The notes under the pieces were generated by a model. The model ran no database searches. It was given only the letters and a program-made list of their open reading frames with translations, and was not told the DNA's origin. This document shows positions 1 through 64,000 of a stretch of 64,000 bases of DNA, in pieces. Source of the stretch: Kutzneria viridogrisea (GTDB lineage: Bacteria; Actinomycetota; Actinomycetes; Mycobacteriales; Pseudonocardiaceae); assembly GCA_014138725.1 (NCBI GenBank), contig JACJID010000003.1, positions 558,001 through 622,000 of the forward strand. The letters are read 5' to 3'. A program made the position numbers and the translations under genes. The first letter of the stretch is position 1. Each line of letters starts with the position of its first letter.

Positions 1-1428
1 CAGCACGCGGGGATGCGCGGTCTCGACGCCCCAGGTGCCGACCTGCTCGGGCTCCTCGGCGTACGGCCAGGACAGGTCGCGGTGGAAGATGTGCCCGGCG
101 GGCAGCCCGAGGGCCTGTTCGAGGTCGAGCGGGGTCTTGGCCTCGACGCAGGGACGGCCGTCACGATCGGTCCACAGGCAGTCCTCGATCGGCTCGGCGA
201 GCACGCTGTTGAGCGAGGCCAAGGTCGCGGCAAGCGCCTGCCCGCGAGCACGCCCGTTGTCGGCGGCGAACAGCCGGGCGGGCATGTGCAGGCCGAACAG
301 GGTCAGGGTGTGCGCGCCGGGTTCGGCCACAATGGACGGATCGGCGAGCGAGTGGCAGTAGATCTCGCACGGGGGCAGGTCGGGGATGTGCCCGGCGGCG
401 GCCTGGGTGTAGGCGGTGGCGAGTTGTTCGTACGACTCGTTGACGTGGAAGGTGCCGCCGAACGCCTCGGTGGGGTCCACGCGTGAGTCGCGCAGTCTTG
501 GCAGGCGCTTGAGCACCATGTTCACCTTGAGCTGGGAGCCCTCGGCAGCGGACCCGGTGAACGGCTCGCCGAGCAACCGGGCAAGCGCCTGCGGCGAGGC
601 GTTGACCAGCACGTGGTCGGCGTGCACCACGTGCTCGGCGCCCCCGGTCAGGTAACGGACCTCGCCGTCAGGGGTGATGCCGGTGACCTCGGCGCCGGTC
701 TCCAGGCGGGCACCGGCCGCGAGGGCGACCCGGGCCAGTTCGGCGGTGACGGTGCCCATGCCGCCGACCGGCACGTCCCAGTCGCCGGTCCCGTTGCCGA
801 TCACGTGGTAGAGCAGGCAGCGGTTCTGCCGCAGCAGCGGGTCCTCGGCGGGCGCGAAGGTGCCGATCAGCCCGTCGGTGAGCACCACCCCGCGCACGAC
901 CTCGTGGTCGAAGGCGTTCTCCAGTACGGAACTGAGGGGCTCCTCGAACAGCGCACGCCAAGCCTGTTCGTCGGCGATCCGGACGCGCAGTTGCTCGCGG
1001 CTGGGCAGGGGCTGGGTCAGCGTCGGGAACACGTGCCGGGCCACCGAGCCGGTCATCCGGTAGAAGCGCTGCCACGCCTGGAAATCGGTGATCCCGCCCG
1101 TGAAGTCCACAAAGGACCCAGCGGTGCGCACGGCGCTCTGGTTGTCCACGAGCAGCCCACCGGAGCCGACCGGGGTGTACGAGGACACGTCCCGTCGGCG
1201 CAGCACGAGGTTCAGCCCCAGGTCGGCGATGATCTGCTTGGGCAGCAGGCTGACCAGGTAGCTGTAGCGGGAGAGCCGGACGTCCACGCCGGGGAAGGCG
1301 GGCGCGGACACGGCGGCACCACCGAGGTTGTCCAGGCGCTCCAACACCTGCACCGACAGACCGGCCCGGGCCAGGTACGCCGCGGCGACCAGCCCGTTGT
1401 GACCGCCGCCGACCACGACCACGTCCAC
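1..1428 (-). CDS. FAD-dependent oxidoreductase, phytoene desaturase/PYROXD2-like (3' end outside window)
   Basis: The minus-strand frame stays open from a GTG at 1428 to the window edge, so the C-terminus is missing. The N-terminus reads VDVVVVGGGHNGLVAAAYLA, a Rossmann dinucleotide-binding GxGxxG segment followed by the usual acidic end (VLERLDNLGG). This is the pattern of COG1233-type flavin oxidoreductases related to phytoene desaturase and amine oxidases. The start lies 3 nt after the stop of the amidohydrolase gene, so it is the last visible gene of a four-gene operon. In this context it could oxidise an amine made by the decarboxylase two genes upstream, but that is inference; the substrate cannot be read from the sequence. 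Confidence 0.8.
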   Translation of the reverse strand, partial: MDVVVVGGGHNGLVAAAYLARAGLSVQVLERLDNLGGAAVSAPAFPGVDVRLSRYSYLVSLLPKQIIADLGLNLVLRRRDVSSYTPVGSGGLLVDNQSAVRTAGSFVDFTGGITDFQAWQRFYRMTGSVARHVFPTLTQPLPSREQLRVRIADEQAWRALFEEPLSSVLENAFDHEVVRGVVLTDGLIGTFAPAEDPLLRQNRCLLYHVIGNGTGDWDVPVGGMGTVTAELARVALAAGARLETGAEVTGITPDGEVRYLTGGAEHVVHADHVLVNASPQALARLLGEPFTGSAAEGSQLKVNMVLKRLPRLRDSRVDPTEAFGGTFHVNESYEQLATAYTQAAAGHIPDLPPCEIYCHSLADPSIVAEPGAHTLTLFGLHMPARLFAADNGRARGQALAATLASLNSVLAEPIEDCLWTDRDGRPCVEAKTPLDLEQALGLPAGHIFHRDLSWPYAEEPEQVGTWGVETAHPRVL

Positions 1429-1431
1429 GGC

Positions 1432-2670
1432 TCAGCCCTTCACCCGGCGGCCGGACTTCCAGACCCCGACCACGTGGTCGGGATCGGTGAGGACCGAGAT
1501 GTCGGCGATCGGGTCGGCGTCCAGCGTGATCAGGTCGGCCTCGTGGTCGGCACGGAGCTGACCGGTTCGCGGGGCCTGCGGGCCGACGGTGAGCGGCCCG
1601 TTCGCGGTGGCCGCCTCAATGGCCTGCAACGGGGTGAAACCCAGTGACACCAACAGGCTCAGCTCGCGGGCGTTGCTGCCCCACGCGCTGGGGGCAGCGG
1701 GTGAACTGGCGACCACGTCGGTGCCGGTGGCGAAGGTGACGCCCTTCGAGTGGGCCAGGGCGACGGCCTGCGCGTGCTGGTCGGCCAGGGCGGCGAGCTT
1801 GGTGGCGGCGTAGGGCGGCATGGTGTGCGAGGCGGCCAGCAGGTCCTCGATGATCAGCCGGGTGGCGACCAGCACGGCGCCGGTCTCCAGCATCGCGTCG
1901 CAGGCCTCCTCGTCCAGGTAGGAGCCGTGCTCGATGGTGCGCACCCCGGCCTCCAGCGCGGCCATGATGCCCGCCTTGCCGTGGCAGTGCGCGGCGACGA
2001 CCCGTTCGGCCATGCCCGCGACCTCCACGACGGCGCGCATCTCGGCCACCGTGAACTGCTGGTGCATCGGATGGTCTACTTCGGACAGAACCCCGCCGGA
2101 GGCGCAGACCTTGATCACCCGCGCGTTCCTGCGGAGCTGTTCCCTGGTGGCCTTCATGCACTCGTCGACCCCGTCGCAGAGCCGGAAGTCGGCTCCGGTC
2201 ATGGACAGGTCGTGCATCCACTCCAGCGGCACGGCGTGCACGTCGCCGTGCCCGCCGGTGGTGCTGAGCACGGCGCCGGCCGCGTAGACGGTCGGCCCCT
2301 CGATCGTGCCCTCCTCCACGGCGCGTGCCACGTGCACACCGATGCCGCCGACCTCGCGCACGGAGGTGATCCCGGCGTCCAGCGCGGCGCGCAGGTCGCG
2401 GGCACAGCGGGCGCCCCTGGTGGCCAACGGTTCCGTGGTCAGCACCTGGAGGTTCATGCCGCTGCTGGGCGGCAGCCCCATCAGGTGGCTGTGGCAGTCC
2501 CACAGGCCGGGCAGCACGGCGGCTGCCCGGCTCGTGGTGGTCACCGGCGCCTCGGGGGCCTGCGCGGCCGGTCCCGCGTAGTGGATGCGCCCGCCCTCGA
2601 ACAGCACGCAGCCCTCGGCAACGGGCTCGCCGCGGCCGGGGATCAGCAGGTCCGCGTCGATCCGTTCCAC
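1432..2670 (-). CDS. Metal-dependent amidohydrolase (imidazolonepropionase-like family)
   Basis: A 412-residue cytoplasmic hydrolase of the amidohydrolase superfamily. An N-terminal beta-sandwich strand leads to the metal motif WDCHSH (His60, His62). A Lys in IKVCASGG, the His residues of VAAHCHG and IEHGS, and the Asp of ATGTDV follow in the usual order for a binuclear metal centre. It resembles COG1228 members, which hydrolyse cyclic amides, dipeptides or carbamates. The GTG start is preceded by a clear GAGGAG ribosome site, 13 nt after the upstream stop. Its operon partners are a decarboxylase and a glutamine-synthetase-like ligase, so it may cleave an amide or lactam intermediate; the substrate is unknown. 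Confidence 0.85.
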   Translation of the reverse strand: MERIDADLLIPGRGEPVAEGCVLFEGGRIHYAGPAAQAPEAPVTTTSRAAAVLPGLWDCHSHLMGLPPSSGMNLQVLTTEPLATRGARCARDLRAALDAGITSVREVGGIGVHVARAVEEGTIEGPTVYAAGAVLSTTGGHGDVHAVPLEWMHDLSMTGADFRLCDGVDECMKATREQLRRNARVIKVCASGGVLSEVDHPMHQQFTVAEMRAVVEVAGMAERVVAAHCHGKAGIMAALEAGVRTIEHGSYLDEEACDAMLETGAVLVATRLIIEDLLAASHTMPPYAATKLAALADQHAQAVALAHSKGVTFATGTDVVASSPAAPSAWGSNARELSLLVSLGFTPLQAIEAATANGPLTVGPQAPRTGQLRADHEADLITLDADPIADISVLTDPDHVVGVWKSGRRVKG

Positions 2671-2683
2671 GCCGCGCTCCTCG

Positions 2684-4057
2684 TCAGTGCTGGGAGAGCT
2701 GCTCCACCCGTTCGTGCAACTGGGTGAGGAAGGTCTCCGACTCGGGCTTCATCAACACACTGCGTACCACTCGGGTGCCGTCGCTGTCGACCGTGACCTC
2801 GGGGCGGCGCGCGGTGAACGCGGCCGCGTCGGCGCGGAGCACGCTGAGGAACACCGGGTCCTGGTCGGCTTCCATGCCGCGGCGCATCAGCTCCTCGGAG
2901 GCCTTGTCGATCGCGGACAGCGAAAGCGGTGCCGTGCGCGGGAAGTACGTGACGATGTCCAGTCCGGGCCGCTGGTACAGCTCCAGGTGCTCGGACTGCT
3001 CGATCAGCTCCGACCAGCGCAGCGCGGCCCGTCGGCCCGCGGCGAGCACCGCGCCGAGGCCGTTGCGGGTCAACGGGAGCAGTTGCAGGGTCACCCAGAA
3101 CGCGGCGGCCGAGGCGCCGGCGCGGGAGCACTCCAGGCTGATCTCGCCCAGGTGCAGCTCGTCGGAGGTGAAGTAGGTGTACGGCGAGTCGTGCACGTAG
3201 AACTGGCCGACAGCGGGGTCGCGGAACAGCACCGCTCCGCAGCCGTAGGGCTGCAACCCGTGCTTGTGCGGGTCGACCACGATCGAGTCGCAGTGCCGGA
3301 TCGCCCGCCACGGCTCGGGATCGATGCCAAGGTCGCCCGCGATGAGGGTGAAGAAGCCGCCGTACGCGGCGTCCACGTGGATGCGGAACTCGTAGCGCTC
3401 ACGCAGCTTGACGACCTCGTGCACGGGGTCGACCACACCCAGGCCGGTGGTACCCGCGGTGACCACGACCGTGCCGATCTCTCCCTTGCACAGCAAGGAC
3501 TCCAGCGCGTCCACGTCCATGCGGCCGAGCCCGTCCACCGGCACGCTGGCGGTCCGCACGCCGAGCACGCGGCACATCCTGGCATGGGTGTAGTGGCTCT
3601 CCGCGCTGAAGGCGACCCCCTTGTCGGGGTGCAGTTCCCTTGCCACGAAAAGGGCTTCGAGGTTGGCCATGGTGCCGCTGGAGGTCAGGTGGCCCAGGTG
3701 CTCGGTGTAGCCGAACATCGCGGCGAGCTGCCGCACCGCCTCGCGTTCGAGCTGCGCGGTGGCTGGTCCGCCGTCCAGCGCGTGGTTGTTGGGATTGATC
3801 AGCTGCCCGGCGAGGTAGCCGGCGATGGCGGCGGGGTGCGGCGGCTTGAGCATCTGCCCGGCGTAGCGCGGGTGGAAGAACGGGTAGTTGTCCCGCAGCC
3901 GCTCGGCGAGCCGGTCGAGCACGTCCTCGACCCGGCCGCCGGGTACCTGGAGGGCGGGGTGCACCGGGTGCGGACCGAACTCCTGGGTCCACTTCTGGTG
4001 GTTGGCCATCACCCGGTCCAGCCACTGCCGGAGGTCGAGCCACTGCTGGAGGTCCAC
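2684..4057 (-). CDS. Group II PLP-dependent decarboxylase (aromatic L-amino acid decarboxylase-like)
   Basis: A 457-residue decarboxylase expected to convert an L-amino acid to its amine plus CO2. The PLP lysine is Lys265 in VVDPHKHG, the cofactor-binding aspartate is Asp229 in HVDAAYGG, and LTSSGTMANLEAL (about 124-136) matches the phosphate-binding segment. These are hallmarks of the group II family (DOPA, tyrosine, tryptophan and glutamate decarboxylases). GTG start with GAGGAG upstream; it begins 21 nt after the ligase stop and ends 13 nt before the amidohydrolase. The nearby homoprotocatechuate genes make an aromatic substrate such as DOPA or tyrosine attractive, but glutamate- or histidine-type substrates cannot be excluded. 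Confidence 0.87.
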   Translation of the reverse strand: MDLQQWLDLRQWLDRVMANHQKWTQEFGPHPVHPALQVPGGRVEDVLDRLAERLRDNYPFFHPRYAGQMLKPPHPAAIAGYLAGQLINPNNHALDGGPATAQLEREAVRQLAAMFGYTEHLGHLTSSGTMANLEALFVARELHPDKGVAFSAESHYTHARMCRVLGVRTASVPVDGLGRMDVDALESLLCKGEIGTVVVTAGTTGLGVVDPVHEVVKLRERYEFRIHVDAAYGGFFTLIAGDLGIDPEPWRAIRHCDSIVVDPHKHGLQPYGCGAVLFRDPAVGQFYVHDSPYTYFTSDELHLGEISLECSRAGASAAAFWVTLQLLPLTRNGLGAVLAAGRRAALRWSELIEQSEHLELYQRPGLDIVTYFPRTAPLSLSAIDKASEELMRRGMEADQDPVFLSVLRADAAAFTARRPEVTVDSDGTRVVRSVLMKPESETFLTQLHERVEQLSQH

Positions 4058-4078
4058 CGCGATCTCCTCTGAGGGGGC

Positions 4079-5383
4079 TTACATGTGGTAGGCGTACTCC
4101 CGGAACTCCCAGTCGGTGACCCACTGCCGGTAGCGCGCCACCTCGGCGCGCTTGAACGTGCTGTAGGAGGTCACGAACTGCTTGCCCAGCAAGGATTGCA
4201 GCGCCGAATCGGCTTCCAGTTCGTCGAGTGCGGCGGTCAACGTCATCGGAAGCACGGCCGTGGTGCTCACGTCGTAGCCGTAGCCCTGCAACGGGGCGGG
4301 CGGCTCGGTGGCCTCCTCGATGCCCAGCCGCATCGCGGCCAGCACACCGGCGTAGACCAGGTACGGGTTCGCGGAGGCGTCGGGCAGGCGGACCTCGACA
4401 CGGGTGCCCTCGCCGCGCTCGGGCGGTACACGCACCATCGCGCTGCGGTTGTCCAGGCCCCAGTCGATCAGCCACGGCGCGAGCGTGTCCGGGCCGAACC
4501 GCTTGTAGGAGTTGACGGTCGGGTTGGTCAGGGCGGTCAGCGCGGGCGCGTGCCGCAGCACCCCGGCCAGCGCGTGCCGCAGCAGCCGGGACAGGCCGTG
4601 CGGGGCGGCCGGGTCGTCGCCGAGGTTGCGGCCGGCGGGGTCGGTGAGCGAGACGTGCAGGTGGAAGCCCGAGGCCCCGTGCTCGGTGAACGGCTTGGCC
4701 ATGAAGGTGGCCAGCCTGCCCTGGCGGCGGGCCAGGTCCTTGACGGCGGACTTGAACCGGAACGCGCGGTCGGCAGAGGAGAGCGCGGGCCCGTGCGTCA
4801 GGTTGATCTCGAACTGGCCGGGGAAGTACTCGTGGTTGCCGCCGAGCACGCCGAGCCCGAAGTCGCGCAGCTGCCGCAGGGTGGCGGTCAGGTGGCCGTC
4901 CGGGTCGCCCTTGCTGCCGCTGACGTAGATGTTGCCCGGTTCGGGCGAGTACGGGGTGAAGCCGCCGCGGCCGTCCGGCTCACACAGGAAGTACTCCAGC
5001 TCGGGGCCGACCACGGCCTGGTGACCGAGCGTGTCCAGCACCCTGGCGAGCAGCCCGCGCGAGGACTCGGGGGCCTCGGGCGCGTCGCCGAGGCAGCTGG
5101 CCACCCCGGGCTCCCAGGGCACCGGCCGCAGCGTGTCCAGATCGGGCAGCACGGTGATGTCGGGCAGGCCCGCGTCCAGTCCACCGGGCACCTCGACCGT
5201 CTGGCCGAGCGGGCTGGTGTGGTAGACCGCCCGGCAGAAGGCCACCCCGCGCTCCACGGCGGCGGGCAGCTCCTCCAGCAGTAGTTCCTTGGACCGCTCG
5301 GTGCCCATCAGGTCGGCGAAGCCCACCCGCACCACGTCGATCCCGCGCGCCGCGAGTTCCTCGACGACCCGCTGAACCGCCAT
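4079..5383 (-). CDS. Glutamine synthetase-like gamma-glutamyl-amine ligase
   Basis: A 434-residue member of the glutamine synthetase superfamily. The catalytic core shows VGPELEYFL, NHEYFPGQFEINL, GASGFHLHVSL, NPTVNSYKRF and the substrate-binding R-rich stretch around NRSAMVRVP. Members this short and divergent, often linked to amine catabolism (PuuA, IpuC, actinobacterial GlnA3/GlnA4), ligate glutamate to an amine with ATP. The ATG at 5383 has GGAGG six bases upstream; a longer TTG frame lacks a ribosome site. It is first in the operon with a decarboxylase, amidohydrolase and FAD oxidoreductase. A gamma-glutamyl hydrolase and an aldehyde dehydrogenase lie 1-3 kb away, the other two classes of a Puu-type pathway. 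A nitrogen-assimilating GlnA is unlikely. Confidence 0.85.
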   Translation of the reverse strand: MAVQRVVEELAARGIDVVRVGFADLMGTERSKELLLEELPAAVERGVAFCRAVYHTSPLGQTVEVPGGLDAGLPDITVLPDLDTLRPVPWEPGVASCLGDAPEAPESSRGLLARVLDTLGHQAVVGPELEYFLCEPDGRGGFTPYSPEPGNIYVSGSKGDPDGHLTATLRQLRDFGLGVLGGNHEYFPGQFEINLTHGPALSSADRAFRFKSAVKDLARRQGRLATFMAKPFTEHGASGFHLHVSLTDPAGRNLGDDPAAPHGLSRLLRHALAGVLRHAPALTALTNPTVNSYKRFGPDTLAPWLIDWGLDNRSAMVRVPPERGEGTRVEVRLPDASANPYLVYAGVLAAMRLGIEEATEPPAPLQGYGYDVSTTAVLPMTLTAALDELEADSALQSLLGKQFVTSYSTFKRAEVARYRQWVTDWEFREYAYHM

Positions 5384-5484
5384 ACCGACCTCCGCGCTCG
5401 TTTGGTTCCGAACTATAGAGCCGTAGCGGTGCGCCAACAAGACCGATATCGTACGTACCCAAACGACCTACGGCGGGAGTGACC
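5384..5484. promoter_or_regulatory. Divergent promoter region with operator-like blocks
   Basis: The 101-bp gap separates the glutamine-synthetase-like gene (minus) from the acetoacetate-decarboxylase-family gene (plus). It holds CGTTTGGTTCCGAAC at 5399-5413. At 5442-5472 it holds a block CCGATATCGT-N4-ACCCAAACG ending TACGG. The second block matches, in reverse orientation, the block at 8405-8434 in the other divergent promoter of this island. The region is more AT-rich than its surroundings. A common regulator is inferred, plausibly the MarR protein encoded at 11849-12427. Confidence 0.55.
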
Positions 5485-6261
5485 ATGCGCGGATTCCTCT
5501 ACCCACGGACCGGGACCGGTCGTGCCTCGCTCATCCCGCCGCCGCCGTGGCACTACAGCGGGGACCTGCTCACCGTGGAGTACCGCACCGACCCGGCCAA
5601 GGTCGCCGCCCTGCTGCCCGAACCGCTCAGCCCCGCCGACCACGAGCCCGGGGCGGTCGCGGTGATCTGGGCCGACTGGCAGTCCTGCTCGGAGGGGGGC
5701 GAGGAGCTGCTGGACCCGGTGCGCTCGCAGTACAAGGAGTGCTTCGTGGTGGTGCGCTGCCAGTACGCCGGGCAGACCTACTCCCGGTGCGTGTTCATCT
5801 GGGTGGACAAGGACTTCGCCATCGCGCGCGGCCTGCACCAGGGCTATCCCAAGAAGCTGGGGTCGATCCACCAGACCCGGCCGCACCCCTACGGGCCCGC
5901 GCCGCGCATCGAGGCGGGGGCCCGGTTCGGCGCGACCCTGGCGGCCGGGGACCGGCGGCTGGCCGAGGCGGTGGTGCGCCTGGAGCGGCCCAGCGAGCAC
6001 AACGGGTTCGTCAACGGCCACCCGATGGCCCACCACCGCTGGCTGCCCAGCGTGGTCAAGGGCGAGCCGGACAGCCTCAACGAGCTGATCCGCTCCGGGG
6101 CGGCGGCGGTGACGGCCGGGCAGGCCTGGTCGGGCAGCGCCGAACTGCGGCTGTTCGACTCGCCCACCGAGGAGCTGGCGGAGCTGACCGTTGAGGAGCC
6201 GCTGGGCGCCTACTACCGGCAGATCGGCGTGACCTGGGACGGCGGCACCGTGCTGGCCTGA
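5485..6261 (+). CDS. Acetoacetate decarboxylase family protein
   Basis: A 258-residue cytoplasmic protein of the acetoacetate decarboxylase fold. The family's paired lysines are present in QGYPKKLGS (about residue 120); in the characterised decarboxylase the first forms a Schiff base with the keto acid. Many relatives do not act on acetoacetate but on other keto acids or as cyclases/dehydratases. I chose the ATG at 5485 because GGGAG sits six bases upstream; an in-frame GTG at 5479 overlaps that ribosome site. It is transcribed away from the ligase operon. Its 3' end overlaps the convergent gamma-glutamyl hydrolase gene by 49 bp. In this island it may act on a keto acid of the aromatic or amine pathway; the step is unknown. 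Confidence 0.8.
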   Translation: MRGFLYPRTGTGRASLIPPPPWHYSGDLLTVEYRTDPAKVAALLPEPLSPADHEPGAVAVIWADWQSCSEGGEELLDPVRSQYKECFVVVRCQYAGQTYSRCVFIWVDKDFAIARGLHQGYPKKLGSIHQTRPHPYGPAPRIEAGARFGATLAAGDRRLAEAVVRLERPSEHNGFVNGHPMAHHRWLPSVVKGEPDSLNELIRSGAAAVTAGQAWSGSAELRLFDSPTEELAELTVEEPLGAYYRQIGVTWDGGTVLA

Positions 6262-6896
6262 GCCGCCGCGACCAGTTGCCGGAACAGGCCGTCCTGGCTC
6301 GGGGTGTCCTCGGGGTGCCACTGGACCCCGAGGAACCAGCCCGCCGGGTCGGCCAGCCGCACCGCCTCGACCGTGCCGTCGGCGGCGTGCGCGACCGGCA
6401 CGAGCCCGGCGCCGAGCTGGTCCACCCGCTGGTGGTGGTAGCAGGACACCTCCTGCTCGCCCCAGGTGCTGGTCACGGTGTGCACGAGGTGCCGGTGCGG
6501 GCTGGCCATGTGCTGCTCCAGCGTGCCGCCCAGGGCCACGTTGACCACCTGCATCCCCCGGCACACCGCGAGCAGCGGTCGACCGGTGCGCAGCGCCCAG
6601 CGGGCCACCGCCAGGTCGAACTCGTCCTGCTCGGCGTCCACGTCGTACACGGACTCGTCCCGGCTCGCGTGGCCGTAGCGACTCGGGTCCAGGTCACCGC
6701 CGCCGGGCAGCAGCACGCCCTCGGCGAAGGCGAACCGCTCGTCCAGCTCGGCGCCGTCCGGGTGCACGGTCAGCGGCTCGCCCCCGGCGCGCAGCACGGC
6801 CCCGGACAGCGCGCGGGCGGTCACCACCGCGCCGTAGCGCAGTGCCGATGCGCTGGCCGAGAACCGGGCCGGGATGACGATCAGCGGTCGCTTCAC
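6213..6896 (-). CDS. Gamma-glutamyl-gamma-aminobutyrate hydrolase-like class I amidotransferase
   Basis: A 227-residue class I glutamine-amidotransferase-fold hydrolase. The nucleophile is Cys112 in LLAVCRGMQVVN and the His-Glu pair is in GVQWHPED, giving the full triad. LLPGGGDLDPSRYG is typical of the PuuD family, which releases glutamate from gamma-glutamyl amines. The GTG start overlaps the stop of the aldehyde dehydrogenase gene as GTGA, so translation is probably coupled. Upstream extension of this frame reads through the dehydrogenase gene and is not real. The C-terminal codons overlap the convergent decarboxylase-family gene. Together with the ligase at 4079-5383 it suggests a gamma-glutamylation route. 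Confidence 0.85.
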   Translation of the reverse strand: MKRPLIVIPARFSASASALRYGAVVTARALSGAVLRAGGEPLTVHPDGAELDERFAFAEGVLLPGGGDLDPSRYGHASRDESVYDVDAEQDEFDLAVARWALRTGRPLLAVCRGMQVVNVALGGTLEQHMASPHRHLVHTVTSTWGEQEVSCYHHQRVDQLGAGLVPVAHAADGTVEAVRLADPAGWFLGVQWHPEDTPSQDGLFRQLVAAAQASTVPPSQVTPICR

Positions 6897-8371
6897 GGCA
6901 GTGCGATCCAGGTGGTCTTGAGCTCGGTGAACTTCTCCAGCGCGTGCGCCGACTTGTCCCGGCCGTGCCCGGACAACTTGGTGCCACCGAAGGGAACCGT
7001 CAGGTCGCCCTCCTCGTAACAGTTGACCCACACGGTGCCTGCCTTCAGCTCGCGCGAAGTCCGGTGCGCCACACCGAGATCACGGGTCCATACCGCGGCG
7101 GCCAGCCCGTAGTCGTTGTCCTGGGCCAAGTTCAGCGCCTCCTCGACGGTGTCGAAGGTCAGCACCGACAGCACCGGCCCGAAGACCTCCTCACGCGCCA
7201 GGGCCATGTCCGGCCGCACCTCGTCGAACACGGTCGGTTCCAGGTAGCAGCCGGTGGCCGGTCCACCGCCCGCGCGCAGCCTGGCCCCGTCGTCGACCGC
7301 CCGCTCGATGTGCCGCTGGACCCCGGCCAGGTGCTCGGCACTGACCAGTGGCCCCATCCGCGTCGCGGGGTCGAGCGGGTCGCCGGGCGCGAACTCGGCC
7401 GCCCGCTCCAGCAACCGCCGCACGACCTGGTCGGCGACGGAGCGCTGCACGATCAGCCGGGAGCCCGCCGTACACATCTGGCCCGCGTTGAAGAAGATCG
7501 CCCACGCGGCGGAGTCGGCGGCGGCGTCCAGGTCGGGGGCGTCGGCGAACACCAGGTTGGGCGACTTGCCGCCCAGCTCCAGCCAGACCTGCTTGAGGTT
7601 GGAATCCGCCGAGTAGCGCTGGAAGTGCCGCCCGACCTCGGTGGACCCGGTGAAGGTCACCACGTCCACCCCGGGGTGCAGGCCGAGCGCGCGCCCGGTG
7701 ACCGGCCCCGGCCCGTTGAGCACACCGAGCACACCCTCGGGCAGCCCGGCCTCGGTGGCCAACGCGGCCAGGTGCAGCGCGGACAGCGGGGACTGCTCGG
7801 CCGGTTTCAGCACAACCGTGCACCCGGCGGCCAGCGCGGGCGCGAGCTTCCACGCGGCCATCGTCAGCGGGAAGTTCCACGGCACCACGGCCGCGACCAC
7901 GCCGATCGGCTCGCGGGTCACCAGCGCGAGTGAGCCCGGCTCGGTACCCGGCACCTCGCCCGCGGTCTTGTCGGCCAACTCGGCGTACCAGCGGAAGGTC
8001 TTCACCACGGCGGCCAGCTCGATGCCGTACGAGTCGCTGATCGGCTTGCCCATCTCCAGCGCGATCGTCGTGGCCAACTGGGCCCGATCCCGCTCCACCA
8101 GCTCGGCGAGCCGGTACAGGTGCGCGGCCCGCTCACGCGGGTGCAGCCGGGGCCACGGGCCGTGGTCGAACGCCCGCCGGGCGCTGGCCACCGCCCGGTC
8201 GACGTCCCGCTCCCCCGCCGTGGCCACCTCGGCCAGCACCGCCCCGTCGCGCGGGGAGACCACCGGCAGGCTCGCGCCGTCCACGGGGTCGGTGAAGCCG
8301 CCGTCCAGGTAGAGGCCGATGGGGTGGGTCAGCCCGGCGGCGACACCGGTCCAGTCGGCTGCCGTGTGCAT
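6893..8371 (-). CDS. NAD(P)-dependent aldehyde dehydrogenase (PuuC-like)
   Basis: A 492-residue aldehyde dehydrogenase with the complete catalytic set: Asn166 in VPWNFPL, Glu265 in LELGGKS and nucleophile Cys300 in FNAGQMCTAG. Length and sequence fit the PuuC/betaine-aldehyde-type group that oxidises amino- or aryl-aldehydes to acids. The ATG at 8371 follows GGAGG at proper spacing. It is the first gene of a pair with the gamma-glutamyl hydrolase (4-nt overlap) and diverges from hpaE. Candidate substrates are a gamma-glutamyl-aminoaldehyde, or an arylacetaldehyde feeding the homoprotocatechuate genes; sequence alone does not decide. Confidence 0.88.
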   Translation of the reverse strand: MHTAADWTGVAAGLTHPIGLYLDGGFTDPVDGASLPVVSPRDGAVLAEVATAGERDVDRAVASARRAFDHGPWPRLHPRERAAHLYRLAELVERDRAQLATTIALEMGKPISDSYGIELAAVVKTFRWYAELADKTAGEVPGTEPGSLALVTREPIGVVAAVVPWNFPLTMAAWKLAPALAAGCTVVLKPAEQSPLSALHLAALATEAGLPEGVLGVLNGPGPVTGRALGLHPGVDVVTFTGSTEVGRHFQRYSADSNLKQVWLELGGKSPNLVFADAPDLDAAADSAAWAIFFNAGQMCTAGSRLIVQRSVADQVVRRLLERAAEFAPGDPLDPATRMGPLVSAEHLAGVQRHIERAVDDGARLRAGGGPATGCYLEPTVFDEVRPDMALAREEVFGPVLSVLTFDTVEEALNLAQDNDYGLAAAVWTRDLGVAHRTSRELKAGTVWVNCYEEGDLTVPFGGTKLSGHGRDKSAHALEKFTELKTTWIALP

Positions 8372-8453
8372 GGCACCTCCGTGTCTTGACCGCGTCATCG
8401 CAGCCCCGTACGTTTGGGTTCAAACGATATACGGATCCCCTTACGGAGAAAAG
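8372..8453. promoter_or_regulatory. Divergent promoter with inverted-repeat operator CGTTTG-N4-CAAACG
   Basis: Between the two aldehyde dehydrogenase genes lies the perfect inverted repeat CGTTTGGGTTCAAACG (8411-8426), flanked by CGTA and ATATACGG. Read on the minus strand the block is CCGTATATCGT-TTGA-ACCCAAACG-TACGG, closely matching the block at 5442-5472. It is well placed to control both hpaE and the dehydrogenase/hydrolase pair. MarR-family operators are typically inverted repeats of this size; the link to the MarR gene of this island is inference. Confidence 0.6.
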
Positions 8454-9920
8454 ATGTCGAGCAGCGCGCGGGTGGCAGGGGTCGAGGTGCCGACCGGGCA
8501 CTGGATCGGGGGCGGGCGGCTGGGCTCGGCGCGGACCTTCGCCGATCACTCTCCCATCGACGGCGCGCTGCTGGCCGAGGTCGCGCGCGGTGGTGCGGCC
8601 GAGGTCGAGGCGGCGGTGTCGGCGGCGCGGCAGGCGTTCGGCGGGTGGTCGCGGACCAGCCGGGAGCGGCGTGCCGAACTGCTGCACGCGATCGCCGAGG
8701 GCATCGAGAAGCGCACGGACGAACTGGCCCGCGTGGAGACCGCCGACAACGGCGCGCTGCTGCGCTCGCACCTGCGGGGCGTGATGCCCAGGGCGGCGCA
8801 CAACTTCCGGTTCTTCGCCAACTGGCTGGTGGACGAGCTGGCCCACCCGGAGTTCGACACCCGAGGGCACCGCAACCAGGTGTCCTGGGACCCGGCCGGG
8901 GTGTGCGCGCTGATCACCCCGTGGAACGCCCCGCTGATGCTGGCCACCTGGAAGATCGCCCCCGCGCTGGCCGCGGGCAACACGGTGGTGCTCAAACCCG
9001 CCGAGTGGACCCCGCTGACAGCCTCGCTGCTGGCCGACATCACCGCCGAGGCCGGGCTGCCCGACGGGGTGTTCAACGTGGTGCAGGGCTTCGGCGCCGA
9101 GGCCGGGGCCGCGCTCACCGAGCACCCGGACGTGCGGCGGATCAGCTTCACCGGCTCGGTGCCTACGGCGCGCACGATCGCCGCGGCGGCGGCCCGCAAC
9201 CTGGTGCCGACCTCGCTGGAGCTGGGCGGCAAGTCCCCGCTGCTGGTCTTCGCCGACGCCGACCTGGACCTGGCCGTGCGGCTGGCGGTGGAGCAGTACG
9301 ACAACGCCGGGCAGGTCTGCCTGTCGGCGGTCCGGCTGCTCGTGGAGGAGCCGGTGGCCGAGGAGTTCCAGCGGCGCTTCCTGGAACGGGCTTCGCTGCT
9401 GCGGCAAGGTGATCCGCGCGAGCCGGACACCGACATCGGCCCGCAGGTGCACCCCAGGCAGCTGGACCGGATCGACGGCTTCGTGCGGCGCGCGGTGGCG
9501 GCGGGCGCGACCGTGGCGCTGGGCGGTGAACCGAACTCCGAGCTGGGCGGCCTGTACTACCGGCCCACGCTGCTGACCGGGGCGCGGCCGGGCAGCGAGA
9601 TCCTCACCGAGGAGGTGTTCGGGCCGGTGCTCACCCTGCAGACCTTCAGCGGGGAGGAGCAGGGCATCGCCATGGCCAACGACAGCCGGTTCGGGCTGGC
9701 GGCCACGCTGGTCACCGGGGACCCGGCGCGGGCGGAGCGGGTCAGCGCGCGGCTGGTCGCGGGCACGGTGTGGGTGAACTGCTTCTTCGTCCGCGACCTG
9801 CGGGCCCCGTTCGGCGGCAGTCGTGAGTCGGGGATCGGCCGCGAGGGCGGCACCTGGAGCTTCGACTTCTACTGCGACGTGAAGAACTCGGTCTACGCCC
9901 AGGAGGGCTGGAATGGGTGA
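8454..9920 (+). CDS. hpaE: Aldehyde dehydrogenase, probable 5-carboxymethyl-2-hydroxymuconate semialdehyde dehydrogenase
   Basis: A 488-residue aldehyde dehydrogenase with Asn158 (TPWNAP), Glu256 (LELGGKS) and catalytic Cys289 (NAGQVCLSAVR). The NAGQVCLSAVR form and the gene order directly before a homoprotocatechuate dioxygenase point to HpaE, which oxidises the semialdehyde released by ring cleavage. The ATG at 8454 has GGAG upstream; the longer open frame beginning at 8319 overlaps the divergent gene and lacks a ribosome site. The stop overlaps the start of the next gene by 8 nt and an AGGAGG lies just before it, so the three hpa-like genes are one coupled operon. Confidence 0.83.
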   Translation: MSSSARVAGVEVPTGHWIGGGRLGSARTFADHSPIDGALLAEVARGGAAEVEAAVSAARQAFGGWSRTSRERRAELLHAIAEGIEKRTDELARVETADNGALLRSHLRGVMPRAAHNFRFFANWLVDELAHPEFDTRGHRNQVSWDPAGVCALITPWNAPLMLATWKIAPALAAGNTVVLKPAEWTPLTASLLADITAEAGLPDGVFNVVQGFGAEAGAALTEHPDVRRISFTGSVPTARTIAAAAARNLVPTSLELGGKSPLLVFADADLDLAVRLAVEQYDNAGQVCLSAVRLLVEEPVAEEFQRRFLERASLLRQGDPREPDTDIGPQVHPRQLDRIDGFVRRAVAAGATVALGGEPNSELGGLYYRPTLLTGARPGSEILTEEVFGPVLTLQTFSGEEQGIAMANDSRFGLAATLVTGDPARAERVSARLVAGTVWVNCFFVRDLRAPFGGSRESGIGREGGTWSFDFYCDVKNSVYAQEGWNG

Positions 9921-10797
9921 GGTTGTCGGCGCGGGCCTGCTCGCGCACGTGCCCACGATCATGTTGCCGGAGCAGCAGCGGCGTGAGCTGAACAACGGTG
10001 CGGACACCACGCTGGTCGCCGGGCTGGACCGGTTGCGGGCCGAGGTGTTCGAGACCCTGGACTACGACACGGTGGTGCTGCTCGACTCGCACTGGGCGAC
10101 CACCGTGGAGTACGTGGTGACCTCGCACGCGCGGCGGGCCGGGCTGTTCACCTCGGAGGAGCTGCCGCGCGGCATGTGCCGCATCCCCTACGACTACCCC
10201 GGGGACCCCGAGCTGGCGCACGCGATCGCCGCGCACGGCACCGAGCGCGGCACCTGGATCACGCCGATCGACGACCAGTACCTGCCGATCTTCTACGCCA
10301 CGGTGAACCTGTGGCGCTACCTGGGCGTGCCCGAGAAGAAGTGGATCTCCATCGGGGTCTGCCAGACCGCCGACACCGAGGACAACCTGCGGCTGGGCCG
10401 GGCGCTGGCCGACGGGATCGCGCAGGTGGACCGCAAGGTGCTGATCATCGCCTCCGGGGCGATGAGCCACACGTTCTGGCCGCTACGCGAACTGCGCGCG
10501 CACGAGGCCAGCGGGGTGGAGCACATCCGCACCCCGGAGGCGGCCAAGGCCGATCTGGAGCGCATCGACTGGTTGCGCGCCGGGGACCACGCCCGCGTGC
10601 TGGACACGATGCCCGAGTTCGCGCGGTACCGGCCCGAGGCCGGGTTCGCGCACTACCTGATGATGGCCGGGGCCATGGGCGAGTCGGCCTGGACCGCACC
10701 CGGCAGGCTGTTCAGCGAGTACGAGAACTCCGTCGGAACCGGCCAGGTGCACATCTGGTTCGACCGGCCCGAGCAGGGGTGGAGCGCCACGCGATGA
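9913..10797 (+). CDS. hpaD: 3,4-dihydroxyphenylacetate 2,3-dioxygenase (class III extradiol, LigB fold)
   Basis: A 294-residue protein of the LigB/class III extradiol dioxygenase superfamily. Iron ligands are expected at His12 of GLLAHVPTI and at the His of LLDSHWATT, with a later Glu; IIASGAMSHTF carries the conserved second-half histidine. The family opens homoprotocatechuate between C2 and C3 to 5-carboxymethyl-2-hydroxymuconate semialdehyde. It overlaps hpaE by 8 nt and hpaG by an ATGA junction, as expected for an obligate pathway. Catechol substrates other than homoprotocatechuate are possible, but the flanking hpaE and hpaG homologues favour this one. Confidence 0.86.
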   Translation: MGEVVGAGLLAHVPTIMLPEQQRRELNNGADTTLVAGLDRLRAEVFETLDYDTVVLLDSHWATTVEYVVTSHARRAGLFTSEELPRGMCRIPYDYPGDPELAHAIAAHGTERGTWITPIDDQYLPIFYATVNLWRYLGVPEKKWISIGVCQTADTEDNLRLGRALADGIAQVDRKVLIIASGAMSHTFWPLRELRAHEASGVEHIRTPEAAKADLERIDWLRAGDHARVLDTMPEFARYRPEAGFAHYLMMAGAMGESAWTAPGRLFSEYENSVGTGQVHIWFDRPEQGWSATR

Positions 10798-11636
10798 CCG
10801 AGTACCGCAGGATCCTGCTCGACGGCGCGGCCGTGCGGGTGCAACGCGTCGGCGACCTGCTGCTCGCCCCGGACGGGCGCGAGGTCGGCGTGGCCGAGGC
10901 CGTGCACCTGCCGCCCTGTCAGCCGTCGAAGATCATCGCCGTGCACCTGAACTACCGCAGCCGGGTCGAGGAGTTCCAGGGCAGGCTGCCCAAGGCGCCG
11001 ACCTACTTCCACAAGCCGACCTCGGCGCTCAACTCGCACGGCGGGGCGGTGGTGCGGCCCGAGCGGTGCAAGTGGCTGAACTACGAGGGTGAGATCGGCA
11101 TCGTCATCGGCCGGACCTGCCGCAACGTGCCCGTCGAACAGGTCGGCGAGCACATCCTGGGCTACACCGTGGCCAACGACTACGGGCTGCACGACTTCCG
11201 CGACACCGACGCCGGATCCATGTTGCGGGTCAAGGGTTCCGACACGCTGTGCCCGCTCGGACCGGGCCTGGTCACCGGCTGGGACTTCCGCGGCAAGTCG
11301 ATCCGCACGCTGGTCAACGGCAAGGTCGCACAGGACGGCAACACCGACGAGATGGAGTGGGACATGCACTACCTCGTCGCCGACATCGCCCGCACGATCA
11401 CACTGCACCCCGGCGACGTGCTGCTGTCCGGGACCCCCGCCAACTCACGCCCCGTGCAACCGGGCGATGTCGTGGAGGTGCAGGTCGAGGGCTTGGGCAC
11501 GCTGCGCAACCACATCGTGTCGGGCCCGGTGCCGATCGACTCCGCCGTGGGCGCCCAACCCACCGAGTCCGAGGAGGTCCGCTCCACCGCACTCGGCGGC
11601 GACTGGGAGTACCGCGGCCAGCGCGCCCCCCGCTGA
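10794..11636 (+). CDS. hpaG: Fumarylacetoacetate hydrolase-family isomerase/decarboxylase
   Basis: A 280-residue FAH-fold protein. The metal-binding acidic motif is in WLNYEGEIGIVIGR, followed by NDYGLHDFRDTD and the loop VLLSGTPANSRPVQPGD. In homoprotocatechuate pathways HpaG decarboxylates OPET and isomerises the product; single-domain forms such as this are common. The ATG at 10794 shares ATGA with the hpaD stop; upstream extension would run through hpaD. It is the last gene of the hpaE-hpaD-hpaG unit. No hpaF, hpaH or hpaI homologue is visible in the window, so the lower pathway must finish elsewhere or outside the window. Confidence 0.84.
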   Translation: MTEYRRILLDGAAVRVQRVGDLLLAPDGREVGVAEAVHLPPCQPSKIIAVHLNYRSRVEEFQGRLPKAPTYFHKPTSALNSHGGAVVRPERCKWLNYEGEIGIVIGRTCRNVPVEQVGEHILGYTVANDYGLHDFRDTDAGSMLRVKGSDTLCPLGPGLVTGWDFRGKSIRTLVNGKVAQDGNTDEMEWDMHYLVADIARTITLHPGDVLLSGTPANSRPVQPGDVVEVQVEGLGTLRNHIVSGPVPIDSAVGAQPTESEEVRSTALGGDWEYRGQRAPR

Positions 11637-11659
11637 GGACTCGCCCCGTTCCGAGCCCG

Positions 11660-11816
11660 GCGCGTGTCGGCGCTACCGGTGCCGCGTGTCGGCGCTTCCG
11701 GGACGGTGTGTTCGCACTTCCGCTTTGGACTCCCGGATTCTGGGACGTCGTACGCCAACCGCGGACACACCGTACGGAAGACGCCGACACGCGGTGCGCG
11801 AAGCGCCGACACGCGC
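11660..11816. repeat. 157-bp imperfect inverted-repeat element, copy 1
   Basis: The element fills the gap between convergent hpaG and the MarR gene. The left arm (11660-11717) begins GCGCGTGTCGGCGCTACCGG and contains a second GTGTCGGCG. The right arm (11759-11816) is its reverse complement with few mismatches, leaving a ~41-nt loop. Each arm holds two tandem CGCGTGTCGGCG words plus CGGTGTGTnCGC. A second copy of nearly the same length and design lies at 20868-21023. RNA from either strand would fold into a long hairpin, so it may end both transcripts. It contains no gene. Confidence 0.85.
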
Positions 11817-11848
11817 CGCTTGGGGTGAGCGGGACCGATCCAGCCGGG

Positions 11849-12427
11849 TCAGGCCTCCACGTCGCGGGCGAGCAATCCCGGCAGGGGGCCGGACTGCACG
11901 GAGCGGCGCACCTCGGCCTGGCGCTCCTGTGCGGTCTCCTCGAAGTGGCTGAGCACGTGCCGCAGGATGCGGGTCAGCTCGGTGACCCGGCGCGGGGACA
12001 GGCCCTCCAGGCTGTAGACCTCCTCGGCGTTGAACCGCGGGAACAGCTCGGTCATCAGCGCCTTGCCACGCTCGGTCAGCGACAGCACGCTCAGCCGCCG
12101 GTCGTCGGCGGGCGTGGCGCGGGTGATCAGCCCGCGGTTCTCCAGGGTCCTGGCGACCCCGGTCAGCGTGCCCTTGGAGATGCCGCTCTCCTCGGCGACG
12201 TGCCGGGTCTCGATGTCACCCCAGATCCACACCACCCACAGCACGACGAACCCCGTCCAGGACAGGTCGACGTCGCGCAGCACGGACTGCTCGAAGTGGT
12301 TGCGCACGACCAGCGCGGTCCGGTGCAGGTTGGACAGTGCCATCATGGCCTCGACGTCGATCCGCAGGCCGCCGAGCCGCTCGCCGACGGCCTTCTCGGT
12401 CTCCCGCAGCGTGTAGTAGCCGGTCAT
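11849..12427 (-). CDS. MarR-family transcriptional regulator
   Basis: A 192-residue winged-helix regulator. The recognition region ETRHVAEESGISKGTLTGVARTLENRG is followed by the wing RATPADDRRLSVLSLTERG, the canonical MarR signature. The N-terminal ~50 residues and the C-terminal helices would form the dimer interface. It lies downstream of hpaE-D-G in convergent orientation. HpaR, which represses homoprotocatechuate genes in enterobacteria, is also a MarR protein, so a role as repressor of this island is a reasonable inference. The ATG at 12427 follows a GAGGGCGGGG stretch. Its own upstream region shows no clear copy of the CGTTTG operator. Confidence 0.85.
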   Translation of the reverse strand: MTGYYTLRETEKAVGERLGGLRIDVEAMMALSNLHRTALVVRNHFEQSVLRDVDLSWTGFVVLWVVWIWGDIETRHVAEESGISKGTLTGVARTLENRGLITRATPADDRRLSVLSLTERGKALMTELFPRFNAEEVYSLEGLSPRRVTELTRILRHVLSHFEETAQERQAEVRRSVQSGPLPGLLARDVEA

Positions 12428-12502
12428 CGTGCCCCGCCCTCGCCGTCGCCCAACCTGGTTGACACGCGAGCAGCCTAACTCGCCCGACCATATGGGCACG
12501 AA

Positions 12503-12540
12503 CGAGTGGCCGGGTCGGCAGGTCCCGACCCGGCCACTCG
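12503..12540 (-). terminator. Strong hairpin terminator after metE
   Basis: A perfect 16-bp stem, CGAGTGGCCGGGTCGG, pairs with its complement across a six-base loop. It starts 8 nt past the metE stop on the minus strand. There is no marked U-run, as is usual for actinobacterial terminators. Confidence 0.85.
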
Positions 12541-12548
12541 TCCGGTGC

Positions 12549-14780
12549 TCAGCCGCGCAGTGCGCGGGCGGAGCCGACCAGCGCCCGCAGCGCGGGCTCG
12601 ACCTCGGCGTAGTCGCGGGTCTTCAGCCCGCAGTCGGGGTTGACCCACAGCCGCTCGGCGGGCACCGCCTGCACGGCGGCCCTCAGCAGCTCGGTGACCT
12701 CGTGCTCGGCAGGCACCAGCGGGGAGTGGATGTCGTACACCCCGGGCCCGACCCCGCGCCGGAAGCCGATCGCGCGCAGGTCGTCCAGGACCTCCATCCT
12801 GGACCGGGCCGCCTCGATCGTGGTGACGTCGGCGTCCAGCCCGTCGATCGCGCCGATCACGTCCCCGAACTCGGAGTAGCACAGGTGCGTGTGGATCTGC
12901 GTGGCGCTCGCGGCCCCGGAGGTGGCCAGCCGGAAGGACTCCACCGCCCACTCCAGGTACGCGGGCCGGTCCTCGGCGCGCAGCGGCAGCAGTTCGCGCA
13001 GCGCGGGCTCGTCGACCTGGACCACGCCGATCCCGGCCGCCTCCAGGTCGGTGATCTCATCCCGCAGCGCGAGCGCGACCTGCTGCGCGGTGTCGGCCAG
13101 CGGCTGGTCGTCACGCACGAAGGACCAGGCGAGAATGGTCACCGGGCCGGTGAGCATGCCCTTGACCGGCTTGCTGGTCAGCGACTGCGCGTGGGCCGTC
13201 CACTCCACGGTGATCGGGTTGCGCCGGGACACGTCCCCGTGCAGGATCGGCGGCCGCACGCAGCGCGAGCCGTAGGACTGCACCCAGCCCAGCTCGGTCG
13301 CGGCGAAGCCGACGAGGTTCTCCGCGAAGTACTGCACCATGTCGTTGCGCTCGGGCTCGCCGTGCACCAGCACGTCCAGCCCGATCTCCTCCTGCAACCG
13401 GATGACGCGCTCGATCTCCTCGCGCATCCGCTGCTGGTAGTCCTGTTCGGACAGTCGACCGGCGCGGACCTCGGCCCGTGCCTTGCGGATCTCGGTGGTC
13501 TGTGGGAAGGAGCCGATGGTCGTGGTGGCCAGCGGCGGCAGGCCGAGGCGCTCCTGCTGCGCGGCGGCGCGCTCGGAGTAGTCGACGCGACGGCGGTGCT
13601 GCGGGGTCAGCGCGGCGATCCTGGCGCGGACCTGCTCGTCACGAGAACCGGCCGCTGGCACGGCCCCGTTCTGGATCGAGGCGCCCGCGTGCAGGGCCTT
13701 GCCCAGGGTCGCGATCTCGGCGAGCTTCTGCCTGGCGAAGGCCAGCCTGCCGCGTACCTCCGGTTCGAGACCGGTCTCGGCGTCCAGGTCGTACGGCACG
13801 TGCAGCAGCGAGGTGGAGCTGGACACGGTGAGCGAGCCGACCGAGCCGAGCAGGCTCGCGCAGACCGAGGCGGCGGCCCGCAGATCGGTGCGCCACACGT
13901 TGCGGCCGTCCACCACGCCCGCGAGCAAGGTCTTGTCCCGCAACGAGGTCAGCCCGGCGATGCGGCGCACGGTGTCGGGCGCGGAGACCAGGTCCACGGC
14001 GATGGCCTCGACCGGGGACTCGGCGAGCACGGCCAGTGCGGGCCCGAGGTCCCCGTAGCCGCCGGCGACGAGCAGGCGCGGGCGGTTGGCCAGCTTGCCG
14101 AGCTTGTCGTACGCCCTGCGCAGTGCCTCGAGTTCGGCCTCACCGCGGTCGGCGGCATAGGCGTGCTCGTCCAACTGGACCCATTCGGCGCCCGCGTCGG
14201 CGAGCTTGCCGAGCAGTTCGGCGTAGCGGTCCACCAGCTGGTCGATCAGCGTGATCGGCGCGAAACCGGGCTCGGTTCCCTTGGACAGCAACAGGAAGGT
14301 CGCCGGGCCGACCAGCACGGGACGGGTGTGCACGCCCTGGGCCAGCGCCTCGGTGAACTCCTGGACGGGCTTGTCGCCGACCAGCGCGAACTTCGTGTCG
14401 GCGGACAGCTCCGGCACCAGGTAGTGGTAGTTGGTGTCGAACCACTTGGTCAGCTCCATCGCGGCGGCGCCGTCGCGACCGCGGGCCATCGCGAAGTAGG
14501 TGTCCAGTTCGGACAGTCCGAGCTCGCGGAAGCGCCGCGGCACCGCGTCGAACAGCACGGCGGTGTCCAGCACCTGGTCGTAGAAGGAGAAGGTGTTGCC
14601 GGGCACGGAGTCCAGGGACCGCGACAGCTCGCACCAGGTGTCCGCGCGCAGCTTCGCGGCGACCTCCAGCAACTCGGCCTGAGTCCCCCGCCCGGACCAG
14701 TAGTTCTCCAACGCACGCTTGAGTTCCCGACGTGGACCGATCCTGGGATAGCCCAGCACCGTCGTCCTCAGTTCAGCCAC
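12549..14780 (-). CDS. metE: Cobalamin-independent methionine synthase
   Basis: A 743-residue 5-methyltetrahydropteroyltriglutamate-homocysteine methyltransferase, the usual length for the family. The N-terminal domain begins [20 protein letters not shown]. The C-terminal catalytic half has [24 protein letters not shown], the zinc histidine region [10 protein letters not shown] and the last zinc-site stretch [11 protein letters not shown]. It makes methionine from homocysteine in the cytoplasm without B12. The GTG at 14780 has an AGGAGAG ribosome site. A cobalamin riboswitch lies in the leader (14911-15115), so the gene should be switched off when B12 is plentiful and a MetH-type enzyme can take over; no metH is visible in the window. 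Confidence 0.97.
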
Positions 14781-14910
14781 AGCTCTCTCCTCGCGAGCCT
14801 GTGGGCCACATCACGGCGTGCACGCGAGGACAGCGGGCACAGAAGTGCTCCGCCGACGTCCGCGCGAGCCCACCCGAGAGGCCCCGGACCAGCGCGTACC
14901 GGCGGCACGC

Positions 14911-15115
14911 GCACCTGTGGCAGGTCTTCGGACTCGCGGGCACCCGGGCACGGACCCGGACCTACTGGCCGTCGCTTCCCAGGCTCTCGCCCAGTGCTTC
15001 ATGACGGCGGTCGTTCCCACTCACCGCTGCGGGGCAGTCCCGGAATCGCACCGGGTTCCCTGTTGCCTCGCCGCACCCAGACCGCGGGCACGGCGAACCA
15101 CTGGCGGTTGTGAGC
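14911..15115 (-). promoter_or_regulatory. Cobalamin (AdoCbl) riboswitch in the metE leader
   Basis: The minus-strand leader carries the conserved core in order: GGGAACCCGGTGCGATTCCG, then ACTGCCCCGCAGCGGTGAG, GCACTGGGCGAGAGCCTGGG, GACGGCCAGTAG, and finally GAGTCCGAAGACCTGCC followed by the B12-box region CACAGG. This is the textbook cobalamin riboswitch. The ~130 nt between it and the metE GTG would be the expression platform; it can form alternative GC-rich hairpins. It explains control of the B12-independent enzyme by B12. Confidence 0.95.
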
Positions 15116-15143
15116 CTAGCGACTGCACGGCCGTTGACAAGAG

Positions 15144-15713
15144 TCAGCTTGGCAACTCCGCGCTGAAGCCCCGCACCATGGCAGCCAGCCCGGCCTCGAA
15201 CCACTGGTCGTAGTACCCGCGATCAGCCGATCGGGTCGGGCGGCCGTCCTGGTGTGGCGTGCCGACCTGGGCCAGCGCGTGGCCCAGCACGAACACCGCC
15301 ACCGACTGCACCGCCGTGACCACGCGCTCGTCCCCGTCGAACAGCTTGGCCAGCAAGGACTCGCCCAGTTCGAGGTCCACCGGGTGGGTGGCCAGCAGCG
15401 GCACCGCCCCGGGGTGCGCCAACAACACCTCGCGGTAGGCGCGGGCCAGCTCAGTGAGCCGCCGCGCGACCCCGCCGTCGACCCGCACCGCTTCCATCGC
15501 CCGCGCGAACAACTCGTTGACCACCAGCGCCAGCAGGGCGTCCCGGTTGGGCACGTGCCGGTACAGCGACATCGCCGCCACGCCCAACTCGGTGCCCAGC
15601 CGCCGCATCGTCAGCGCGTCCAGCCCCTCGGCGCCCAGCACGCGCACGGCTGCCGCGAGGATGGACTCCTGACTGAGCAGGGGCTTGCGGCCACCGCGGG
15701 ACTTCTCCGTCAC
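15144..15713 (-). CDS. TetR-family transcriptional regulator
   Basis: A 189-residue regulator. The helix-turn-helix is LTMRRLGTELGVAAMSLYRHVPNRDALLA (about 35-63), a classic TetR N-terminus with the Tyr-Arg-His-Val form seen near TetR-class-C regulators. The C-terminal ligand domain is unassigned. The GTG start overlaps the stop of the small membrane protein gene as GTGA, so the two are co-translated. The 44-bp palindrome upstream of that pair (16155-16198) is the obvious candidate operator, suggesting autoregulation together with the membrane protein. Confidence 0.85.
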   Translation of the reverse strand: MTEKSRGGRKPLLSQESILAAAVRVLGAEGLDALTMRRLGTELGVAAMSLYRHVPNRDALLALVVNELFARAMEAVRVDGGVARRLTELARAYREVLLAHPGAVPLLATHPVDLELGESLLAKLFDGDERVVTAVQSVAVFVLGHALAQVGTPHQDGRPTRSADRGYYDQWFEAGLAAMVRGFSAELPS

Positions 15714-16144
15714 CCCACGAGCGTAGCCGTCAGGCAGGTACCGAACAGCGCCCAGCACCCGACCGTGACGACCACGTGCTGCAAGTCGGGCACCACGGCG
15801 CGCCCCCGTGTGGGCAGGACCTTCAGCGTGCGGCTGTACTCCCGCTGGTACGCCCGCCGCATCGGCTCGTTCCGGATCAGGCCGAAGTACGGCAGCCACC
15901 AGCAGACGGCGTTGCCGACGATCGTCAGTCCACTGAGGACGGTCGCGAGGACCGTGGACCAGGTCTGCCCCAACGCCATGCCGCCCGCGATCGCCAGCCC
16001 GACCGGGTAGTTCATCAGCGCGGCCCGCACCCGGTCGCCGACATCGGACACCGCCAGGTCGTTGAGCGGGAACATCGGCACCCACTCGGTGAGCACCAGC
16101 CAGCCCACCCACAGCAGCGCCAGGACAACGGCAACAGTGCTCAC
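15710..16144 (-). CDS. Small integral membrane protein of unknown function
   Basis: A 144-residue protein with about four hydrophobic segments: residues 4-24 (VAVVLALLWVGWLVL), about 45-65, about 65-85 and a C-terminal VVVTVGCWALFGTCLTATL. Between them lies a basic region (PMRRAYQREYSRTLKVLP). I do not recognise the family. The GTG start is preceded by GGAGGGGG, and the gene begins 11 nt below the 44-bp palindrome. It is coupled to the downstream TetR gene. A small efflux or membrane-stress role controlled by that TetR is possible but unproven. Confidence 0.65.
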   Translation of the reverse strand: MSTVAVVLALLWVGWLVLTEWVPMFPLNDLAVSDVGDRVRAALMNYPVGLAIAGGMALGQTWSTVLATVLSGLTIVGNAVCWWLPYFGLIRNEPMRRAYQREYSRTLKVLPTRGRAVVPDLQHVVVTVGCWALFGTCLTATLVG

Positions 16145-16154
16145 AACATCCCCC

Positions 16155-16198
16155 TCCGGTGTGCGTACAACGTAAGCTTACGTTGTACGCACACCGGA
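16155..16198. promoter_or_regulatory. Perfect 44-bp palindrome, probable TetR operator
   Basis: The sequence is a perfect inverted repeat with no loop; each 22-base arm begins TCCGGTGTGCGTACAACG and the centre is AAGCTT. It sits 3 bp below the glycosyltransferase stop and 11 bp before the start of the membrane protein/TetR pair. The centre is much more AT-rich than the surroundings. The position fits an operator overlapping the promoter of the pair. It could also act as a terminator for the glycosyltransferase transcript. Confidence 0.75.
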
Positions 16199-16201
16199 CT
16201 G

Positions 16202-17335
16202 TCAAGCCACCTGCTCGATCCGGCCCACGATCGAGCTCGGCGCGGGCTGCGCCGCGATCTCGTCACGGACCTCGTTGGCAGCCCGCGCGAAGCCCGGTTC
16301 ACGCAGCAGCCTGGCCAGCGACTCGCGCACCAGCTCCGGCGTGACCTCGGCGGGCGGGATGCTGATCGCCACGCCCCGCTTGGCGGCCAGCTCCGCGTTG
16401 AGCGGCTGGTCGGCGAAACTGGCGATGATCAGCTGCGGCACGCCGTACGCCAGCGGGGTGGCCGTGGTGGCGGAACCGCCGTGGTGCACGATCGCCGAGC
16501 AGGTCGGCATCAACGCACCCAGCGGCATCCAGCCCAGCGCACGGGCGTTGTCCGGCAGCGGACCGAGATCCACCTCCCCGGCGGCGACCAGCACCTCGAT
16601 GTCCATCGTGGACAGTGCGGCGAGCAGATCCCGCAGCGTGGCAAGGCCGCCGAGCTGCGGCAGCACGCTGCCCAGGGTCAGGCACACGCGCGGGCGGCTC
16701 GGCCGGTCGGTGACCCAGGCGGGCAGCAGGCGAGTCTCGTTGTACGGCACGTACCGCATGAGCCACTGGCTGTCGGTGGCCAGCCCGCCCATGCTCGGCG
16801 GGCGCACGTCGATGGTGGCGCTGGGCGCGGCCGGGGGCGCGAGGCCCAGCCAGGTCCGCCGCTCCTCCAACCTGTCCAGGATCGCCTTGCGGGTGCCCAC
16901 CGCGTGCTCCCCCGTTCCGGCCCAGCCCAGCCGGATGCCCTGCTCCACCAGCGACACACCCAGCTCACCGGCGATCAGCGGACCCGCGCCCTGCTCCAGG
17001 GTGGACACCACCACGTCCGGGGCGAACCCGCGCGCGACCGCCAGCGCGGGTTCGAGGATCTGCTCGCCGAACCAGCCGAACCCACCCGAGATCGTGACCC
17101 CGCCGTCGTTGTCCCCTGGCGTGACGTGACCGGCGACGGACTCCATGAACTCGGCCCACAGGTCGCGCTCGGGCAGCACGTCCACGGTGGGCAGCCCGGC
17201 ACCGACCGCGGCACCGGCCCCCAGCCCGTTGTTGATCACCAGCACCTCGTGGCCCGCGGCCCGCGCAGCCCAGGCCAGCGGCACCGTGGGCAGGAACAGA
17301 CCGGACCCCGGCAAGGCCGTGAACAGCAGTTTCAT
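16202..17335 (-). CDS. MGT-type glycosyltransferase (GT1, macrolide/natural-product glycosyltransferase-like)
   Basis: A 377-residue GT-B enzyme. The N-terminal acceptor domain starts MKLLFTALPGSGLFLPTVPL. The C-terminal nucleotide-sugar site reads CSAIVHHGGSATTATPLAYGVPQLI, with the conserved HHGG and a downstream FADQPLNA acidic-Gln pair. Such enzymes attach activated sugars to macrolides and other hydrophobic metabolites, for tailoring or self-protection. The ATG at 17335 has a GGGGG ribosome site. It diverges from a TetR gene across a 30-bp palindrome, so it is probably inducible. No aglycone biosynthesis genes are visible nearby, which favours a detoxification role. Confidence 0.85.
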   Translation of the reverse strand: MKLLFTALPGSGLFLPTVPLAWAARAAGHEVLVINNGLGAGAAVGAGLPTVDVLPERDLWAEFMESVAGHVTPGDNDGGVTISGGFGWFGEQILEPALAVARGFAPDVVVSTLEQGAGPLIAGELGVSLVEQGIRLGWAGTGEHAVGTRKAILDRLEERRTWLGLAPPAAPSATIDVRPPSMGGLATDSQWLMRYVPYNETRLLPAWVTDRPSRPRVCLTLGSVLPQLGGLATLRDLLAALSTMDIEVLVAAGEVDLGPLPDNARALGWMPLGALMPTCSAIVHHGGSATTATPLAYGVPQLIIASFADQPLNAELAAKRGVAISIPPAEVTPELVRESLARLLREPGFARAANEVRDEIAAQPAPSSIVGRIEQVA

Positions 17336-17350
17336 GATTTCCCCCATCGC

Positions 17351-17380
17351 TTGAGCGGCGCTCAATTGAGCGCCGCTCAA
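17351..17380. promoter_or_regulatory. Perfect 30-bp palindromic operator (nested)
   Basis: The half-site TTGAGCGGCGCTCAA is followed directly by its reverse complement. Each 15-base half is itself a near-perfect palindrome about its central base. It sits between the divergent glycosyltransferase and TetR starts, 15 bp before the former. Two TetR dimers binding side by side is a common arrangement for this layout. Confidence 0.78.
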
Positions 17381-17426
17381 GGTAGTGCGCTAGGCTCGGG
17401 CCGTCAAGGCCGAAGGGGGTCCGCGC

Positions 17427-17954
17427 ATGCCGCTGCGGCGGGAACAGGTGATCGACGAGGCAGTCGCGCTGCTCAACGAGGTCGGGCTGGACGGGTTCAC
17501 CACCCGAGCGCTCACCGACCGGCTCGGCGTGCAGCGCGGCGCCCTGTACTGGCACGTCAAGAGCAAGCACGAACTGCTCACGGCGGTGGCCGTCAAGGTC
17601 GTCGAACCGGCGCTGCGCAACTGGACGGCGACCGCCGACTGGCCCGAGGCGTACACGGGTTTCGCGCAACGGCTGCGCACCGCGATGCTGGCCCACCGCG
17701 ACGGGGCCCGGCTGGTCGCCTCGTACATCCCCGGCACGCCAAGGACCCAGGCCGCCATGCAGGAGCACCTGGCGGGACTCGCGGAGCTGGGCATCCCGCC
17801 CGAGCTGGCCGCGCGCTTCGGCGACACCGTCGCCAGCTACGTCACCGGGTTCGTGCTCCAGGAGCAGGCCACCGGGGAACAGGACCCCGAGCTGTTCACC
17901 GCCTCGGTCAACACGATCATCCTGGGCATGCGGGCCGAGCTGGGCACGCTCTGA
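17427..17954 (+). CDS. TetR-family regulator with tetracycline-repressor-type C-terminal domain
   Basis: A 175-residue regulator. The DNA-binding helix-turn-helix is FTTRALTDRLGVQRGALYWHVKSKHELL (about 33-60), with the ALYWHV form characteristic of TetR-class regulators carrying the TetR_C domain. The ATG at 17427 has a GGGGGT ribosome site. It diverges from the glycosyltransferase and faces the 30-bp palindrome, so it most likely represses that gene and itself until a ligand, perhaps the glycosyltransferase substrate, binds. The SARP gene starts 12 nt downstream on the same strand, so the two may share a transcript. Confidence 0.88.
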   Translation: MPLRREQVIDEAVALLNEVGLDGFTTRALTDRLGVQRGALYWHVKSKHELLTAVAVKVVEPALRNWTATADWPEAYTGFAQRLRTAMLAHRDGARLVASYIPGTPRTQAAMQEHLAGLAELGIPPELAARFGDTVASYVTGFVLQEQATGEQDPELFTASVNTIILGMRAELGTL

Positions 17955-17966
17955 CACCATGCCCCG

Positions 17967-20864
17967 GTGCACATCGGCATCCTGGGACCGCTGCACGTGC
18001 GGGACGACGAGGACCGCCCGGTGCGGCTTGGCGGTGCGCGGCTGCGCACCCTGTTGCTGCGGCTGGCGCTGGAGCCCGGCCAGGTCGTGACCGCCGAACG
18101 GCTGGTCGCCGACCTGTGGCCGCACGACACCCCGGCCGAGCCCGTGGCGGCACTGCAGTCGCTGGTGGCCCGCCTGCGCCGCGCACTGGGCCGGGACCTG
18201 ATCAGCTCGCACCCCGCGGGCTACCTGCTGGCGGTGGACCGCGAGCAGGTCGACGCGTGGCAGTTCGAGCGGGCGATCACCGAGCACCGGCCGCACGAGG
18301 CGCTGGCGCTGTGGCGGGGCAGGCCGCTGGCCGACGCGGGGGACGCCGAGTTCGCCGTGGCGCCCATCGCACGGTGGAACGAGTTGCGCATGGCGGCACA
18401 GGAGAGCCGGATCGACGCGGAGCTGGCCACCGGGCCGCGCGCCGAACTGGTCGCCGAGATCGAACAGCTGGTCGCCGACCAGCCGCTGCGGGAAGGCTTG
18501 CACGCCAGGCTGATTCGCGTGCTGTGCGCGCTGGGCCGACACGCCGAGGCGCTGGCCGCCTACGAGCGGGTGCGCACGCTGCTGGCCGACCAGCTCGGCG
18601 CGGACCCCGGACCCGAGTTGCGTCAGGCGCATCGTGTTGCGCTCAGCGAACCGGTACCGCTGCCCGCACCCGCACGGCCCGCCATGCCCGCGCGGCTGAC
18701 CAGCTTCGTCGGCCGCGACACCGAACTGGCCCAGGTCCGGCAGGCCCTGCACGGTTCCCGGCTGGTGACCCTCACCGGCCCCGGCGGGGTGGGCAAGACG
18801 CGGCTGGCGGTCGAGTCGGCCGGAGACGACGCCTGGTTGGTCGAACTGGCCGAGGTCCGCTCCGCCGAGGGCGTGCGGCCAGCGGTGCTCAAGGCGGTCG
18901 GCGAGAACGCGGAGTCGTTGGCCACCCGCACCCTGCTGCTGGTGCTGGACAACTGCGAGCACCTGATCGACGCAGTGGCGGCGTTCGTCGCCGACCTGCT
19001 CACCGGGGCACCCGGAATCCGTGTACTGGCCACCAGCCGCGAACCGCTGGGCATCACCGGTGAGGTGCTCTGCCCGGTGCCGCCGCTGGAGGACGCGAAC
19101 GCCGTGCAGCTGTTCACCGAGCGTGCTCGGGCCAGCAGCCCCGGCTTCACCGCCGATGACTCCACTGTGGACATCTGCCGCGCGTTGGACGGCATTCCAC
19201 TGGCCATCGAGCTCGCGGCAGCCCGGTTGCGCTCGATGAGCCCGGGGCAGCTGGTGAGCCGCCTCACCGACCGGCTCTGCCTGCTCGACCGGGGAACGCG
19301 TTCGACGCAGCCGCGGCACCGCACGCTGCGCGCCGTGATCGACTGGAGCTGGCAACTGCTCGCCGAGGACGAACGGCTGCTGCTGGGCCGGTTGTCGGTG
19401 CTGCACGGTGGGGCGACCGTGGAGTCCGCCAACCGGATCGCCGCACCTGAACTGACCGCCGAGGCCACGCACGACCTGCTGACCTCGTTGGCGGACAAGT
19501 CGCTGCTCGTGGCCCAGGACTCGCGGTACCGGATGCTGGAGACGATCCGCGAGTTCGCCGGGGGCCAGGTGGCCGAACTCGAGGAGCTGCGCGCGCGCCA
19601 CGTCGTGTACTTCACCGAGCTGGCGGAGTCGCTCGAACCGCTGCTGCGCCGCGACGAGCAGTTGGCCGCCAGCCGGGCGCTGATCGCCGAGCAGGCCAAC
19701 CTGGACGCCGCGATGTCCTGGGCGGACCAGGCCCACCTGCTCCGGCTCGTGGGCGCGCGCACCTGGTTCTGGCTCGTCTCCGGCCAGCCGCAGGAACTGC
19801 GCCAGTACGCGCGGGGCGTCCATGCCGGTGACACGCTGGTGCACGACCAGTGCGCGGTGCTCAACGGAACGGGCACACTCGCGCAACTCGAACGTCTGAC
19901 CACTGTGGACGATCCATCCGCGCTCGGTGTCGCCATACTGGTCGGCAGGGAGTTCCTCGGCGCCGAGCAGGTCCGGCGGGTGTTCTCCGAGGTGGCCGAT
20001 CGCCTGGCGGCACGGGAAGATCCCTGGCTGCGGGCGGCCGGGCAGCTGCTGCGCGGGTACGTGGAATCCGAACTGAGCAGCGGTGGCGCACTGCGTGCCG
20101 AGACTGCTTTCCGTGCGGCCGCAGCGGGTTTCCGCGCGGTGGGCGATCGCTACGGGTTGGCGTTCTCCTTGTTCTTCCTCACCATGGCGCTGGCCAACAG
20201 GGGCGAGACCGAGGCGGCCCTGACCGGTGCGCGCGAGGCGATGGAAGTCATCGAACGACTGGGGCCGCCGATCATCCCGGTGCCGACGATGCTGCTGGTG
20301 CAGTCGGCGAACCTGCGGGCGCGGGCGGGCGACCTCGCCGGGGCCAGGGCCGACCTGGACCGGGCGGAGGCCGGGGCGCTGCGGGAGCGCGACATGCTCG
20401 CGGTGTGCCGGATCCGCAACGCGCAGGCCGGTCTGGCCCGCCAGCGCGGGGACCTGGACGAGGCGCTGTCCTGGCACCGGGCGACGATGGAACTGTCCAC
20501 TGAGGACATGCCGATGCAGTTCCGCGCCCTGCTGCACAGCAACTGCGGGCGCACCAGGACGGCGCGCGGTGAGTTCGCGGCGGCACGGGAGCTGCACGAG
20601 CAGGCTTGGCGGCTGGCCGACTCCACACAGGACGGTCCGGCCAGGGCCAGCGTGCTGGAGGGCTACGCGGAGTGGTGCGCCGCCAGCGGGGACACCGAGC
20701 GTGCCGCGTTGCTGCTCGGTGCCGCCTACGCGGTGCGCGGGGTGCAGGACCCGAGCGACCCGGAACTGGCCGAGCTGATCGACCGCTGCCGACAGGCCCT
20801 GGGCCAGCAGGGGTTCCAGACCGCCTGGCTACGCGGCGGCCACTCCCCCATCGAACTCACCTGA
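17967..20864 (+). CDS. SARP/AfsR-type transcriptional activator with NB-ARC ATPase and TPR-like C-terminus
   Basis: A 965-residue pathway or global regulator. Domains in order: winged-helix DNA-binding domain (about 1-90, LLLRLALEPGQVVTAERLVADLW); bacterial transcriptional activation domain (about 95-230, LREGLHARLIRVLCALGRHAEALAAYERVRTLLADQLG); NB-ARC-type ATPase with Walker A GPGGVGKT at 271-278, LLLVLDNCEH as Walker B and the later SREPLGITGE; then a helical repeat region to the end. This matches large SARPs that activate secondary-metabolite genes. The GTG start lies 12 nt behind the TetR stop. The transcript ends in the second 157-bp inverted-repeat element. Its target genes are not evident in the window. 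Confidence 0.9.
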   Translation: MHIGILGPLHVRDDEDRPVRLGGARLRTLLLRLALEPGQVVTAERLVADLWPHDTPAEPVAALQSLVARLRRALGRDLISSHPAGYLLAVDREQVDAWQFERAITEHRPHEALALWRGRPLADAGDAEFAVAPIARWNELRMAAQESRIDAELATGPRAELVAEIEQLVADQPLREGLHARLIRVLCALGRHAEALAAYERVRTLLADQLGADPGPELRQAHRVALSEPVPLPAPARPAMPARLTSFVGRDTELAQVRQALHGSRLVTLTGPGGVGKTRLAVESAGDDAWLVELAEVRSAEGVRPAVLKAVGENAESLATRTLLLVLDNCEHLIDAVAAFVADLLTGAPGIRVLATSREPLGITGEVLCPVPPLEDANAVQLFTERARASSPGFTADDSTVDICRALDGIPLAIELAAARLRSMSPGQLVSRLTDRLCLLDRGTRSTQPRHRTLRAVIDWSWQLLAEDERLLLGRLSVLHGGATVESANRIAAPELTAEATHDLLTSLADKSLLVAQDSRYRMLETIREFAGGQVAELEELRARHVVYFTELAESLEPLLRRDEQLAASRALIAEQANLDAAMSWADQAHLLRLVGARTWFWLVSGQPQELRQYARGVHAGDTLVHDQCAVLNGTGTLAQLERLTTVDDPSALGVAILVGREFLGAEQVRRVFSEVADRLAAREDPWLRAAGQLLRGYVESELSSGGALRAETAFRAAAAGFRAVGDRYGLAFSLFFLTMALANRGETEAALTGAREAMEVIERLGPPIIPVPTMLLVQSANLRARAGDLAGARADLDRAEAGALRERDMLAVCRIRNAQAGLARQRGDLDEALSWHRATMELSTEDMPMQFRALLHSNCGRTRTARGEFAAARELHEQAWRLADSTQDGPARASVLEGYAEWCAASGDTERAALLLGAAYAVRGVQDPSDPELAELIDRCRQALGQQGFQTAWLRGGHSPIELT

Positions 20865-20867
20865 CCC

Positions 20868-21023
20868 GCGCGTGTCGGCGCTTCGCGTACCGCGTGTCGG
20901 CGCTGCGCGTGCGGTGTGTCCGCATTTGGCGGACGAGTTCCCAACAGGCGAGAACCCGTACAGGAAGCGCAAACACGCCGTACCGGAAACGCCGACACGC
21001 GGTGCCGGAAGCGCCGACACGCG
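20868..21023. repeat. 156-bp imperfect inverted-repeat element, copy 2
   Basis: The element starts 4 nt after the SARP stop, before the convergent FAD monooxygenase gene. The left arm (20868-20925) begins GCGCGTGTCGGCGCTTCGCG and the right arm (20966-21023) is its reverse complement with a few changes; the loop is ~40 nt. Length, arm sequence and setting are the same as in copy 1 (11660-11816), while the loop sequences differ. Compensated arm differences would suggest selection on the folded form. Confidence 0.85.
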
Positions 21024-21033
21024 CTGTCCCTGC

Positions 21034-22461
21034 TCAGGCGCCGACGGCCACCACGCCGCACCGAACCCGCGCGAGGTACTCCGCCACCTGGTTACCGGTG
21101 CTGGCGATCAGCCCGATGTAGCCGTCCGGGCGCACGACCACCAGCGCGTCCCCCGCGATGTCGTAGGCCGGGTTGCCGGTGACCGACGCGGCGCCCTCGT
21201 ACTGGGCGTCACCGAAGGCCAGCACCGTGAACTGCGGGCCGCGGAACAGGTCGAACAGCCGACCCTCGCCGTGCACCCCGTCGGGCGCCCGGTCACCCGC
21301 GCGCAGCGCACCGGGCCGCTCGCGCAGGTCGACCGACAGCGGGCTGTCCCGGTAGTGCAGGCCGAGTTGCTTGAGCACCGGGTCGTCGCGGCGCATCGCG
21401 TCCTCGTCCCCGCGCGCGGCCTTGTTCAGCAGTTCGGTGCTGATGCCCAGCACGGCGGCGGCCACCGGCAGGCGCTCGGCCTGGTAGGTGTCCAACAGGG
21501 ACTGATCGGCCCCGGCGAGCACGGCGCCCAGCTTCCAGCCCAGGTTGTGGGCATCCTGCACACCCGTGTTCAGGCCCTGGCCCCCGGTTGGCGAGTGCAC
21601 GTGCGCCGCGTCCCCGGCCAGGAAGACCCGGCCCACCCGGTACCGGTCCACCATGCGCACGTTGGCCCGCCACGAGCTGGACCAGCCCACCTCGCGCAGT
21701 GTCAGGTCGGTGCGGCCGCTGGCCCGCTCCAGCAACTCCTGGAGGTCACCCGGCCGGGTGTCCCCGGTTGTGGGCACGGTGAGCTGGAACGTGTCAGTGC
21801 CCGCCATCGGGCAGAGGGCAAGCAGCGGCAGGCGGCAGGTCTCGTCCAGCCACATGTGCCAGTGGTTACGGTCCAGCCCGTCCACCCGGACGTCGGCGAT
21901 GAACATCTGGTGCTGCTCCAGGGTCTGCCCGGCGAACTCCACCGGCAAGCCCTTGCGCACGCCGCTGCGGCCACCGTCGGCACCGACGAGGTAGTCGACA
22001 CGAACGTCCTCTGTGGATCCGTCACGACTCAGAATAACGGTTACCCCGTTGTCGTCCTGCGCAAACCTCGTGAGCTCGGTCCGGAATTCCACGTGACCGC
22101 CCAGCTCGGCGAGGCGCTCGCGCAGGATCTGCACGGTGCGCCACTGCGGGACCATCAGCGTGTTCGGGTAGGGCACGTCCTCGCGCGGGTCGAGCTCCGG
22201 CGCCATGGGCCGCTCCCACACGACCTGTTCGTGCCGGTAGCCGCGCACCGGCGGGTAGGGACCGCCCACAGCCAGTGTCCGCTCGATCACGCCGAGGTCA
22301 TCGAGGACCTCCTGGGTCCTTGGCTGCAAACCTTTGCCACGTGAGCCCGCGAAAGCCTCGTCGCGGTCCACCACGCGGACCGCGACCCCGCGCCGGGCCA
22401 GGTCGACGGCCAGTGTCAGACCGGTGGGCCCGGCCCCTGCGATGAGTACCTGAGTGGTCAT
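21034..22461 (-). CDS. FAD-dependent aromatic monooxygenase (PheA/TfdB/rifampicin monooxygenase-like)
   Basis: A 475-residue class A flavoprotein monooxygenase. It has the N-terminal FAD motif LIAGAGPTGLTLA (GxGxxG at 8-13), the DG motif YLVGADGGRSGVRK and the second FAD motif GRVFLAGDAAHVHSPTGGQGLN, all in place. A C-terminal thioredoxin-like segment follows. The family hydroxylates phenols, polyketides or rifamycins using NAD(P)H and O2. It is a single gene that converges on the SARP gene. The short leader contains inverted GCTGTC/GACAGC words at about 22481-22511 that could bind a regulator. Role: tailoring, catabolism or antibiotic inactivation, not resolvable here. Confidence 0.87.
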   Translation of the reverse strand: MTTQVLIAGAGPTGLTLAVDLARRGVAVRVVDRDEAFAGSRGKGLQPRTQEVLDDLGVIERTLAVGGPYPPVRGYRHEQVVWERPMAPELDPREDVPYPNTLMVPQWRTVQILRERLAELGGHVEFRTELTRFAQDDNGVTVILSRDGSTEDVRVDYLVGADGGRSGVRKGLPVEFAGQTLEQHQMFIADVRVDGLDRNHWHMWLDETCRLPLLALCPMAGTDTFQLTVPTTGDTRPGDLQELLERASGRTDLTLREVGWSSSWRANVRMVDRYRVGRVFLAGDAAHVHSPTGGQGLNTGVQDAHNLGWKLGAVLAGADQSLLDTYQAERLPVAAAVLGISTELLNKAARGDEDAMRRDDPVLKQLGLHYRDSPLSVDLRERPGALRAGDRAPDGVHGEGRLFDLFRGPQFTVLAFGDAQYEGAASVTGNPAYDIAGDALVVVRPDGYIGLIASTGNQVAEYLARVRCGVVAVGA

Positions 22462-22559
22462 GGCGGCACTGTGGCCCCGTGCGCTGTCAGCTCACCGACA
22501 GCGCGCTGTCAGCGGGACTCGCGCGCCTCAGAGCGGGACTCGCGGGGTGGGGTGGGTGG

Positions 22560-23384
22560 TCAGTGGCCGGTGTCGCGCAGGAAGTCCTCGAACAGGGTGG
22601 GCAGGTAGGCCAGCAGCAGGTTCAGGGCGTCCAGGGCGCCGCCCACGGGATGCAGCTCGGCCAGGGACCAGGCCATCGCGGACCCGCGGTAGGCGGGCAC
22701 ATCGCTGCGCACGTCGGTGAACCAGGTGAGGAAGGGCACGCGCAGCTCGCGCACCCGGGGACTGACCAGCGGGCCGCCCAGCGCGAGCAGGGCGGTGGGC
22801 TCATTGCGCAGCAGCCAGCGGTAGACCTGGGAGAACTGGAAGAACCGCCACTCGGGGCCGGTCGGGCGCACCCCGCGCGACTTGGCCAGGGCCACCCCGT
22901 ACTCGGTGGCGGTCTGCTCGGCACGGCTCCAGGCGGCGTCGTGCACGCTGCGCTTGGTCAACCGCCCCGCCTGCAATCGCAGCAGGTAGTTAGCCCATTC
23001 AGTCGATCCGGGGTTTCCGAACGTGTCCTGACCCACTCCCAGTGCGATTGCTGTCCCCCGTTCGATGCCCTCCAAGATCGCGGCATCCACAATGGACGCC
23101 CAACTGCCTGACTCGCCGACCCCGCGGTCGCGGAAGAACTCGAGAACACCCTCGATGTTGCGCCACCGGTCCCAGACAGTGACCAAACGGGACACCTGGT
23201 GTGACTCCACGTGACGCAGCCAGGTACGTCTGTCGTGCATGGACAGTGCGTCCAGCTCGTCCAGGCCGAGGTCAAGGCCGTGCTCGCAGCACTGTCCAGC
23301 GCGCGGCAGCGGCACGTGCGGCGGTGTGGCCACCTCGGAGGTGGCCGGCGCCGTGGCTGCGCCGAGCGCACTTCGTACCAACAC
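22560..23384 (-). CDS. Protein of unknown function
   Basis: A roughly 274-residue soluble protein that I do not recognise. It is rich in Trp and Arg (WLRHVESHQVSRLVTVWDRW; WANYLLRLQAGRLTKR; WRFFQFSQVYRWLL) and mostly helical in appearance; no signal peptide is evident beyond a mildly hydrophobic start. I chose the GTG at 23384 because GGGGA lies six bases upstream; a GTG at 23390 is also possible. It lies 118 bp downstream of the GH114 lipoprotein gene on the same strand, with an AT-richer gap that could hold its own promoter. Codon use is normal for the window, so the frame is credible. Confidence 0.6.
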   Translation of the reverse strand: MLVRSALGAATAPATSEVATPPHVPLPRAGQCCEHGLDLGLDELDALSMHDRRTWLRHVESHQVSRLVTVWDRWRNIEGVLEFFRDRGVGESGSWASIVDAAILEGIERGTAIALGVGQDTFGNPGSTEWANYLLRLQAGRLTKRSVHDAAWSRAEQTATEYGVALAKSRGVRPTGPEWRFFQFSQVYRWLLRNEPTALLALGGPLVSPRVRELRVPFLTWFTDVRSDVPAYRGSAMAWSLAELHPVGGALDALNLLLAYLPTLFEDFLRDTGH

Positions 23385-23502
23385 CAACACTCCCCAGCCC
23401 GCACCCAGTCGACAACGCCAGAAAATGGTAACCGTGCGACAAGGAATGACCTTACGCCAAATCGGGCGAACCGGTGCGGCCGAGTAGAGGATCTTGAATG
23501 GC

Positions 23503-24438
23503 TCAGCAGGGCCAGCGCGCTGCGTCCAACGACTTGTTCTTCCGCATCGAGCTGAACCGGAGCCGACTCGTGGTGCCGCAGAACTCCTTGTTGTCGAGTT
23601 CGTACTCGACTTGGAACACGGCCTTGCCAGCGGCGATGAACGGGCTGAGCTTCGGGCACTCGTTGTACTGCGCACACTGCTCGTTGACTGAGAAGTCGAA
23701 CTCGCCAACCAGTTGGGTGACCTGGTCCAAATCATTCTTGAGCCCGATCGACAACCCCCGGTCGTGTGCCAGCCGGGCCAGCATCCGGTTGTAGGCGAGT
23801 TGATCAGCGGCGCTCAACGGGAATCCGGTGTCGCTGGCGTAGCCGTCGACGAGATCGGCCTCGATGCCGTCGAACCCCTTGTCCCGACAGGTGTCGAAGC
23901 GCTTGGCCATCAGCGGCTGCAGCACGGAGAGCTGGCGGATGTCCAGCCACTTCTCCCCGGGCCAGTTGTTCGAGCGGCCCTGCAACGAACTCGGGAACGC
24001 CTTGGCGTCGGGCCGGAAGTCCTCGTTGGCGCCCGCGTTGACGTAACAGATCACCTTGCGGCCCTTGGCGTGCAGGGTCCGGATGACATCAGCGGTCGCC
24101 TCGACCCCGTCGATGTCGTACACCGGCACGTCCACGCTGGTGTCCACCGGGGTGGTCAACTGCCACTGCCACGCGGTGCCCGGGGCCGGTACCCAGCGGG
24201 CGGACGTGCCGCCCCCGGTGCTGGGCTTGGTCGGCGGCGCCGCGGTGGGCGGCTTGGTCGCGCTGGGATCGGTGCTCGTCGGCGGCGCCGGGGTGGCGGT
24301 CGTGCTGGAGCTCTCCTCGGTCGTGCCGCTGCCAGTGGTGGTCGTGCTGGTGGGCGCGGGCGGCTCGCCGCCGGACCCGCTGCACCCAGCAGCCAGCACG
24401 ACCAGGGGTAACAGCACGCACAGAGCGCGGGCTCTCAT
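23503..24438 (-). CDS. GH114 (endo-alpha-1,4-polygalactosaminidase-like) lipoprotein
   Basis: A 311-residue secreted lipoprotein. A signal peptide ends in the lipobox LAAGC, followed by a ~60-residue Ser/Thr/Pro-rich spacer. The catalytic TIM-barrel domain starts near WQWQLTTPVDTSVDVPVYDIDG and includes VICYVNAGANEDFRPD, WLDIRQ, and the acidic motif GFDGIEADLVDGY. GH114 enzymes cut alpha-1,4-linked galactosamine polymers, and the hydrolase domain of PelA is of this type. The ATG overlaps the preceding stop (ATGA). As the last gene of the polysaccharide operon it may trim or release the polymer at the cell surface. Confidence 0.85.
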   Translation of the reverse strand: MRARALCVLLPLVVLAAGCSGSGGEPPAPTSTTTTGSGTTEESSSTTATPAPPTSTDPSATKPPTAAPPTKPSTGGGTSARWVPAPGTAWQWQLTTPVDTSVDVPVYDIDGVEATADVIRTLHAKGRKVICYVNAGANEDFRPDAKAFPSSLQGRSNNWPGEKWLDIRQLSVLQPLMAKRFDTCRDKGFDGIEADLVDGYASDTGFPLSAADQLAYNRMLARLAHDRGLSIGLKNDLDQVTQLVGEFDFSVNEQCAQYNECPKLSPFIAAGKAVFQVEYELDNKEFCGTTSRLRFSSMRKNKSLDAARWPC

Positions 24439-25121
24439 GCGATCAGGGTTCCTTTTCCGTTGGCGGGGAGGGGAAACCAGGACGGGAGCCGACCCCAGGG
24501 GTTGGCCCCGCTGTGGTCGCTGACCAGTGAGGTGCCCGCGTTGCGCCGGGCGATCAGGTCCAGCGCCTCCTCGGTCTGCGCGTCGGGCACGTCGTAGACC
24601 AGGTGCAGGAAGCGCTCCGCGGGCAGGGCGCGCGGCCAGCGCGGGGTGCTCAGCTCCACGTAGGTCGACCACGGGCCCTCGAAGGTGCCGAGCAGCTCCG
24701 CGTGGTCGGCGTAGGGCTTGATCGGGTGGGCGCCGTGGTTGAACACCACCTCACCCGCGCCGAGCAGGCGGGCCGCCTCGGCCAGTTCGGCGTAGTGGCC
24801 CACCTGGTCGGCGCCGGTGCTGACCCGGTCGAAGAACACCGCGTCCACCGAGAACCAGTCCCGGTGACGGGAGAAGTCCACCAGCGCGTCGGCCACCGGG
24901 CGGGTGCCGTAGGCGGAGTCCACGTACCCCGCCACCGGCACACCCGCGGCCCGCAGCCGGGCCACCACCGGGGCGAACGCGCTGTCGTACTGGGTGCCCG
25001 GCCCGCTGGCCACGTTCAGCACCACCAACCGGACTTGGTCGGCGGCCTCGGCCAGCGCGGTCCACCCGGCGGGGTCGACCGCCGGGTGGAAGTAGGCCGG
25101 GACCACGAGCTTGGGTGTCAC
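24435..25121 (-). CDS. Spherulation-specific family 4 (spherulin-4-like) protein
   Basis: A 228-residue protein of the spherulin-4 family: VVPAYFHPAVDPAGWTALAEAA at the N-terminus, then VLNVASGPGTQYDSAFAPVVARLRAAGVPVAGYVDSAYGTRP and FDRVSTGADQVGHYAEL. This TIM-barrel fold is related to GH114-type glycoside hydrolases. No signal peptide is seen. I prefer the GTG at 25121, which shares GTGA with the upstream stop; an upstream GTG at 25136 would overlap by 19 nt. It sits between an epimerase and the GH114 lipoprotein, all coupled, so it probably acts on the same galactosamine-type polymer or its precursors. Confidence 0.8.
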   Translation of the reverse strand: MTPKLVVPAYFHPAVDPAGWTALAEAADQVRLVVLNVASGPGTQYDSAFAPVVARLRAAGVPVAGYVDSAYGTRPVADALVDFSRHRDWFSVDAVFFDRVSTGADQVGHYAELAEAARLLGAGEVVFNHGAHPIKPYADHAELLGTFEGPWSTYVELSTPRWPRALPAERFLHLVYDVPDAQTEEALDLIARRNAGTSLVSDHSGANPWGRLPSWFPLPANGKGTLIA

Positions 25122-26014
25122 GTCGTTGCCTGCCACAGATCCGTCAACGAGGTCGTCAGGTCACGGCCGGGTTTCCAGCCGAGCAGTTCGCCGATCGTGC
25201 TGATGTCCGCCTGGTGCCAGGGGACTTCGGCGGACCGCGCAGACCCTACGCCCTGTTCGACGACCACACCAGTGAAGCCCGCGATGTCGGCCAAGGTCGT
25301 CACCAGTTGACGCACCGGTGTCGCACGGCCGCTCGCGACGTTGAGCACACCTGTGTCCACAGTGGACGCTTGGCAGACCGCGAGCACGGCTTCGGCCACG
25401 TCACGGGCGTCCACGAAGTCGCGCACGTCGTCGAGCGCACCCAGGTGCACGTCGGTGCCCTCGGCGATCGCCTGCCGCAACTGGGTGGCCAGCCTGCCCG
25501 GCAGGCTGCCCACCGGGGAACCTGGGCCGAACGGGTTGAACACCCGCAGCACCACCGCGTCCAGCCCAGCGGCCCTGCCCGCGGACACCACGGCGGTACC
25601 GGCCAGCTTGGTCACCCCGTAGACCCCCACGGGGCACGGCCTGGTCCGCTCGGTGATCGGCGTGCCCACCTCGACCCGGCCGTACTCGCCCGCCGATCCC
25701 AGGTGCACCAACCTGGTGGCGCACCCACGGGTGAGCAGCGCGCCGACCAGGTTGGCCGGGCCGGTGATGTTGCCCTCGGCGAGCACGTCGGGCGGGCCGG
25801 CCACCTTGCCCGCGCAGTTGACCACCACGTCCGGCTCGGCCTGCTCCAGCGCGGCCAGCACCCCGGCCACGCCACCGGTGACCAGGTCCAGCGCGAAGTC
25901 ACAGGAGGCCGACCGGCCGGCGGTGACCACGCTGGTCCCCGCCGCGCCGGTCAGCGCCCGCTTGACGTGGGCGCCCAGGAAGCCGTTGGCCCCGATGAGC
26001 AGAACGCGCGTCAC
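25118..26014 (-). CDS. NAD-dependent sugar epimerase/dehydratase (extended SDR)
   Basis: A 298-residue extended short-chain dehydrogenase. It has the Rossmann motif LLIGANGFLGAHV, the active-site tyrosine-lysine pair in VYGVTKLAG, and RVFNPFGPG in the substrate region. Members interconvert nucleotide sugars (C4 epimerases, 4,6-dehydratases, 4-reductases). The GTG start shares one base with the TAG of the nucleotidyltransferase gene. It is the second SDR of the operon; one of the two could convert UDP-GlcNAc to UDP-GalNAc, the Pel precursor, but specificity cannot be read. Confidence 0.83.
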   Translation of the reverse strand: MTRVLLIGANGFLGAHVKRALTGAAGTSVVTAGRSASCDFALDLVTGGVAGVLAALEQAEPDVVVNCAGKVAGPPDVLAEGNITGPANLVGALLTRGCATRLVHLGSAGEYGRVEVGTPITERTRPCPVGVYGVTKLAGTAVVSAGRAAGLDAVVLRVFNPFGPGSPVGSLPGRLATQLRQAIAEGTDVHLGALDDVRDFVDARDVAEAVLAVCQASTVDTGVLNVASGRATPVRQLVTTLADIAGFTGVVVEQGVGSARSAEVPWHQADISTIGELLGWKPGRDLTTSLTDLWQATT

Positions 26015-26727
26015 TACGCCCCCTTCAGCAGGGTGCCCCTGATGTCGTCGAACTCGGCGTTGGCCCGGTCGTAGTCGTCGGGTCGTCCGATGTCCAGCCA
26101 GTAGCCGCCGAAGTCGAACTCGGCGGGCGGGTTGCCGCTGGCGAGCAGGTCCAGCACCAGCTCGTCGAAGCCCAGCGGGGTGCCCGGCTGGTACTCGCGC
26201 AGGGTGGCCTTGCTCAGCCCGTACACGCCCATGGACACCCGGTAGTTCAGCGTGGGCTTCTCGGTGAACTCCACCACGCGGCCGTTCTGCGTGGTCAGCA
26301 CACCGAAGTCGATCTTCACCTGGCGCTGATAGGTGGCCACGGTCAGCGGGGCGTTGCCGCCAACGTGCTGCTTGAGCATGGACGAGTAGTCCAGGTCCGT
26401 CAGCACGTCCCCGTTCATGACCAGGAAGTTGTCCGGCAGGGTGTCCAGGATCTGCAGCACCGGGCCGATCGTGCCCAGTGGGGAGTCCTCGGTGGCGTAG
26501 TCGATGGACATGCCCCAGCGACTGCCGTCCCCCACGTAGGAGCGGATCAGGTCGCCGAGGTAGCCGATGGCCAGCGTGGCCCGCTCGAAGCCGTGCTGGG
26601 AAAGCTGGGCGAGCACGATGTCCAGGATGGAGAACTCGTCGCCGATGGGCACCAGCGGCTTGGGCAGCCGGGTGGTGTAGGGACGCAGGCGAACTCCCTT
26701 GCCCCCGGCCAGGATGACGGCGTGCAT
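26014..26727 (-). CDS. Sugar-phosphate nucleotidyltransferase
   Basis: A 237-residue GT-A-fold nucleotidyltransferase. The signature HAVILAGGKGVRLRPYTTRLPKPLVPIGD covers the nucleotide-binding loop, with NFLVMNGDVLTDLDY as the metal-binding region and FGGYWLDIGRPDDYDRA near the C-terminus, as in GDP-mannose or dNDP-glucose pyrophosphorylases. It makes an NDP-sugar from a sugar 1-phosphate. The ATG has GAGGGAG upstream. It lies 14 nt after the dehydratase gene and 1 nt into the next, so it supplies the same sugar-nucleotide pathway. Confidence 0.88.
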   Translation of the reverse strand: MHAVILAGGKGVRLRPYTTRLPKPLVPIGDEFSILDIVLAQLSQHGFERATLAIGYLGDLIRSYVGDGSRWGMSIDYATEDSPLGTIGPVLQILDTLPDNFLVMNGDVLTDLDYSSMLKQHVGGNAPLTVATYQRQVKIDFGVLTTQNGRVVEFTEKPTLNYRVSMGVYGLSKATLREYQPGTPLGFDELVLDLLASGNPPAEFDFGGYWLDIGRPDDYDRANAEFDDIRGTLLKGA

Positions 26728-26741
26728 GGTCGACTCCCTCG

Positions 26742-27737
26742 TCACTGGTTGTACTGCTCGGGCTTGTAGTGCGCCAGGTTGGCCGGGTCGCAGAACCACT
26801 CGATGGTCTCGGCGAGGCCCTGGTCCCTGGTGTACTGCGGCTTCCAGCCCGTGGCCTGGTGCAGCTTGTTCGCGTCGGCGATCAGCCGCATGACCTCCGA
26901 GTTCTTGGGCCGGATGCGCTGGCTGTCCTCGGTGATCTCCACGTCCACGCCCATCACGCGGGCGATGTCGTGCGCGAGCTGGCCGATGGAGACCTCGACC
27001 CCGGTGCCCGCGTTGAACAGCTCGCCGACCACGGTCTCGGCCGGGGCGGTGCCCGCGGTGACGAACGCCTCCGCGGTGTCCTTGACGTACAGGAAGTCCC
27101 GCGTCGGGTCCAGCGCGCCGAGCTTGATCGACTTGGCCCCCGCGGCCAGCTGGCTGATCACGGTGGGGATGACGGCGCGGGCGGACTGGCGCGGGCCGAA
27201 GGTGTTGAACGGCCGCAGGGTCACCGCGGGCACCTCGAAGCTGAGGTGGTAGGACTCGACCAGCTTGTCGGCCGAGAGCTTCGAGGCCGCGTAGGGCGAC
27301 TGGGCCTGCAACGGGTGGGTCTCGCTGATCGGCACGGTGCGCGCGGTGCCGTAGGTCTCGCTGGTGGAGGTGTGCACCAGGCGGCCGGTGCCGCAGGCGC
27401 GCACCGCCTCCAGGATGTTCAGCGTGCCGATCACGTTGGTGTCCACATAGGACCGGGGCGCCTTGTAGGAGTACGGGATCGCGATCAGCGCGGCCAGGTG
27501 GTAGACCACCTCGGCGCCCTCGACCAGCTCGCGGGCCGAGGCCCCGTCGCGCACGTCGCCCTGCACGACCTCCACGTTGTCCAGCACGTCCCGGCCCAGC
27601 GACTCCAGCCAGCCCCAGGAGCCGAAGGAGTTGTACAGCACCATCGCCTTGACCCGGTTGCCGCGACGTACCAGCGACTCCACCAGGTGTGATCCGATGA
27701 AGCCCTCGGCCCCGGTCACTGCCACGACGTTCGTCAT
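26742..27737 (-). CDS. NAD-dependent 4,6-dehydratase/epimerase (LegB-like extended SDR)
   Basis: A 331-residue extended SDR. It has AVTGAEGFIGSHLVESL, THR-containing HTSTSETYGTA, the YxxxK pair in SPYAASKLSADK, and RPFNTFGPRQSARAVIPTVISQL. This last string is typical of LegB-type and related hexosamine 4,6-dehydratases acting on NDP-GlcNAc. The ATG at 27737 has GAGAGG upstream. It follows the membrane protein gene by 18 nt and precedes the nucleotidyltransferase by 14. The enzyme likely makes an unusual amino-sugar nucleotide for the exported polymer. Confidence 0.85.
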   Translation of the reverse strand: MTNVVAVTGAEGFIGSHLVESLVRRGNRVKAMVLYNSFGSWGWLESLGRDVLDNVEVVQGDVRDGASARELVEGAEVVYHLAALIAIPYSYKAPRSYVDTNVIGTLNILEAVRACGTGRLVHTSTSETYGTARTVPISETHPLQAQSPYAASKLSADKLVESYHLSFEVPAVTLRPFNTFGPRQSARAVIPTVISQLAAGAKSIKLGALDPTRDFLYVKDTAEAFVTAGTAPAETVVGELFNAGTGVEVSIGQLAHDIARVMGVDVEITEDSQRIRPKNSEVMRLIADANKLHQATGWKPQYTRDQGLAETIEWFCDPANLAHYKPEQYNQ

Positions 27738-27755
27738 CTACTGCCTCTCTAGGTG

Positions 27756-29216
27756 TTACCTGTGTTTGGTTGCCTGACCCAGAGCCACCGAGGCGTGCAC
27801 GGCGAGTACCGCCAGCAGCCCGCAACAGGCCAGCAACTGAGCCGAGATCAGGTCGATCCGCCATCCGAACCAGATGGCTCCCACCGCGGCCGAGACCTCG
27901 GTGAGCAACGCCGCCGCACAGCCTGGCAGCACCGTCCAGGTGCTCCCGCAGGCCTGCAACAGCAACGCGATGAACAGCGCCGCGCCCAGCGCCAGGTACG
28001 CGGTGTAGGCCGGGACCTGCGTCCACTCCGGACGGCCCGCGCCGATCAGCGCGGCCGTGGTGATCACCGTGGCGAACAGCAGCACCGCGACCACCAGGTA
28101 GCGGACCACCGCGAGCCCCAGCACCAGCCGGGAGCGCGCGACGAACCGGGACACCCGCGTGGTGGCCTGCGACTCGCGGCGCATCCTGCTGCGGTACCAG
28201 TACAGGTTCCACTCCGCGGCCCCCATGCTCAGCGACAGCGGCAGGGCTGCCACCGGTGCCGCCTTGGTGCCCAGCGCCGGGATCGCGGTGGCGGCGACCA
28301 CCGGGAAGGCCAGCAGGCCCGCGGTGAGCACGCCGAACAACGCGTAGGGCAGTGCGCCGAACGAGGTCTGCCTGGTGACCAGGGGTCCGTTCGCGGGGGC
28401 GGGGTTCCAGGTCTGGTGCACGGCGAATCCTACCGACAGCAGCACGGAACCAGCCAGCACACACCACACCGGCAGGTTCAACCACTGCGGCTCACCGGCC
28501 ACCACATATCCCAGGCTGGCCAGCACGCCCGGCGCGAGCGCGATGAACAGCCACTTGTCGGCCTTGCGCACCAACAGGACCGTGGCGGCCATCAGGTAGA
28601 TACCCTGCCCCAGTGCGAAGAGCACCACCGGCAGCCCTGCGCCGGAGACCAGCAGCAGCACGCCGAGCACCAGGGCGAGCAGACCGACCGAGGCGGCCAT
28701 GCCCAGCCGGAGAACCCTTGCGGCGCCACCGTTGTCCAGTGCGCTCGTCCGAGAGTACCCGAGGTAGGCCACGGCCTGGCTGAGCGACCAGGAGATCAAC
28801 ATTGACACGACGAGCACGGTCAACGCCGGGCCGCCGCCCAGCAGCGGGGCCGCCGCCGGGTAGCACAGCGCGGGCAGGCCGAACAGCAGGCCGTGCACCA
28901 CGTGCGTGCTGCGCTTGGTGGTCCACGGGTCGGGCAGCGGCTCGGGCTCCTCGGGCTCGCGCGGCACCTGCCGGTAGAGCTCCTCGGCCAGGGTGAACAC
29001 GTCGGAGAAGCCGTACTTGCGCTGCACCGCCTGGTCGGACAGGCCGTCGGCCTCCAGCCCCGCGGCGATCTCGAACGGGTCCACCGCGGCCGCGCACAGC
29101 GAGGTCATGCGCTCGCGCAACTCGTCGAGCGGGGTACGCGGCTTGGTCTCGGGAATCGTTCCCTGCACGGAGAAGTACGCGGTCTTCTGTGCCTCGGGGG
29201 CGGTACCCGCGGTCAT
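27756..29216 (-). CDS. Polytopic membrane protein of the polysaccharide operon (PelG-like position)
   Basis: A 486-residue protein. The first ~100 residues are soluble, with a helical stretch ending QAVQRKYGFSDVFTLAEELYRQVP, then about 11-12 hydrophobic segments run to the C-terminus. The layout resembles oligosaccharide flippase-like exporters. The gene directly follows the PelF-type glycosyltransferase with an ATGA overlap, the same neighbourhood as pelF-pelG in known Pel operons. PelG is a 12-TM protein that partners PelF. I see no decisive sequence signature, so PelG equivalence is inferred from position, size and topology. Confidence 0.7.
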   Translation of the reverse strand: MTAGTAPEAQKTAYFSVQGTIPETKPRTPLDELRERMTSLCAAAVDPFEIAAGLEADGLSDQAVQRKYGFSDVFTLAEELYRQVPREPEEPEPLPDPWTTKRSTHVVHGLLFGLPALCYPAAAPLLGGGPALTVLVVSMLISWSLSQAVAYLGYSRTSALDNGGAARVLRLGMAASVGLLALVLGVLLLVSGAGLPVVLFALGQGIYLMAATVLLVRKADKWLFIALAPGVLASLGYVVAGEPQWLNLPVWCVLAGSVLLSVGFAVHQTWNPAPANGPLVTRQTSFGALPYALFGVLTAGLLAFPVVAATAIPALGTKAAPVAALPLSLSMGAAEWNLYWYRSRMRRESQATTRVSRFVARSRLVLGLAVVRYLVVAVLLFATVITTAALIGAGRPEWTQVPAYTAYLALGAALFIALLLQACGSTWTVLPGCAAALLTEVSAAVGAIWFGWRIDLISAQLLACCGLLAVLAVHASVALGQATKHR

Positions 29217-30661
29217 GCGCTCCTCACTTCCCGATCCTGGTTCAGCGGGTACTTGCGGGCCAGTGTGGCGTAGAGCTCGTCGAAGGTGCCGATGGCCTGG
29301 TCAACGGTGAAGTACTCCAGCGCCCTCGTACGGGCCGCCTGGCCCAGCCGGTGGCGCAAGTCGTTGTCGGTCAACAGGTCCAGGCACGCCTTGGCCATGG
29401 CCTCCGGGTCGCGGGGCGGCACGACCAGCCCCGTGTCACCCACCGCCTCGCACACCCCGCCGACGTCGGTCGCCACGCAGGCGCGCGCGCTGGTCATGGC
29501 CTCGATCACGGTGTACGGGAAGCCCTCGGAGATGCTGGACAGCACCACGACGTGCCCCGCCGCGTAGGCGTCCCTGATCTCCTCGACCCTGCCCTCGAAG
29601 GTGGCTACCTCGCCGATCCCCAGTTGTGCCGCCAAGTCCTTGCAGCGGTTGAGATACCCCTCGCCGCCCTTGGGTGTTCCGCCGAACAGCCGCAGCCGCG
29701 CCTCCGGTAATCGCTTGTGCACCAACGCGAAGGCCCGCAGCAGCGTCTCCAGGTCCTTGATCGGGTCGACCCGGCCCGCCCAGCTGACCGTGGGGACCTC
29801 CGGCTCGGAGTCCACGGCGGGGAAGTCGGCGGGGTCCACCCCGTTGTAGACGGTGCGGATCGCGGTGGGCTCGGCGCCCAGCCGCTCCTCCCACCGCTTG
29901 TTGTAGATGTTGCCGGGGGCGATCATCCCGGCCTCCAGGTAGGCCTGCGTGCACAGCTTGCGCAGGAAGGCCAGGTGCAGCGCCTTGACCGGCCAGCGGT
30001 ACGGGCCGCCGCGGTAGCCCAGGTAGCGCTCACGCAGGTAGATGCCGTGCTCGGTGAGCAGCAGCGGGGTGCCGTAGGTCCACTTGGCGGCCAACGCGGG
30101 CAGTGCCGCCAGGCCGTTGGCCACGCAGTGCGACACCTCCGCGCGCACCGGCGGGATCGCCAGCGGGCGCAGCGAGTGCTCCAGCAGTTCCACGGCGGTC
30201 AGCGCGTCGAACACGGTCGGCGCCGTGGCCTCCCCGTCCAGCCAGCCGTCCTGCCAGGCGTCGGACAGGGCCCGCACGGTGTGCTCACCGCGCAGCGCCG
30301 CGGTCAGGTCGTAGCGCTGCCCGTACTCGAACAACTCGCGCAGCACCAGGCCGAACCACTGCTGGCCCGCGTCGGTGGGGTCCAGCAGCGTGTCGAAGAA
30401 GTCCCTGATCAGAGGCCGGAAGGCCCGGCGGGCCTGCCGGCCGGGTGTGCGCCCGGCCGGCACGGCCCCCCACAGCGGAACGGGCGTCACCGAGGCGACA
30501 TTGCGGGGCAGCTCCCAGGCTGGCTGGTTCACCGTGCCGCCGACCAGCGCGACCACGTGGAAGTCGTAGTCCGGCATACCGCGCACCAACTGGTCACACC
30601 ACACGCTCACACCACCGAAGCTGTGCGGGTAGGTGCCCTCTGTCATCAAGGCGACGTCCAT
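29213..30661 (-). CDS. pelF: GT4 glycosyltransferase of the PelF type
   Basis: A 482-residue GT-B glycosyltransferase. The N-terminus VALMTEGTYPHSFGGVSVWCDQLVRGMP matches the distinctive PelF opening. The donor half has VSWAGRVDPIKDLETLLRAF, the nucleotide-sugar site and the E-x7-E motif in SEGFPYTVIEAM. PelF polymerises GalNAc/GlcNAc from UDP-sugars in the cytoplasm for export through PelG. Length is close to the ~507 residues of Pseudomonas PelF. It starts 6 nt after the deacetylase stop and overlaps the membrane gene by 4 nt. A stand-alone surface-glycan GT4 is the alternative, but the whole operon supports a Pel-like role. Confidence 0.85.
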   Translation of the reverse strand: MDVALMTEGTYPHSFGGVSVWCDQLVRGMPDYDFHVVALVGGTVNQPAWELPRNVASVTPVPLWGAVPAGRTPGRQARRAFRPLIRDFFDTLLDPTDAGQQWFGLVLRELFEYGQRYDLTAALRGEHTVRALSDAWQDGWLDGEATAPTVFDALTAVELLEHSLRPLAIPPVRAEVSHCVANGLAALPALAAKWTYGTPLLLTEHGIYLRERYLGYRGGPYRWPVKALHLAFLRKLCTQAYLEAGMIAPGNIYNKRWEERLGAEPTAIRTVYNGVDPADFPAVDSEPEVPTVSWAGRVDPIKDLETLLRAFALVHKRLPEARLRLFGGTPKGGEGYLNRCKDLAAQLGIGEVATFEGRVEEIRDAYAAGHVVVLSSISEGFPYTVIEAMTSARACVATDVGGVCEAVGDTGLVVPPRDPEAMAKACLDLLTDNDLRHRLGQAARTRALEYFTVDQAIGTFDELYATLARKYPLNQDREVRSA

Positions 30662-30667
30662 TGTGGG

Positions 30668-32830
30668 TTAGCGCCCCTGACCTCTCTGGGCCGCGGCCGA
30701 GGTCAGCACCGCGTCGGAGGCGGTGTTGAGCTTCGGCGTCGACAGGGTGACCGGGATCGCCGGGCGCACCGGCTGGTCCAGCACGACCGGCAGCAGCGCC
30801 CTCGGTGCCAGCGGCAGGGTGCCCGCGGGCAGGGTGAGCGTGGCCCTGGCGGAGCTCAGGTAGGCCGAACGCTGACCGGCGTAGGACTCACCGAACGCGG
30901 CCCCGTTCACCGTGGTGCCCTCCGGCACGGTGACCGGGATCTCCACTCCGTCAGAGCCCTGCACGGTGACGGTGCCGCCCTGGCTGTACGCGGTCACCCC
31001 GCCCGCTGCCAGCGCCTTGGTCCACGCGGCCTGCCGCTGGAGCGTCTGCCCCGCGGCCGACAGCCTCGGGTTGACGATCGGCGTGTTCGCCGCGAACTGC
31101 GCGCGGTAGGTGGCCAGCACGCCCTCCACCACCGGGTACAGGAGCCTGCCCTCGGCGAGGTTGGACTGGTGCACGTAGTGCGGCTGCGGGTCGTTGCTCG
31201 TCACGTGCCGCATCGCGATCTTGACCTCGAGCGGCACGATGTAGTTCGCGTAGCCGGTGTTCGGGTCCAGCGGGGTGATGCAGGTGGTGGTGGCGGGGTT
31301 GTCCTCGCACACCCCGCTGCCGCCGTTGGCCCTGGAGGTGTAGATCCAGTTGTACTCGGAGACCTCCTCGGAGGGGTTGGCCACGTTGTAGAACACGTTC
31401 ATCGGGTGCCGGGGCACGCCCAGCGCCGAGGCCACCTGCCGCTGGCCGGTCTCCCGCGAGGCGTCCAGGCCGACCCACGCGATGTCGTTGGCGCTGAGCG
31501 CGGCCAGGAAGTTCGGGTTGTCCTGGGGCTGCTGGGGCAGGATGAAGGTGCCCGAGTGCTCACCGGAGAGCAGTTCGTCGGCCTGGATGGGCAGGCCGTG
31601 CTTCTGCGCGAACTCCAGGTTCTTGGTGATCTCGATGTTGATGTCGGCCTGGCTGACGTACTGGACCTGGCCCGCCGCGTTGGTCACGCAGCGCCACGGG
31701 ATCACCGTGAAGTCCTGCTGGCAGCCCAGGAAGCCGTGCGAGTAGGTGTGGTTCACCCAGCGGAACTGGCTCTTCTGCGCGTCCAGCGAGGTGGTCAGCG
31801 GATCACTGCCGTGGTCGGCGATGACCTCGTCGCTGCCGACCCCGTTGTACATGAAGTCGAACTGGAAGTTGTGCTGCTGCTGCCAGGCGACGGCGTGGTC
31901 CACGTCCTGCGGGGTGATCCGCACCGGCACGGTGTCCGGGGTGCCCGGCGGGCAGTCGTTGTTGCCGGGGGTGCAGTGCGCCGTGGAGTTCCACCGGTCG
32001 TCGGCGGCGTAGATGTCGTCGACGTTGACCGTGAAGTAGTTGCGGTAGTACCCCAGGTGCACGCCCCGCGTCGCCCAGTCGATGATGCCGTGCGCCAGCA
32101 GGCGGAACTGCTGCTGGTACCCGTTGTAGGCGAAGGTCGTGACCAGCTGCTCACGGCCGCCCTTGCGGTAGACGCCCATCAGCGTGCCCTGGGCGGTGCC
32201 GCCCGGCACGGTGGCCGTCAGCAGCGGCTCGAAGTGCGCGCCGGTCGTGGTGTTGTCCGGCTGCGGCGTCGCCAGGTAGCCGTACGCCTCGGTGACGGCC
32301 GGGTCGTTGTCCTCCAGCGGGACCGGGCCGGCCAGGTAACGGAAGGCGTCACCGGTGGCCGCCGCGGTCAGGTGTGCGGTGGTGCCGTCCAGCTTGCCCG
32401 AGTAGATCGGGCTGTTCAGGCCCACGTTGGCGCTCGGGTAGGAGAACCCGTTCACCTGGCGGATGCCGTACTGCTGCTCGTAGGCGGTCAGGGCGGTGAG
32501 CTCGGCGGAGCTCAGGCCACCCGGGTTCTCGTTGGCGAGCACCACGGCCTGGAACTTGGCCCTGGGTGCCCCGCCGACCTGGTCGGCCAGGTAGGTGTCG
32601 GTGATCTGGGGACGGTGCGCGTCACTGGTGGACAGCACGGTCGCGGCCAGGCCCTCGGAGGCCAGCTGGGACCGGATGCCCTCCACCCACGCCGAGCCGT
32701 CCGTGACGACCAGCACGTTGAGGTCCACGCGTGTCGACGCCGCCGCAGCGGCCACCCCAGGCACACCCACGAGACCGGCTACGCACGCAACTACCAGAAG
32801 CGCAGCCCTCGCTTGTGCGATCGATCGCAA
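30668..32830 (-). CDS. Secreted polysaccharide deacetylase-like protein (PelA deacetylase-domain-like)
   Basis: A 720-residue exported protein. The signal peptide (about 1-30, ALLVVACVAGLVGVPGVAAAA) precedes a Rossmann-like region (LNVLVVTDGSAW, to ~250). A carbohydrate-esterase-4-like barrel follows, with the Asp pair NVDDIYA and the metal motif HTYSH, then EHSGTF. A C-terminal beta-rich domain ends the protein. Asp plus His-x3-His is the zinc and base set of polysaccharide deacetylases, and PelA deacetylates the Pel polymer outside the cytoplasm. The TTG start has GGGG eight bases upstream and no better codon is near. It heads the operon. The order differs from proteobacterial pelA, which fuses hydrolase and deacetylase. 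Confidence 0.8.
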   Translation of the reverse strand: MRSIAQARAALLVVACVAGLVGVPGVAAAAASTRVDLNVLVVTDGSAWVEGIRSQLASEGLAATVLSTSDAHRPQITDTYLADQVGGAPRAKFQAVVLANENPGGLSSAELTALTAYEQQYGIRQVNGFSYPSANVGLNSPIYSGKLDGTTAHLTAAATGDAFRYLAGPVPLEDNDPAVTEAYGYLATPQPDNTTTGAHFEPLLTATVPGGTAQGTLMGVYRKGGREQLVTTFAYNGYQQQFRLLAHGIIDWATRGVHLGYYRNYFTVNVDDIYAADDRWNSTAHCTPGNNDCPPGTPDTVPVRITPQDVDHAVAWQQQHNFQFDFMYNGVGSDEVIADHGSDPLTTSLDAQKSQFRWVNHTYSHGFLGCQQDFTVIPWRCVTNAAGQVQYVSQADINIEITKNLEFAQKHGLPIQADELLSGEHSGTFILPQQPQDNPNFLAALSANDIAWVGLDASRETGQRQVASALGVPRHPMNVFYNVANPSEEVSEYNWIYTSRANGGSGVCEDNPATTTCITPLDPNTGYANYIVPLEVKIAMRHVTSNDPQPHYVHQSNLAEGRLLYPVVEGVLATYRAQFAANTPIVNPRLSAAGQTLQRQAAWTKALAAGGVTAYSQGGTVTVQGSDGVEIPVTVPEGTTVNGAAFGESYAGQRSAYLSSARATLTLPAGTLPLAPRALLPVVLDQPVRPAIPVTLSTPKLNTASDAVLTSAAAQRGQGR

Positions 32831-33288
32831 TGTTTACCCCGTTCACGCGCGTGCGACCACCAGGTGGCACGCGGTTTGTGAAGGAAATGGACGCGGGTGC
32901 GTCCGCCCCAACCACATCGCTGACGGCACTCCGTTGTTACCGGCGAATGGCATTCTTCAGCTAAACGCACGCTAATCGGCTGAAGGAGGTATCTACGCTG
33001 GGCCGAACGGCTCAGCGGGTAAGACTGAACGCATCATTCACATGCCCAAGTGGGTTAACTCCGGTTCATTCAGAACGACAAGTTTCCTGGACGTACCAGA
33101 CAGGCAGTGACGAACCGGACACATGATGAACCAGCAGTTGAATACGCACACCCAGCATCTTCACAGCCAACCGTTACCTGAGTCACCCATCCGTGGGTGA
33201 CGATGGCCACGATGTGGTCAGGTGCACGTTAGCCCTCGACATGACGAACGCGCGGGCAATTACCTGTGAACGGCGCAAGCATCCGGAC
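32831..33288. promoter_or_regulatory. 458-bp leader/intergenic region upstream of the polysaccharide operon
   Basis: No credible gene is seen here, and the GC content drops well below that of the flanks. The region holds several hairpins: TTCAGC/GCTGAA (about 32955-32984), CGCTGGGCC/GGCTCAGCG (32996-33017) and a perfect GTCACCCA-TCCG-TGGGTGAC (33182-33201). It must contain the promoter of the minus-strand operon. The size and structure leave room for a long 5' untranslated region. I see no match to a riboswitch class I know. Confidence 0.5.
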
Positions 33289-33669
33289 CTATATTCGGTA
33301 AATGGGCGTAGCGGGCGCCTGGGCGGCGGTCCTTGCCATGGCCCGGTCGCGCGCGTAACGGCCAAGGAACGCGTCGATGGCCGCCCTGGTGGCGCGCAGG
33401 CCCTCCGCGCAGTCGGCGAGCACCGACTCGCCCAGTGCGGTCAGCTCGTAGCAGCGCCTGGCAGGCCCCGGGGTCGCGGTGCGCCAGGCCGAGCAGACCA
33501 GGCCGTCCCGTTCCAGGTTGCGCAGCGCCCGGTAGATCCCGCTGGCGTCGTTGTCCGCCCCGCACAGCTCGCGCAGCCGCTCGATCAGGCCGTAGCCGTG
33601 GTCGGGGCGCTCGCCGAGCAGGAGCAGCAGGCAAGGGCGCACGAAGTTGCGCGGTTCACAGTCTCGCAT
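33289..33669 (-). CDS. PadR-family transcriptional regulator
   Basis: A 126-residue regulator with the PadR winged helix: CLLLLLGERPDHGYGLIERLRELCG, then ASGIYRALRNLERDGLVCSAWRTATPGPARRCYELTALGESVL. A short C-terminal helix follows. PadR proteins repress genes in response to small phenolic or hydrophobic ligands, or act constitutively. The ATG at 33669 has a GGGACGGG stretch upstream; longer versions of the frame look unlike protein. It is transcribed towards the polysaccharide operon leader and away from the GAF-ANTAR gene, so either could be its target. Confidence 0.83.
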   Translation of the reverse strand: MRDCEPRNFVRPCLLLLLGERPDHGYGLIERLRELCGADNDASGIYRALRNLERDGLVCSAWRTATPGPARRCYELTALGESVLADCAEGLRATRAAIDAFLGRYARDRAMARTAAQAPATPIYRI

Positions 33670-33968
33670 GAGTGGCACCCGTCCCGTCCAATTAGCACAC
33701 CCCAGGGCAGGGAGAGGGGCGCGAGTTCGCGTTTCGCAAGTTGAATCATGCACATGCAAGCGTACTCCCGGTACAGGATAAACCGAATGCACACGCAAGG
33801 ACCGGGCTCTCGACGCGTCCAATCGGGTAACGCTCCACGCGAACCGCGTGGCAATTCCACTGCGGCAGCCGCCGAACAGTAGAGCGGGCTGTGGTCCGAC
33901 CGGAACAACCGTGCTCCATTCCGGTCGTTTGTCGCCGACAGGGCTTCCCCAGCCCGTACCGTTCAATC
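33670..33968. promoter_or_regulatory. Divergent promoter region with direct repeat ATGCACAYGCAAG
   Basis: The 299-bp gap between the PadR and GAF-ANTAR genes carries ATGCACATGCAAG at 33748-33760 and ATGCACACGCAAG at 33787-33799, 12 of 13 bases identical and 39 bp apart. ATGCACATGCA contains the ATG/CAT symmetry often seen in PadR operators. The region is relatively AT-rich. No gene is apparent. Confidence 0.45.
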
Positions 33969-34688
33969 ATGACGTCGATGCCGGCAGCAAGACTGGCTGA
34001 AACCTTCGTCAAGCTCGCCGATACCCTGGTCGGTGACTTCGACGTCGACGAGTTCCTGCGTTTTCTCGCGAGCAGAGCGAGGGAAACACTGTCCGCGGAC
34101 GCGTCCGGTGTTGTGCTGGCCGACCTGTCCGGGCACCTGCGCACCGTGGCCGACTGCGTGGGGAAGACCAGCTCAGCGCCGCTGTGGGAGCTGCTGCGAG
34201 CGGACGGCCCCAGCATGGAGTGCTACCGCACCGGTACGCCCATCGCGGTACCCGACGTGGACCAGCACAACAACAGGTGGAACCGCTTCCTTCAGGAGGC
34301 GAGATCGGCCGGTTTCGCCGCACTGCACGCGGTGCCGTTGCGCCTGCGTGATACCACCATCGGCGCGCTCACCCTGTTCCACGCGCGCCGGGGAACACCG
34401 GACTCCGAGGACGCGCGAATCGCCGAGGCGATGGCCGAGGCCGCCGCGATCGCGTTGCTGCAGCAACGGGCAGTGCAGCGGGAGGAAACCCTTGCCAAGC
34501 AGCTCCAGGCGGCGTTCACCAGCCGCATTCTGATCGAGCAGGCCAAAGGTGTGCTCGCCGAGCGGCTGGGCACGACGGTGGATGCCGCTTTCACGGCACT
34601 GCGCGAACACGCCCGGCGAAGCAACCAGCGGTTGACCGAACTCGCCAACGCGGTGCTCTCGGGTTCGACGGACCTGCCGCGTGAGTGA
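33969..34688 (+). CDS. GAF-ANTAR sensor/antiterminator protein
   Basis: A 239-residue cytoplasmic protein. A GAF domain (about 20-165, with VGDFDVDEFLRFLASRARETLSADASGVVL and GFAALHAVPLRLRDTTIGALTLF) is followed by an ANTAR RNA-binding domain (about 180-235, RILIEQAKGVLAERLGTTVDAAFTALREHARRSNQRLTELA). ANTAR proteins bind paired hexaloop hairpins in mRNA and prevent termination; the GAF domain senses a ligand or redox state. The ATG at 33969 is the best N-terminus, though the ribosome site is weak. It is divergent from PadR. Its RNA target is not obvious in the window. Confidence 0.87.
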   Translation: MTSMPAARLAETFVKLADTLVGDFDVDEFLRFLASRARETLSADASGVVLADLSGHLRTVADCVGKTSSAPLWELLRADGPSMECYRTGTPIAVPDVDQHNNRWNRFLQEARSAGFAALHAVPLRLRDTTIGALTLFHARRGTPDSEDARIAEAMAEAAAIALLQQRAVQREETLAKQLQAAFTSRILIEQAKGVLAERLGTTVDAAFTALREHARRSNQRLTELANAVLSGSTDLPRE

Positions 34689-34822
34689 TCTTCGCCCGCT
34701 CGGGCTTGCCAGTGGTGATAACGCGGGTGCACTGTGTGACCGGGGCGAAATCACATTGCGCCCACTCACCGCTCCGGACCCCGGCGGGCCCACGCGTCCA
34801 CACCTCGACCAGGGAGGTTGCC

Positions 34823-35656
34823 GTGTCCGGCACGGCCTTGACCGCGGCACGCCGGTCCGCCTACACGGGCGAGCCCGCCGCACGTGCGGGCTCCGCGATG
34901 GGCGCCGGGGACTCGCACGGCCTGGACACCTGCTCCTCGGGGCAGCGCAGGCTGCGCGCGCTGTTCGCGCTGCTGCTGTGCAACCAGGGCGCGGGCCAGG
35001 ACCACCCGCTGGATGGGTGGGAGCTGGACTTCTCCGTGGTCGACTTCGTGACCTACTCCCCCGAACCGCACGGCCTGGTGGTGCTGACCTCGGCCCCGCA
35101 CGTGCTGGCCGAGACGTGCCTGGTGCAGACCGAGCAGCCGCGCCGCAGCGGTCTGCCCGGGCTGCGCCCGCTCAACGCCGACCAGCACGGCAGGTGGTTC
35201 CGGTTCCGGCACGTGCCGACCCGCACCCTGCTGCGCATCGCCTCCGCGGAGGGCGCCGGGGCGACCCGCCCGCAGGTGCCGATCGCCTGGGAGATCGCCT
35301 CCCGCGCCTGGGACCTGCACCCCGCGGAGCAGCACATGCTGGACGTGGTGCCCCCGGTGCACCGCGACGCCGAGGAACTGCTCGCCGGGTTGCTGGTGCG
35401 GTTGGGCACCAACGATCCGGACGGCCGCTGGCGGGTCGGCGGGGTCGCCGGGTCCGGGCACTGGACCTCACTGTGGGGTCGCGGCAGGCATTGGACGCTG
35501 ACCTGTCGTGAGGCGGAACTGGTCGCCGGTCTGACCGCTGCCCTGTGCGGGCCCGAGATCGGCATGGCGGGCACCGTCGTGCTGGAGTCCGACGCGACGT
35601 CCACGCTGGTGGGCCACCGGGAGGCGACCCTGCGGCTGATCGGACCGACCGGGTAG
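34823..35656 (+). CDS. Hypothetical protein
   Basis: A 277-residue protein I do not recognise. After a short Ala/Gly-rich N-terminus it has a compact region (LRALFALLLCNQGAGQDHPLDGWELDFSVVDFVTYSPEPHGLVVLTS) and a C-terminal half with HWTSLWGRGRHWTLTCREAELVAGLTAALCGPEIGMAG. No signal peptide, membrane segment or catalytic motif is obvious. The GTG at 34823 follows a strong AGGGAGG; the longer frame from 34685 overlaps low-quality sequence. It lies 134 bp after the GAF-ANTAR gene on the same strand. Confidence 0.6.
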   Translation: MSGTALTAARRSAYTGEPAARAGSAMGAGDSHGLDTCSSGQRRLRALFALLLCNQGAGQDHPLDGWELDFSVVDFVTYSPEPHGLVVLTSAPHVLAETCLVQTEQPRRSGLPGLRPLNADQHGRWFRFRHVPTRTLLRIASAEGAGATRPQVPIAWEIASRAWDLHPAEQHMLDVVPPVHRDAEELLAGLLVRLGTNDPDGRWRVGGVAGSGHWTSLWGRGRHWTLTCREAELVAGLTAALCGPEIGMAGTVVLESDATSTLVGHREATLRLIGPTG

Positions 35657-35710
35657 GTCCGGGCGCACCCGGTCGAGGGAGATGCGGGCGGCACCGGCCC
35701 CTGTTCGGAT

Positions 35711-35724
35711 AAGGTCTAAACCAA
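35711..35724. promoter_or_regulatory. DasR-type dre site upstream of nagA
   Basis: AAGGTCTAAACCAA closely follows the dre consensus for the GntR regulator DasR (core TGGTCTAGACCA; 10 of 12 bases match). It lies 54 bp before the nagA start. DasR represses N-acetylglucosamine uptake and catabolic genes and is released by glucosamine-6-phosphate. A dre before nagA is expected from Streptomyces; binding here is inferred. Confidence 0.7.
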
Positions 35725-35778
35725 TATCGTCAACGATGCCGTCGCCGGGACCCATCTCAGCTGCCCCAGGAGGCACCC

Positions 35779-36954
35779 GTGTACCTGCTGCGCAACGCCC
35801 GTCTCGTCCTGCCGGGCGCCGTGGTGGACAACGGCAGGATCACCGTCGACGGCGAGTGGATCACTGACGTGGGCGCCGGCGCCGAGGGCGTGCAGGGCCC
35901 CGGCGTGCGCACCATCGACCTGGACGGCAGCTGGATCGTGCCCGGCTTCGTGGACATGCACGTGCACGGCGGCGGTGGCGCCAGCTACCCCGGCACCACG
36001 CCCGAGCAGGCCCGCCAGGTGTTCGAGTTCCACCGCAACCACGGCACGACCACCGCCGTCGCCAGCACCGTCACCATGGAGGTCGGCGAACTGGAGCGCG
36101 GCATCGCCTGCCTCGCCGAGCTCGTCCAGGACGGTCTGCTCGCGGGCATCCACCTGGAAGGCCCGTTCATCAGCAGGGCCCGCTGCGGGGCGCACGACCC
36201 CGCGCTGCTGCGCGAGCCCGAGCCGCACCTGGTGCAGCGCCTGCTCGACCGCGGCCGGGGCGCCGTGCGCATGGTCACGCTCGCCACCGAGTTGCACGGC
36301 GGGCTGCACGCCGTGCGACAGCTCACCGACAACGGGGTCATCGCCGCACTCGGCCACACCGACTCCAGTTACGAGCAGGCCCGCACCGCCATCGGCGCGG
36401 GCGTCACCGTCGCCACGCACCTGTTCAACGCCATGCGCGGCATCCACCACCGCGAGCCCGGACCGATCACCGCGATGCTCGAGGACGAGGGCGTCACCGT
36501 CGAGGTCATCAACGACGGGCACCACCTGCACGACGCCGCCGTGGAACTGGCCTTCCAGGCCGCCGGTCACCACCGCGTCGCGTTGATCACCGACGCGATG
36601 AGCGCCGCGGGCGCCGGTGACGGCAGCTACGAACTCGGCCCGCTCGCCGTCCGCGTGGTCGACGGGGTCGCCCGGCTCGCCGACAGCGAGGCGATCGCCG
36701 GGTCCACGCTCACCATGGACTCCGCCTTCCGCCGTGCCGTGCTCGTCAACCAGATCCCCATCGAGCACGCCAGCGCCGCCGCTTCCAGCACCCCCGCCCG
36801 CGTGCTCGGCATCGACCACCTGGTGGGCTCGCTCTCCGTTGGCAAGCGCGCCGACCTCGTCGTGCTCGACGCCGACCTGCGTGTGCAGGCCGTCATGTCC
36901 GCCGGCCGGTGGGTCACCGAGGTGCCCCAGGCCCAGCCCGCCGTGGGCCGGTGA
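35779..36954 (+). CDS. nagA: N-acetylglucosamine-6-phosphate deacetylase
   Basis: A 391-residue amidohydrolase-superfamily enzyme that removes acetate from GlcNAc-6-P to give GlcN-6-P. The metal HxH is in GFVDMHVHGGGG. IHLEGPFI carries the metal-binding Glu, and ALGHTDSSYEQ, THLFNAM and EVINDGHHLH supply the later histidines; LITDAMSAAGAGDG holds the catalytic Asp. Length matches the family. The GTG at 35779 has an AGGAGG-like CCAGGAGGCACCC upstream. It appears to be transcribed alone under the DasR-type site and ends in a hairpin. GlcN-6-P from this step would itself be the DasR inducer. Confidence 0.94.
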   Translation: MYLLRNARLVLPGAVVDNGRITVDGEWITDVGAGAEGVQGPGVRTIDLDGSWIVPGFVDMHVHGGGGASYPGTTPEQARQVFEFHRNHGTTTAVASTVTMEVGELERGIACLAELVQDGLLAGIHLEGPFISRARCGAHDPALLREPEPHLVQRLLDRGRGAVRMVTLATELHGGLHAVRQLTDNGVIAALGHTDSSYEQARTAIGAGVTVATHLFNAMRGIHHREPGPITAMLEDEGVTVEVINDGHHLHDAAVELAFQAAGHHRVALITDAMSAAGAGDGSYELGPLAVRVVDGVARLADSEAIAGSTLTMDSAFRRAVLVNQIPIEHASAAASSTPARVLGIDHLVGSLSVGKRADLVVLDADLRVQAVMSAGRWVTEVPQAQPAVGR

Positions 36955-36980
36955 GCCGGACTCGGTTGCCCGGGTCCGGC
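36955..36980. terminator. Hairpin terminator between nagA and the permease gene
   Basis: GCCGGAC-T-CGG pairs with CCG-G-GTCCGGC around a TTGC loop, about 11 bp with one T-G mismatch. It starts directly after the nagA stop, between convergent genes, so it may serve both. Confidence 0.7.
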
Positions 36981-37024
36981 CCCTGACCCCGTTGTCCCGC
37001 TGGCGGTTCGGTGGTCGGCCAGCA

Positions 37025-38455
37025 CTACTCCCCGGACGCGGCGAGCTCGCGCACCCGCCGCCGCACCAGGAACCAGCCCAGCACCAGCAGCAGCACGATG
37101 CCCGGGATCGAGAAGATCATGATCCGGCCCGCGGGCTCGTCGAAGTAGCTCAGCGCGAGCACGAGCACCAGGAAACCGAGGGTCACGTAGTTCGTGAACG
37201 GCGCGCCGGGCAGCCGGTACGCGGGCCGCTGGACCTCGCCCCGCTTGGCCTTGCGCTGCAACGCGAGGTTGCAGATCATGATCATCGACCACATGCTGAG
37301 GATGCCCAGCGCGGAGAAGTTCAGCGCGATCTCGAAGGCGTCGTGCGGCAGCACCAGGTTCAGCACCACACCGAGCGCGTAGATCGCGGCGGTGAGCAGC
37401 ACCCCGCCGTAGGGCACACCGTTGCGGCTCATCAGCGCGGTGAACTTCGGCGCGGACCCGGCCACCGACAGCGAGCGCAGGATCCGGCCGGTGGAGTACA
37501 GCCCGGAGTTGACGCTGGACAGCGCGGCGGTGAGCACGACGATGTTCATGATCCCCGCGGAGCCGGGCACGCCGAGCCTGTCCAGGAAGGTCACGAACGG
37601 GCTCTGGTCGGCGGTGTAGTCCCCGGCGGGCATCAGCATCACCAGCAGCAGCACGGAGCCGACGTAGAAGATCGCGATGCGCCAGCCGACGGAGTTCACC
37701 GCCTTGGGGATGACCTCGCGCGGGTTCGCCGTCTCGCCCGCGGCCACACCGACCATCTCGATCGCGGCGTAGGCGAAGACCACGCCCTGCAGGATCATCA
37801 CCGCGGGCAGCAGACCGGCCGGGAAGAACCCGCCGTGCTCGGTGATCAGCTGCGGGCCGGTTGAGTGCCCGTCCACGGTCTGCCTGGTGACCAGCACGAA
37901 GATCGCGATCAGCATGAACGCCACCAGCGCGATGACCTTGATGGCGGCGAACCAGAACTCCAGCTCGCCGAACAGCGCCACGGACACCATGTTCACCGCG
38001 AGCACCACCACCAGCGCGATCAGCGCGGGGATCCACTGCGGCACGTCCGGCCAGAAGAAGCGCACGTAGGTCGCGGCGGCGGTGACGTCGGCGATGCCGC
38101 TCATCGCCCAGTTCAGGAAGTACATCCAGCCGACGAAGAACGCCGACTTCTCGCCGAGGAACTCTCGCGAGTAGGACACGAACGAGCCCGAGCTCGGCCG
38201 GTGCATCACCAGCTCGCCCATCGCCCTGACCACGAAGAACGCGAACACGCCGGAGATGGCGTACACGATGGCCAGCGAGGGGCCCGCGCTGTGCAGCCGA
38301 CCGCCCGCGCCCAGGAACAGGCCGGTGCCGATGGCGCCGCCCATGGCGATCATCTGCACCTGACGGCTCTTGAGCCCCTTGTGGTACCCGGCGTCCTCGT
38401 CGAGGCGGCCCTCGTTGGCGGACCCGGCACGCACGGGATCAGAGGTGTGAGACAT
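37025..38455 (-). CDS. Amino acid permease, APC superfamily (AAT family, CycA/AnsP-like)
   Basis: A 476-residue cytoplasmic-membrane transporter with 12 predicted hydrophobic segments. The N-terminal motif LKSRQVQMIAMGGAIGTGLFLGAGGRL is diagnostic of the AAT family, importing amino acids such as D-Ala/D-Ser/Gly, Asn or GABA by proton symport. SSGSFVSYSREFLGEKSAFFVGWMYFLNW and EMVGVAAGETANPREVIPKAVNSVGWRI are further family hallmarks. The ATG at 38455 follows AAAGGA; an upstream GTG in frame lacks a ribosome site. It is monocistronic. The substrate is not decided by the sequence. Confidence 0.9.
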   Translation of the reverse strand: MSHTSDPVRAGSANEGRLDEDAGYHKGLKSRQVQMIAMGGAIGTGLFLGAGGRLHSAGPSLAIVYAISGVFAFFVVRAMGELVMHRPSSGSFVSYSREFLGEKSAFFVGWMYFLNWAMSGIADVTAAATYVRFFWPDVPQWIPALIALVVVLAVNMVSVALFGELEFWFAAIKVIALVAFMLIAIFVLVTRQTVDGHSTGPQLITEHGGFFPAGLLPAVMILQGVVFAYAAIEMVGVAAGETANPREVIPKAVNSVGWRIAIFYVGSVLLLVMLMPAGDYTADQSPFVTFLDRLGVPGSAGIMNIVVLTAALSSVNSGLYSTGRILRSLSVAGSAPKFTALMSRNGVPYGGVLLTAAIYALGVVLNLVLPHDAFEIALNFSALGILSMWSMIMICNLALQRKAKRGEVQRPAYRLPGAPFTNYVTLGFLVLVLALSYFDEPAGRIMIFSIPGIVLLLVLGWFLVRRRVRELAASGE

Positions 38456-38698
38456 GGGGTCCTTTCCAGACTGCACCGGTCGCCCGTTTGTAGCAGTCGG
38501 CTCCCGCGCGCACGAAACGGGAGCGGTCACGCCAAGTAAACATCCGATGTCTGAGCCTCAGAACGCCCGTCGACAGCCCCACGAACGCCGTCAGATCCGA
38601 TGACCGGACCGAGTCCGACCACCCCTGACAGAAGGCAAGCAGCCATCCGTGTCATTTGACCTAAGTCCGCCCCGGGGCGCCCGTGCCATGGTTTCCTC

Positions 38699-39217
38699 GT
38701 GAGCGTGACAGAACAGGTGGGGACCAGGCTTCGGGCGCCGCGGCACCAGGTCAGCCGCAAGGCGATCCCGTACTGGACGGTACGGGCACTGCCGGGGTGG
38801 GTGGTGCTGGCCGGGGCGCAGATCGTGTTCGCGGTGGTCCCGCGCGGGCCCTTCGGAGCCCAGCCGTCGTGGCTGTGGGTGACGCTTGCGGTGACCGTGC
38901 TGCTGGCGGTGGCCCACCTGCTGGTGATGCCGCGCTGGCGGTACCGCGTGCACCGCTGGGAGGTCACGCCCACCGCCGTCTACACCCAGTCGGGCTGGTT
39001 CGACCAGGAGTGGCGGGTCGCGCCGATCAGCCGGATCCAGACGGTGGACACCGAACGCGGGCCGTTCGAGCAGCTGTTCGGCCTGTCCCGGGTGACGGTG
39101 ACCACCGCCTCGGCTGCCGGTCCGCTGCACATCCACGGACTGGACGAGCAGACCGCGCGCGACCTGGTCGAGGAGCTCGCGGCCACCACGCAGGCCAGCA
39201 AGGGTGACGCGACGTGA
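38699..39217 (+). CDS. Membrane protein with bacterial PH domain (YdbS-like)
   Basis: A 172-residue protein. Two hydrophobic segments (about 30-48 and 60-75) are followed by a bPH2 domain (RYRVHRWEVTPTAVYTQSGWFDQEWRVAPISRIQTVDTERGPFEQLFGLSRVTVTTASAAGPLHIHGL). YdbS/YdbT pairs of this type are found together, and in Bacillus they help tolerate bacteriocins. The GTG start is at 38699. The stop codon lies inside the first copy of a repeat that seeds the next two start sites; a larger YdbT-like PH protein follows. Confidence 0.83.
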   Translation: MSVTEQVGTRLRAPRHQVSRKAIPYWTVRALPGWVVLAGAQIVFAVVPRGPFGAQPSWLWVTLAVTVLLAVAHLLVMPRWRYRVHRWEVTPTAVYTQSGWFDQEWRVAPISRIQTVDTERGPFEQLFGLSRVTVTTASAAGPLHIHGLDEQTARDLVEELAATTQASKGDAT

Positions 39218-39330
39218 GCGAGCTTGCGAGCCCCAGCGAGGTGCGGCACGTGAGCGAGCTTGCGAGCGAACAATCAGGCACAGTGCCCGCGCGAAGCGCT
39301 GCGCCGAGCTCCAGCGAGGTGCGGCGATGA
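39214..39330 (+). CDS. Possible 38-residue small ORF built from start-region repeats
   Basis: The frame opens with GTG overlapping the stop of the YdbS-like gene (GTGA) and closes with TGA overlapping the start of the YdbT-like gene (ATGA), so it bridges the two with 4-nt overlaps on both sides. The peptide carries VSELAS twice and SEVR twice, and is hydrophilic. It may only reflect duplication of the downstream start region. It could also be a real coupling ORF that lets ribosomes pass from one gene to the next. No ribosome site of its own is evident. Confidence 0.35.
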   Translation: MSELASPSEVRHVSELASEQSGTVPARSAAPSSSEVRR

Positions 39331-39349
39331 GCGAGCTTGCGAGCGAACA
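39214..39349 (+). repeat. Tandem imperfect repeats encoding the start region (SELASEQ words)
   Basis: GAGCGAGCTTGCGAGC occurs three times, behind GTG at 39214, GTG at 39250 and ATG at 39327. GAACAATC plus a GCACNGTGCCCG word follows copies two and three. CCAGCGAGGTGCGGC follows copy one and recurs before copy three. The spacing is 36 and 77 bp. The copies look like remnants of successive duplications of a short mobile or slippage-prone unit at a gene boundary. Confidence 0.8.
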
Positions 39350-40895
39350 ATCCAGCACGGTGCCCGAGCTCACCCAGCGGCCGGTGGACTTCACGCCCGC
39401 GCCGCCCCCGCCGGAGGAGATCCCCTGGCACCGGCTCAACCCGTTGATGCTGGTGATCCACCCGGCCAAGGAACTGATCCGGATCGTCCCGGTGCTGGTC
39501 GGCCTGGTGCTGCTCAACCGCAGCGGCAACTGGCAGCAGTGGATCGGCCTTGGCGTGGTCGGCCTGCTGCTGGTGCGCGGGGTGCTGCACTGGATCACCG
39601 CGCGCTACCGGATCACCGAGGAGCAGGTGGAGCTCAAGCACGGCCTGCTGATCCGCAAGTCGCGGGCGGTTCCCCGGGACCGGATCAGGACCGTGGACAT
39701 CACGGCCGAGTGGCAGCATCGGCTGGTGGGGCTGTGCAAGGTCAAGGTCGGCACGGGTCGGCACGACTCCGGCAAGGGCGACGAGCTGGTCCTGGACGCG
39801 GTGACCAAGACCGAGGCCGAGCGGCTGCGCACCCTGTTGCTGCACAGGCCGTCGGCGCCGAGCCCGGAACAAGCCACTGTGGACAGTCCACAGGAGACGG
39901 TGCTGGCGGCGGTGGACCGGCGCTGGACGCGGTTCGCCCCGTTCACCCTGTCCGGGGTGGCGATCGTCGGCGCCCTGGGCGGCACGATCTTCCACTTCGC
40001 CCACGAACTGCACCTGGACGGCGGCGCGCTCGGGCCGCTGCGGCAGGTGCTGGACCAGGTGCTCACCGGCCCGGTGTGGCTGACCGTGCTCATCGCGGTG
40101 GCCGCGCTGCTGGTCGTGGTGACGATCGCCTCGGTGCTGGGCTACGTCCTGTCCTACTGGAACTTCCAGGTGACCCGCGAACCCTCGGGCACCCTGCACA
40201 TCCGGCACGGCCTGATCAACACGCGCTCGGTCTCCATCGAGGAGAAGCGGCTGCGCGGCGTGGAGGTCAAGGAGACCCTGCCGCTGCGACTGGTCCAGGG
40301 TGGACGGTGCTCGGCGGTGGTCAGCGGGCTGCGCACCGGGCGCGGTGACGAGCGCGGCGGCGCACTGCTGCTGCCCGCGGCACCGCTGGAGCGGGCGCAC
40401 GAGGTGGCCGCGAAGGCCCTGCACGAGGCCGAGGACCCGACCACCGCACCGCTGCGCGGGCACCCGAGGGCGGCACGGATGCGCCGGGTCAACCGGGCGG
40501 TGATGTCCGCGGTGGGCATCACGGTGCTGGCCTGGCTGGCCTCGCTGGTGAACTTCGCCCCGGACTGGCTGTGGAAGGCGGCGTTGGTGCTGATCCCGCT
40601 GTCCGTCCTGATCGGACTCGACCGGTTCCGCAGCCTGGGGCACACCCTGGCGGGCGAGTACCTGGTGACCCGCTCGGGCTCGCTGGTGCGGGAAACCGTT
40701 GCGCTGCGCAGGGATGGCGTCATCGGCTGGCGGCTGCACGCCTCGTTCTTCCAGCGCAGGGCCGGGCTGATGACGGTGGTCGCGACCACGGCGGCGGGCA
40801 AGGGCGCCTACCACGTCACGGATGTGTCCGCGGCCGAGGCGGTGGCGCTGGCCGACGAGACGATGCCGGAACTGCTGACCCAGTTCCTGGAGTGA
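39327..40895 (+). CDS. Membrane protein with bacterial PH domains (YdbT-like)
   Basis: A 522-residue integral membrane protein. After a repeat-derived N-terminus (MSELASEQSS) it has hydrophobic pairs near 45-85, 195-260 and 390-430. These alternate with three bPH2 domains (YRITEEQVELKHGLLIRKSRAVPRDRIRTVDI; NFQVTREPSGTLHIRHGLINTRSVSIEEKRLRGVEV; EYLVTRSGSLVRETVALRRDGVIGW). This is the YdbT architecture. Three candidate starts exist because of the repeats; I chose the ATG at 39327, which overlaps the small ORF stop. It is co-transcribed with the YdbS-like gene and ends in a strong hairpin. Confidence 0.85.
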   Translation: MSELASEQSSTVPELTQRPVDFTPAPPPPEEIPWHRLNPLMLVIHPAKELIRIVPVLVGLVLLNRSGNWQQWIGLGVVGLLLVRGVLHWITARYRITEEQVELKHGLLIRKSRAVPRDRIRTVDITAEWQHRLVGLCKVKVGTGRHDSGKGDELVLDAVTKTEAERLRTLLLHRPSAPSPEQATVDSPQETVLAAVDRRWTRFAPFTLSGVAIVGALGGTIFHFAHELHLDGGALGPLRQVLDQVLTGPVWLTVLIAVAALLVVVTIASVLGYVLSYWNFQVTREPSGTLHIRHGLINTRSVSIEEKRLRGVEVKETLPLRLVQGGRCSAVVSGLRTGRGDERGGALLLPAAPLERAHEVAAKALHEAEDPTTAPLRGHPRAARMRRVNRAVMSAVGITVLAWLASLVNFAPDWLWKAALVLIPLSVLIGLDRFRSLGHTLAGEYLVTRSGSLVRETVALRRDGVIGWRLHASFFQRRAGLMTVVATTAAGKGAYHVTDVSAAEAVALADETMPELLTQFLE

Positions 40896-40899
40896 ACCC

Positions 40900-40927
40900 G
40901 TGGGGCCCCGGCGGACCGGGGCCCCAC
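40900..40927. terminator. Bidirectional hairpin terminator
   Basis: A perfect 12-bp stem GTGGGGCCCCGG closes a CGGA loop. It lies 5 bp after the YdbT-like stop and 6 bp before the stop of the convergent zinc-ribbon gene, so both transcripts can use it. Confidence 0.88.
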
Positions 40928-40932
40928 AGCGG

Positions 40933-41235
40933 TCAGTGCTGGTGCGGCTGGTTGACCGGCAGCTGCGGCTGTGCCTGGGCAGTGGCCTGCTGCGCCACGG
41001 CCTGCTGGTCGATCAGCTGCTGCGCCTGCTCCTTGTCCAGCCAGCTCTCCGCCCCGCAGAAGGTGCACTGCAGCGCGTGCTTGGTGCTGATCGGGAACAG
41101 CGGGATGAAGAAGAACGTGAACTTGGTGGTGAACTTGCGCAGCGAGTGCGCGGCCGGGTTGCGGCAGCTGTTGCACACCAGCATCGCCATCAGCAACTGG
41201 TACACGTATCTGCGCGTACCCCAGATCAACAGCAT
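40933..41235 (-). CDS. Small zinc-ribbon protein
   Basis: A 100-residue protein with two CxxC pairs, CNSCRN (about residue 20) and CTFCGAE (about 57), the four ligands of a zinc ribbon. Between them lies a hydrophobic FTTKFTFFFIPLFPISTKHALQ stretch, and the C-terminus is a Gln/Pro/Ala-rich tail. The pattern matches the short zinc-ribbon family whose members carry FFxPLFPI between the pairs; function unknown. The ATG at 41235 follows GGGGGG. It is a single gene with its own promoter. Confidence 0.75.
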   Translation of the reverse strand: MLLIWGTRRYVYQLLMAMLVCNSCRNPAAHSLRKFTTKFTFFFIPLFPISTKHALQCTFCGAESWLDKEQAQQLIDQQAVAQQATAQAQPQLPVNQPHQH

Positions 41236-41294
41236 CAGGTCCCCCCTCGGGCCCAGGTCGTGTGTGACCGCAGCAGGGTAGCCGCCCGGCCCGC

Positions 41295-42659
41295 TCAGTG
41301 CCAGCCGCTGGGGTCCACCCCGCCGGGGATCTCCGCCGAGGGGTCGTACGGGGTCCTGGTGAAGATGAACGTGGCCAGGTCGAGGTGGCGGATCGAACCG
41401 TCGGCGTGCCGCACCACGCGCAGGGTCTCGCCCGCGTAGTAGCCGTCCAGGCCGATCCAGGTGCCGTCCGGCTCGGGCCGGAAGCGGGAGGCCCGCCCAC
41501 CGACGCCGATCGGGGCGAGGTTGATCCAGCCTCCGGGCATCAGCTTGAGCGAGCGCGCCGCCGGGCCCCAGTACCAGGTGCCGGTCATCGCCAGCAGCTC
41601 CGGGTCGTACTCGGTCAGCGGGGCCCACTCGGCTGGCAGCCTCGGCTCGCTGGTGGCCAGGATGTCGATCAGGTCGGCGGCCACGGCGGGCACCTCGACC
41701 CCGCTGGTGGTGTTGGCGAACACGACCGCGCCGGTGGCCTGCTCGGGGTGCGTCCACAGGGTGGCCAGGAAGCCCGGCATGGAGCCGGTGTGCCCGGCCA
41801 GCCGCCGGCCCCGGTTGCGGGCCAGTTGCAGCCCCAGGCCGTAACCGCCGAGCCAGTGGTCCCCGTCCTCGACCACGATGGGCTCGCGCATCTCGGCCAC
41901 GGTGTCGGGGTGCAGTACCTCACCGGTGTCCCCGCCGACCAGCCGCGCCCAGCGGGCCAGGTCGTTGAGGGTGGACCAGAGCTGGCCCGCCGGCGCCATG
42001 GACACCGCGTCGTGCGCGGGCTCGGGCAGCAGCACGTCGGCCCACGGGTGCACGGCCCAGCCCTCGGCGTGTGGCTTCTCCGGCATCGGGGTGGTGCGGG
42101 TCATCTCCAGCGGGCGCAGGATCTCCTCGCGCACGACGTCCAGCCAGCTCGCGCCGCGCACCCGGCTGACCAGCTCGCCCAGCGCGCCGTAGCCGAGGTT
42201 GGAGTAGTGGAACCGGCGGCCGGGCCGGTGCTTGAGCTCGCCGGGGCCCACCCGGTCGGACAGCTCGGACCAGGAGGTGCCGGGGCTGCGCTCCCACCAG
42301 GAGCCCGGGGACTCGGCGGTGATGCCGCTGGCGTGCGCGAGCAGCTGGGCCACGGTCAGCCCGCCCAGCGCGCTGCCGGGCACGTAGGTGTCGAAGGTGT
42401 CGTTCAGCTCCACCTTGCCCTCGTCGCGCAGGCGCATCACGGCCACCGCCACGAAGGTCTTGGTGATCGAGCCGATCCGGTACTGGGTGTCCGCGGTGGG
42501 GGCCTGCCCGTCCACCTGGCCCCGGCCGCCGCTCCACAGCAACCGCCCGTCGCGGATCACCGCGGCGGCCAGCGAGGGGGCCCGTTTCGCGGACTGCTCC
42601 ACCGCGATCCGGTGCAGCAGGGCATGTTCGGTCGCGGGCAGCAGGTTCTCGGAGGACAC
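41295..42659 (-). CDS. Serine hydrolase, beta-lactamase/class C penicillin-binding-protein family
   Basis: A 454-residue protein of the beta-lactamase/transpeptidase-like fold. The nucleophile motif is SITK (Ser64, Lys67) and the second motif is YSN in FHYSNLGYG (about 152); HTGSMPG (about residue 290) serves as the third. A C-terminal lipocalin-like extension (about 360-450, TGTWYWGPAARSLKLMPGGW) follows. No signal peptide is seen, so it may be a cytoplasmic esterase or D-aminopeptidase and not an antibiotic beta-lactamase. GTG start. Convergent neighbour genes are unrelated. Confidence 0.87.
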   Translation of the reverse strand: MSSENLLPATEHALLHRIAVEQSAKRAPSLAAAVIRDGRLLWSGGRGQVDGQAPTADTQYRIGSITKTFVAVAVMRLRDEGKVELNDTFDTYVPGSALGGLTVAQLLAHASGITAESPGSWWERSPGTSWSELSDRVGPGELKHRPGRRFHYSNLGYGALGELVSRVRGASWLDVVREEILRPLEMTRTTPMPEKPHAEGWAVHPWADVLLPEPAHDAVSMAPAGQLWSTLNDLARWARLVGGDTGEVLHPDTVAEMREPIVVEDGDHWLGGYGLGLQLARNRGRRLAGHTGSMPGFLATLWTHPEQATGAVVFANTTSGVEVPAVAADLIDILATSEPRLPAEWAPLTEYDPELLAMTGTWYWGPAARSLKLMPGGWINLAPIGVGGRASRFRPEPDGTWIGLDGYYAGETLRVVRHADGSIRHLDLATFIFTRTPYDPSAEIPGGVDPSGWH

Positions 42660-42735
42660 GCCGTCCTACCCCTCTCACTCACTGTGGAGGCCCTTCGGGC
42701 CGGTGGCCTCCGATCCTGCCACTAACCTCTGCCCC

Positions 42736-43707
42736 ATGGCTCGCACGCGTTTGTACCGAAACGGCGTCCTGGAGAGCGAGGACTTCGATCCCGCCCTTAT
42801 CTCCGACCACCTGGCCGAGCCGGGGGTGGCCGTGTGGCTGGACATGTGCGCTCCCGACGAGGCGGACCTCGCGACCATCAGCGAGGAGCTGGGGCTGCAC
42901 AAACTCGCCGTGGAGGACGCGGTGCACGAGCACCAGCGGCCCAAAGTGGACCGTTACGACTCACACCTGTTCCTTTCCGCTTACCAGGCAACGACAAATG
43001 TTGACAGTGAACGGATCTCGGTGGCCGAAGTGTCGGTTTTCATCACCGAGAAGGCATTGGTCACCGTGCGCAAGAGCCAGGAGTTCGACATCGATCCAGT
43101 GGTGAAGCGGTGGGATTCCGCTCCGGAACTGGCCAAGGGCGGGGTCGCGTTCCTGCTGCACGGCCTGCTCGACCACATCGCGGACAGCCAGTTCGAGGCG
43201 GTGCAGTTCCTGGACGAGCGCATCGAGCAGGTCGAGGAGCAGCTGTTCGGCGACCCGGTGGACCTGCGGCTGATCCAGCGCCGCTCCTACATGCTGCGGC
43301 GCTCCCTGCTGGACCTGCGCAAGGTGACCTCCCCGATGCGCGAGGTGCTCGAAGCCGTGCTGCGCCACGACACGCACCTGGTGGACGATCAGCTCCAGCC
43401 CTACTACCGGGACGTCTACGACCACGTGCTGCGCGCCGACGCCCGCATCGAGTCCCTGCGTGACCTGGTGGCCACGCTGCGCGAGACCGAACTGACCATC
43501 CAGGGCAACCAGATGAACCTGATCATGAAGAAGGTGACCAGCTGGGCCGCGATCATCGCGGTGCCCACGCTGATCACCGGCTTCTACGGGCAGAACATCA
43601 ACTACCCCGGGCTGAACACCGACTGGGGCTTCTGGATCTCCACCGCGGTCATCCTGGTCGCCTCGGCCGTGCTGTACGTGGTGTTCCGCAGGCGCAACTG
43701 GTTGTAG
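42736..43707 (+). CDS. corA: CorA-family magnesium/divalent cation transporter
   Basis: A 323-residue transporter. The N-terminal alpha/beta cytoplasmic domain (VWLDMCAPDEADLATISEELGLHKLAVEDAVHEHQRPKVDRYDSHLFL) is followed by the long stalk helix (to about 255). Two C-terminal membrane helices surround the pore loop TGFYGQNINYPGL. The classical pore signature is GMN; here it is GQN, a variant I also associate with actinobacterial relatives. A basic tail FRRRNWL ends the protein. The ATG at 42736 is the only sensible start. The trp leader ATG lies just 13 bp after the stop, so the trp promoter must lie within this gene or the genes are co-transcribed. Confidence 0.92.
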   Translation: MARTRLYRNGVLESEDFDPALISDHLAEPGVAVWLDMCAPDEADLATISEELGLHKLAVEDAVHEHQRPKVDRYDSHLFLSAYQATTNVDSERISVAEVSVFITEKALVTVRKSQEFDIDPVVKRWDSAPELAKGGVAFLLHGLLDHIADSQFEAVQFLDERIEQVEEQLFGDPVDLRLIQRRSYMLRRSLLDLRKVTSPMREVLEAVLRHDTHLVDDQLQPYYRDVYDHVLRADARIESLRDLVATLRETELTIQGNQMNLIMKKVTSWAAIIAVPTLITGFYGQNINYPGLNTDWGFWISTAVILVASAVLYVVFRRRNWL

Positions 43708-43720
43708 TAGCCTCACCGGC

Positions 43721-43759
43721 ATGACCGCGCGACTGTCCAACTGGTGGCCCGCCTCCTAG
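43721..43759 (+). CDS. trpL: trp leader peptide
   Basis: A 12-residue ORF reading MTARLSNWWPAS then TAG. It carries tandem Trp codons at positions 8-9, the hallmark of transcription attenuation. It is followed at once by a GCCCGCC-TCCTA-GGCGGGC hairpin and then the large terminator-like hairpin, both upstream of the fused anthranilate synthase. When Trp-tRNA is scarce, ribosome stalling at TGGTGG would favour read-through. Attenuation of a trpE-type gene by a Trp-rich leader is known in Streptomyces. Confidence 0.9.
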   Translation: MTARLSNWWPAS

Positions 43760-43776
43760 GCGGGCGCTCTCGCGCA

Positions 43777-43822
43777 CACCCACTCCCGTGGCCGCCTCAC
43801 ACCGAGGCGGCCACGAGTGTGT
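43777..43822 (+). terminator. trp attenuator hairpin
   Basis: ACACCCACTCCCGTGGCCGC... pairs with GAGGCGGCCACGAGTGTGT: an 11-bp perfect core GTGGCCGCCTC, a small bulge, then CACTC/GAGTG and ACAC/GTGT. It is followed by TGTGTTCG, only weakly U-rich. The preceding hairpin (about 43746-43766) overlaps the leader stop codon, and alternative pairing between the two would give the antiterminator. Confidence 0.85.
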
Positions 43823-43873
43823 TCGGGCCAGGTCGCTCCGGTGCGGTGGACCACCAGACCGGAAGGAATTCCC

Positions 43874-45679
43874 GTGCTGCTGGACCGCATCCTCGTCGCC
43901 GACCCGCCGCCCTTCGCCCTGCTGCGCCGCGAGGGCGGTGCGGTGGAGGTGCTGCTCGGCGAGGTCGTGACCCTCGCCGAGCTGGGCGAGATCCCCTTGT
44001 CGGACAAGGAAGTGCTGGCGATCGTGCCGTACCGGCAGATCACCGAGCGCGGCTTCGAGTTCGTGGAGGACCAGGCCCCGCTGCTGGCCCTGCTGGTGTC
44101 CGAACGCGACACCGTGCCCGTGGACCAGGTGCTGGACCGCGTGGCCGACCTGCCCTTCGAACTGGTCGACGCGGGCTTCGACCTGAGCGACCAGGCGTAC
44201 GCGGAGGTCGTGCGCAAGGTGCTGGCCGAGGAGATCGGCCACGGGGCGGGCGCCAACTTCGTGATCAAACGCGAGTACACCGCGCGCATACCCGGCTACA
44301 CCCCCGCGACCGCACTGGCGGTGTTCCGCAGGCTGCTGCTCGGTGAGCGGGGCGCCTACTGGACCTTCCTGGTCAACACCGGCGAGCGGACCTTCGTCGG
44401 CGCCACCCCGGAACGGCACGTCAGCCTCGACGAGGGCACCGTGGTGATGAACCCGATCAGCGGCACCTACCGGCACCCGGACGGGCGACCGGACCGCGAC
44501 CGGTTGCTGGACTTCCTCGGTGACGGCAAGGAGACCGACGAGCTCTACATGGTCGTGGACGAGGAGCTGAAGATGATGGCCGACGTCTGCGACCTGGGCG
44601 GTCGCGTGCTCGGGCCGTACCTGAAGCAGATGTCCCGGCTGACCCACACCGAGTACCTGCTGTCCGGGCAGACCTCGCTGGACGCCAGGGAAGTGTTGCG
44701 CCGCACCATGTTCGCCGCGACCGTGACGGGCAGCCCGCTGGAGAGCGCCTGCCGGGTGATCGCCCGCTACGAGCAGCGCGGGCGCGGCTACTACAGCGGG
44801 GTCATCGCGCTGATCGGCCCGCACGGGTCCACTGTGGACGCACCGATCCTCATCCGTACCGCCGAGATCGCACGTGACGGCTCGCTGCGCGTCGGGGTCG
44901 GCGCCACGCTGGTGCGCAACTCGGTGCCGGACAACGAGGTCGCCGAGACCCATGCCAAGGCCGCCGGGGTGCTCGCCGCGCTGCACGGCCGATCCGGTTC
45001 CGGCCCCGCGGTCCAGTCCTTCGCCGAGGACGAGCAGGTGCGGCAGGCGCTGGCCGCCCGCAACGGCACGCTGGCCCGGTTCTGGCTGGACAGCCACCAG
45101 TCGCTGCCCACCCCGCTGGCGGGTCGGCGGGCGCTGGTCGTGGACGCCGAGGACACGTTCACCGCCATGTTGCGGCACATGCTGCGCACGCTGGGGCTGG
45201 CGGTCACCACCGTGCGGTACGACGCGGACCCGGACCTCGACGGCTACGACCTGGTCGTCGCAGGTCCGGGTCCAGGCGACCCGCGTGAGGTCACCGACCC
45301 GAAGATGGCCGCCATGCGGGCGATCGTGGACCGTACGCTCCACAGTGGACAGCCGCTGCTGGCGGTCTGCCTCGGCCACCAGGTGCTGTGCTCGCTGTTG
45401 GGCTTCGAGCTGGTGCGCAAGGAGCTGCCGTACCAGGGCGTGCAGCGGGAGGTCGACCTGTTCGGGGCGCAACACCGGGTCGGCTTCTACAGCACGTTCG
45501 TGGCCCTGGCCGGAGCCGACGCGTTCGGTGACGTGGCGGTGAGCCGGGACGCCGTCAGCGGTGAGGTGCACGCGCTGCGCGGTCCTCGGTTCGCCTCCAC
45601 CCAGTTCCACCCCGAGTCGGTGCTCACCGAACACGGCATCGACCTGCTGACCAAGCTGGTGCTCGGCATCCTGCCGTAA
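43874..45679 (+). CDS. trpE: Fused anthranilate synthase (TrpE-TrpG), phenazine-type architecture
   Basis: A 601-residue bifunctional enzyme converting chorismate and glutamine to anthranilate. The chorismate-binding domain (about 1-395) includes NFVIKREYTARIPGY, MNPISGTYRHPDGR, ETDELYMVVDEELKMMADVC and GYYSGVIALIG. The glutamine amidotransferase domain (about 415-601) has LVVAGPGPGDPRE, the nucleophile Cys499 in AVCLGHQVLCSLLG, and the His-Glu pair in STQFHPESV. The fusion resembles Streptomyces TrpE(G) and PhzE. The GTG at 43874 follows GGAAGGAATTCCC. Control by the Trp-Trp attenuator points to primary tryptophan biosynthesis or a Trp-derived metabolite. No other trp genes are adjacent. Confidence 0.93.
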   Translation: MLLDRILVADPPPFALLRREGGAVEVLLGEVVTLAELGEIPLSDKEVLAIVPYRQITERGFEFVEDQAPLLALLVSERDTVPVDQVLDRVADLPFELVDAGFDLSDQAYAEVVRKVLAEEIGHGAGANFVIKREYTARIPGYTPATALAVFRRLLLGERGAYWTFLVNTGERTFVGATPERHVSLDEGTVVMNPISGTYRHPDGRPDRDRLLDFLGDGKETDELYMVVDEELKMMADVCDLGGRVLGPYLKQMSRLTHTEYLLSGQTSLDAREVLRRTMFAATVTGSPLESACRVIARYEQRGRGYYSGVIALIGPHGSTVDAPILIRTAEIARDGSLRVGVGATLVRNSVPDNEVAETHAKAAGVLAALHGRSGSGPAVQSFAEDEQVRQALAARNGTLARFWLDSHQSLPTPLAGRRALVVDAEDTFTAMLRHMLRTLGLAVTTVRYDADPDLDGYDLVVAGPGPGDPREVTDPKMAAMRAIVDRTLHSGQPLLAVCLGHQVLCSLLGFELVRKELPYQGVQREVDLFGAQHRVGFYSTFVALAGADAFGDVAVSRDAVSGEVHALRGPRFASTQFHPESVLTEHGIDLLTKLVLGILP

Positions 45680-45751
45680 CGGGGCACTTGCCCGCGGGGC
45701 GGGAGATGCGCTGAGATGGGTCTGCCGCCGCCGGGCCCAGAAGGGACACCC

Positions 45752-47032
45752 ATGCGCGCCTCCCGCCTCGCGACGGCGAGTCTGCTGATCGTCGCGACCG
45801 CCTTGAGCACGCCAGCCCCCGCCACCGCGGCACCCGCCGACGGCCAGTACTACCTGCAAAGCGCCGACACCGGGCTGAACGCCGCCGACAGCGGTGGCAC
45901 CATCGCCGCCCACCGCCCCAAGGGCAACGAGGACCACCAGCAGTGGGTGCTCCGCAGCAGCGGGGACACCGTGACCCTCAGCAACGCCGACGAGAGCAAC
46001 GCCTGCCTGGGGCGCAGCGGGGGCAAGGCCGTGCGCCTGGCCTGCGACAGCCCCGACGCGCGGTGGACCCTCGCCGAGGGCTACTCCCTGCGCGCGCCCG
46101 GCACCGACTCCTACCTGCGCGCCGACCTGACGCTGGGCGCCGCCGCCCGCTGGTACCTCACCCCGGTCACCGCCCGCACCGCACCGATGCCCGCGGACCC
46201 GCGCCTGGACCAGGTCACCTTCCTGACCGCGCACAACGCCTTCGCCAACGGGGTGGACGGCGGGTTCGCGCCGCCGTTCGTCAACCTGTTCCCCAACCAG
46301 AACCGCGGCATCAGCCAGCAGCTCGCCGACGGGGTGCGCGGCTTCATGATGGACATCTACCAGACCCCCGACGGGGCCATCCTGTGCCACACCAGTTGCA
46401 CGCTGGTGAGCAAGCCGGTGGCCCTGTGGGTGGACGTGCAGCGGGTCGTCGACTTCCTGCGCCAGCACCCGGACCAGTTCGTGACGATCTTCCTCGAGGA
46501 CTACGTCGACGCCGCCCTGCTGCGCTCCGAGCTCGCCCGCGTGAACGGGCTCGCCGACCTGCTGTACCGCCCCGACCGCACCGGGGTCCGCCAGAACGGC
46601 TGGCCCACCCTGTCCTCCCTGGTGGCCGCCAACCAGCGGCTGATGATCTTCACCGACCACGACCGCGGCAGCGACTCGGTGGCCCGCGACAGCTTCGGCG
46701 TGATGTACCAGCGCGAGTGGACCGTCGAGAACTACTGGTCCATGGGTTCCGGGGTCGGCAACTCCGACTGGTCCTGCTACAGCCGGTGGTCCGAGATCCC
46801 GCTGACCGCCGACCAGTCCCCGTTCCACCCGCTGTTCGTCATGAACCACTTCCGCGACACGCCCATGAGCGGCACCATCAGCACCGACAACGGCAAGCTG
46901 CTCGACCGCGCCCAACGCTTCTGCCAGCCCGCCGCGCGCAAGAAGCCCACCTACCTGGCCGTGGACCGCTACGACCTCAGCAACCCCATGTCCGCCGTCA
47001 CCGCCCTGAACGGCTACCTCTACACGCCCTGA
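45752..47032 (+). CDS. Secreted phosphatidylinositol-specific phospholipase C-like protein
   Basis: A 426-residue exported protein. A signal peptide (about 1-30, LLIVATALSTPAPATA) is followed by a ~120-residue beta-trefoil-like segment with QQWVL and ARWTL repeats (about 35-145). A PI-PLC X-type TIM barrel comes next: QVTFLTAHNAFAN carries the first catalytic His, RGFMMDIYQTPDGAILCHTSC carries the second, and VTIFLEDYV and YLAVDRYDL complete the site. Such enzymes cleave phosphoinositides or GPI anchors outside the cell; many actinobacterial members are uncharacterised. The ATG at 45752 has GAAGGGA upstream; a longer GTG/ATG frame lacks one. It ends at the 25-bp hairpin. Confidence 0.85.
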   Translation: MRASRLATASLLIVATALSTPAPATAAPADGQYYLQSADTGLNAADSGGTIAAHRPKGNEDHQQWVLRSSGDTVTLSNADESNACLGRSGGKAVRLACDSPDARWTLAEGYSLRAPGTDSYLRADLTLGAAARWYLTPVTARTAPMPADPRLDQVTFLTAHNAFANGVDGGFAPPFVNLFPNQNRGISQQLADGVRGFMMDIYQTPDGAILCHTSCTLVSKPVALWVDVQRVVDFLRQHPDQFVTIFLEDYVDAALLRSELARVNGLADLLYRPDRTGVRQNGWPTLSSLVAANQRLMIFTDHDRGSDSVARDSFGVMYQREWTVENYWSMGSGVGNSDWSCYSRWSEIPLTADQSPFHPLFVMNHFRDTPMSGTISTDNGKLLDRAQRFCQPAARKKPTYLAVDRYDLSNPMSAVTALNGYLYTP

Positions 47033-47037
47033 GGAGT

Positions 47038-47090
47038 GCCATGAAAGTGCCGTTCGTGGCGTTAGACGCCAGGAACGGCACTTTCATGGC
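47038..47090. terminator. 25-bp-stem hairpin between convergent genes
   Basis: The left arm begins GCCATGAAAGTGCCGTTCGT and pairs with its complement at 47066-47090 with 24 of 25 bases matched, leaving a TAG loop. It lies 6 bp past the PI-PLC stop and 23 bp before the kinase stop, so it can terminate both. The arms include a start-like ATG AAA GTG on both strands. Its near-perfect symmetry and length are greater than a terminator needs, suggesting a dispersed palindromic element. Confidence 0.85.
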
Positions 47091-47112
47091 ATCGGCTCGC
47101 GTCAGAGCTCGT

Positions 47113-49020
47113 TCACGGCCGCCGGACCACCGTGGTCACCGGCCCCTCGTGGGTGAGGCCCGCGCCGTGCAGCCAGCCGTCGAGCTGCTGCTGGACCCGG
47201 CCCAGGGTGGGTCGGCGGTTGGGGTCCTTGTCCAGCGAGGCCATGAGCAGGCGGCGGTGCACGGAGCGCTCGGGCAGTCGGTTGCAGGGCTCGCCGTTGG
47301 CGGCGGCCATCAGCGCGGCCATGGGGTTGTCACGGCTGCCGCGCGGGGGGTGGCCGGTGAGGGCGTAGCTGACGGTGGCGGCGAGCTGCCAGGCGTCGGA
47401 GGCGGGGCTGGCCTGCTCACCCCGGGCGACCTCGGGGGCGAGGAAGTCGGGGGTGCCCATCATCATGCCGGTGGCGGTCAGGGTGCTGTCCCCGCGCCGC
47501 CTTGCCAGGCCGAAGTCGATCAGGTGCGCGGTGCCGGACTGGTCGATGATGACGTTGGACGGCTTGAGGTCGCGGTGCAGCACGGACTTCTCGTGCGCGG
47601 CGCCCAGCGCACCGGCCATGGTCACCCACAGCCGGGCGGCGGCCACGTCGTCGACCAGGCCGTTGTCGTGCAGGGCCTGGGCGAGCGAGGGCCCCTCGAC
47701 GTACTCCATGACGATCGCGAGGCCGTCGGCGTCCTCGAGGATGTCGTAGACGCGCACGCAGTGCGGGTGCCGGACGGCGGCCAGCGCGCGGGCCTCGCGC
47801 AACATGCGCTGCTCGCTGTCCGGGTCGGTGGCGTGCGCGATCTTGATGGCCACCTTGCGGCCCAGGCTCGCGTCCATGGCCAGCCACACCTTGCCGAAGC
47901 CGCCCTGGCCGAGCTGGCGGATGCGGCGGAACCGCCCGCCGAAGGAGTCCCCGGTGGCGTCGAACTTGGTGGGCGCGTCCAGGTTGGCGGTGGTCGTGGG
48001 CGTCACCGGCTTGTCCCGCATCCAGGGCAGCGGCCCAGGCGTGTCGGCGAGCCCAGCCAGCGGCGCGGCGGCACTGGCAGCGGCCACGGGCGGCAGGGCG
48101 GGCCGGGGCTGGGGCTGTTGGCGCACGGGCTGGGGCTGGGGCGCCTGCTCGTACACCCTGGTCGGCGGGTTGGGCCGGGGCGGGGGCTGCTGCGCGAGCG
48201 GGCGCTGGGTCTGGGCGGGCGGCGGCTGGTGCTGCTGGACCTGTGACCGCGGCTGCGAGGGCTGCGCGGCCGGGGTGTGGGCGGACTGGTGCGCCTGGTG
48301 CGACTGCTGCGGGGCGGCGGCGGGCGCGGGGTGCAGCACGGCGTCGCTGGGGGTGCCGACGGCCTTGACCACGAGCACGCCCAGCGCGCTGACCGGCAGG
48401 AAGCCGAGCCAGAGCAGGCCGGTGACCCCTGCGGACAACTCCGCGGTGAGCAGGGCGAAGGCGAGGAACGGCGCGTAGTACAGGCGTGCGGGCCAGCGGG
48501 CACCCCCGCGGAACGCCTGCTTGGCCTGGCGGGTGATCCAGAACAGCACGAACGCGGGCACGACGACCAGCGCGGCGATGGACACCCAGCGCACCGGGGC
48601 GGACTCGTAGCTGGTGATGGCCAGGCCGACTCTGGGCGAGCCGCCGAGCAACTGGTTCTGGCTGGGCAGCACGAAGCAGGTGTGCTCGGTGAGCGAGCCG
48701 ACCCCGGACATGCCCAGGCTGGTGCCGCCCGCGGCGAGGGTCCGGAACACCTGACTGGCGCCGCCGAACAGCCAGAACGGCAGCAGGAAGTTGCCCAGCA
48801 CGCCCAGTCCGATGAACACGGCGACGGTGCCCAGGGTGTACCGGTTACCACTGACCTTCCGGATCAGGGCGACGACGATCGCGGTCACGACCGGCAGCAG
48901 GGCGATCACGCCTCCTGCCGCGGCCGTGGTCCACAGCCAGTCGCCGGGGCAGATCCCGAGCCCGAACACGCCGTGCAGCCCGGACAGGAGCCTCCCGACC
49001 AGAGCGACGACACCATCCAC
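47113..49020 (-). CDS. Serine/threonine protein kinase with N-terminal membrane domain
   Basis: A 635-residue kinase with unusual order. About six hydrophobic segments occupy residues 1-225. A Pro/Gln/Ala-rich linker (about 228-345) follows, and the catalytic domain is at the C-terminus (about 365-625). Kinase signatures: GQGGFGKVWLA (P-loop), VAIKIA (ATP lysine), HRDLKPSN (catalytic loop), DFGLA (metal), GTPDFLAPE (P+1). Most actinobacterial Pkn proteins instead have an N-terminal kinase followed by one membrane helix. The GTG start is at 49020. It lies downstream of the giant surface-protein gene on the same strand, separated by a hairpin. Sensor function is inferred. Confidence 0.88.
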   Translation of the reverse strand: MDGVVALVGRLLSGLHGVFGLGICPGDWLWTTAAAGGVIALLPVVTAIVVALIRKVSGNRYTLGTVAVFIGLGVLGNFLLPFWLFGGASQVFRTLAAGGTSLGMSGVGSLTEHTCFVLPSQNQLLGGSPRVGLAITSYESAPVRWVSIAALVVVPAFVLFWITRQAKQAFRGGARWPARLYYAPFLAFALLTAELSAGVTGLLWLGFLPVSALGVLVVKAVGTPSDAVLHPAPAAAPQQSHQAHQSAHTPAAQPSQPRSQVQQHQPPPAQTQRPLAQQPPPRPNPPTRVYEQAPQPQPVRQQPQPRPALPPVAAASAAAPLAGLADTPGPLPWMRDKPVTPTTTANLDAPTKFDATGDSFGGRFRRIRQLGQGGFGKVWLAMDASLGRKVAIKIAHATDPDSEQRMLREARALAAVRHPHCVRVYDILEDADGLAIVMEYVEGPSLAQALHDNGLVDDVAAARLWVTMAGALGAAHEKSVLHRDLKPSNVIIDQSGTAHLIDFGLARRRGDSTLTATGMMMGTPDFLAPEVARGEQASPASDAWQLAATVSYALTGHPPRGSRDNPMAALMAAANGEPCNRLPERSVHRRLLMASLDKDPNRRPTLGRVQQQLDGWLHGAGLTHEGPVTTVVRRP

Positions 49021-49048
49021 GACGCCAGACTATTGCAATCGTGCCGGT

Positions 49049-49078
49049 GCCCGGCGGCGTTGCCGACTACCGCCGGGC
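49049..49078 (-). terminator. Hairpin between the giant surface-protein gene and the kinase gene
   Basis: GCCCGGCGG pairs with CCGCCGGGC around a 12-base loop, 67 bp below the stop of the 2494-codon gene and 29 bp before the kinase start. It could terminate the long transcript; alternatively it lies in the kinase leader. Confidence 0.55.
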
Positions 49079-49144
49079 GAGTGTCCTGATCATGGATTTG
49101 GTTGCTGGGACGCTCACCACGTCACGCCAGATACGTGAGTGGGG

Positions 49145-52100
49145 TCACAGTCGGCGACGGCCCCGGCGCCTGCGCCCGGCCAGCACCAGCAGCGCGCCCG
49201 CGAACAGCAGGAACAGGGCGCTGACCAGGCCGACCGTCACGTCGGCACCCGTGCTGGCCAGTCCGGGCCGCTCGGGCAGCACTGGCGGCGGCGGTACCGG
49301 ACGCGGGCTGACCGGCGTGTTCGTGCCGCAGTCCAGCCCGGGGCAGTTGCCGCCCGGGGTGTCCGAGGTCACCACGTTGACCAGCGCGCGGTCCCCGGCG
49401 GCGGTCACCAGCACCGAGTACGTGACCACGGCCTGCCCGCCGACCGGCAGGTCACCGGTCCAGGCCAGCTTCGGCGCGGTGTAGCCGACCGCGCCGATCG
49501 TGGCCTTGGCGTCCCCGTTGTACGTGGCGTCGTCCAGCACCCCGGACAGGTCATCGGTGAACGAAGCGTGCAGCAAGGTCTGCCCGATGTTCGTGACCGT
49601 GACCGTGTACGTCACGGTGTCGCCCGCGGTCGCCCGCGCCTTGTCCACGGTCTTGACCAGCTTCACGCCGCCGACCGGGGTCGTGGTGGCGCAGTCCGGC
49701 CCGGGGCAGTTCCAGCCGCTGACGGTGTTGACCAGTTTGTGGTCCCCGTTGCCGGTGACCCTGACCGAGTACGTGATCACCGCCTGCGCGCCGATCGGCA
49801 GCGAGCCGGTCCAGGTGAGCTTCGGCGCGGCGTAGTCCACCGCGCCGACCGTGGCCTTGGCATCGGCGTTGTAGGTCGCGTCGTCGAGGACCCCGGACAG
49901 GTCGTCGGTGAACGAGGCGTTGTCCTGCACTGTCTGGCCGGTGTTGGTCACCTGCACCGTGTACGTCACGAGGTCGCCGGGATTGGCCTGCTGCTGGCTC
50001 GCCCGCTTGACGATCTTCAGCCCGGCGACGGGCGTGCTGGTGCCGCACCGCGGGTCGGGGCAGTTGCCGCCCGGGGTCTGGGAGGTCACCGCGTTGGTCA
50101 GCACGTGGTCACCGGCCCCGGTGACCTGCACCGAGTACGTGACCACCGCCTGTTCGCCGACCGGCAGCACCCCGTTCCACAGCAGCTTCGGCGCCGCGTA
50201 GCGGGTAGCGCCGATCGTGGCCTTGGCGTCCCCGGTGTACGTCGCGTCGTCCAGCACCCCGGACAGGTCGTCAGTGAACGAGGCGTTCAGCACGGTCTGG
50301 CCGGTGTTCGTGACCGTGACGGTGTAGACCACCAGGTCACCGGGCTTGGCCTGCTGCTGGCTCACGGTCTTGCTGATCCGCAGGCCCGGCAGCAGGGTCT
50401 CCGTCGAGCAGTCGGGACCTGGGCAGTTGTTGCCCGGCGTGTCGGAGACGACCGTGTTGCTCAGCTTGTGATCGCCCGCCGCGGTGACCTGCACCGAGTA
50501 CGTCACCAGGGCTTCGGCACCGATCGACAGCGAACCGGTCCACGACAGTTTCGGCGCCGTGTAGGAGACCGTGCCGACCGTGGCCTTGGCATCGGCGTTG
50601 TACGTGGCATCGTCGATGACGTTTGTCAGGTCGTCGGTGAAAGACGCGTCCTGCACGGTCTGGCCGGTGTTGGTGACCGTGACGCTGTAGGTCACGGTGT
50701 CACCCGGCTTGACGTCTGCGGAGCTGGCCTTCTTCACGATGCGCAGACCGGACACCGGCGTGGTGGTACCGCACTTGCCGTCCGCGCAGTTGTTGCCCGG
50801 CGTGTCGGACACGACGGTGTTGGTGAGCTTGTGGTCTCCGTTGCCGGTGACCTGCACCGAGTACGTCACCACGGCTTGAGCCCCGACCGACAAGGCGCCG
50901 GTCCAGGTGAGTTTCGGTGCGGCGTAAGACGTTGCACCGACCGTGGCCTTCGCGTCGGCGTTGAACGTGGCGTCATCGAGCACACCGGACAGATCGTCGG
51001 TGAACGAGGCGTTCTGCGCGGTCTGACCCGTGTTGCGGACGGTGACGGTGTAGGTGATCGTGTCGCCGGGATTGGCCTGCGCGGCGCTCGCGGTCTTGGT
51101 GATCTGCAAGCCGGGCAACAGGGTTTGGGTTGCGCAGTCCGGTCCGGGGCAGTTGTTGCCCGGTGTGTCGGAGACAACCGCGTTGCTGAGCTTGTGATCA
51201 CCAGCCCCCGTCACGCGAACCGAGTATGTGATCACCGCCTGCGCGCCGATCAGCAGCGAGCCGGTCCAGGTGAGTTTCGGTGCGGCGTAAGACGTTGCAC
51301 CGACCGTGGCCTTGGCATCGGCGTTGTACGTGGCATCATCGATGACGTTGGTCAGGTCGTCGGTGAAAGACGCGTCCTGCACGGTCTGACCGGTGTTGGA
51401 CACCGTCACGGTGTAGGTCACGGTGTCACCCGGCTTGGCCTCAGCGGAGCTGGCCTTCTTCACGATGCGCAGACCGGACACCGGCGTGGTGGTGGAATTC
51501 CCGCCGGTCACGGAGTTGACCAGCTTGTGGTCCCCGGCACCGGTCACCAGCACCGAGTACGTGACAACGGACTTGGCGCCGATCGGCAGTGTGCCGTTCC
51601 ATGACAACTTTGGCGCCGCATAGGAGATCGTGCCGACCGTGGCCTTGGCGTCGGCGTTGTACGTGGCATCGTCCAGCACACCGGACAGGTCATCGGCGAA
51701 CGAGGCGTCCAGCACGGTCTGGCCCGTGTTGGTCACCGTCACGGTGTAGGTCACGGTGTCACCGGGATTGGCCTGCTTGGTGCTGACCGTCTTCACGATC
51801 TCCACACCGGGCAGCGCGACCGTGTTGGTGCAGCGCGGGTCCCCGGACTGCGGGGCGCAGTTGTTGCCCGGGGTGTCGGAGGAGACCACGTTGCGCAGCA
51901 GGTGGTCGCCGGTGATCGGCTTGGCGACCGTGACCGTGTACGTGACAGTGGCCGAGGCGCCCACGGGCAGGCTGCCGGTCCAGGACAACTTCGGCGCGGC
52001 GTACGAAACCGTGCCGACACTGGCCTTCGCGTCGTTGGTGTACGAGGCGTCGTCCAGCACACCGGTCAGGTCGTCGGTGAACGAGGCCGTGGGCAGGTCG

Positions 52101-55100
52101 ATCTGGCCGTCGTTGGTGACCGTGATCGTGTAGGTCACCGGCTGCCCCGGCTCGGCCTGCTGGCGGTCGGCGGTCTTGGTGATCACCAGGCCGGGCGCGG
52201 GCACCTGGCTGCCGCAGTCGGGGTTCGTGGTGCCCTGCGGGCAGTTCGTGCCCGGCGTGTCGGAGACCACCGAGTTCAGCAGCTTCTTGTCCCCGGTGTC
52301 CGGGTCGTGCACGGTCACCGAGTAGGTGATCACCGCTTGGGCACCGATCGGCAACGAGCCGGTCCAGGACAGCTTCGGCGCGGCGTAGGAAGCCGTGCCG
52401 AGAGTGGCATTCGCGTCGTTGTTGTAGGAGGCGTCGTCCAGCACGCTGGTGAGGTCGTCGGTGAAGCGTGCGTTGTCCTGCACGGTCTGCCCGGTGTTGC
52501 GGACGGTCACCGTGTAGGTGATCCGCTCCCCCGGCACGACCTTGTCCTTGTCGGCCTTCTTCACGATGTGCAGGCCGGACACCGGGGTCGTGGTGGAGTT
52601 GCCTCCGCTGACGGAGTTGACCAGCTGGTGGTCCCCGTTCCCGGTCACCTTCACCGAGTACGTGACAACCGACTTGCCGCCAACGGGAATCGAGCCGGAC
52701 CAGGACAACTTCGGTGCGGTGTAGGAGGTCGTGCCGATCGTGGCCTTGGCATCAGCGTTGAACGTGGCGTCATCCAGGACACCGGTCAGGTCATCGGTGA
52801 ACGAGGACGCCAGCACGGTCTGGCCCGTGTTCGTGACGGTCACCGTGTACGTCACCGTGTCGCCGGGGTTCGCCTGGGTCTTGTCCACGGTCTTGACGAT
52901 CCGCACCCCGGACACGGGAGTCGTGGTGGAGTTGCCCCCGCTGACGGAGTTGATCAGCTTGTGGTCCCCGGCGCCGGTGACCTTGACGGAGTAGGTCACG
53001 ACCGACTGCGCGCCGATCGGCAGTGTGCCGGTCCAGGTCAGTTTCGGCGCTGTGTAAGACGTCGTGCCGACCGTGGCCTTGGCATCAGCGTTGAACGTGG
53101 CATCGTCCAGGACGCCGGACAGGTCATCGGTGAACGAGGCGTTGCCCTGCACGGTCTGACCCGTGTTCGTGACAGTGACCGTGTACGTCACGGTGTCGCC
53201 GGGATCGGCCTGCGCGGCGCTGACCTTCTTCACGATGCTCAGGCCGGACACCGGAGTTGACGTGGTGCAACTGCCGTCCGCGCAGTTGTTGCCGGGCGTG
53301 TCCGAGGTGACGGCATTGGCCAGCTTGTGATCACCATTGCCGGTGACCTTCACGGAGTACGTCACAACCGATTGCGCGCCAACGGGAAGTGTACCGATCC
53401 AGGTCAGTTTCGGCGCTGTGTAAGACGTCGTGCCGACCGTGGCCTTGGCATCGGCATTGAACGCGGCATCGTCCAGGACACCCGACAGGTCGTCCGTGAA
53501 CGACCCGTTCAGCACGGTCTGGCCCGTGTTCGTGACGGTCACCGTGTAGGTCACCGTATCGCCGGGGTTCGCCTGGGTCTTGTCCACGGTCTTGACGATC
53601 CGCATACCCGGCAACAGGGTTTGGGTCGAGCAGTCCGGGCCCGGGCAGTTGTTGCCGGGCGTGTCCGAGGTGACGGCATTGGCCAGCTTGTGATCGCCAT
53701 TGCCGGTGACCTTCACGGAGTAGGTCACGACGGACTGCCCACCGATGGGCAGCGTGCCGGTCCAGGACAACTTCGGTGCGGCATAAGCAACCATGCCGAC
53801 CGTGGCCTTGGCGTCGGCGTTGTACGTGGCATCGTCGACGACGTTGGTCAGGTCGTCGGCGAACGAGGCGTTCAGCTCGGTCTGACCGGTGTTGGTCACC
53901 GTCACGGTGTAGGTCACGGTGTCACCGGGATTGGCCTGCGCGGCGCTGGCCTTCTTCACGATGTGCACGCCGGACACCGGAGTCGTCGTGCTGCACGAGG
54001 TGCAGTCGTTGCCGGGCGTGTCCGAGGCGACGGCGTTGACCAGCTTGTGATCACCGTTGCCGGTCACGCGAACCGAGTACGTCACGACCGACTTGCCGCC
54101 GACCGGGATCGACCCGGTCCAGGTCAACTTCGGTGCGGTGTAGGCAACCGAGCCGAGGGTCGCGGCGCCGTCGGCGTTGTAGGTGGCGTCGTCCAGCACA
54201 CCGGTCAGGTCGTCGGTGAAGGACGCGTCCTGCACGGTCTGGCCCGTGTTGGTGACGGTCACGGTGTACTTCACGGTGTCGCCGGGGTTCGCCTGGGACT
54301 TGTCCACGCTCTTCGCGATGAGCAGACCGGCCACCGGGGTCGTGGTCGTGCAGGTCAGGCAGCTGCCGCCAGGACTGACCGGTGTGACCACATTGGACAG
54401 TTTGTGGTCTCCGGTGTCGGGCTTGCGCACGGTCACCGAGTACTTGGCCGTGACGGACTGCCCGGCGGGCACCCGGCCGAAGGCGAAGGTCAGCTTCGGT
54501 TGCGCGTACTGGGCGTTCGGCGCGGCGTCACCGTTGTACGTGGCGTCGTCGAGCACACCGGTCAGGTCGTCGGTGACGGTGATGTCGGTGACCACCTGAC
54601 CGTTGTTGGTGGCGGTCAGCGTGTAGGTGACCTTGTCGCCGGGGTTGGCGGAGGCCTTGTCCACCGACTTGGTCACGGTGTAGCCGGGGCCGGGGATCTT
54701 CGTTGTGGCGCAGGCGGAGGCTTGGTCGTCAGGGCACTGGTTGCCGGGCGGCACGATGCCGGGCGGCCCACTGGTGCCCCTGGCGCGGTTGACCACCGAC
54801 TTGCCGATGGCGGCCTCGGTCACCCGCACCTTGACGGTCAGCGTGGCGCTCTCGCCAACGGCCAGGTCGCCGACGGTCCACGTGGTGCCGTTGACCGTGC
54901 CCCGCGAGGGCGTCGCGGACAGCAAGGTCGTGCCCTCGGGCAGGGTGTCGCCGAGGACGATGCCCGGCGCCGGGATCGGTCCGTTGTTGGCGGCCCGCAC
55001 GGTGTAGGTCAACGTGTCCCCGGGCAGGGCGTCCGCCTTGTCCACGGTCTTGGTCAGCTCGTACCGCGGCGAGGTCACGGTGTTGCGCACGGTGTTGCTG

Positions 55101-56629
55101 GTGCGGAACTGCTCGCGGCCGGTGTCCTTGCCCTTGAAGCGCAGGCCCGCCGTGTTGTCCAGCTTGGTGCCGTCGGCGGCCGCGGGGTCCACGGCCACCT
55201 TGAACGCGACCTTCGTGCTGGCGCCGGGCGCGAGGTCGGGTAGTGAGCAGATCACGTTGCGGCCGCTGGAGGTGCACTGCTGGTTGGACCCGGCCACGTA
55301 GCTCAGCCCGGTGGGCAGCGTGTCGGTCAGCGACACGGCGGTGGCGGTGTCCAGGTCGTTGGTGCTGCCGTCGGTGTGCCTGTTGGCCACGTCGAAGCTG
55401 TAGGTGATCTGGCTGCCCTTGGTGACCCAGCCCGGCGGGCTGTCGCTGGTCGTGCCCACGGGGTCGTTGGCCTTGGTGATCTGCAGGTCAGGCTCGGCGG
55501 CGTCGCTCATCAGCCACAGCACCTGCGGGAAGAGGAAGTCGCCGGTGGTGGAGATGTAGGTGTCCAGGGCGGTGGCCCCGGCCGGGATCTTCCCGGTGAC
55601 GTCGATCGTCCTGGAGTCGTAGCCCTGGTTGTTGCTGCCGTTGGGATCGCGCGTGTCGACGTTGCTCCCGGTGCCGTCGGCGTTCACGGTGTCGATCCGG
55701 CTGGCGAAGGCGTTGTTCGCGGTCGGCTGCCCGTCCGGGCCGGGCAGGGACAGCCGCTGGCGCCTGCCGGGGGCGCCGAACTCCAGGTAGTCCCCGCCGA
55801 TGGTGGCGTCCCCGTCGCCGACGATCACGCCCAGGGTCGCGCTCGGGGTCCGGCTGGACACCGCCTTCACCCCGGACAGCCCGATGTTGACCGCGGTGTT
55901 GGACCGGACGTACTGGTAGCCGTCCCACATCTGGAGGTACCGCAGCGGGAGCGAGTCGTCCTCGTAGGCGACCACCAGCGACCAGCCGCCCCAGCAGCCC
56001 GGGTTGGTCTGGTTCCGGCAGGCCGGGATGTCGGCCACGGTGTAGGTGCCGCCCGAGGACACCAGGCTCGTCACGTCCTTGACCCCGGCGTGCGCGGTCA
56101 GGCTGCCGCCCGCGTTGAAGTAGTCGTAGGTGTCGGCGGTCAGCCGCTGGTAGCCGCCACCCGGCACCTTGAAGGCGACCTGGTTGGCCCGGTTGGCGTC
56201 CCCAGGGTTCGGGTTCGGGAAGCCGTTGACCACGCCGCCCGTGCTCAGCTGCCAGTACAGCCGGGCGGTGAGCACCTTGGCCGTGGCGGGCATGGTCAGC
56301 TGCGCCGAGGAGGCGGTGCTGCCCGGTGCGCTCGGGTCGGTCTTCACCCAGCGCACCGAGTTCTGCTGATTGTCAGCGGTGCACGGCTGGGTCGCACAGG
56401 TGATCACCGTGTTGGCGGCCGTGGTGATGGCGCCGTGCGCCAACCCGGAGTAGGCCGGGTTCGGGCCGATGGTCCGCTCGGTGCCCAGACCACGGGGCTG
56501 GGCCGCGGAAGCGGGAATGCCACCGAGCGAGGCCACCCCCACCAGGAAGGCCACAACCGCGCACACCACACGACGCCCGACCGCACGCTGCTCCACGGTC
56601 GGAACATACGTGCGGTCGGGCGGGCCCAC
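49145..56629 (-). CDS. Giant wall-anchored DUF11-repeat surface protein with LAxTG sorting signal
   Basis: A 2494-residue exported protein. The signal peptide (about 17-43, VVCAVVAFLVGVASLGGIPASAA) is followed by a ~350-residue N-terminal domain with Cys pairs (CATQPC; CRNQTNPGC), two divergent DUF11 domains, and then 15 closely similar DUF11 repeats of ~119 residues. The C-terminus is LASTG, a hydrophobic helix and a tail RRRRGRRRL, i.e. a class E (LAxTG) sortase signal for covalent wall anchoring. Each repeat starts K-x-A/V...PGDTVTYTVTVTNTGQT and contains FTDDLSGVLDDATY. The GTG at 56629 gives a complete signal peptide; a GTG at 56596 is an alternative. No sortase gene is visible. Role: probably a stalk or adhesin, inferred. 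Confidence 0.88.
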   Translation of the reverse strand: MGPPDRTYVPTVEQRAVGRRVVCAVVAFLVGVASLGGIPASAAQPRGLGTERTIGPNPAYSGLAHGAITTAANTVITCATQPCTADNQQNSVRWVKTDPSAPGSTASSAQLTMPATAKVLTARLYWQLSTGGVVNGFPNPNPGDANRANQVAFKVPGGGYQRLTADTYDYFNAGGSLTAHAGVKDVTSLVSSGGTYTVADIPACRNQTNPGCWGGWSLVVAYEDDSLPLRYLQMWDGYQYVRSNTAVNIGLSGVKAVSSRTPSATLGVIVGDGDATIGGDYLEFGAPGRRQRLSLPGPDGQPTANNAFASRIDTVNADGTGSNVDTRDPNGSNNQGYDSRTIDVTGKIPAGATALDTYISTTGDFLFPQVLWLMSDAAEPDLQITKANDPVGTTSDSPPGWVTKGSQITYSFDVANRHTDGSTNDLDTATAVSLTDTLPTGLSYVAGSNQQCTSSGRNVICSLPDLAPGASTKVAFKVAVDPAAADGTKLDNTAGLRFKGKDTGREQFRTSNTVRNTVTSPRYELTKTVDKADALPGDTLTYTVRAANNGPIPAPGIVLGDTLPEGTTLLSATPSRGTVNGTTWTVGDLAVGESATLTVKVRVTEAAIGKSVVNRARGTSGPPGIVPPGNQCPDDQASACATTKIPGPGYTVTKSVDKASANPGDKVTYTLTATNNGQVVTDITVTDDLTGVLDDATYNGDAAPNAQYAQPKLTFAFGRVPAGQSVTAKYSVTVRKPDTGDHKLSNVVTPVSPGGSCLTCTTTTPVAGLLIAKSVDKSQANPGDTVKYTVTVTNTGQTVQDASFTDDLTGVLDDATYNADGAATLGSVAYTAPKLTWTGSIPVGGKSVVTYSVRVTGNGDHKLVNAVASDTPGNDCTSCSTTTPVSGVHIVKKASAAQANPGDTVTYTVTVTNTGQTELNASFADDLTNVVDDATYNADAKATVGMVAYAAPKLSWTGTLPIGGQSVVTYSVKVTGNGDHKLANAVTSDTPGNNCPGPDCSTQTLLPGMRIVKTVDKTQANPGDTVTYTVTVTNTGQTVLNGSFTDDLSGVLDDAAFNADAKATVGTTSYTAPKLTWIGTLPVGAQSVVTYSVKVTGNGDHKLANAVTSDTPGNNCADGSCTTSTPVSGLSIVKKVSAAQADPGDTVTYTVTVTNTGQTVQGNASFTDDLSGVLDDATFNADAKATVGTTSYTAPKLTWTGTLPIGAQSVVTYSVKVTGAGDHKLINSVSGGNSTTTPVSGVRIVKTVDKTQANPGDTVTYTVTVTNTGQTVLASSFTDDLTGVLDDATFNADAKATIGTTSYTAPKLSWSGSIPVGGKSVVTYSVKVTGNGDHQLVNSVSGGNSTTTPVSGLHIVKKADKDKVVPGERITYTVTVRNTGQTVQDNARFTDDLTSVLDDASYNNDANATLGTASYAAPKLSWTGSLPIGAQAVITYSVTVHDPDTGDKKLLNSVVSDTPGTNCPQGTTNPDCGSQVPAPGLVITKTADRQQAEPGQPVTYTITVTNDGQIDLPTASFTDDLTGVLDDASYTNDAKASVGTVSYAAPKLSWTGSLPVGASATVTYTVTVAKPITGDHLLRNVVSSDTPGNNCAPQSGDPRCTNTVALPGVEIVKTVSTKQANPGDTVTYTVTVTNTGQTVLDASFADDLSGVLDDATYNADAKATVGTISYAAPKLSWNGTLPIGAKSVVTYSVLVTGAGDHKLVNSVTGGNSTTTPVSGLRIVKKASSAEAKPGDTVTYTVTVSNTGQTVQDASFTDDLTNVIDDATYNADAKATVGATSYAAPKLTWTGSLLIGAQAVITYSVRVTGAGDHKLSNAVVSDTPGNNCPGPDCATQTLLPGLQITKTASAAQANPGDTITYTVTVRNTGQTAQNASFTDDLSGVLDDATFNADAKATVGATSYAAPKLTWTGALSVGAQAVVTYSVQVTGNGDHKLTNTVVSDTPGNNCADGKCGTTTPVSGLRIVKKASSADVKPGDTVTYSVTVTNTGQTVQDASFTDDLTNVIDDATYNADAKATVGTVSYTAPKLSWTGSLSIGAEALVTYSVQVTAAGDHKLSNTVVSDTPGNNCPGPDCSTETLLPGLRISKTVSQQQAKPGDLVVYTVTVTNTGQTVLNASFTDDLSGVLDDATYTGDAKATIGATRYAAPKLLWNGVLPVGEQAVVTYSVQVTGAGDHVLTNAVTSQTPGGNCPDPRCGTSTPVAGLKIVKRASQQQANPGDLVTYTVQVTNTGQTVQDNASFTDDLSGVLDDATYNADAKATVGAVDYAAPKLTWTGSLPIGAQAVITYSVRVTGNGDHKLVNTVSGWNCPGPDCATTTPVGGVKLVKTVDKARATAGDTVTYTVTVTNIGQTLLHASFTDDLSGVLDDATYNGDAKATIGAVGYTAPKLAWTGDLPVGGQAVVTYSVLVTAAGDRALVNVVTSDTPGGNCPGLDCGTNTPVSPRPVPPPPVLPERPGLASTGADVTVGLVSALFLLFAGALLVLAGRRRRGRRRL
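49310..54690 (-). repeat. Fifteen tandem ~358-bp coding repeats (DUF11 domains)
   Basis: Fifteen units of about 119 codons follow each other without spacers. Each ends in one of three cap types: CPGPDC-type loops (CxxxxC), CADGxC-type loops, or a Cys-free SGGNSTTTPVSG. Units 5, 6 and 9 are of the Cys-free type; units 3, 10 and 12 share a TLLPG cap. The high DNA identity between units makes this stretch prone to recombination and assembly collapse. Confidence 0.9.
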
Positions 56630-56685
56630 CTGCTCAGATCAGCCCGAACCAAGCGCTGACCTGGGAAAATTCCCCCCTTCGGGTG

Positions 56686-59364
56686 TCAGCCGGGCAGCCG
56701 CCAGAGCTGAGCACCGCTCCCGTTGCACTCCCAGATCTGCAACTGCGTGCCGTCGGTGGTGGTGCTGTTCGGGTCGTCCAGGCACTTGCCCGACTGCGGG
56801 TTCACCAGCGCACCCGAGCTGGCCTTCCACTGCTGGGCCCCGCTTCCGTTGCAGTCCCACAACTGCACCTTGGTGGCGTTGGCCGTGCCGGAGTTGCTCA
56901 CGTCCATGCATTTGCCCATGGCCTGCACCGAGCCGTCCCCGGTGAGGAACCAGTGCTGGGCGTTGCTGTTGTTGCAGGACCAGAGCTGGATGTGGGTCTG
57001 GTTGCCCACCTCGCTGTGGTCCACGTCGGCGCACTTGCCCGCGATGCCCGAGGGCACCGGACCGTTCGGGTACACCGGCTGGCCGTTGCCCCCGTAGGAC
57101 GGGGGCGCGGCGGAGTCGCCCGCCGCCCATGCGGTGTTGGGCGAGGTGCCCAGCGCGTAGTCCAGGGTGCCGCCGCTGGTGATGATCGAGGGCGGCAGGA
57201 AGGCGTTGTTCCAGGCCGACCCGTTCAGCGCCAGCGACTGCACGTACGGGGCATTGTCCGCGGCCTGCGGTGCGTTGATCGTCAGGGACTTGCCGCCAGG
57301 CAGGGTGATCACGGCCTGGGTGAACATCGGGCTGCCCAGCGCGAAGTCGGCCGTGCCCGGGGTCATCGGGAACATGCCCAGCGCGGAGAACACGTACCAG
57401 GCGCTCATCGTGCCCAGGTCGTCGTTGCCCGCCAGACCGCTCGGCTGGGCGGTCCAGATCTTGTCCTGCACCTGCCGCACGATCTGCTGGGTCCGGTAGG
57501 GCTTGCCGATGTAGTCGTACTCCCAGGGCAGCTCGATGCTCGGCTCGTTGCCCAGGTCGGCCTGGCTGCCGCCCGCGCCCTGGAACCCGGCCAGCACGCT
57601 GTCCAGGTACCTGCCCAGCTTGTCCTTGCCGCCGAAGGCGTTCGCCAGCCCGGCCACGTTGAACGGCACCATGCCGGTGTACTGCCAGGAGGTGCCCTCC
57701 ACGAAGTTGTCCTGGCTGCTGGGGTTGAAGCCGCCGCTCCACGACCCGTTCGCGTCCCGGGGCTGCATGAGCCCGCTCGACGGGTTGAACAGCGCGCGCC
57801 ACTCCTGGGCCCGGTTGGCGAACTTGGCCTGGTTGGCCGTGTCACCGAGCGCGCCCGCGAAGGCCGACAGCGCGAAGTCGGCGGTGTTGTACTCCAGCTG
57901 CGTGGACACCGGCCCGTAGAAGTTGCAGCAGTTCCACTGGCCGTTGGTGGGCAGGTAGCCGGGGCTGACCAGGTAGTTCTGCCCGGGGCGCACGTTGTTC
58001 TGGGTGTTGCCCTGCTTGAGCATCGCCGCCAGCGCGGTGGCCGTGTCGAAGTCCCGCGCGCCGAAGGCGTGGTAGTCGGCCAGGATCGCGGTACCCGGAT
58101 CACCCACCATCACGTAGGTCTCACCGTTGTTGAGCGTCCACTTCGGCAGCTGCCCGCTCTCCTTGTAGTCGTTGACCATCGACTGGGCGATGTCGCTGAC
58201 CTGGCGCGGTGCGAGCAGGGCCGAGAGCTGGGCCTGGCTGCGGTAGATGTCCCAGCCGGAGAAGTTCGCGTACTGGGCGTGGCCGGCGGGCACGGTGTGC
58301 ACCTTGTTGTCGAAGCCCGTGTACTGCCCGTTGACGTCGGAGTACACGTTGGGGTGCAACAGGGAGTGGTACAGCGCGGTGTAGAAGGTCTTCTGCTGCG
58401 CGGGGGTCCCGCCGGTGATCGCGATCCGGCCGAGCAGGTCGTTCCACGCCTGGTGCGCGTTGACCCGCACCCCGTCGAAGTCCCAGCCGCCGTTCTCGGT
58501 GTCCCGGTTGCCCTGGGCGTTGCCGGTGGACACATAGGAGATGCCGACCTTGGCCTGCACCACCTGGTTGGCGGTCGTGTCGAAGGTGAGGTACTCCCCC
58601 GCGGGCCCGGACAGGGCGGGCGCGGCGGCGGGCCGCTGGGGCTGCGGGGCGCCGGGCCTGGTGTGCGGGACCCGCGGGGTCTCGGCGGCGCTGAACGAAC
58701 CGCTGGTGGTGAACGGCCGGTCGAACTTGGCCGCGAAGTACACCGTGTAGGTCGGGCTCGCCCCACAGAAGTGCCCGGTGGTCACCGATCCGGTGATCTC
58801 GGTGTTGCTGACCACGGTCACCGAGGTGTTGCTGACCGGGGTCGCACTGCCCGCCAGCTTGACCAACAGGTTGGCCTGTTTGGTCGCCGGGTACGTGAAA
58901 CGGGCCATGCCCGAACGCGTTGTGGTGGTCAGTTCAGTGGTTATTCCCGAGGCCAGCTTCACCCGATAGGCCCCGGCATCGGCCTTTTCGTCGGAATGCG
59001 AGAACGCGGCGGTCGCCGAACCGTTGACCGAGCCGGTGGTCGGCAGGAACGGAACGTCGCCCATGGCGGCGCAGCCCGGCCCGGCCAGGTGGGTCAGGCT
59101 GAATCCGGTGATGGTGGAGTCCTTGTACTCGTAGCCGCCGCCGTCCGGCCTGCTCGGGGTGTCCGGGCTCCACTGGACCATGCCGAAGGGCACGTCGGCC
59201 CCTGGGAAGTCGTCCGCGGCGTTGCTGGTGCCGATGAACGGGTCAACCAGCGAGGCGGGGTCGGCCACCGGCGCGGCCGAGGCCGCCGGGAGCGGTAACA
59301 GGAATCCGAGTGCCGTGGCCGCGGAAATCGCGATCACCGACACGGATCTGGGCAGGGACTTCAT
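56686..59364 (-). CDS. Secreted GH92 alpha-mannosidase with C-terminal ricin-type lectin domain
   Basis: An 892-residue exported glycoside hydrolase. A signal peptide (about 1-30, ending PAASA) precedes VDPFIGTSNAADDFPGADVPFGMVQWSPDT, the GH92 N-terminal signature. The (alpha/alpha)6 catalytic domain contains FSGWDIYRSQAQL, NGETYVMVGDPGTAILADYHAFG and LAGNDDLGTMSAWYVFSALGMFPM, which supply the acidic residues and calcium site. The last ~125 residues form a ricin-B/CBM13 trefoil with three repeats (IQLWSCN, VQLWDCN, LQIWECN). GH92 enzymes are calcium-dependent exo-alpha-mannosidases, mostly alpha-1,2, acting on fungal mannan or N-glycans. It is followed downstream by the giant surface gene and preceded by its paralogue. 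Confidence 0.92.
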   Translation of the reverse strand: MKSLPRSVSVIAISAATALGFLLPLPAASAAPVADPASLVDPFIGTSNAADDFPGADVPFGMVQWSPDTPSRPDGGGYEYKDSTITGFSLTHLAGPGCAAMGDVPFLPTTGSVNGSATAAFSHSDEKADAGAYRVKLASGITTELTTTTRSGMARFTYPATKQANLLVKLAGSATPVSNTSVTVVSNTEITGSVTTGHFCGASPTYTVYFAAKFDRPFTTSGSFSAAETPRVPHTRPGAPQPQRPAAAPALSGPAGEYLTFDTTANQVVQAKVGISYVSTGNAQGNRDTENGGWDFDGVRVNAHQAWNDLLGRIAITGGTPAQQKTFYTALYHSLLHPNVYSDVNGQYTGFDNKVHTVPAGHAQYANFSGWDIYRSQAQLSALLAPRQVSDIAQSMVNDYKESGQLPKWTLNNGETYVMVGDPGTAILADYHAFGARDFDTATALAAMLKQGNTQNNVRPGQNYLVSPGYLPTNGQWNCCNFYGPVSTQLEYNTADFALSAFAGALGDTANQAKFANRAQEWRALFNPSSGLMQPRDANGSWSGGFNPSSQDNFVEGTSWQYTGMVPFNVAGLANAFGGKDKLGRYLDSVLAGFQGAGGSQADLGNEPSIELPWEYDYIGKPYRTQQIVRQVQDKIWTAQPSGLAGNDDLGTMSAWYVFSALGMFPMTPGTADFALGSPMFTQAVITLPGGKSLTINAPQAADNAPYVQSLALNGSAWNNAFLPPSIITSGGTLDYALGTSPNTAWAAGDSAAPPSYGGNGQPVYPNGPVPSGIAGKCADVDHSEVGNQTHIQLWSCNNSNAQHWFLTGDGSVQAMGKCMDVSNSGTANATKVQLWDCNGSGAQQWKASSGALVNPQSGKCLDDPNSTTTDGTQLQIWECNGSGAQLWRLPG

Positions 59365-59492
59365 CAGATCCTCCCGCGCGTGACATCGCTGTCACCCCCC
59401 GTTGCTTCACGAGAGAAGTACCTTTGTGTAACAACCACAAGCACGCGCGGGAAATCTGTCGGATTCAGGACAGCGGGACTGCTCCCTGTGGG

Positions 59493-62150
59493 TTAACGGG
59501 GCGATTTCCAGCTCTGCGCCTTCGTCCCGTTGCAGGTGTGGACCTCCAGCAGGGTGCCGTTGTGCACGGTGGTCCTCGGCGCCTCCAGGCAGCGGCCGGA
59601 CAGCGCGTTGACCAGTGCCCCACCCTTCACCTGCCACTGCTGGGCCTTGTTCCCCGCGCAGGTGAACAACCGGACCTTGGCCCCCTCGGCACCACCCGAG
59701 TCGCCCGCGTCGAGGCACTTGCCCATGGCCTGCAACGAACCGTCCCCCGGCGCGGCCCAGTACTGGGAGGGCACCTTGCCGTTGCAGTCCCAGAGCTGGA
59801 CCTGCACCCCGTCGGCGACCCCGCTGCCGATCACGTCCGCGCACCTGCCCGAGCCCGCCGAGCTCAGTGCCCCGTGCGGCACGAAGGGCTGGCCGTTGCC
59901 GCCGTAGGAGGGCGGGGCCGAGGACGGGTCGCTGGCCCAGGAGGTGTTGGGCGCCTTGCCCAGCGCGAACTCCACGGTGCCGCCCGCGCTGACCGTGGAC
60001 GCGGGCAGGTAGGCGTTGTTCCAGCGCGCCCCGTTCACGGTCATCGACTGCACGTACGGCGCGTCCGGGGCGGCCTGCGGGGCGTTGATCGTCAGCGTCT
60101 TGCCGCCGGGCAGCGAGACCACCGCCTTGGTGAAGACCGGGCTGCCCAGCGCGAGGTCGGCCGTGCCGGGGATCAGCGGGTACATGCCCAGCGCGGAGAA
60201 CACGTACCAGGCGCTCATCGTGCCCAGATCGTCGTTGCCCGCCAGGCCACCGGGCTGGTCGGTCCAGATGGCGTTCTGCACCTCGCGGACGACCCGCTGC
60301 GCCTTGTACGGCTGGCCGACGAAGTCGTACTCCCAGGGCAGGCCGAGGCTGGGCTCGTTGCCCATGTCGGACACCTTGCCGCCGCCGTGGAAGCCCGCCA
60401 GCAGGGTGTCCAGGTAGGTGATCAGCTTGTCCTTGCCGCCCAGGGTCTCGGCCAGTCCGCGCACGTTGAACGGGATCATGCCGGTGTACTGCCAGTTCGT
60501 GCCCTCGACGAAGTAGTAGTCCTGGTACTTCGGGTCCAAGTCCCAACTACCGTCGGCGGTGCGCGCCTGGATCAGCCCGGTGTCCGGGTCGAACAGGGCA
60601 CGCCACTGCTGGGCCCGGTTGACGTAGCGGGTCTGGTTGGCGGTGTCGCCCATGGCACCGGCGAAGGCCGACAGCGCGAAGTCCTGGGTGCTGTACTCCA
60701 GCTGCGTGGACACCGGCCCGTAGAAGCTGCAACAGCCCCACTGGCCGTCCGCGGGCAGATAACCGGGACTGGTCAGGTAGTTCTGCCCGGGGCGCGCGTC
60801 GTTGGTGGTGCTGGCCTGCTTCACCATCGCGTTGAGCGCGGCCTTGGTGTCGAAGTCCCGCGCCCCGAAGGCGTAGTAGTCGGCCAGGACCGCGGTACCC
60901 GGATCGCCCACCATCACGTAGGTCTCACCGTTGTTGAGCGTCCACTTGGGCAGGTGGCCCATCTGGTCGTAGGCGTTGAGCATCGACCTGGCCATGTCGC
61001 TGGCCTGCTGGGGCGCGAGCATGGCCGAGAGCTGGGCCTGGCTGCGGTAGATGTCCCAGCCGGAGAAGTTCGCGTACTGCACATGACCCTGCGCCGCGGT
61101 GTGCACCTTGTTGTCGAAACCGATGTACTGGCCGTTGACATCGGAGAACACGTTGGGGTGCAACAGGGAGTGGTACAGCGCGGTGTAGAAGACCCGCTGC
61201 TGCGAGGCGGTCCCGCCACCGATGCGGACGCGGCCGAGCATGTCGTTCCAGGCCTTGTGCGCGTTGGCGTGCACCCCGTCGAAGTCCCAGGCCCGGTTCT
61301 CGGTGTCACGGTTGCCGCGGGCGTTGTCCACCGACACGTAGGACACACCGACCTTGGCCTGCACCACCTGGTTGCCGGTCGTGTCGAAGGTCAGGTACTC
61401 GCCCTTCGGGCCGTCCAGCGGCGGGTCCGGCTCCTCGTCCGGCGGTTCGACGCGCGGGGAGAGCTTGGTCAACTCCCCGCTGCCGGTGATCGGCCGGTCG
61501 AACCTGGCCGCGAAGTAGATCGTGTACGTGGGGTCGGAGCCGCAGAAGTGGCCGGTGGTCACCGAGCCGGTGACCTCGTTGTCCCCCACCACGTTCACCG
61601 TGGTCTTGGTGACGGCGTTGTGGCTGCCCGCCAGCTTCAGCAGCAGGTTGGCCTGCTTGGTGGCCGGGAAGGTGAAGCGCGCCATGCCGGAGCGGGTCGT
61701 GGCGGACAGCTCGGTGGTGATGCCCGAGGACAGCTTCACCTTGTAGTAGCCCGCATCCGCCTTCTCCTCGGCGTGCGAGAACGGGGTGATCTCCGTGCCG
61801 TCCGGCTTGCCAACGCTGGGCAGGAACGGCACGTCCCCCAGGGTGCCGCAGCCCGCGCCCGCCAGGTGGTTGAGGCTGAACCCGGTGATGCCGGTGTCGT
61901 TGTACTCGTAGCCACCGCTGCCCGGTCGGTGCGGGGTGTCCGGGCTCCACTGCACCATGCCGAAGGGCACGTCCGCGCCGGGGAAGTCGGCGGCGAAGTT
62001 CGTGGTGCCGATGAACGGGTCCACGACCGAGGCCGGGTCGGCGACCAGTGGCTGCCCCTGCGCCGCGGCGGCCGGTGTGACGGGTGTCAGCAGTCCGGCG
62101 GTGGTGGCCGCCGCCGTGGCGGCCACCACCAGCGCGCTGCGCAACGACAT
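59493..62150 (-). CDS. Secreted GH92 alpha-mannosidase with C-terminal ricin-type lectin domain (paralogue)
   Basis: An 885-residue exported enzyme with the same plan as its neighbour: signal peptide ending PAAAA, VDPFIGTTNFAADFPGADVPFGMVQWSPDTP, FSGWDIYRSQAQLSAML, NGETYVMVGDPGTAVLADYYAFG, LAGNDDLGTMSAWYVFSALGMYPL, then a ricin-B trefoil (VQLWDCN, VRLFTCA, LEVHTCN). The trefoil QxW motifs are more eroded than in the other copy, so sugar binding may differ. Much of the catalytic domain is identical by eye, so the pair arose by tandem duplication. The ATG at 62150 has GGGGAACC upstream. The 128-bp gap to the second gene allows a separate promoter. Confidence 0.92.
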   Translation of the reverse strand: MSLRSALVVAATAAATTAGLLTPVTPAAAAQGQPLVADPASVVDPFIGTTNFAADFPGADVPFGMVQWSPDTPHRPGSGGYEYNDTGITGFSLNHLAGAGCGTLGDVPFLPSVGKPDGTEITPFSHAEEKADAGYYKVKLSSGITTELSATTRSGMARFTFPATKQANLLLKLAGSHNAVTKTTVNVVGDNEVTGSVTTGHFCGSDPTYTIYFAARFDRPITGSGELTKLSPRVEPPDEEPDPPLDGPKGEYLTFDTTGNQVVQAKVGVSYVSVDNARGNRDTENRAWDFDGVHANAHKAWNDMLGRVRIGGGTASQQRVFYTALYHSLLHPNVFSDVNGQYIGFDNKVHTAAQGHVQYANFSGWDIYRSQAQLSAMLAPQQASDMARSMLNAYDQMGHLPKWTLNNGETYVMVGDPGTAVLADYYAFGARDFDTKAALNAMVKQASTTNDARPGQNYLTSPGYLPADGQWGCCSFYGPVSTQLEYSTQDFALSAFAGAMGDTANQTRYVNRAQQWRALFDPDTGLIQARTADGSWDLDPKYQDYYFVEGTNWQYTGMIPFNVRGLAETLGGKDKLITYLDTLLAGFHGGGKVSDMGNEPSLGLPWEYDFVGQPYKAQRVVREVQNAIWTDQPGGLAGNDDLGTMSAWYVFSALGMYPLIPGTADLALGSPVFTKAVVSLPGGKTLTINAPQAAPDAPYVQSMTVNGARWNNAYLPASTVSAGGTVEFALGKAPNTSWASDPSSAPPSYGGNGQPFVPHGALSSAGSGRCADVIGSGVADGVQVQLWDCNGKVPSQYWAAPGDGSLQAMGKCLDAGDSGGAEGAKVRLFTCAGNKAQQWQVKGGALVNALSGRCLEAPRTTVHNGTLLEVHTCNGTKAQSWKSPR

Positions 62151-62246
62151 CAGGTTCCCCCTCTTCCACCCTGTGAGGTCACCAACATCGTCGCGGGGGA
62201 TTTGTGGGGGAATTACTGAAAAAGCGCGTGCAACCTCAAGTTCTGC

Positions 62247-63287
62247 TCAACGGTCATCGGCGCCCAAAGCGGACCGAACCACCGGCAGCACCTCGGCCCC
62301 GAACCGGCGCACGGTCCGTTCCGCCAGGTCAGGGCGGCCCGAGCCCTCCAACATCAGCAGCACCCGGTCCACCCCGCTGGCGCGCACGCTGGCTTCCAGC
62401 CGCTGCGCGCAGGTCCGCGGTGTACCGATGGGGAACGTGCTCAGCACGAATTCGAAGAACTTCTCGAAGTAGTCCTCGCCGCGCTGGGGACCAGGCCGGT
62501 CGCGGAGCAGGACGTACTCCTGCTCCGCCTTGCCGTAGAACTGCCGCAGCGGCCCGATCAGCTCCGCAACGGCCTGCTCCTCGGTGTCGGCCACGTGCGC
62601 GATCGTGGCGAAGGCGTGCTGGAACGGGCCCGCGTGCCCGGCGCGCGCGGCTTCTTCGGCGTGCAGGGCAACGAGTTCTGCCTTGCTGGCGTCGTCCTGG
62701 CTGAAGAAGAACAGCATGGGCAGGCCCAGCCGGGCGGCACGGCGCGCGGCCTCCGGTGAGGTGCCCGCGAGGAAGGTCGGCGGGTGCGGGCTGGTTCGCG
62801 GTGCGGGTGCGGGCCTGACCTCGCGGAACTCGTAGAACTCCGTGTCGGCGGAAACCTTGCCGGAGTAGGAGTCCAGCAGCACGCGCACGGCCTGGTCGTA
62901 GCCGCGCTCCCAGTGGTCCAGCGAGCTCATCACCTCGTAGTCCACCACCGGACCGCCCCGCCCCAGCCCGAGGTCGAACCGTCCACCGGAGAGCTGGTCG
63001 AGCAGCAGCGCCTGCTCGGCGACGTGCACCGGGCTGTGCGTGGGCAGCAGCGTGACCGCCGTGCCGACCCGCAGCTTCTCCGTGCGGCCGAGCAGGAACG
63101 CGGCCATGGCCAGCGCGGAGGGGTTGACCCCGTAGGAGATGTAGTGGTGCTCGGTCACCCAGAGCTCGTCGAAACCCGACTCCTCGGCGGCCTTCGCGTT
63201 GGCCAGCGCGGAGTCGAACACCTGCTTGTCGGTCATGCCCTCGAACCTGCCGGTGAACAGCATGGCCCCGGCCCGGAACCCGGTCAT
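62247..63287 (-). CDS. Luciferase-like (LLM class) flavin-dependent oxidoreductase
   Basis: A 346-residue TIM-barrel flavoprotein of the bacterial luciferase family. It has the typical segments GFDELWVTEHHYISYGVNPSALAMAAFLLGRTEKLRVGTAV, LDQLSGGRFDLGLGRGG and FLAGTSPEAARRAARLGLPM. These enzymes use reduced FMN or F420 to oxidise diverse substrates. The ATG at 63287 follows GGGAGGG. An iron-box-like palindrome lies 34 bp upstream, so expression may respond to iron. It is followed by the GH92 genes on the same strand after 96 bp without a clear terminator. Substrate unknown. Confidence 0.87.
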   Translation of the reverse strand: MTGFRAGAMLFTGRFEGMTDKQVFDSALANAKAAEESGFDELWVTEHHYISYGVNPSALAMAAFLLGRTEKLRVGTAVTLLPTHSPVHVAEQALLLDQLSGGRFDLGLGRGGPVVDYEVMSSLDHWERGYDQAVRVLLDSYSGKVSADTEFYEFREVRPAPAPRTSPHPPTFLAGTSPEAARRAARLGLPMLFFFSQDDASKAELVALHAEEAARAGHAGPFQHAFATIAHVADTEEQAVAELIGPLRQFYGKAEQEYVLLRDRPGPQRGEDYFEKFFEFVLSTFPIGTPRTCAQRLEASVRASGVDRVLLMLEGSGRPDLAERTVRRFGAEVLPVVRSALGADDR

Positions 63288-63320
63288 CAGCCCTCCCCTG
63301 GCTTGCGGACAACCCATCCA

Positions 63321-63338
63321 AGTTAGCCTAGCCTAACT
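63321..63338. promoter_or_regulatory. Iron-box-like palindrome (DtxR/IdeR-type)
   Basis: AGTTAGCCTAGCCTAACT is palindromic at 16 of 18 positions and resembles the DtxR/IdeR box (TTAGGTTAGGCTAACCTAA). It sits between the flavin oxidoreductase start (34 bp away) and the alginate-lyase-family gene (91 bp away), so it could control either. Binding is inferred from similarity only. Confidence 0.6.
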
Positions 63339-63428
63339 TTATTCGTTCGGAAGGACTGTTGACCAACGCCAGCTCACCGCGTAGAACTGCTCCTGCCGCG
63401 CCACCGCTACTCGTCATGAAGGACGTGC

Positions 63429-64000
63429 ATGGTGACAGGACGGCTCGGTTCGGTTCTGGCGGTTGTGCTCAGCCTGGTGATCTCCCCGTTCAGCGATCCG
63501 GCGCACGCCGCCGCCTCACCGAAGACCGTGGTGCTGGACGGCAGCGCGCTGGCCACCGTCAAGCAGCAACTGGCGGGCGGTACCGCGAGCAAGGCCCAGC
63601 GCGACGCGCTCAAGGCGTTGCTGCACAACGCGGACGCGGCGCTGACAAAGGGCCCGTGGGCGGTGACCGACAAGAAGCAGAACCCGCCCAGCGGGGACAA
63701 GCACGACTACCTCAGCCAGGCCCCGTACTGGTGGGCGTCGAAGACCCCGACCCCGGACAACCCGCAGGGCTGCCCGTACGTGAACCGCGACGGCCAGCGC
63801 AACCCCGAGGCCGACGCGATCAGTGACCACACCGCGCGCATGGTGGCCTGGGACGCGATCACCGACCTGAGCCTGGCCTGGTACTACACCGGCAAGGCCG
63901 AGTACGCGCAGCGGGCCGCGCTGGACCTGCGGACCTGGTTCCTGGACCCGGCGACCAGGATGAACCCCAGCCTGACCTACGCGCAGATCATCCCGTGCCG
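63429..64000 (+). CDS. Secreted alginate lyase-family protein (3' end outside window)
   Basis: The first 190 codons are visible and open to the window edge. A signal peptide (about 1-28, SVLAVVLSLVISPFSDPAHAA) is followed by a helical region with PWAVTDKKQNPPSGDKHDYLSQAPYWW, GCPYVNRDGQRNPEAD, and AWDAITDLSLAWYYTGKAEYAQRAALDLRTWFLDPATRMNPSLTYAQ. These strings are characteristic of the alginate_lyase (PL5-like) domain. Many family members cleave uronate polymers, and actinobacterial substrates vary. The ATG at 63429 has GAAGGA upstream. It extends the set of secreted polysaccharide-acting enzymes at this end of the window. Confidence 0.82.
   Translation, partial: MVTGRLGSVLAVVLSLVISPFSDPAHAAASPKTVVLDGSALATVKQQLAGGTASKAQRDALKALLHNADAALTKGPWAVTDKKQNPPSGDKHDYLSQAPYWWASKTPTPDNPQGCPYVNRDGQRNPEADAISDHTARMVAWDAITDLSLAWYYTGKAEYAQRAALDLRTWFLDPATRMNPSLTYAQIIPC

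Follow-up and report, generated by a model that had tools for sequence, protein, structure and literature searches.

Eight minus-strand genes at 23503-32830 of a 64,000-nucleotide window (the whole stretch of Kutzneria viridogrisea DNA analyzed) probably direct the synthesis and maturation of an amino-sugar exopolysaccharide of the galactosaminogalactan (GAG)/Pel type that is cationic and in part de-N-acetylated. We place the probability of this reading at roughly 0.7, based on homologies, residue conservation, gene order, and a Spherulin4 protein that lacks a signal peptide. Judged by sequence, the operon is better described as a bacterial equivalent of the GAG cluster of fungi (uge3, sph3, gtb3, ega3, and agd3 in Aspergillus fumigatus) than as the split Pel operon proposed in an earlier note, as it shares with that cluster homologues of Agd3, Ega3, and Sph3, a glycosyltransferase, and nucleotide-sugar SDRs. 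The general kind is already in print: the portions of Bamford et al. (2020; PMC7229062) available to us describe bacterial agd3 operons with a cytoplasmic glycosyltransferase, a multi-spanning membrane protein, and GH114, with spherulin-4 in some Actinobacteria, and the agd3 homologue, glycosyltransferase, multi-TM protein, and GH114 are all present here. Those portions contain no fixed eight-gene order, sugar cassette, absence of PelG homology, or missing Spherulin4 signal peptide.

Organization and conservation of the operon

From the ORF coordinates, the genes are tightly spaced, in transcriptional order as follows.

30668-32830, minus strand: CE18-like deacetylase gene, first (5') of the operon; TTG start
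29213-30661, minus strand: GT4 gene; 6-nt gap to the CE18-like gene
27756-29216, minus strand: membrane protein gene; 4-nt ATGA overlap with GT4
26742-27737, minus strand: LegB-like SDR gene; 18-nt gap to the membrane protein gene
26014-26727, minus strand: nucleotidyltransferase (NTP) gene; 14-nt gap to the LegB-like SDR gene
25118-26014, minus strand: second SDR gene (SDR2); 1-nt overlap with the nucleotidyltransferase gene
24435-25121, minus strand: Spherulin4 gene; 4-nt overlap (GTGA) with SDR2
23503-24438, minus strand: GH114 lipoprotein gene, last (3') of the operon; 4-nt overlap (ATGA) with Spherulin4

These coordinates, overlaps, and short gaps confirm the eight closely packed minus-strand genes of the earlier note. 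Of the span that it gave (22560-32830), the start at 32830 stands, but the operon ends at 23503 rather than 22560; the ORF at 22560-23399 had no family match in Pfam or NCBIfam and was unmatched in those related loci against which it was scored. No Rfam match exceeded the threshold for a regulatory RNA in 20000-36000, and no sigma-70-like promoter was found in 32700-34700.

Of the 65 named loci long enough to be assessed, 54 have exactly the order CE18-GT4-membrane protein-LegB-NTP-SDR2-Spherulin4-GH114, with Spherulin4 detected by a model built from 62 trimmed proteins. This set leaves aside L013 to L017, which largely repeat named loci (L014 = L023, L015 = L064, L016 = L025, and L017 = L041). 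The eight-gene order is thus strongly conserved and recurs far beyond chance; the absence of synteny in related genomes, which the earlier note had named as an outcome that would count against it, did not occur.

Tailoring enzymes

The 30668-32830 product, which had been called CE4-like, is by profile a homologue of Agd3: a secreted-looking CE18-type deacetylase with an N-terminal CBM87-like domain. Deacetylase profile A1 matched the Agd3 structure 6nwz at an E value of 1.2e-27, and profile A3, built from operon-type members only, did so at 4e-11. Residues D271/D272, H361/H365, and H554 correspond to the catalytic motifs, and DD, HxxxH, and H are invariant in the A1 alignment (the third Agd3 motif, its Arg, lies outside the mapping). 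A single-sequence phmmer search with the deacetylase did not find Agd3, and the protein falls under both the Agd3_CE and CBM87 Pfam cut-offs, points that weaken the main reading; among 10 aligned members, these domains were detected in 9 and 8, respectively, at E values up to 1, with a CE4 Pfam match in one (E = 0.018). By hydropathy, 81 of 82 CE18s carry a signal-like hydrophobic stretch. The hydrolase and deacetylase are indeed encoded by separate genes, but a split PelA does not describe them, since the deacetylase is of the fungal Agd3 kind, not of the CE4 kind found in PelA.

The GH114 protein scored 278.6 bits against PF03537 (cut-off, 27), as its earlier assignment had it, and matched Ega3 (6oj1) at an E value of 2.2e-56, with the catalytic pair kept as D195 and E253. 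Operon GH114s are 38.8 to 45.5% identical to Ega3, and the genome's two other GH114s are about 30% identical to it over 127 columns. A LAAGC lipobox was read by eye, and a looser lipobox pattern is present in 54 of 59 GH114s. By the hydropathy measure used for the CE18s, only 36 of 61 GH114s carry a signal-like stretch, which also weakens the main reading.

The spherulin-4-like assignment likewise held (PF12138, 93.3 bits; cut-off, 30.2). The protein matched Sph3 (5c5g) at an E value of 3e-6 by single sequence and 4e-18 by profile. D103 and E153 (numbered on the 233-aa reading from 25136) correspond to the catalytic pair of Sph3, and both are kept in 66 of 66 orthologues. Only 1 to 18 residues precede the first strand motif in all 63 Spherulin4s scored (three of the 66 were left out as over-long readings). 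Read from this N-terminal length and from the 4-nt overlap with SDR2, the protein is GH135-like and has no signal peptide or anchor, in contrast to the secreted or membrane-anchored Sph3 of the fungal cluster. An Arg follows the catalytic Asp, where Sph3 has Glu167. Arg or Gln at this position was considered as a marker of inactive or cytosolic Spherulin4s and rejected, as it is contradicted by L019 and L123, which have signal-like N termini yet carry Gln or Gly after the catalytic Asp. We took the Asp of the FFDE strand as the catalytic Asp because its alignment spacing with Sph3 fits Asp166, not the Asp196 printed, with Glu222, in the part of PMC12054363 available to us. Most Streptomyces genomes sampled also encode a Spherulin4 paralogue that has lost the catalytic Glu; the loss was seen in all 30 loci read. 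Neither the missing signal peptide nor this paralogue was found in print in our literature searches, and a term search of the accessible text of a Streptomyces synteny paper (PMC13118837) returned nothing on the paralogue.

The earlier reading had not pointed out that all three of these proteins, the deacetylase and the two hydrolase-like ones, have their counterparts in the fungal GAG cluster. We found no support for the idea that the fungal cluster descends, as a whole, from an operon of this type: the GH114 sequences lie close to Ega3, but the CE18 misses Agd3 without a profile, the single-sequence Spherulin4-Sph3 match is distant, and the fungal rows of the GH114 tree are unresolved.

Three GAG-active enzyme families side by side, in actinomycetes that live alongside molds, could also mark a locus for scavenging or competition, one that breaks down fungal GAG and makes no polymer. 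We consider this highly improbable, given that the GT4, membrane protein, and nucleotide-sugar genes are adjacent and overlapping, that none of the eight genes is for uptake or sugar catabolism, and that Spherulin4 lacks a signal peptide. The specificities published for Agd3, Ega3, and Sph3 on GAG (PMC7229062 and PMC12054363, as far as their available text goes) were counted in favor of synthesis and maturation of a GAG/Pel-type polymer.

Glycosyltransferase and membrane protein

The GT4 combines DUF3492 (PF11997, 177 bits) and GT1 domains and is PelF-like, the presumed polymerase. It had been called PelF-type, and it passes the NCBI PelF equivalog model NF038011 (171.5 bits; cut-off, 100), but it lies outside the clade of PelG-partnered PelFs tested, an outcome that the earlier note had itself named as adverse. 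In the tree, 25 GT4s with this membrane partner separated from eight PelG-partnered PelFs with 100/100 support, and the split persisted when four long rows were removed; the eight PelFs all come from plasmid records of about five lineages, and the tree is without Bacillus PelF.

The membrane protein has about 12 hydrophobic segments by hydropathy and a conserved N-terminal module of ~80 aa. No Pfam family matched any of 36 members better than an E value of 0.15, neither PF16933 nor an NCBIfam PelG model matched the protein, and hhalign against a five-row PelG profile gave a probability of 0.04%; PelG was not found anywhere in the genome. The PelG-like partner of the earlier note thus finds no homology at the levels of Pfam, NCBIfam, or profile-profile comparison. 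PelG homology being undetectable in sequence goes part of the way toward an outcome, the absence of a PelG/flippase fold, that the note had set against itself. We presume that the protein, outside known families, is an exporter and synthase partner.

These data bear on whether the locus is a true monoderm Pel operon, with PelF, a diverged PelG, and a PelA split in two. MOP flippases also have about 12 hydrophobic segments, the GT4 passes the PelF model, and a hydrolase and a deacetylase are common to both systems. The separation of the GT4s from PelG-partnered PelFs, the lack of any PelG match, a deacetylase profile that finds CE18 Agd3, and the absence of PelD and PelE among the listed matches nevertheless make this reading quite unlikely (the probabilities given for the alternatives overlap with that of the main reading and do not have to add up to one). 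No PelB, PelC, PelD, PelE, or PelG model was among the listed Pfam and NCBIfam matches of the operon products (for three soluble proteins, the best 25 in NCBIfam), in keeping with the expected monoderm operon without PelB/PelC or the c-di-GMP receptor PelD. The Gram-positive operon pelDEA(DA)FG of Bacillus cereus, as described in the accessible part of PMC7112168, shares a GT4 passing the PelF model and separate hydrolase and deacetylase genes; in contrast, PelD, PelE, and PelG were not found here, and the deacetylase is nearest another family. The fungal cluster differs in that Gtb3 is known by description as a transmembrane glycosyltransferase, whereas the glycosyltransferase and membrane protein are separate genes here.

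Nucleotide-sugar cassette

The earlier note's reading that the operon has nucleotide-sugar genes of its own is supported. The LegB-like extended SDR, a predicted NDP-sugar 4,6-dehydratase, scored 458.9 bits against TIGR04180, just below the cut-off of 475; its TSTSETYG/YAASK motif is kept at at least 95% of 67 aligned rows. The nucleotidyltransferase (PF00483, 139 bits) is of the sugar-1-phosphate type and closest to mannose-1-phosphate guanylyltransferases, its best NCBIfam model, although far under that cut-off; its best PDB match was 7d72 (E = 7.7e-28). SDR2 is closest to GDP-6-deoxy-D-mannose 4-reductases (best PDB matches: 6x3b, E = 8e-23; 2pk3, E = 4e-20). Where the fungal cluster has a Uge3-type UDP-Glc(NAc) 4-epimerase, both SDRs fall far under the GalE cut-off of 262 (159 and 73 bits). 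The main reading is weakened because the operon lacks a GalE/Uge3-type equivalog and because LegB, NTP, and SDR2 point to a 6-deoxy-sugar, which to our knowledge neither GAG nor Pel holds.

The product could instead consist chiefly of a 6-deoxy-amino sugar (FucNAc/QuiNAc-like), as a polymer or a glycoconjugate for which GAG-type tailoring enzymes were recruited. The dehydratase-type TSE motif, the affinities of the other two proteins to GDP-forming enzymes and 4-keto-reductases, and the LegB-NTP-SDR2 order in 62 of 65 loci speak for this reading. However, the cassette is missing altogether from some relatives that have the GT4, membrane protein, and CE18 (Kocuria L195, Thermus L196, and Actinomadura L098) and is incomplete in others (L018, L019, and Deinococcus grandis L205). 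The core of the polymer thus seems not to depend on it, and we regard a mainly 6-deoxy-amino-sugar product as rather unlikely. A separable cassette that suggests a 6-deoxy-sugar was not found in print in our literature searches.

Proposed pathway and implications

In the GAG/Pel-type reading, the substrate polymerized by the GT4 would be an NDP-HexNAc, with GalNAc the probable sugar, and a 6-deoxy-sugar supplied by the nucleotidyltransferase, the LegB-like 4,6-dehydratase, and the 4-keto-reductase SDR2 might be built in as well. The 12-TM-like protein, in the place of PelG in Pel operons, would export the chain, and Spherulin4 would stay in the cytosol, where it would cut polymer on the inward-facing side of the synthase and so prevent clogging. 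Outside the cell, CE18 would strip acetyl groups, which would give the chain a positive charge and make it adhesive; the GH114 lipoprotein would cut deacetylated stretches, either setting chain length or releasing the chain.

It is possible, if on the doubtful side, that the operon represents a further class of synthase that makes cationic polymers of amino sugars, composed of a PelF-like GT4, an unrecognized 12-TM exporter family that is not PelG, a cytosolic GH135 hydrolase editing or unclogging the nascent chain from inside, and an optional 6-deoxy-sugar cassette. If so, the Glu-less Streptomyces paralogue would indicate a second role for the cytosolic protein, as a subunit that binds the chain without hydrolyzing it. 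According to the available part of PMC7329490, the chain-cutting hydrolase Sph3 is needed for GAG synthesis by an unclear mechanism; under the synthase-class reading, this need may reflect an inherited synthase-side function. The operon makes both the Sph3 requirement and the identity of the chain exporter where PelG is absent testable points. Fixed in many Streptomyces and other actinomycetes, it probably makes a sticky cationic coat, a type of polymer little studied in such bacteria, and would offer a genetically tractable bacterial counterpart of the GAG pathway.

Gene order and extent of the operon

The operon comprises eight genes, given here from 5' to 3':

30668-32830, minus strand, CE18 deacetylase
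29213-30661, minus strand, GT4 glycosyltransferase
27756-29216, minus strand, membrane protein
26742-27737, minus strand, LegB-like SDR
26014-26727, minus strand, nucleotidyltransferase (NTP)
25118-26014, minus strand, second SDR (SDR2)
24435-25121, minus strand, Spherulin4 protein
23503-24438, minus strand, GH114 hydrolase

Intergenic gaps are at most 18 nt, with overlaps of 1 to 4 nt at four junctions; the GTGA overlap with SDR2 points to a Spherulin4 start at 25121. These eight genes agree with the earlier note, but the 3' limit that it placed at 22560 does not hold, as the operon stops at 23503. The ORF downstream of it, at 22560-23399, matched no family and gave no hit in those related loci that were searched for it.

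When named genomes were scanned for CE18, 420 stretches with a CE18 relative were found, and the best 80 loci were analyzed. Since these are the closest of the 420, they do not fairly represent CE18 loci in general, and 15 of them end too early for gene-order scoring. The earlier note held that a lack of conserved synteny would speak against its proposal; the exact eight-gene order was found in 54 of the 65 assessable loci (from the best 80 of 420), spanning Streptomyces, Kitasatospora, Actinomadura (L082), Planosporangium, and several Pseudonocardiaceae. Two more loci have this order plus an additional GT4 (L031, Amycolatopsis) or additional CE18s (L064). GH114 was not detected in four loci, and five were otherwise divergent: L020 has CE18 alone, no Spherulin4 was found in L059, the detected order differs in L088 and L097, and L098 has no sugar cassette (LegB, NTP, and SDR2). 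Three tandem CE18 genes precede the operon of Pseudonocardiaceae bacterium YIM PH 21723 (L015:1300-8410, the same locus as L064). A conserved, secreted-looking protein of ~175 amino acids, with no Pfam family over the cut-off, starts ~1.1 kb before CE18 in 29 of 61 long loci (e.g., L193:5699-6226 and L029:7737-8393).

Relationship to galactosaminogalactan and Pel systems

Three products were compared with the fungal galactosaminogalactan (GAG) enzymes Agd3, Ega3, and Sph3. The Pfam matches of the CE18 protein to Agd3_CE (E = 0.007) and CBM87 (E = 0.03) were both below cut-off, and single-sequence phmmer against the PDB missed Agd3. Agd3 (6nwz) was matched at E = 1.2e-27 by a CE18 profile of ten relatives, three from variant clusters, and at 4e-11 by a profile of seven operon-type proteins alone. 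For the Agd3 motifs that were mapped, the metal and catalytic residues described in PMC7229062 correspond to invariant DD 271/272, H361/H365, and H554. GH114 matched Ega3 at E = 2e-56, and the Ega3 catalytic D and E, numbered as in PMC12054363, correspond to D195 and E253. Two more GH114 genes, with ~30% identity to Ega3, lie outside the operon in the source genome (G000:C7:362060-362725 and G000:C1:770631-771236). Spherulin4 matched Sph3 at 3e-6 by single sequence and at about 4e-18 by profile.

The alternative is a Pel-like system, as the earlier note proposed. GT4 indeed passes the NCBI PelF model, but a tree of 33 GT4s, which is unrooted and in which the program warns that the two groups join on long branches, separates 25 with this membrane-partner type from 8 PelG-partnered PelFs (from plasmid records, about five lineages) by a 100/100 branch. 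This split was unchanged after dropping four long rows, and an earlier tree of 29 concurs. The membrane partner was recognized beside each of the 25, weakly in Kocuria and Thermus and over the N-terminal part only in three rows from a Streptomyces paralogue; its profile had no match among the neighbors of the 8 PelG-partnered rows. The proposed PelG-like partner finds no support by homology: profile-profile comparison of the membrane protein with five PelGs gave a probability of 0.04%, and PelG was not found in the source genome by a search that matched only Thermotoga among 14 control genomes. We estimate a probability of roughly 70% that this actinomycete operon is one for a GAG-like cationic exopolysaccharide. 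The GAG cluster and its enzymes are described in PMC7229062, PMC4817252, PMC7329490, and PMC12054363, and Pel in PMC7112168.

Membrane protein and sugar genes

The best Pfam family in any of 36 membrane-protein members was no better than E = 0.15. Hydropathy gave ten regions, and reading the two broad ones as two segments each yields about 12 segments. An N-terminal module of ~80 residues (window 28930-29120) is shared with the Streptomyces paralogue proteins, which match little outside it, and might serve in regulation or in docking GT4. Since the membrane protein occurs in only 8 of 60 family-sample genomes (its own, six of the same family, and one of the same order) and in none of the six other genomes of the genus there, its distribution is patchy. 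Its profile matched 31 of 296 class-sample genomes; as read from the rows, the match covers the membrane part in 17 and is confined to the ~80 N-terminal positions in 14.

By sequence, the LegB-like SDR, NTP, and SDR2 resemble a pathway that would supply an NDP-6-deoxy-sugar. The closest solved relatives of the LegB-like protein mix dehydratases and epimerases; its TSE motif presumably means what it does in the family.

Predicted location of Spherulin4

Spherulin4 is predicted to lie inside the cell. Its catalytic Asp and Glu are kept in 66/66 operon orthologues, the Asp being followed by Arg in 37 and Gln in 29. With three over-long readings excluded, the start lies 1 to 18 residues ahead of the first strand motif in 63/63, although taking the start codon closest to the window protein's own biases this toward a short N terminus; L082 is the least clear case. 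Independently annotated starts on Streptomyces californicus and Kocuria plasmids concur, each with a 4-nt overlap with the preceding gene. In a hydropathy control, 81/82 CE18s and 36/61 GH114s had a signal-like stretch; within up to 60 in-frame residues upstream of Spherulin4, from any start, 6/58 reached the control's signal-like value, which we take as overlap with SDR2 coding. According to PMC12054363 and PMC7329490, fungal Sph3 is membrane bound and works where the chain exits Gtb3, and fungi in which Sph3 is deleted make no GAG, for reasons that are unclear.

Variation, possible mobility, and a Streptomyces paralogue

LegB, NTP, and SDR2 are absent in Kocuria (L195), Thermus (L196), and Actinomadura L098, while L018 and L019 have NTP and SDR2 with only weak LegB-like SDRs nearby. 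Spherulin4 was not found in Deinococcus ficus, which has the cassette, or in Deinococcus grandis, which has LegB and NTP with no SDR2 match. Thus, relative to the core of GT4, membrane protein, and CE18, both the sugar cassette and Spherulin4 are independently variable. The Kocuria rosea plasmid carries a compact CE18-GT4-membrane protein-Spherulin4-GH114 operon (L195:5514-14582). Two transposase genes sharing one protein accession flank it, and the plasmid is typed as mobilizable, so the system may be mobile.

The paralogue has the order GT4, membrane protein (same N-terminal module), SDR2, and Spherulin4, adjoining a gene that we take to be MoeZ-like, in 4/4 loci read (L159 to L162, four Streptomyces genomes; e.g., L159:5907-11324). 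The genus was recognized from one of its genomes (G362), in which the hit coincides in position with that in S. pseudovenezuelae. The Spherulin4 query matched 78/81 Streptomyces genomes, 76/81 at ≥60% identity over at least part. Among eight named Streptomyces genomes, six have a ~70% paralogue, and S. harenosi and S. tateyamensis have the operon type only. In 30/30 paralogue loci read, the catalytic Glu is replaced by Ser, Ala, Thr, Cys, or Gln; the Asp is retained in 28/30.

This kind of operon has been known from the literature since 2020. In PMC7229062, bacterial agd3 operons are described that combine a glycosyltransferase, a multi-TM protein, and GH114, joined in some Actinobacteria by spherulin-4 genes, and our open-access search found no fuller account. 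What deserves to be pursued are the features of this variant and the paralogue, which is widespread.
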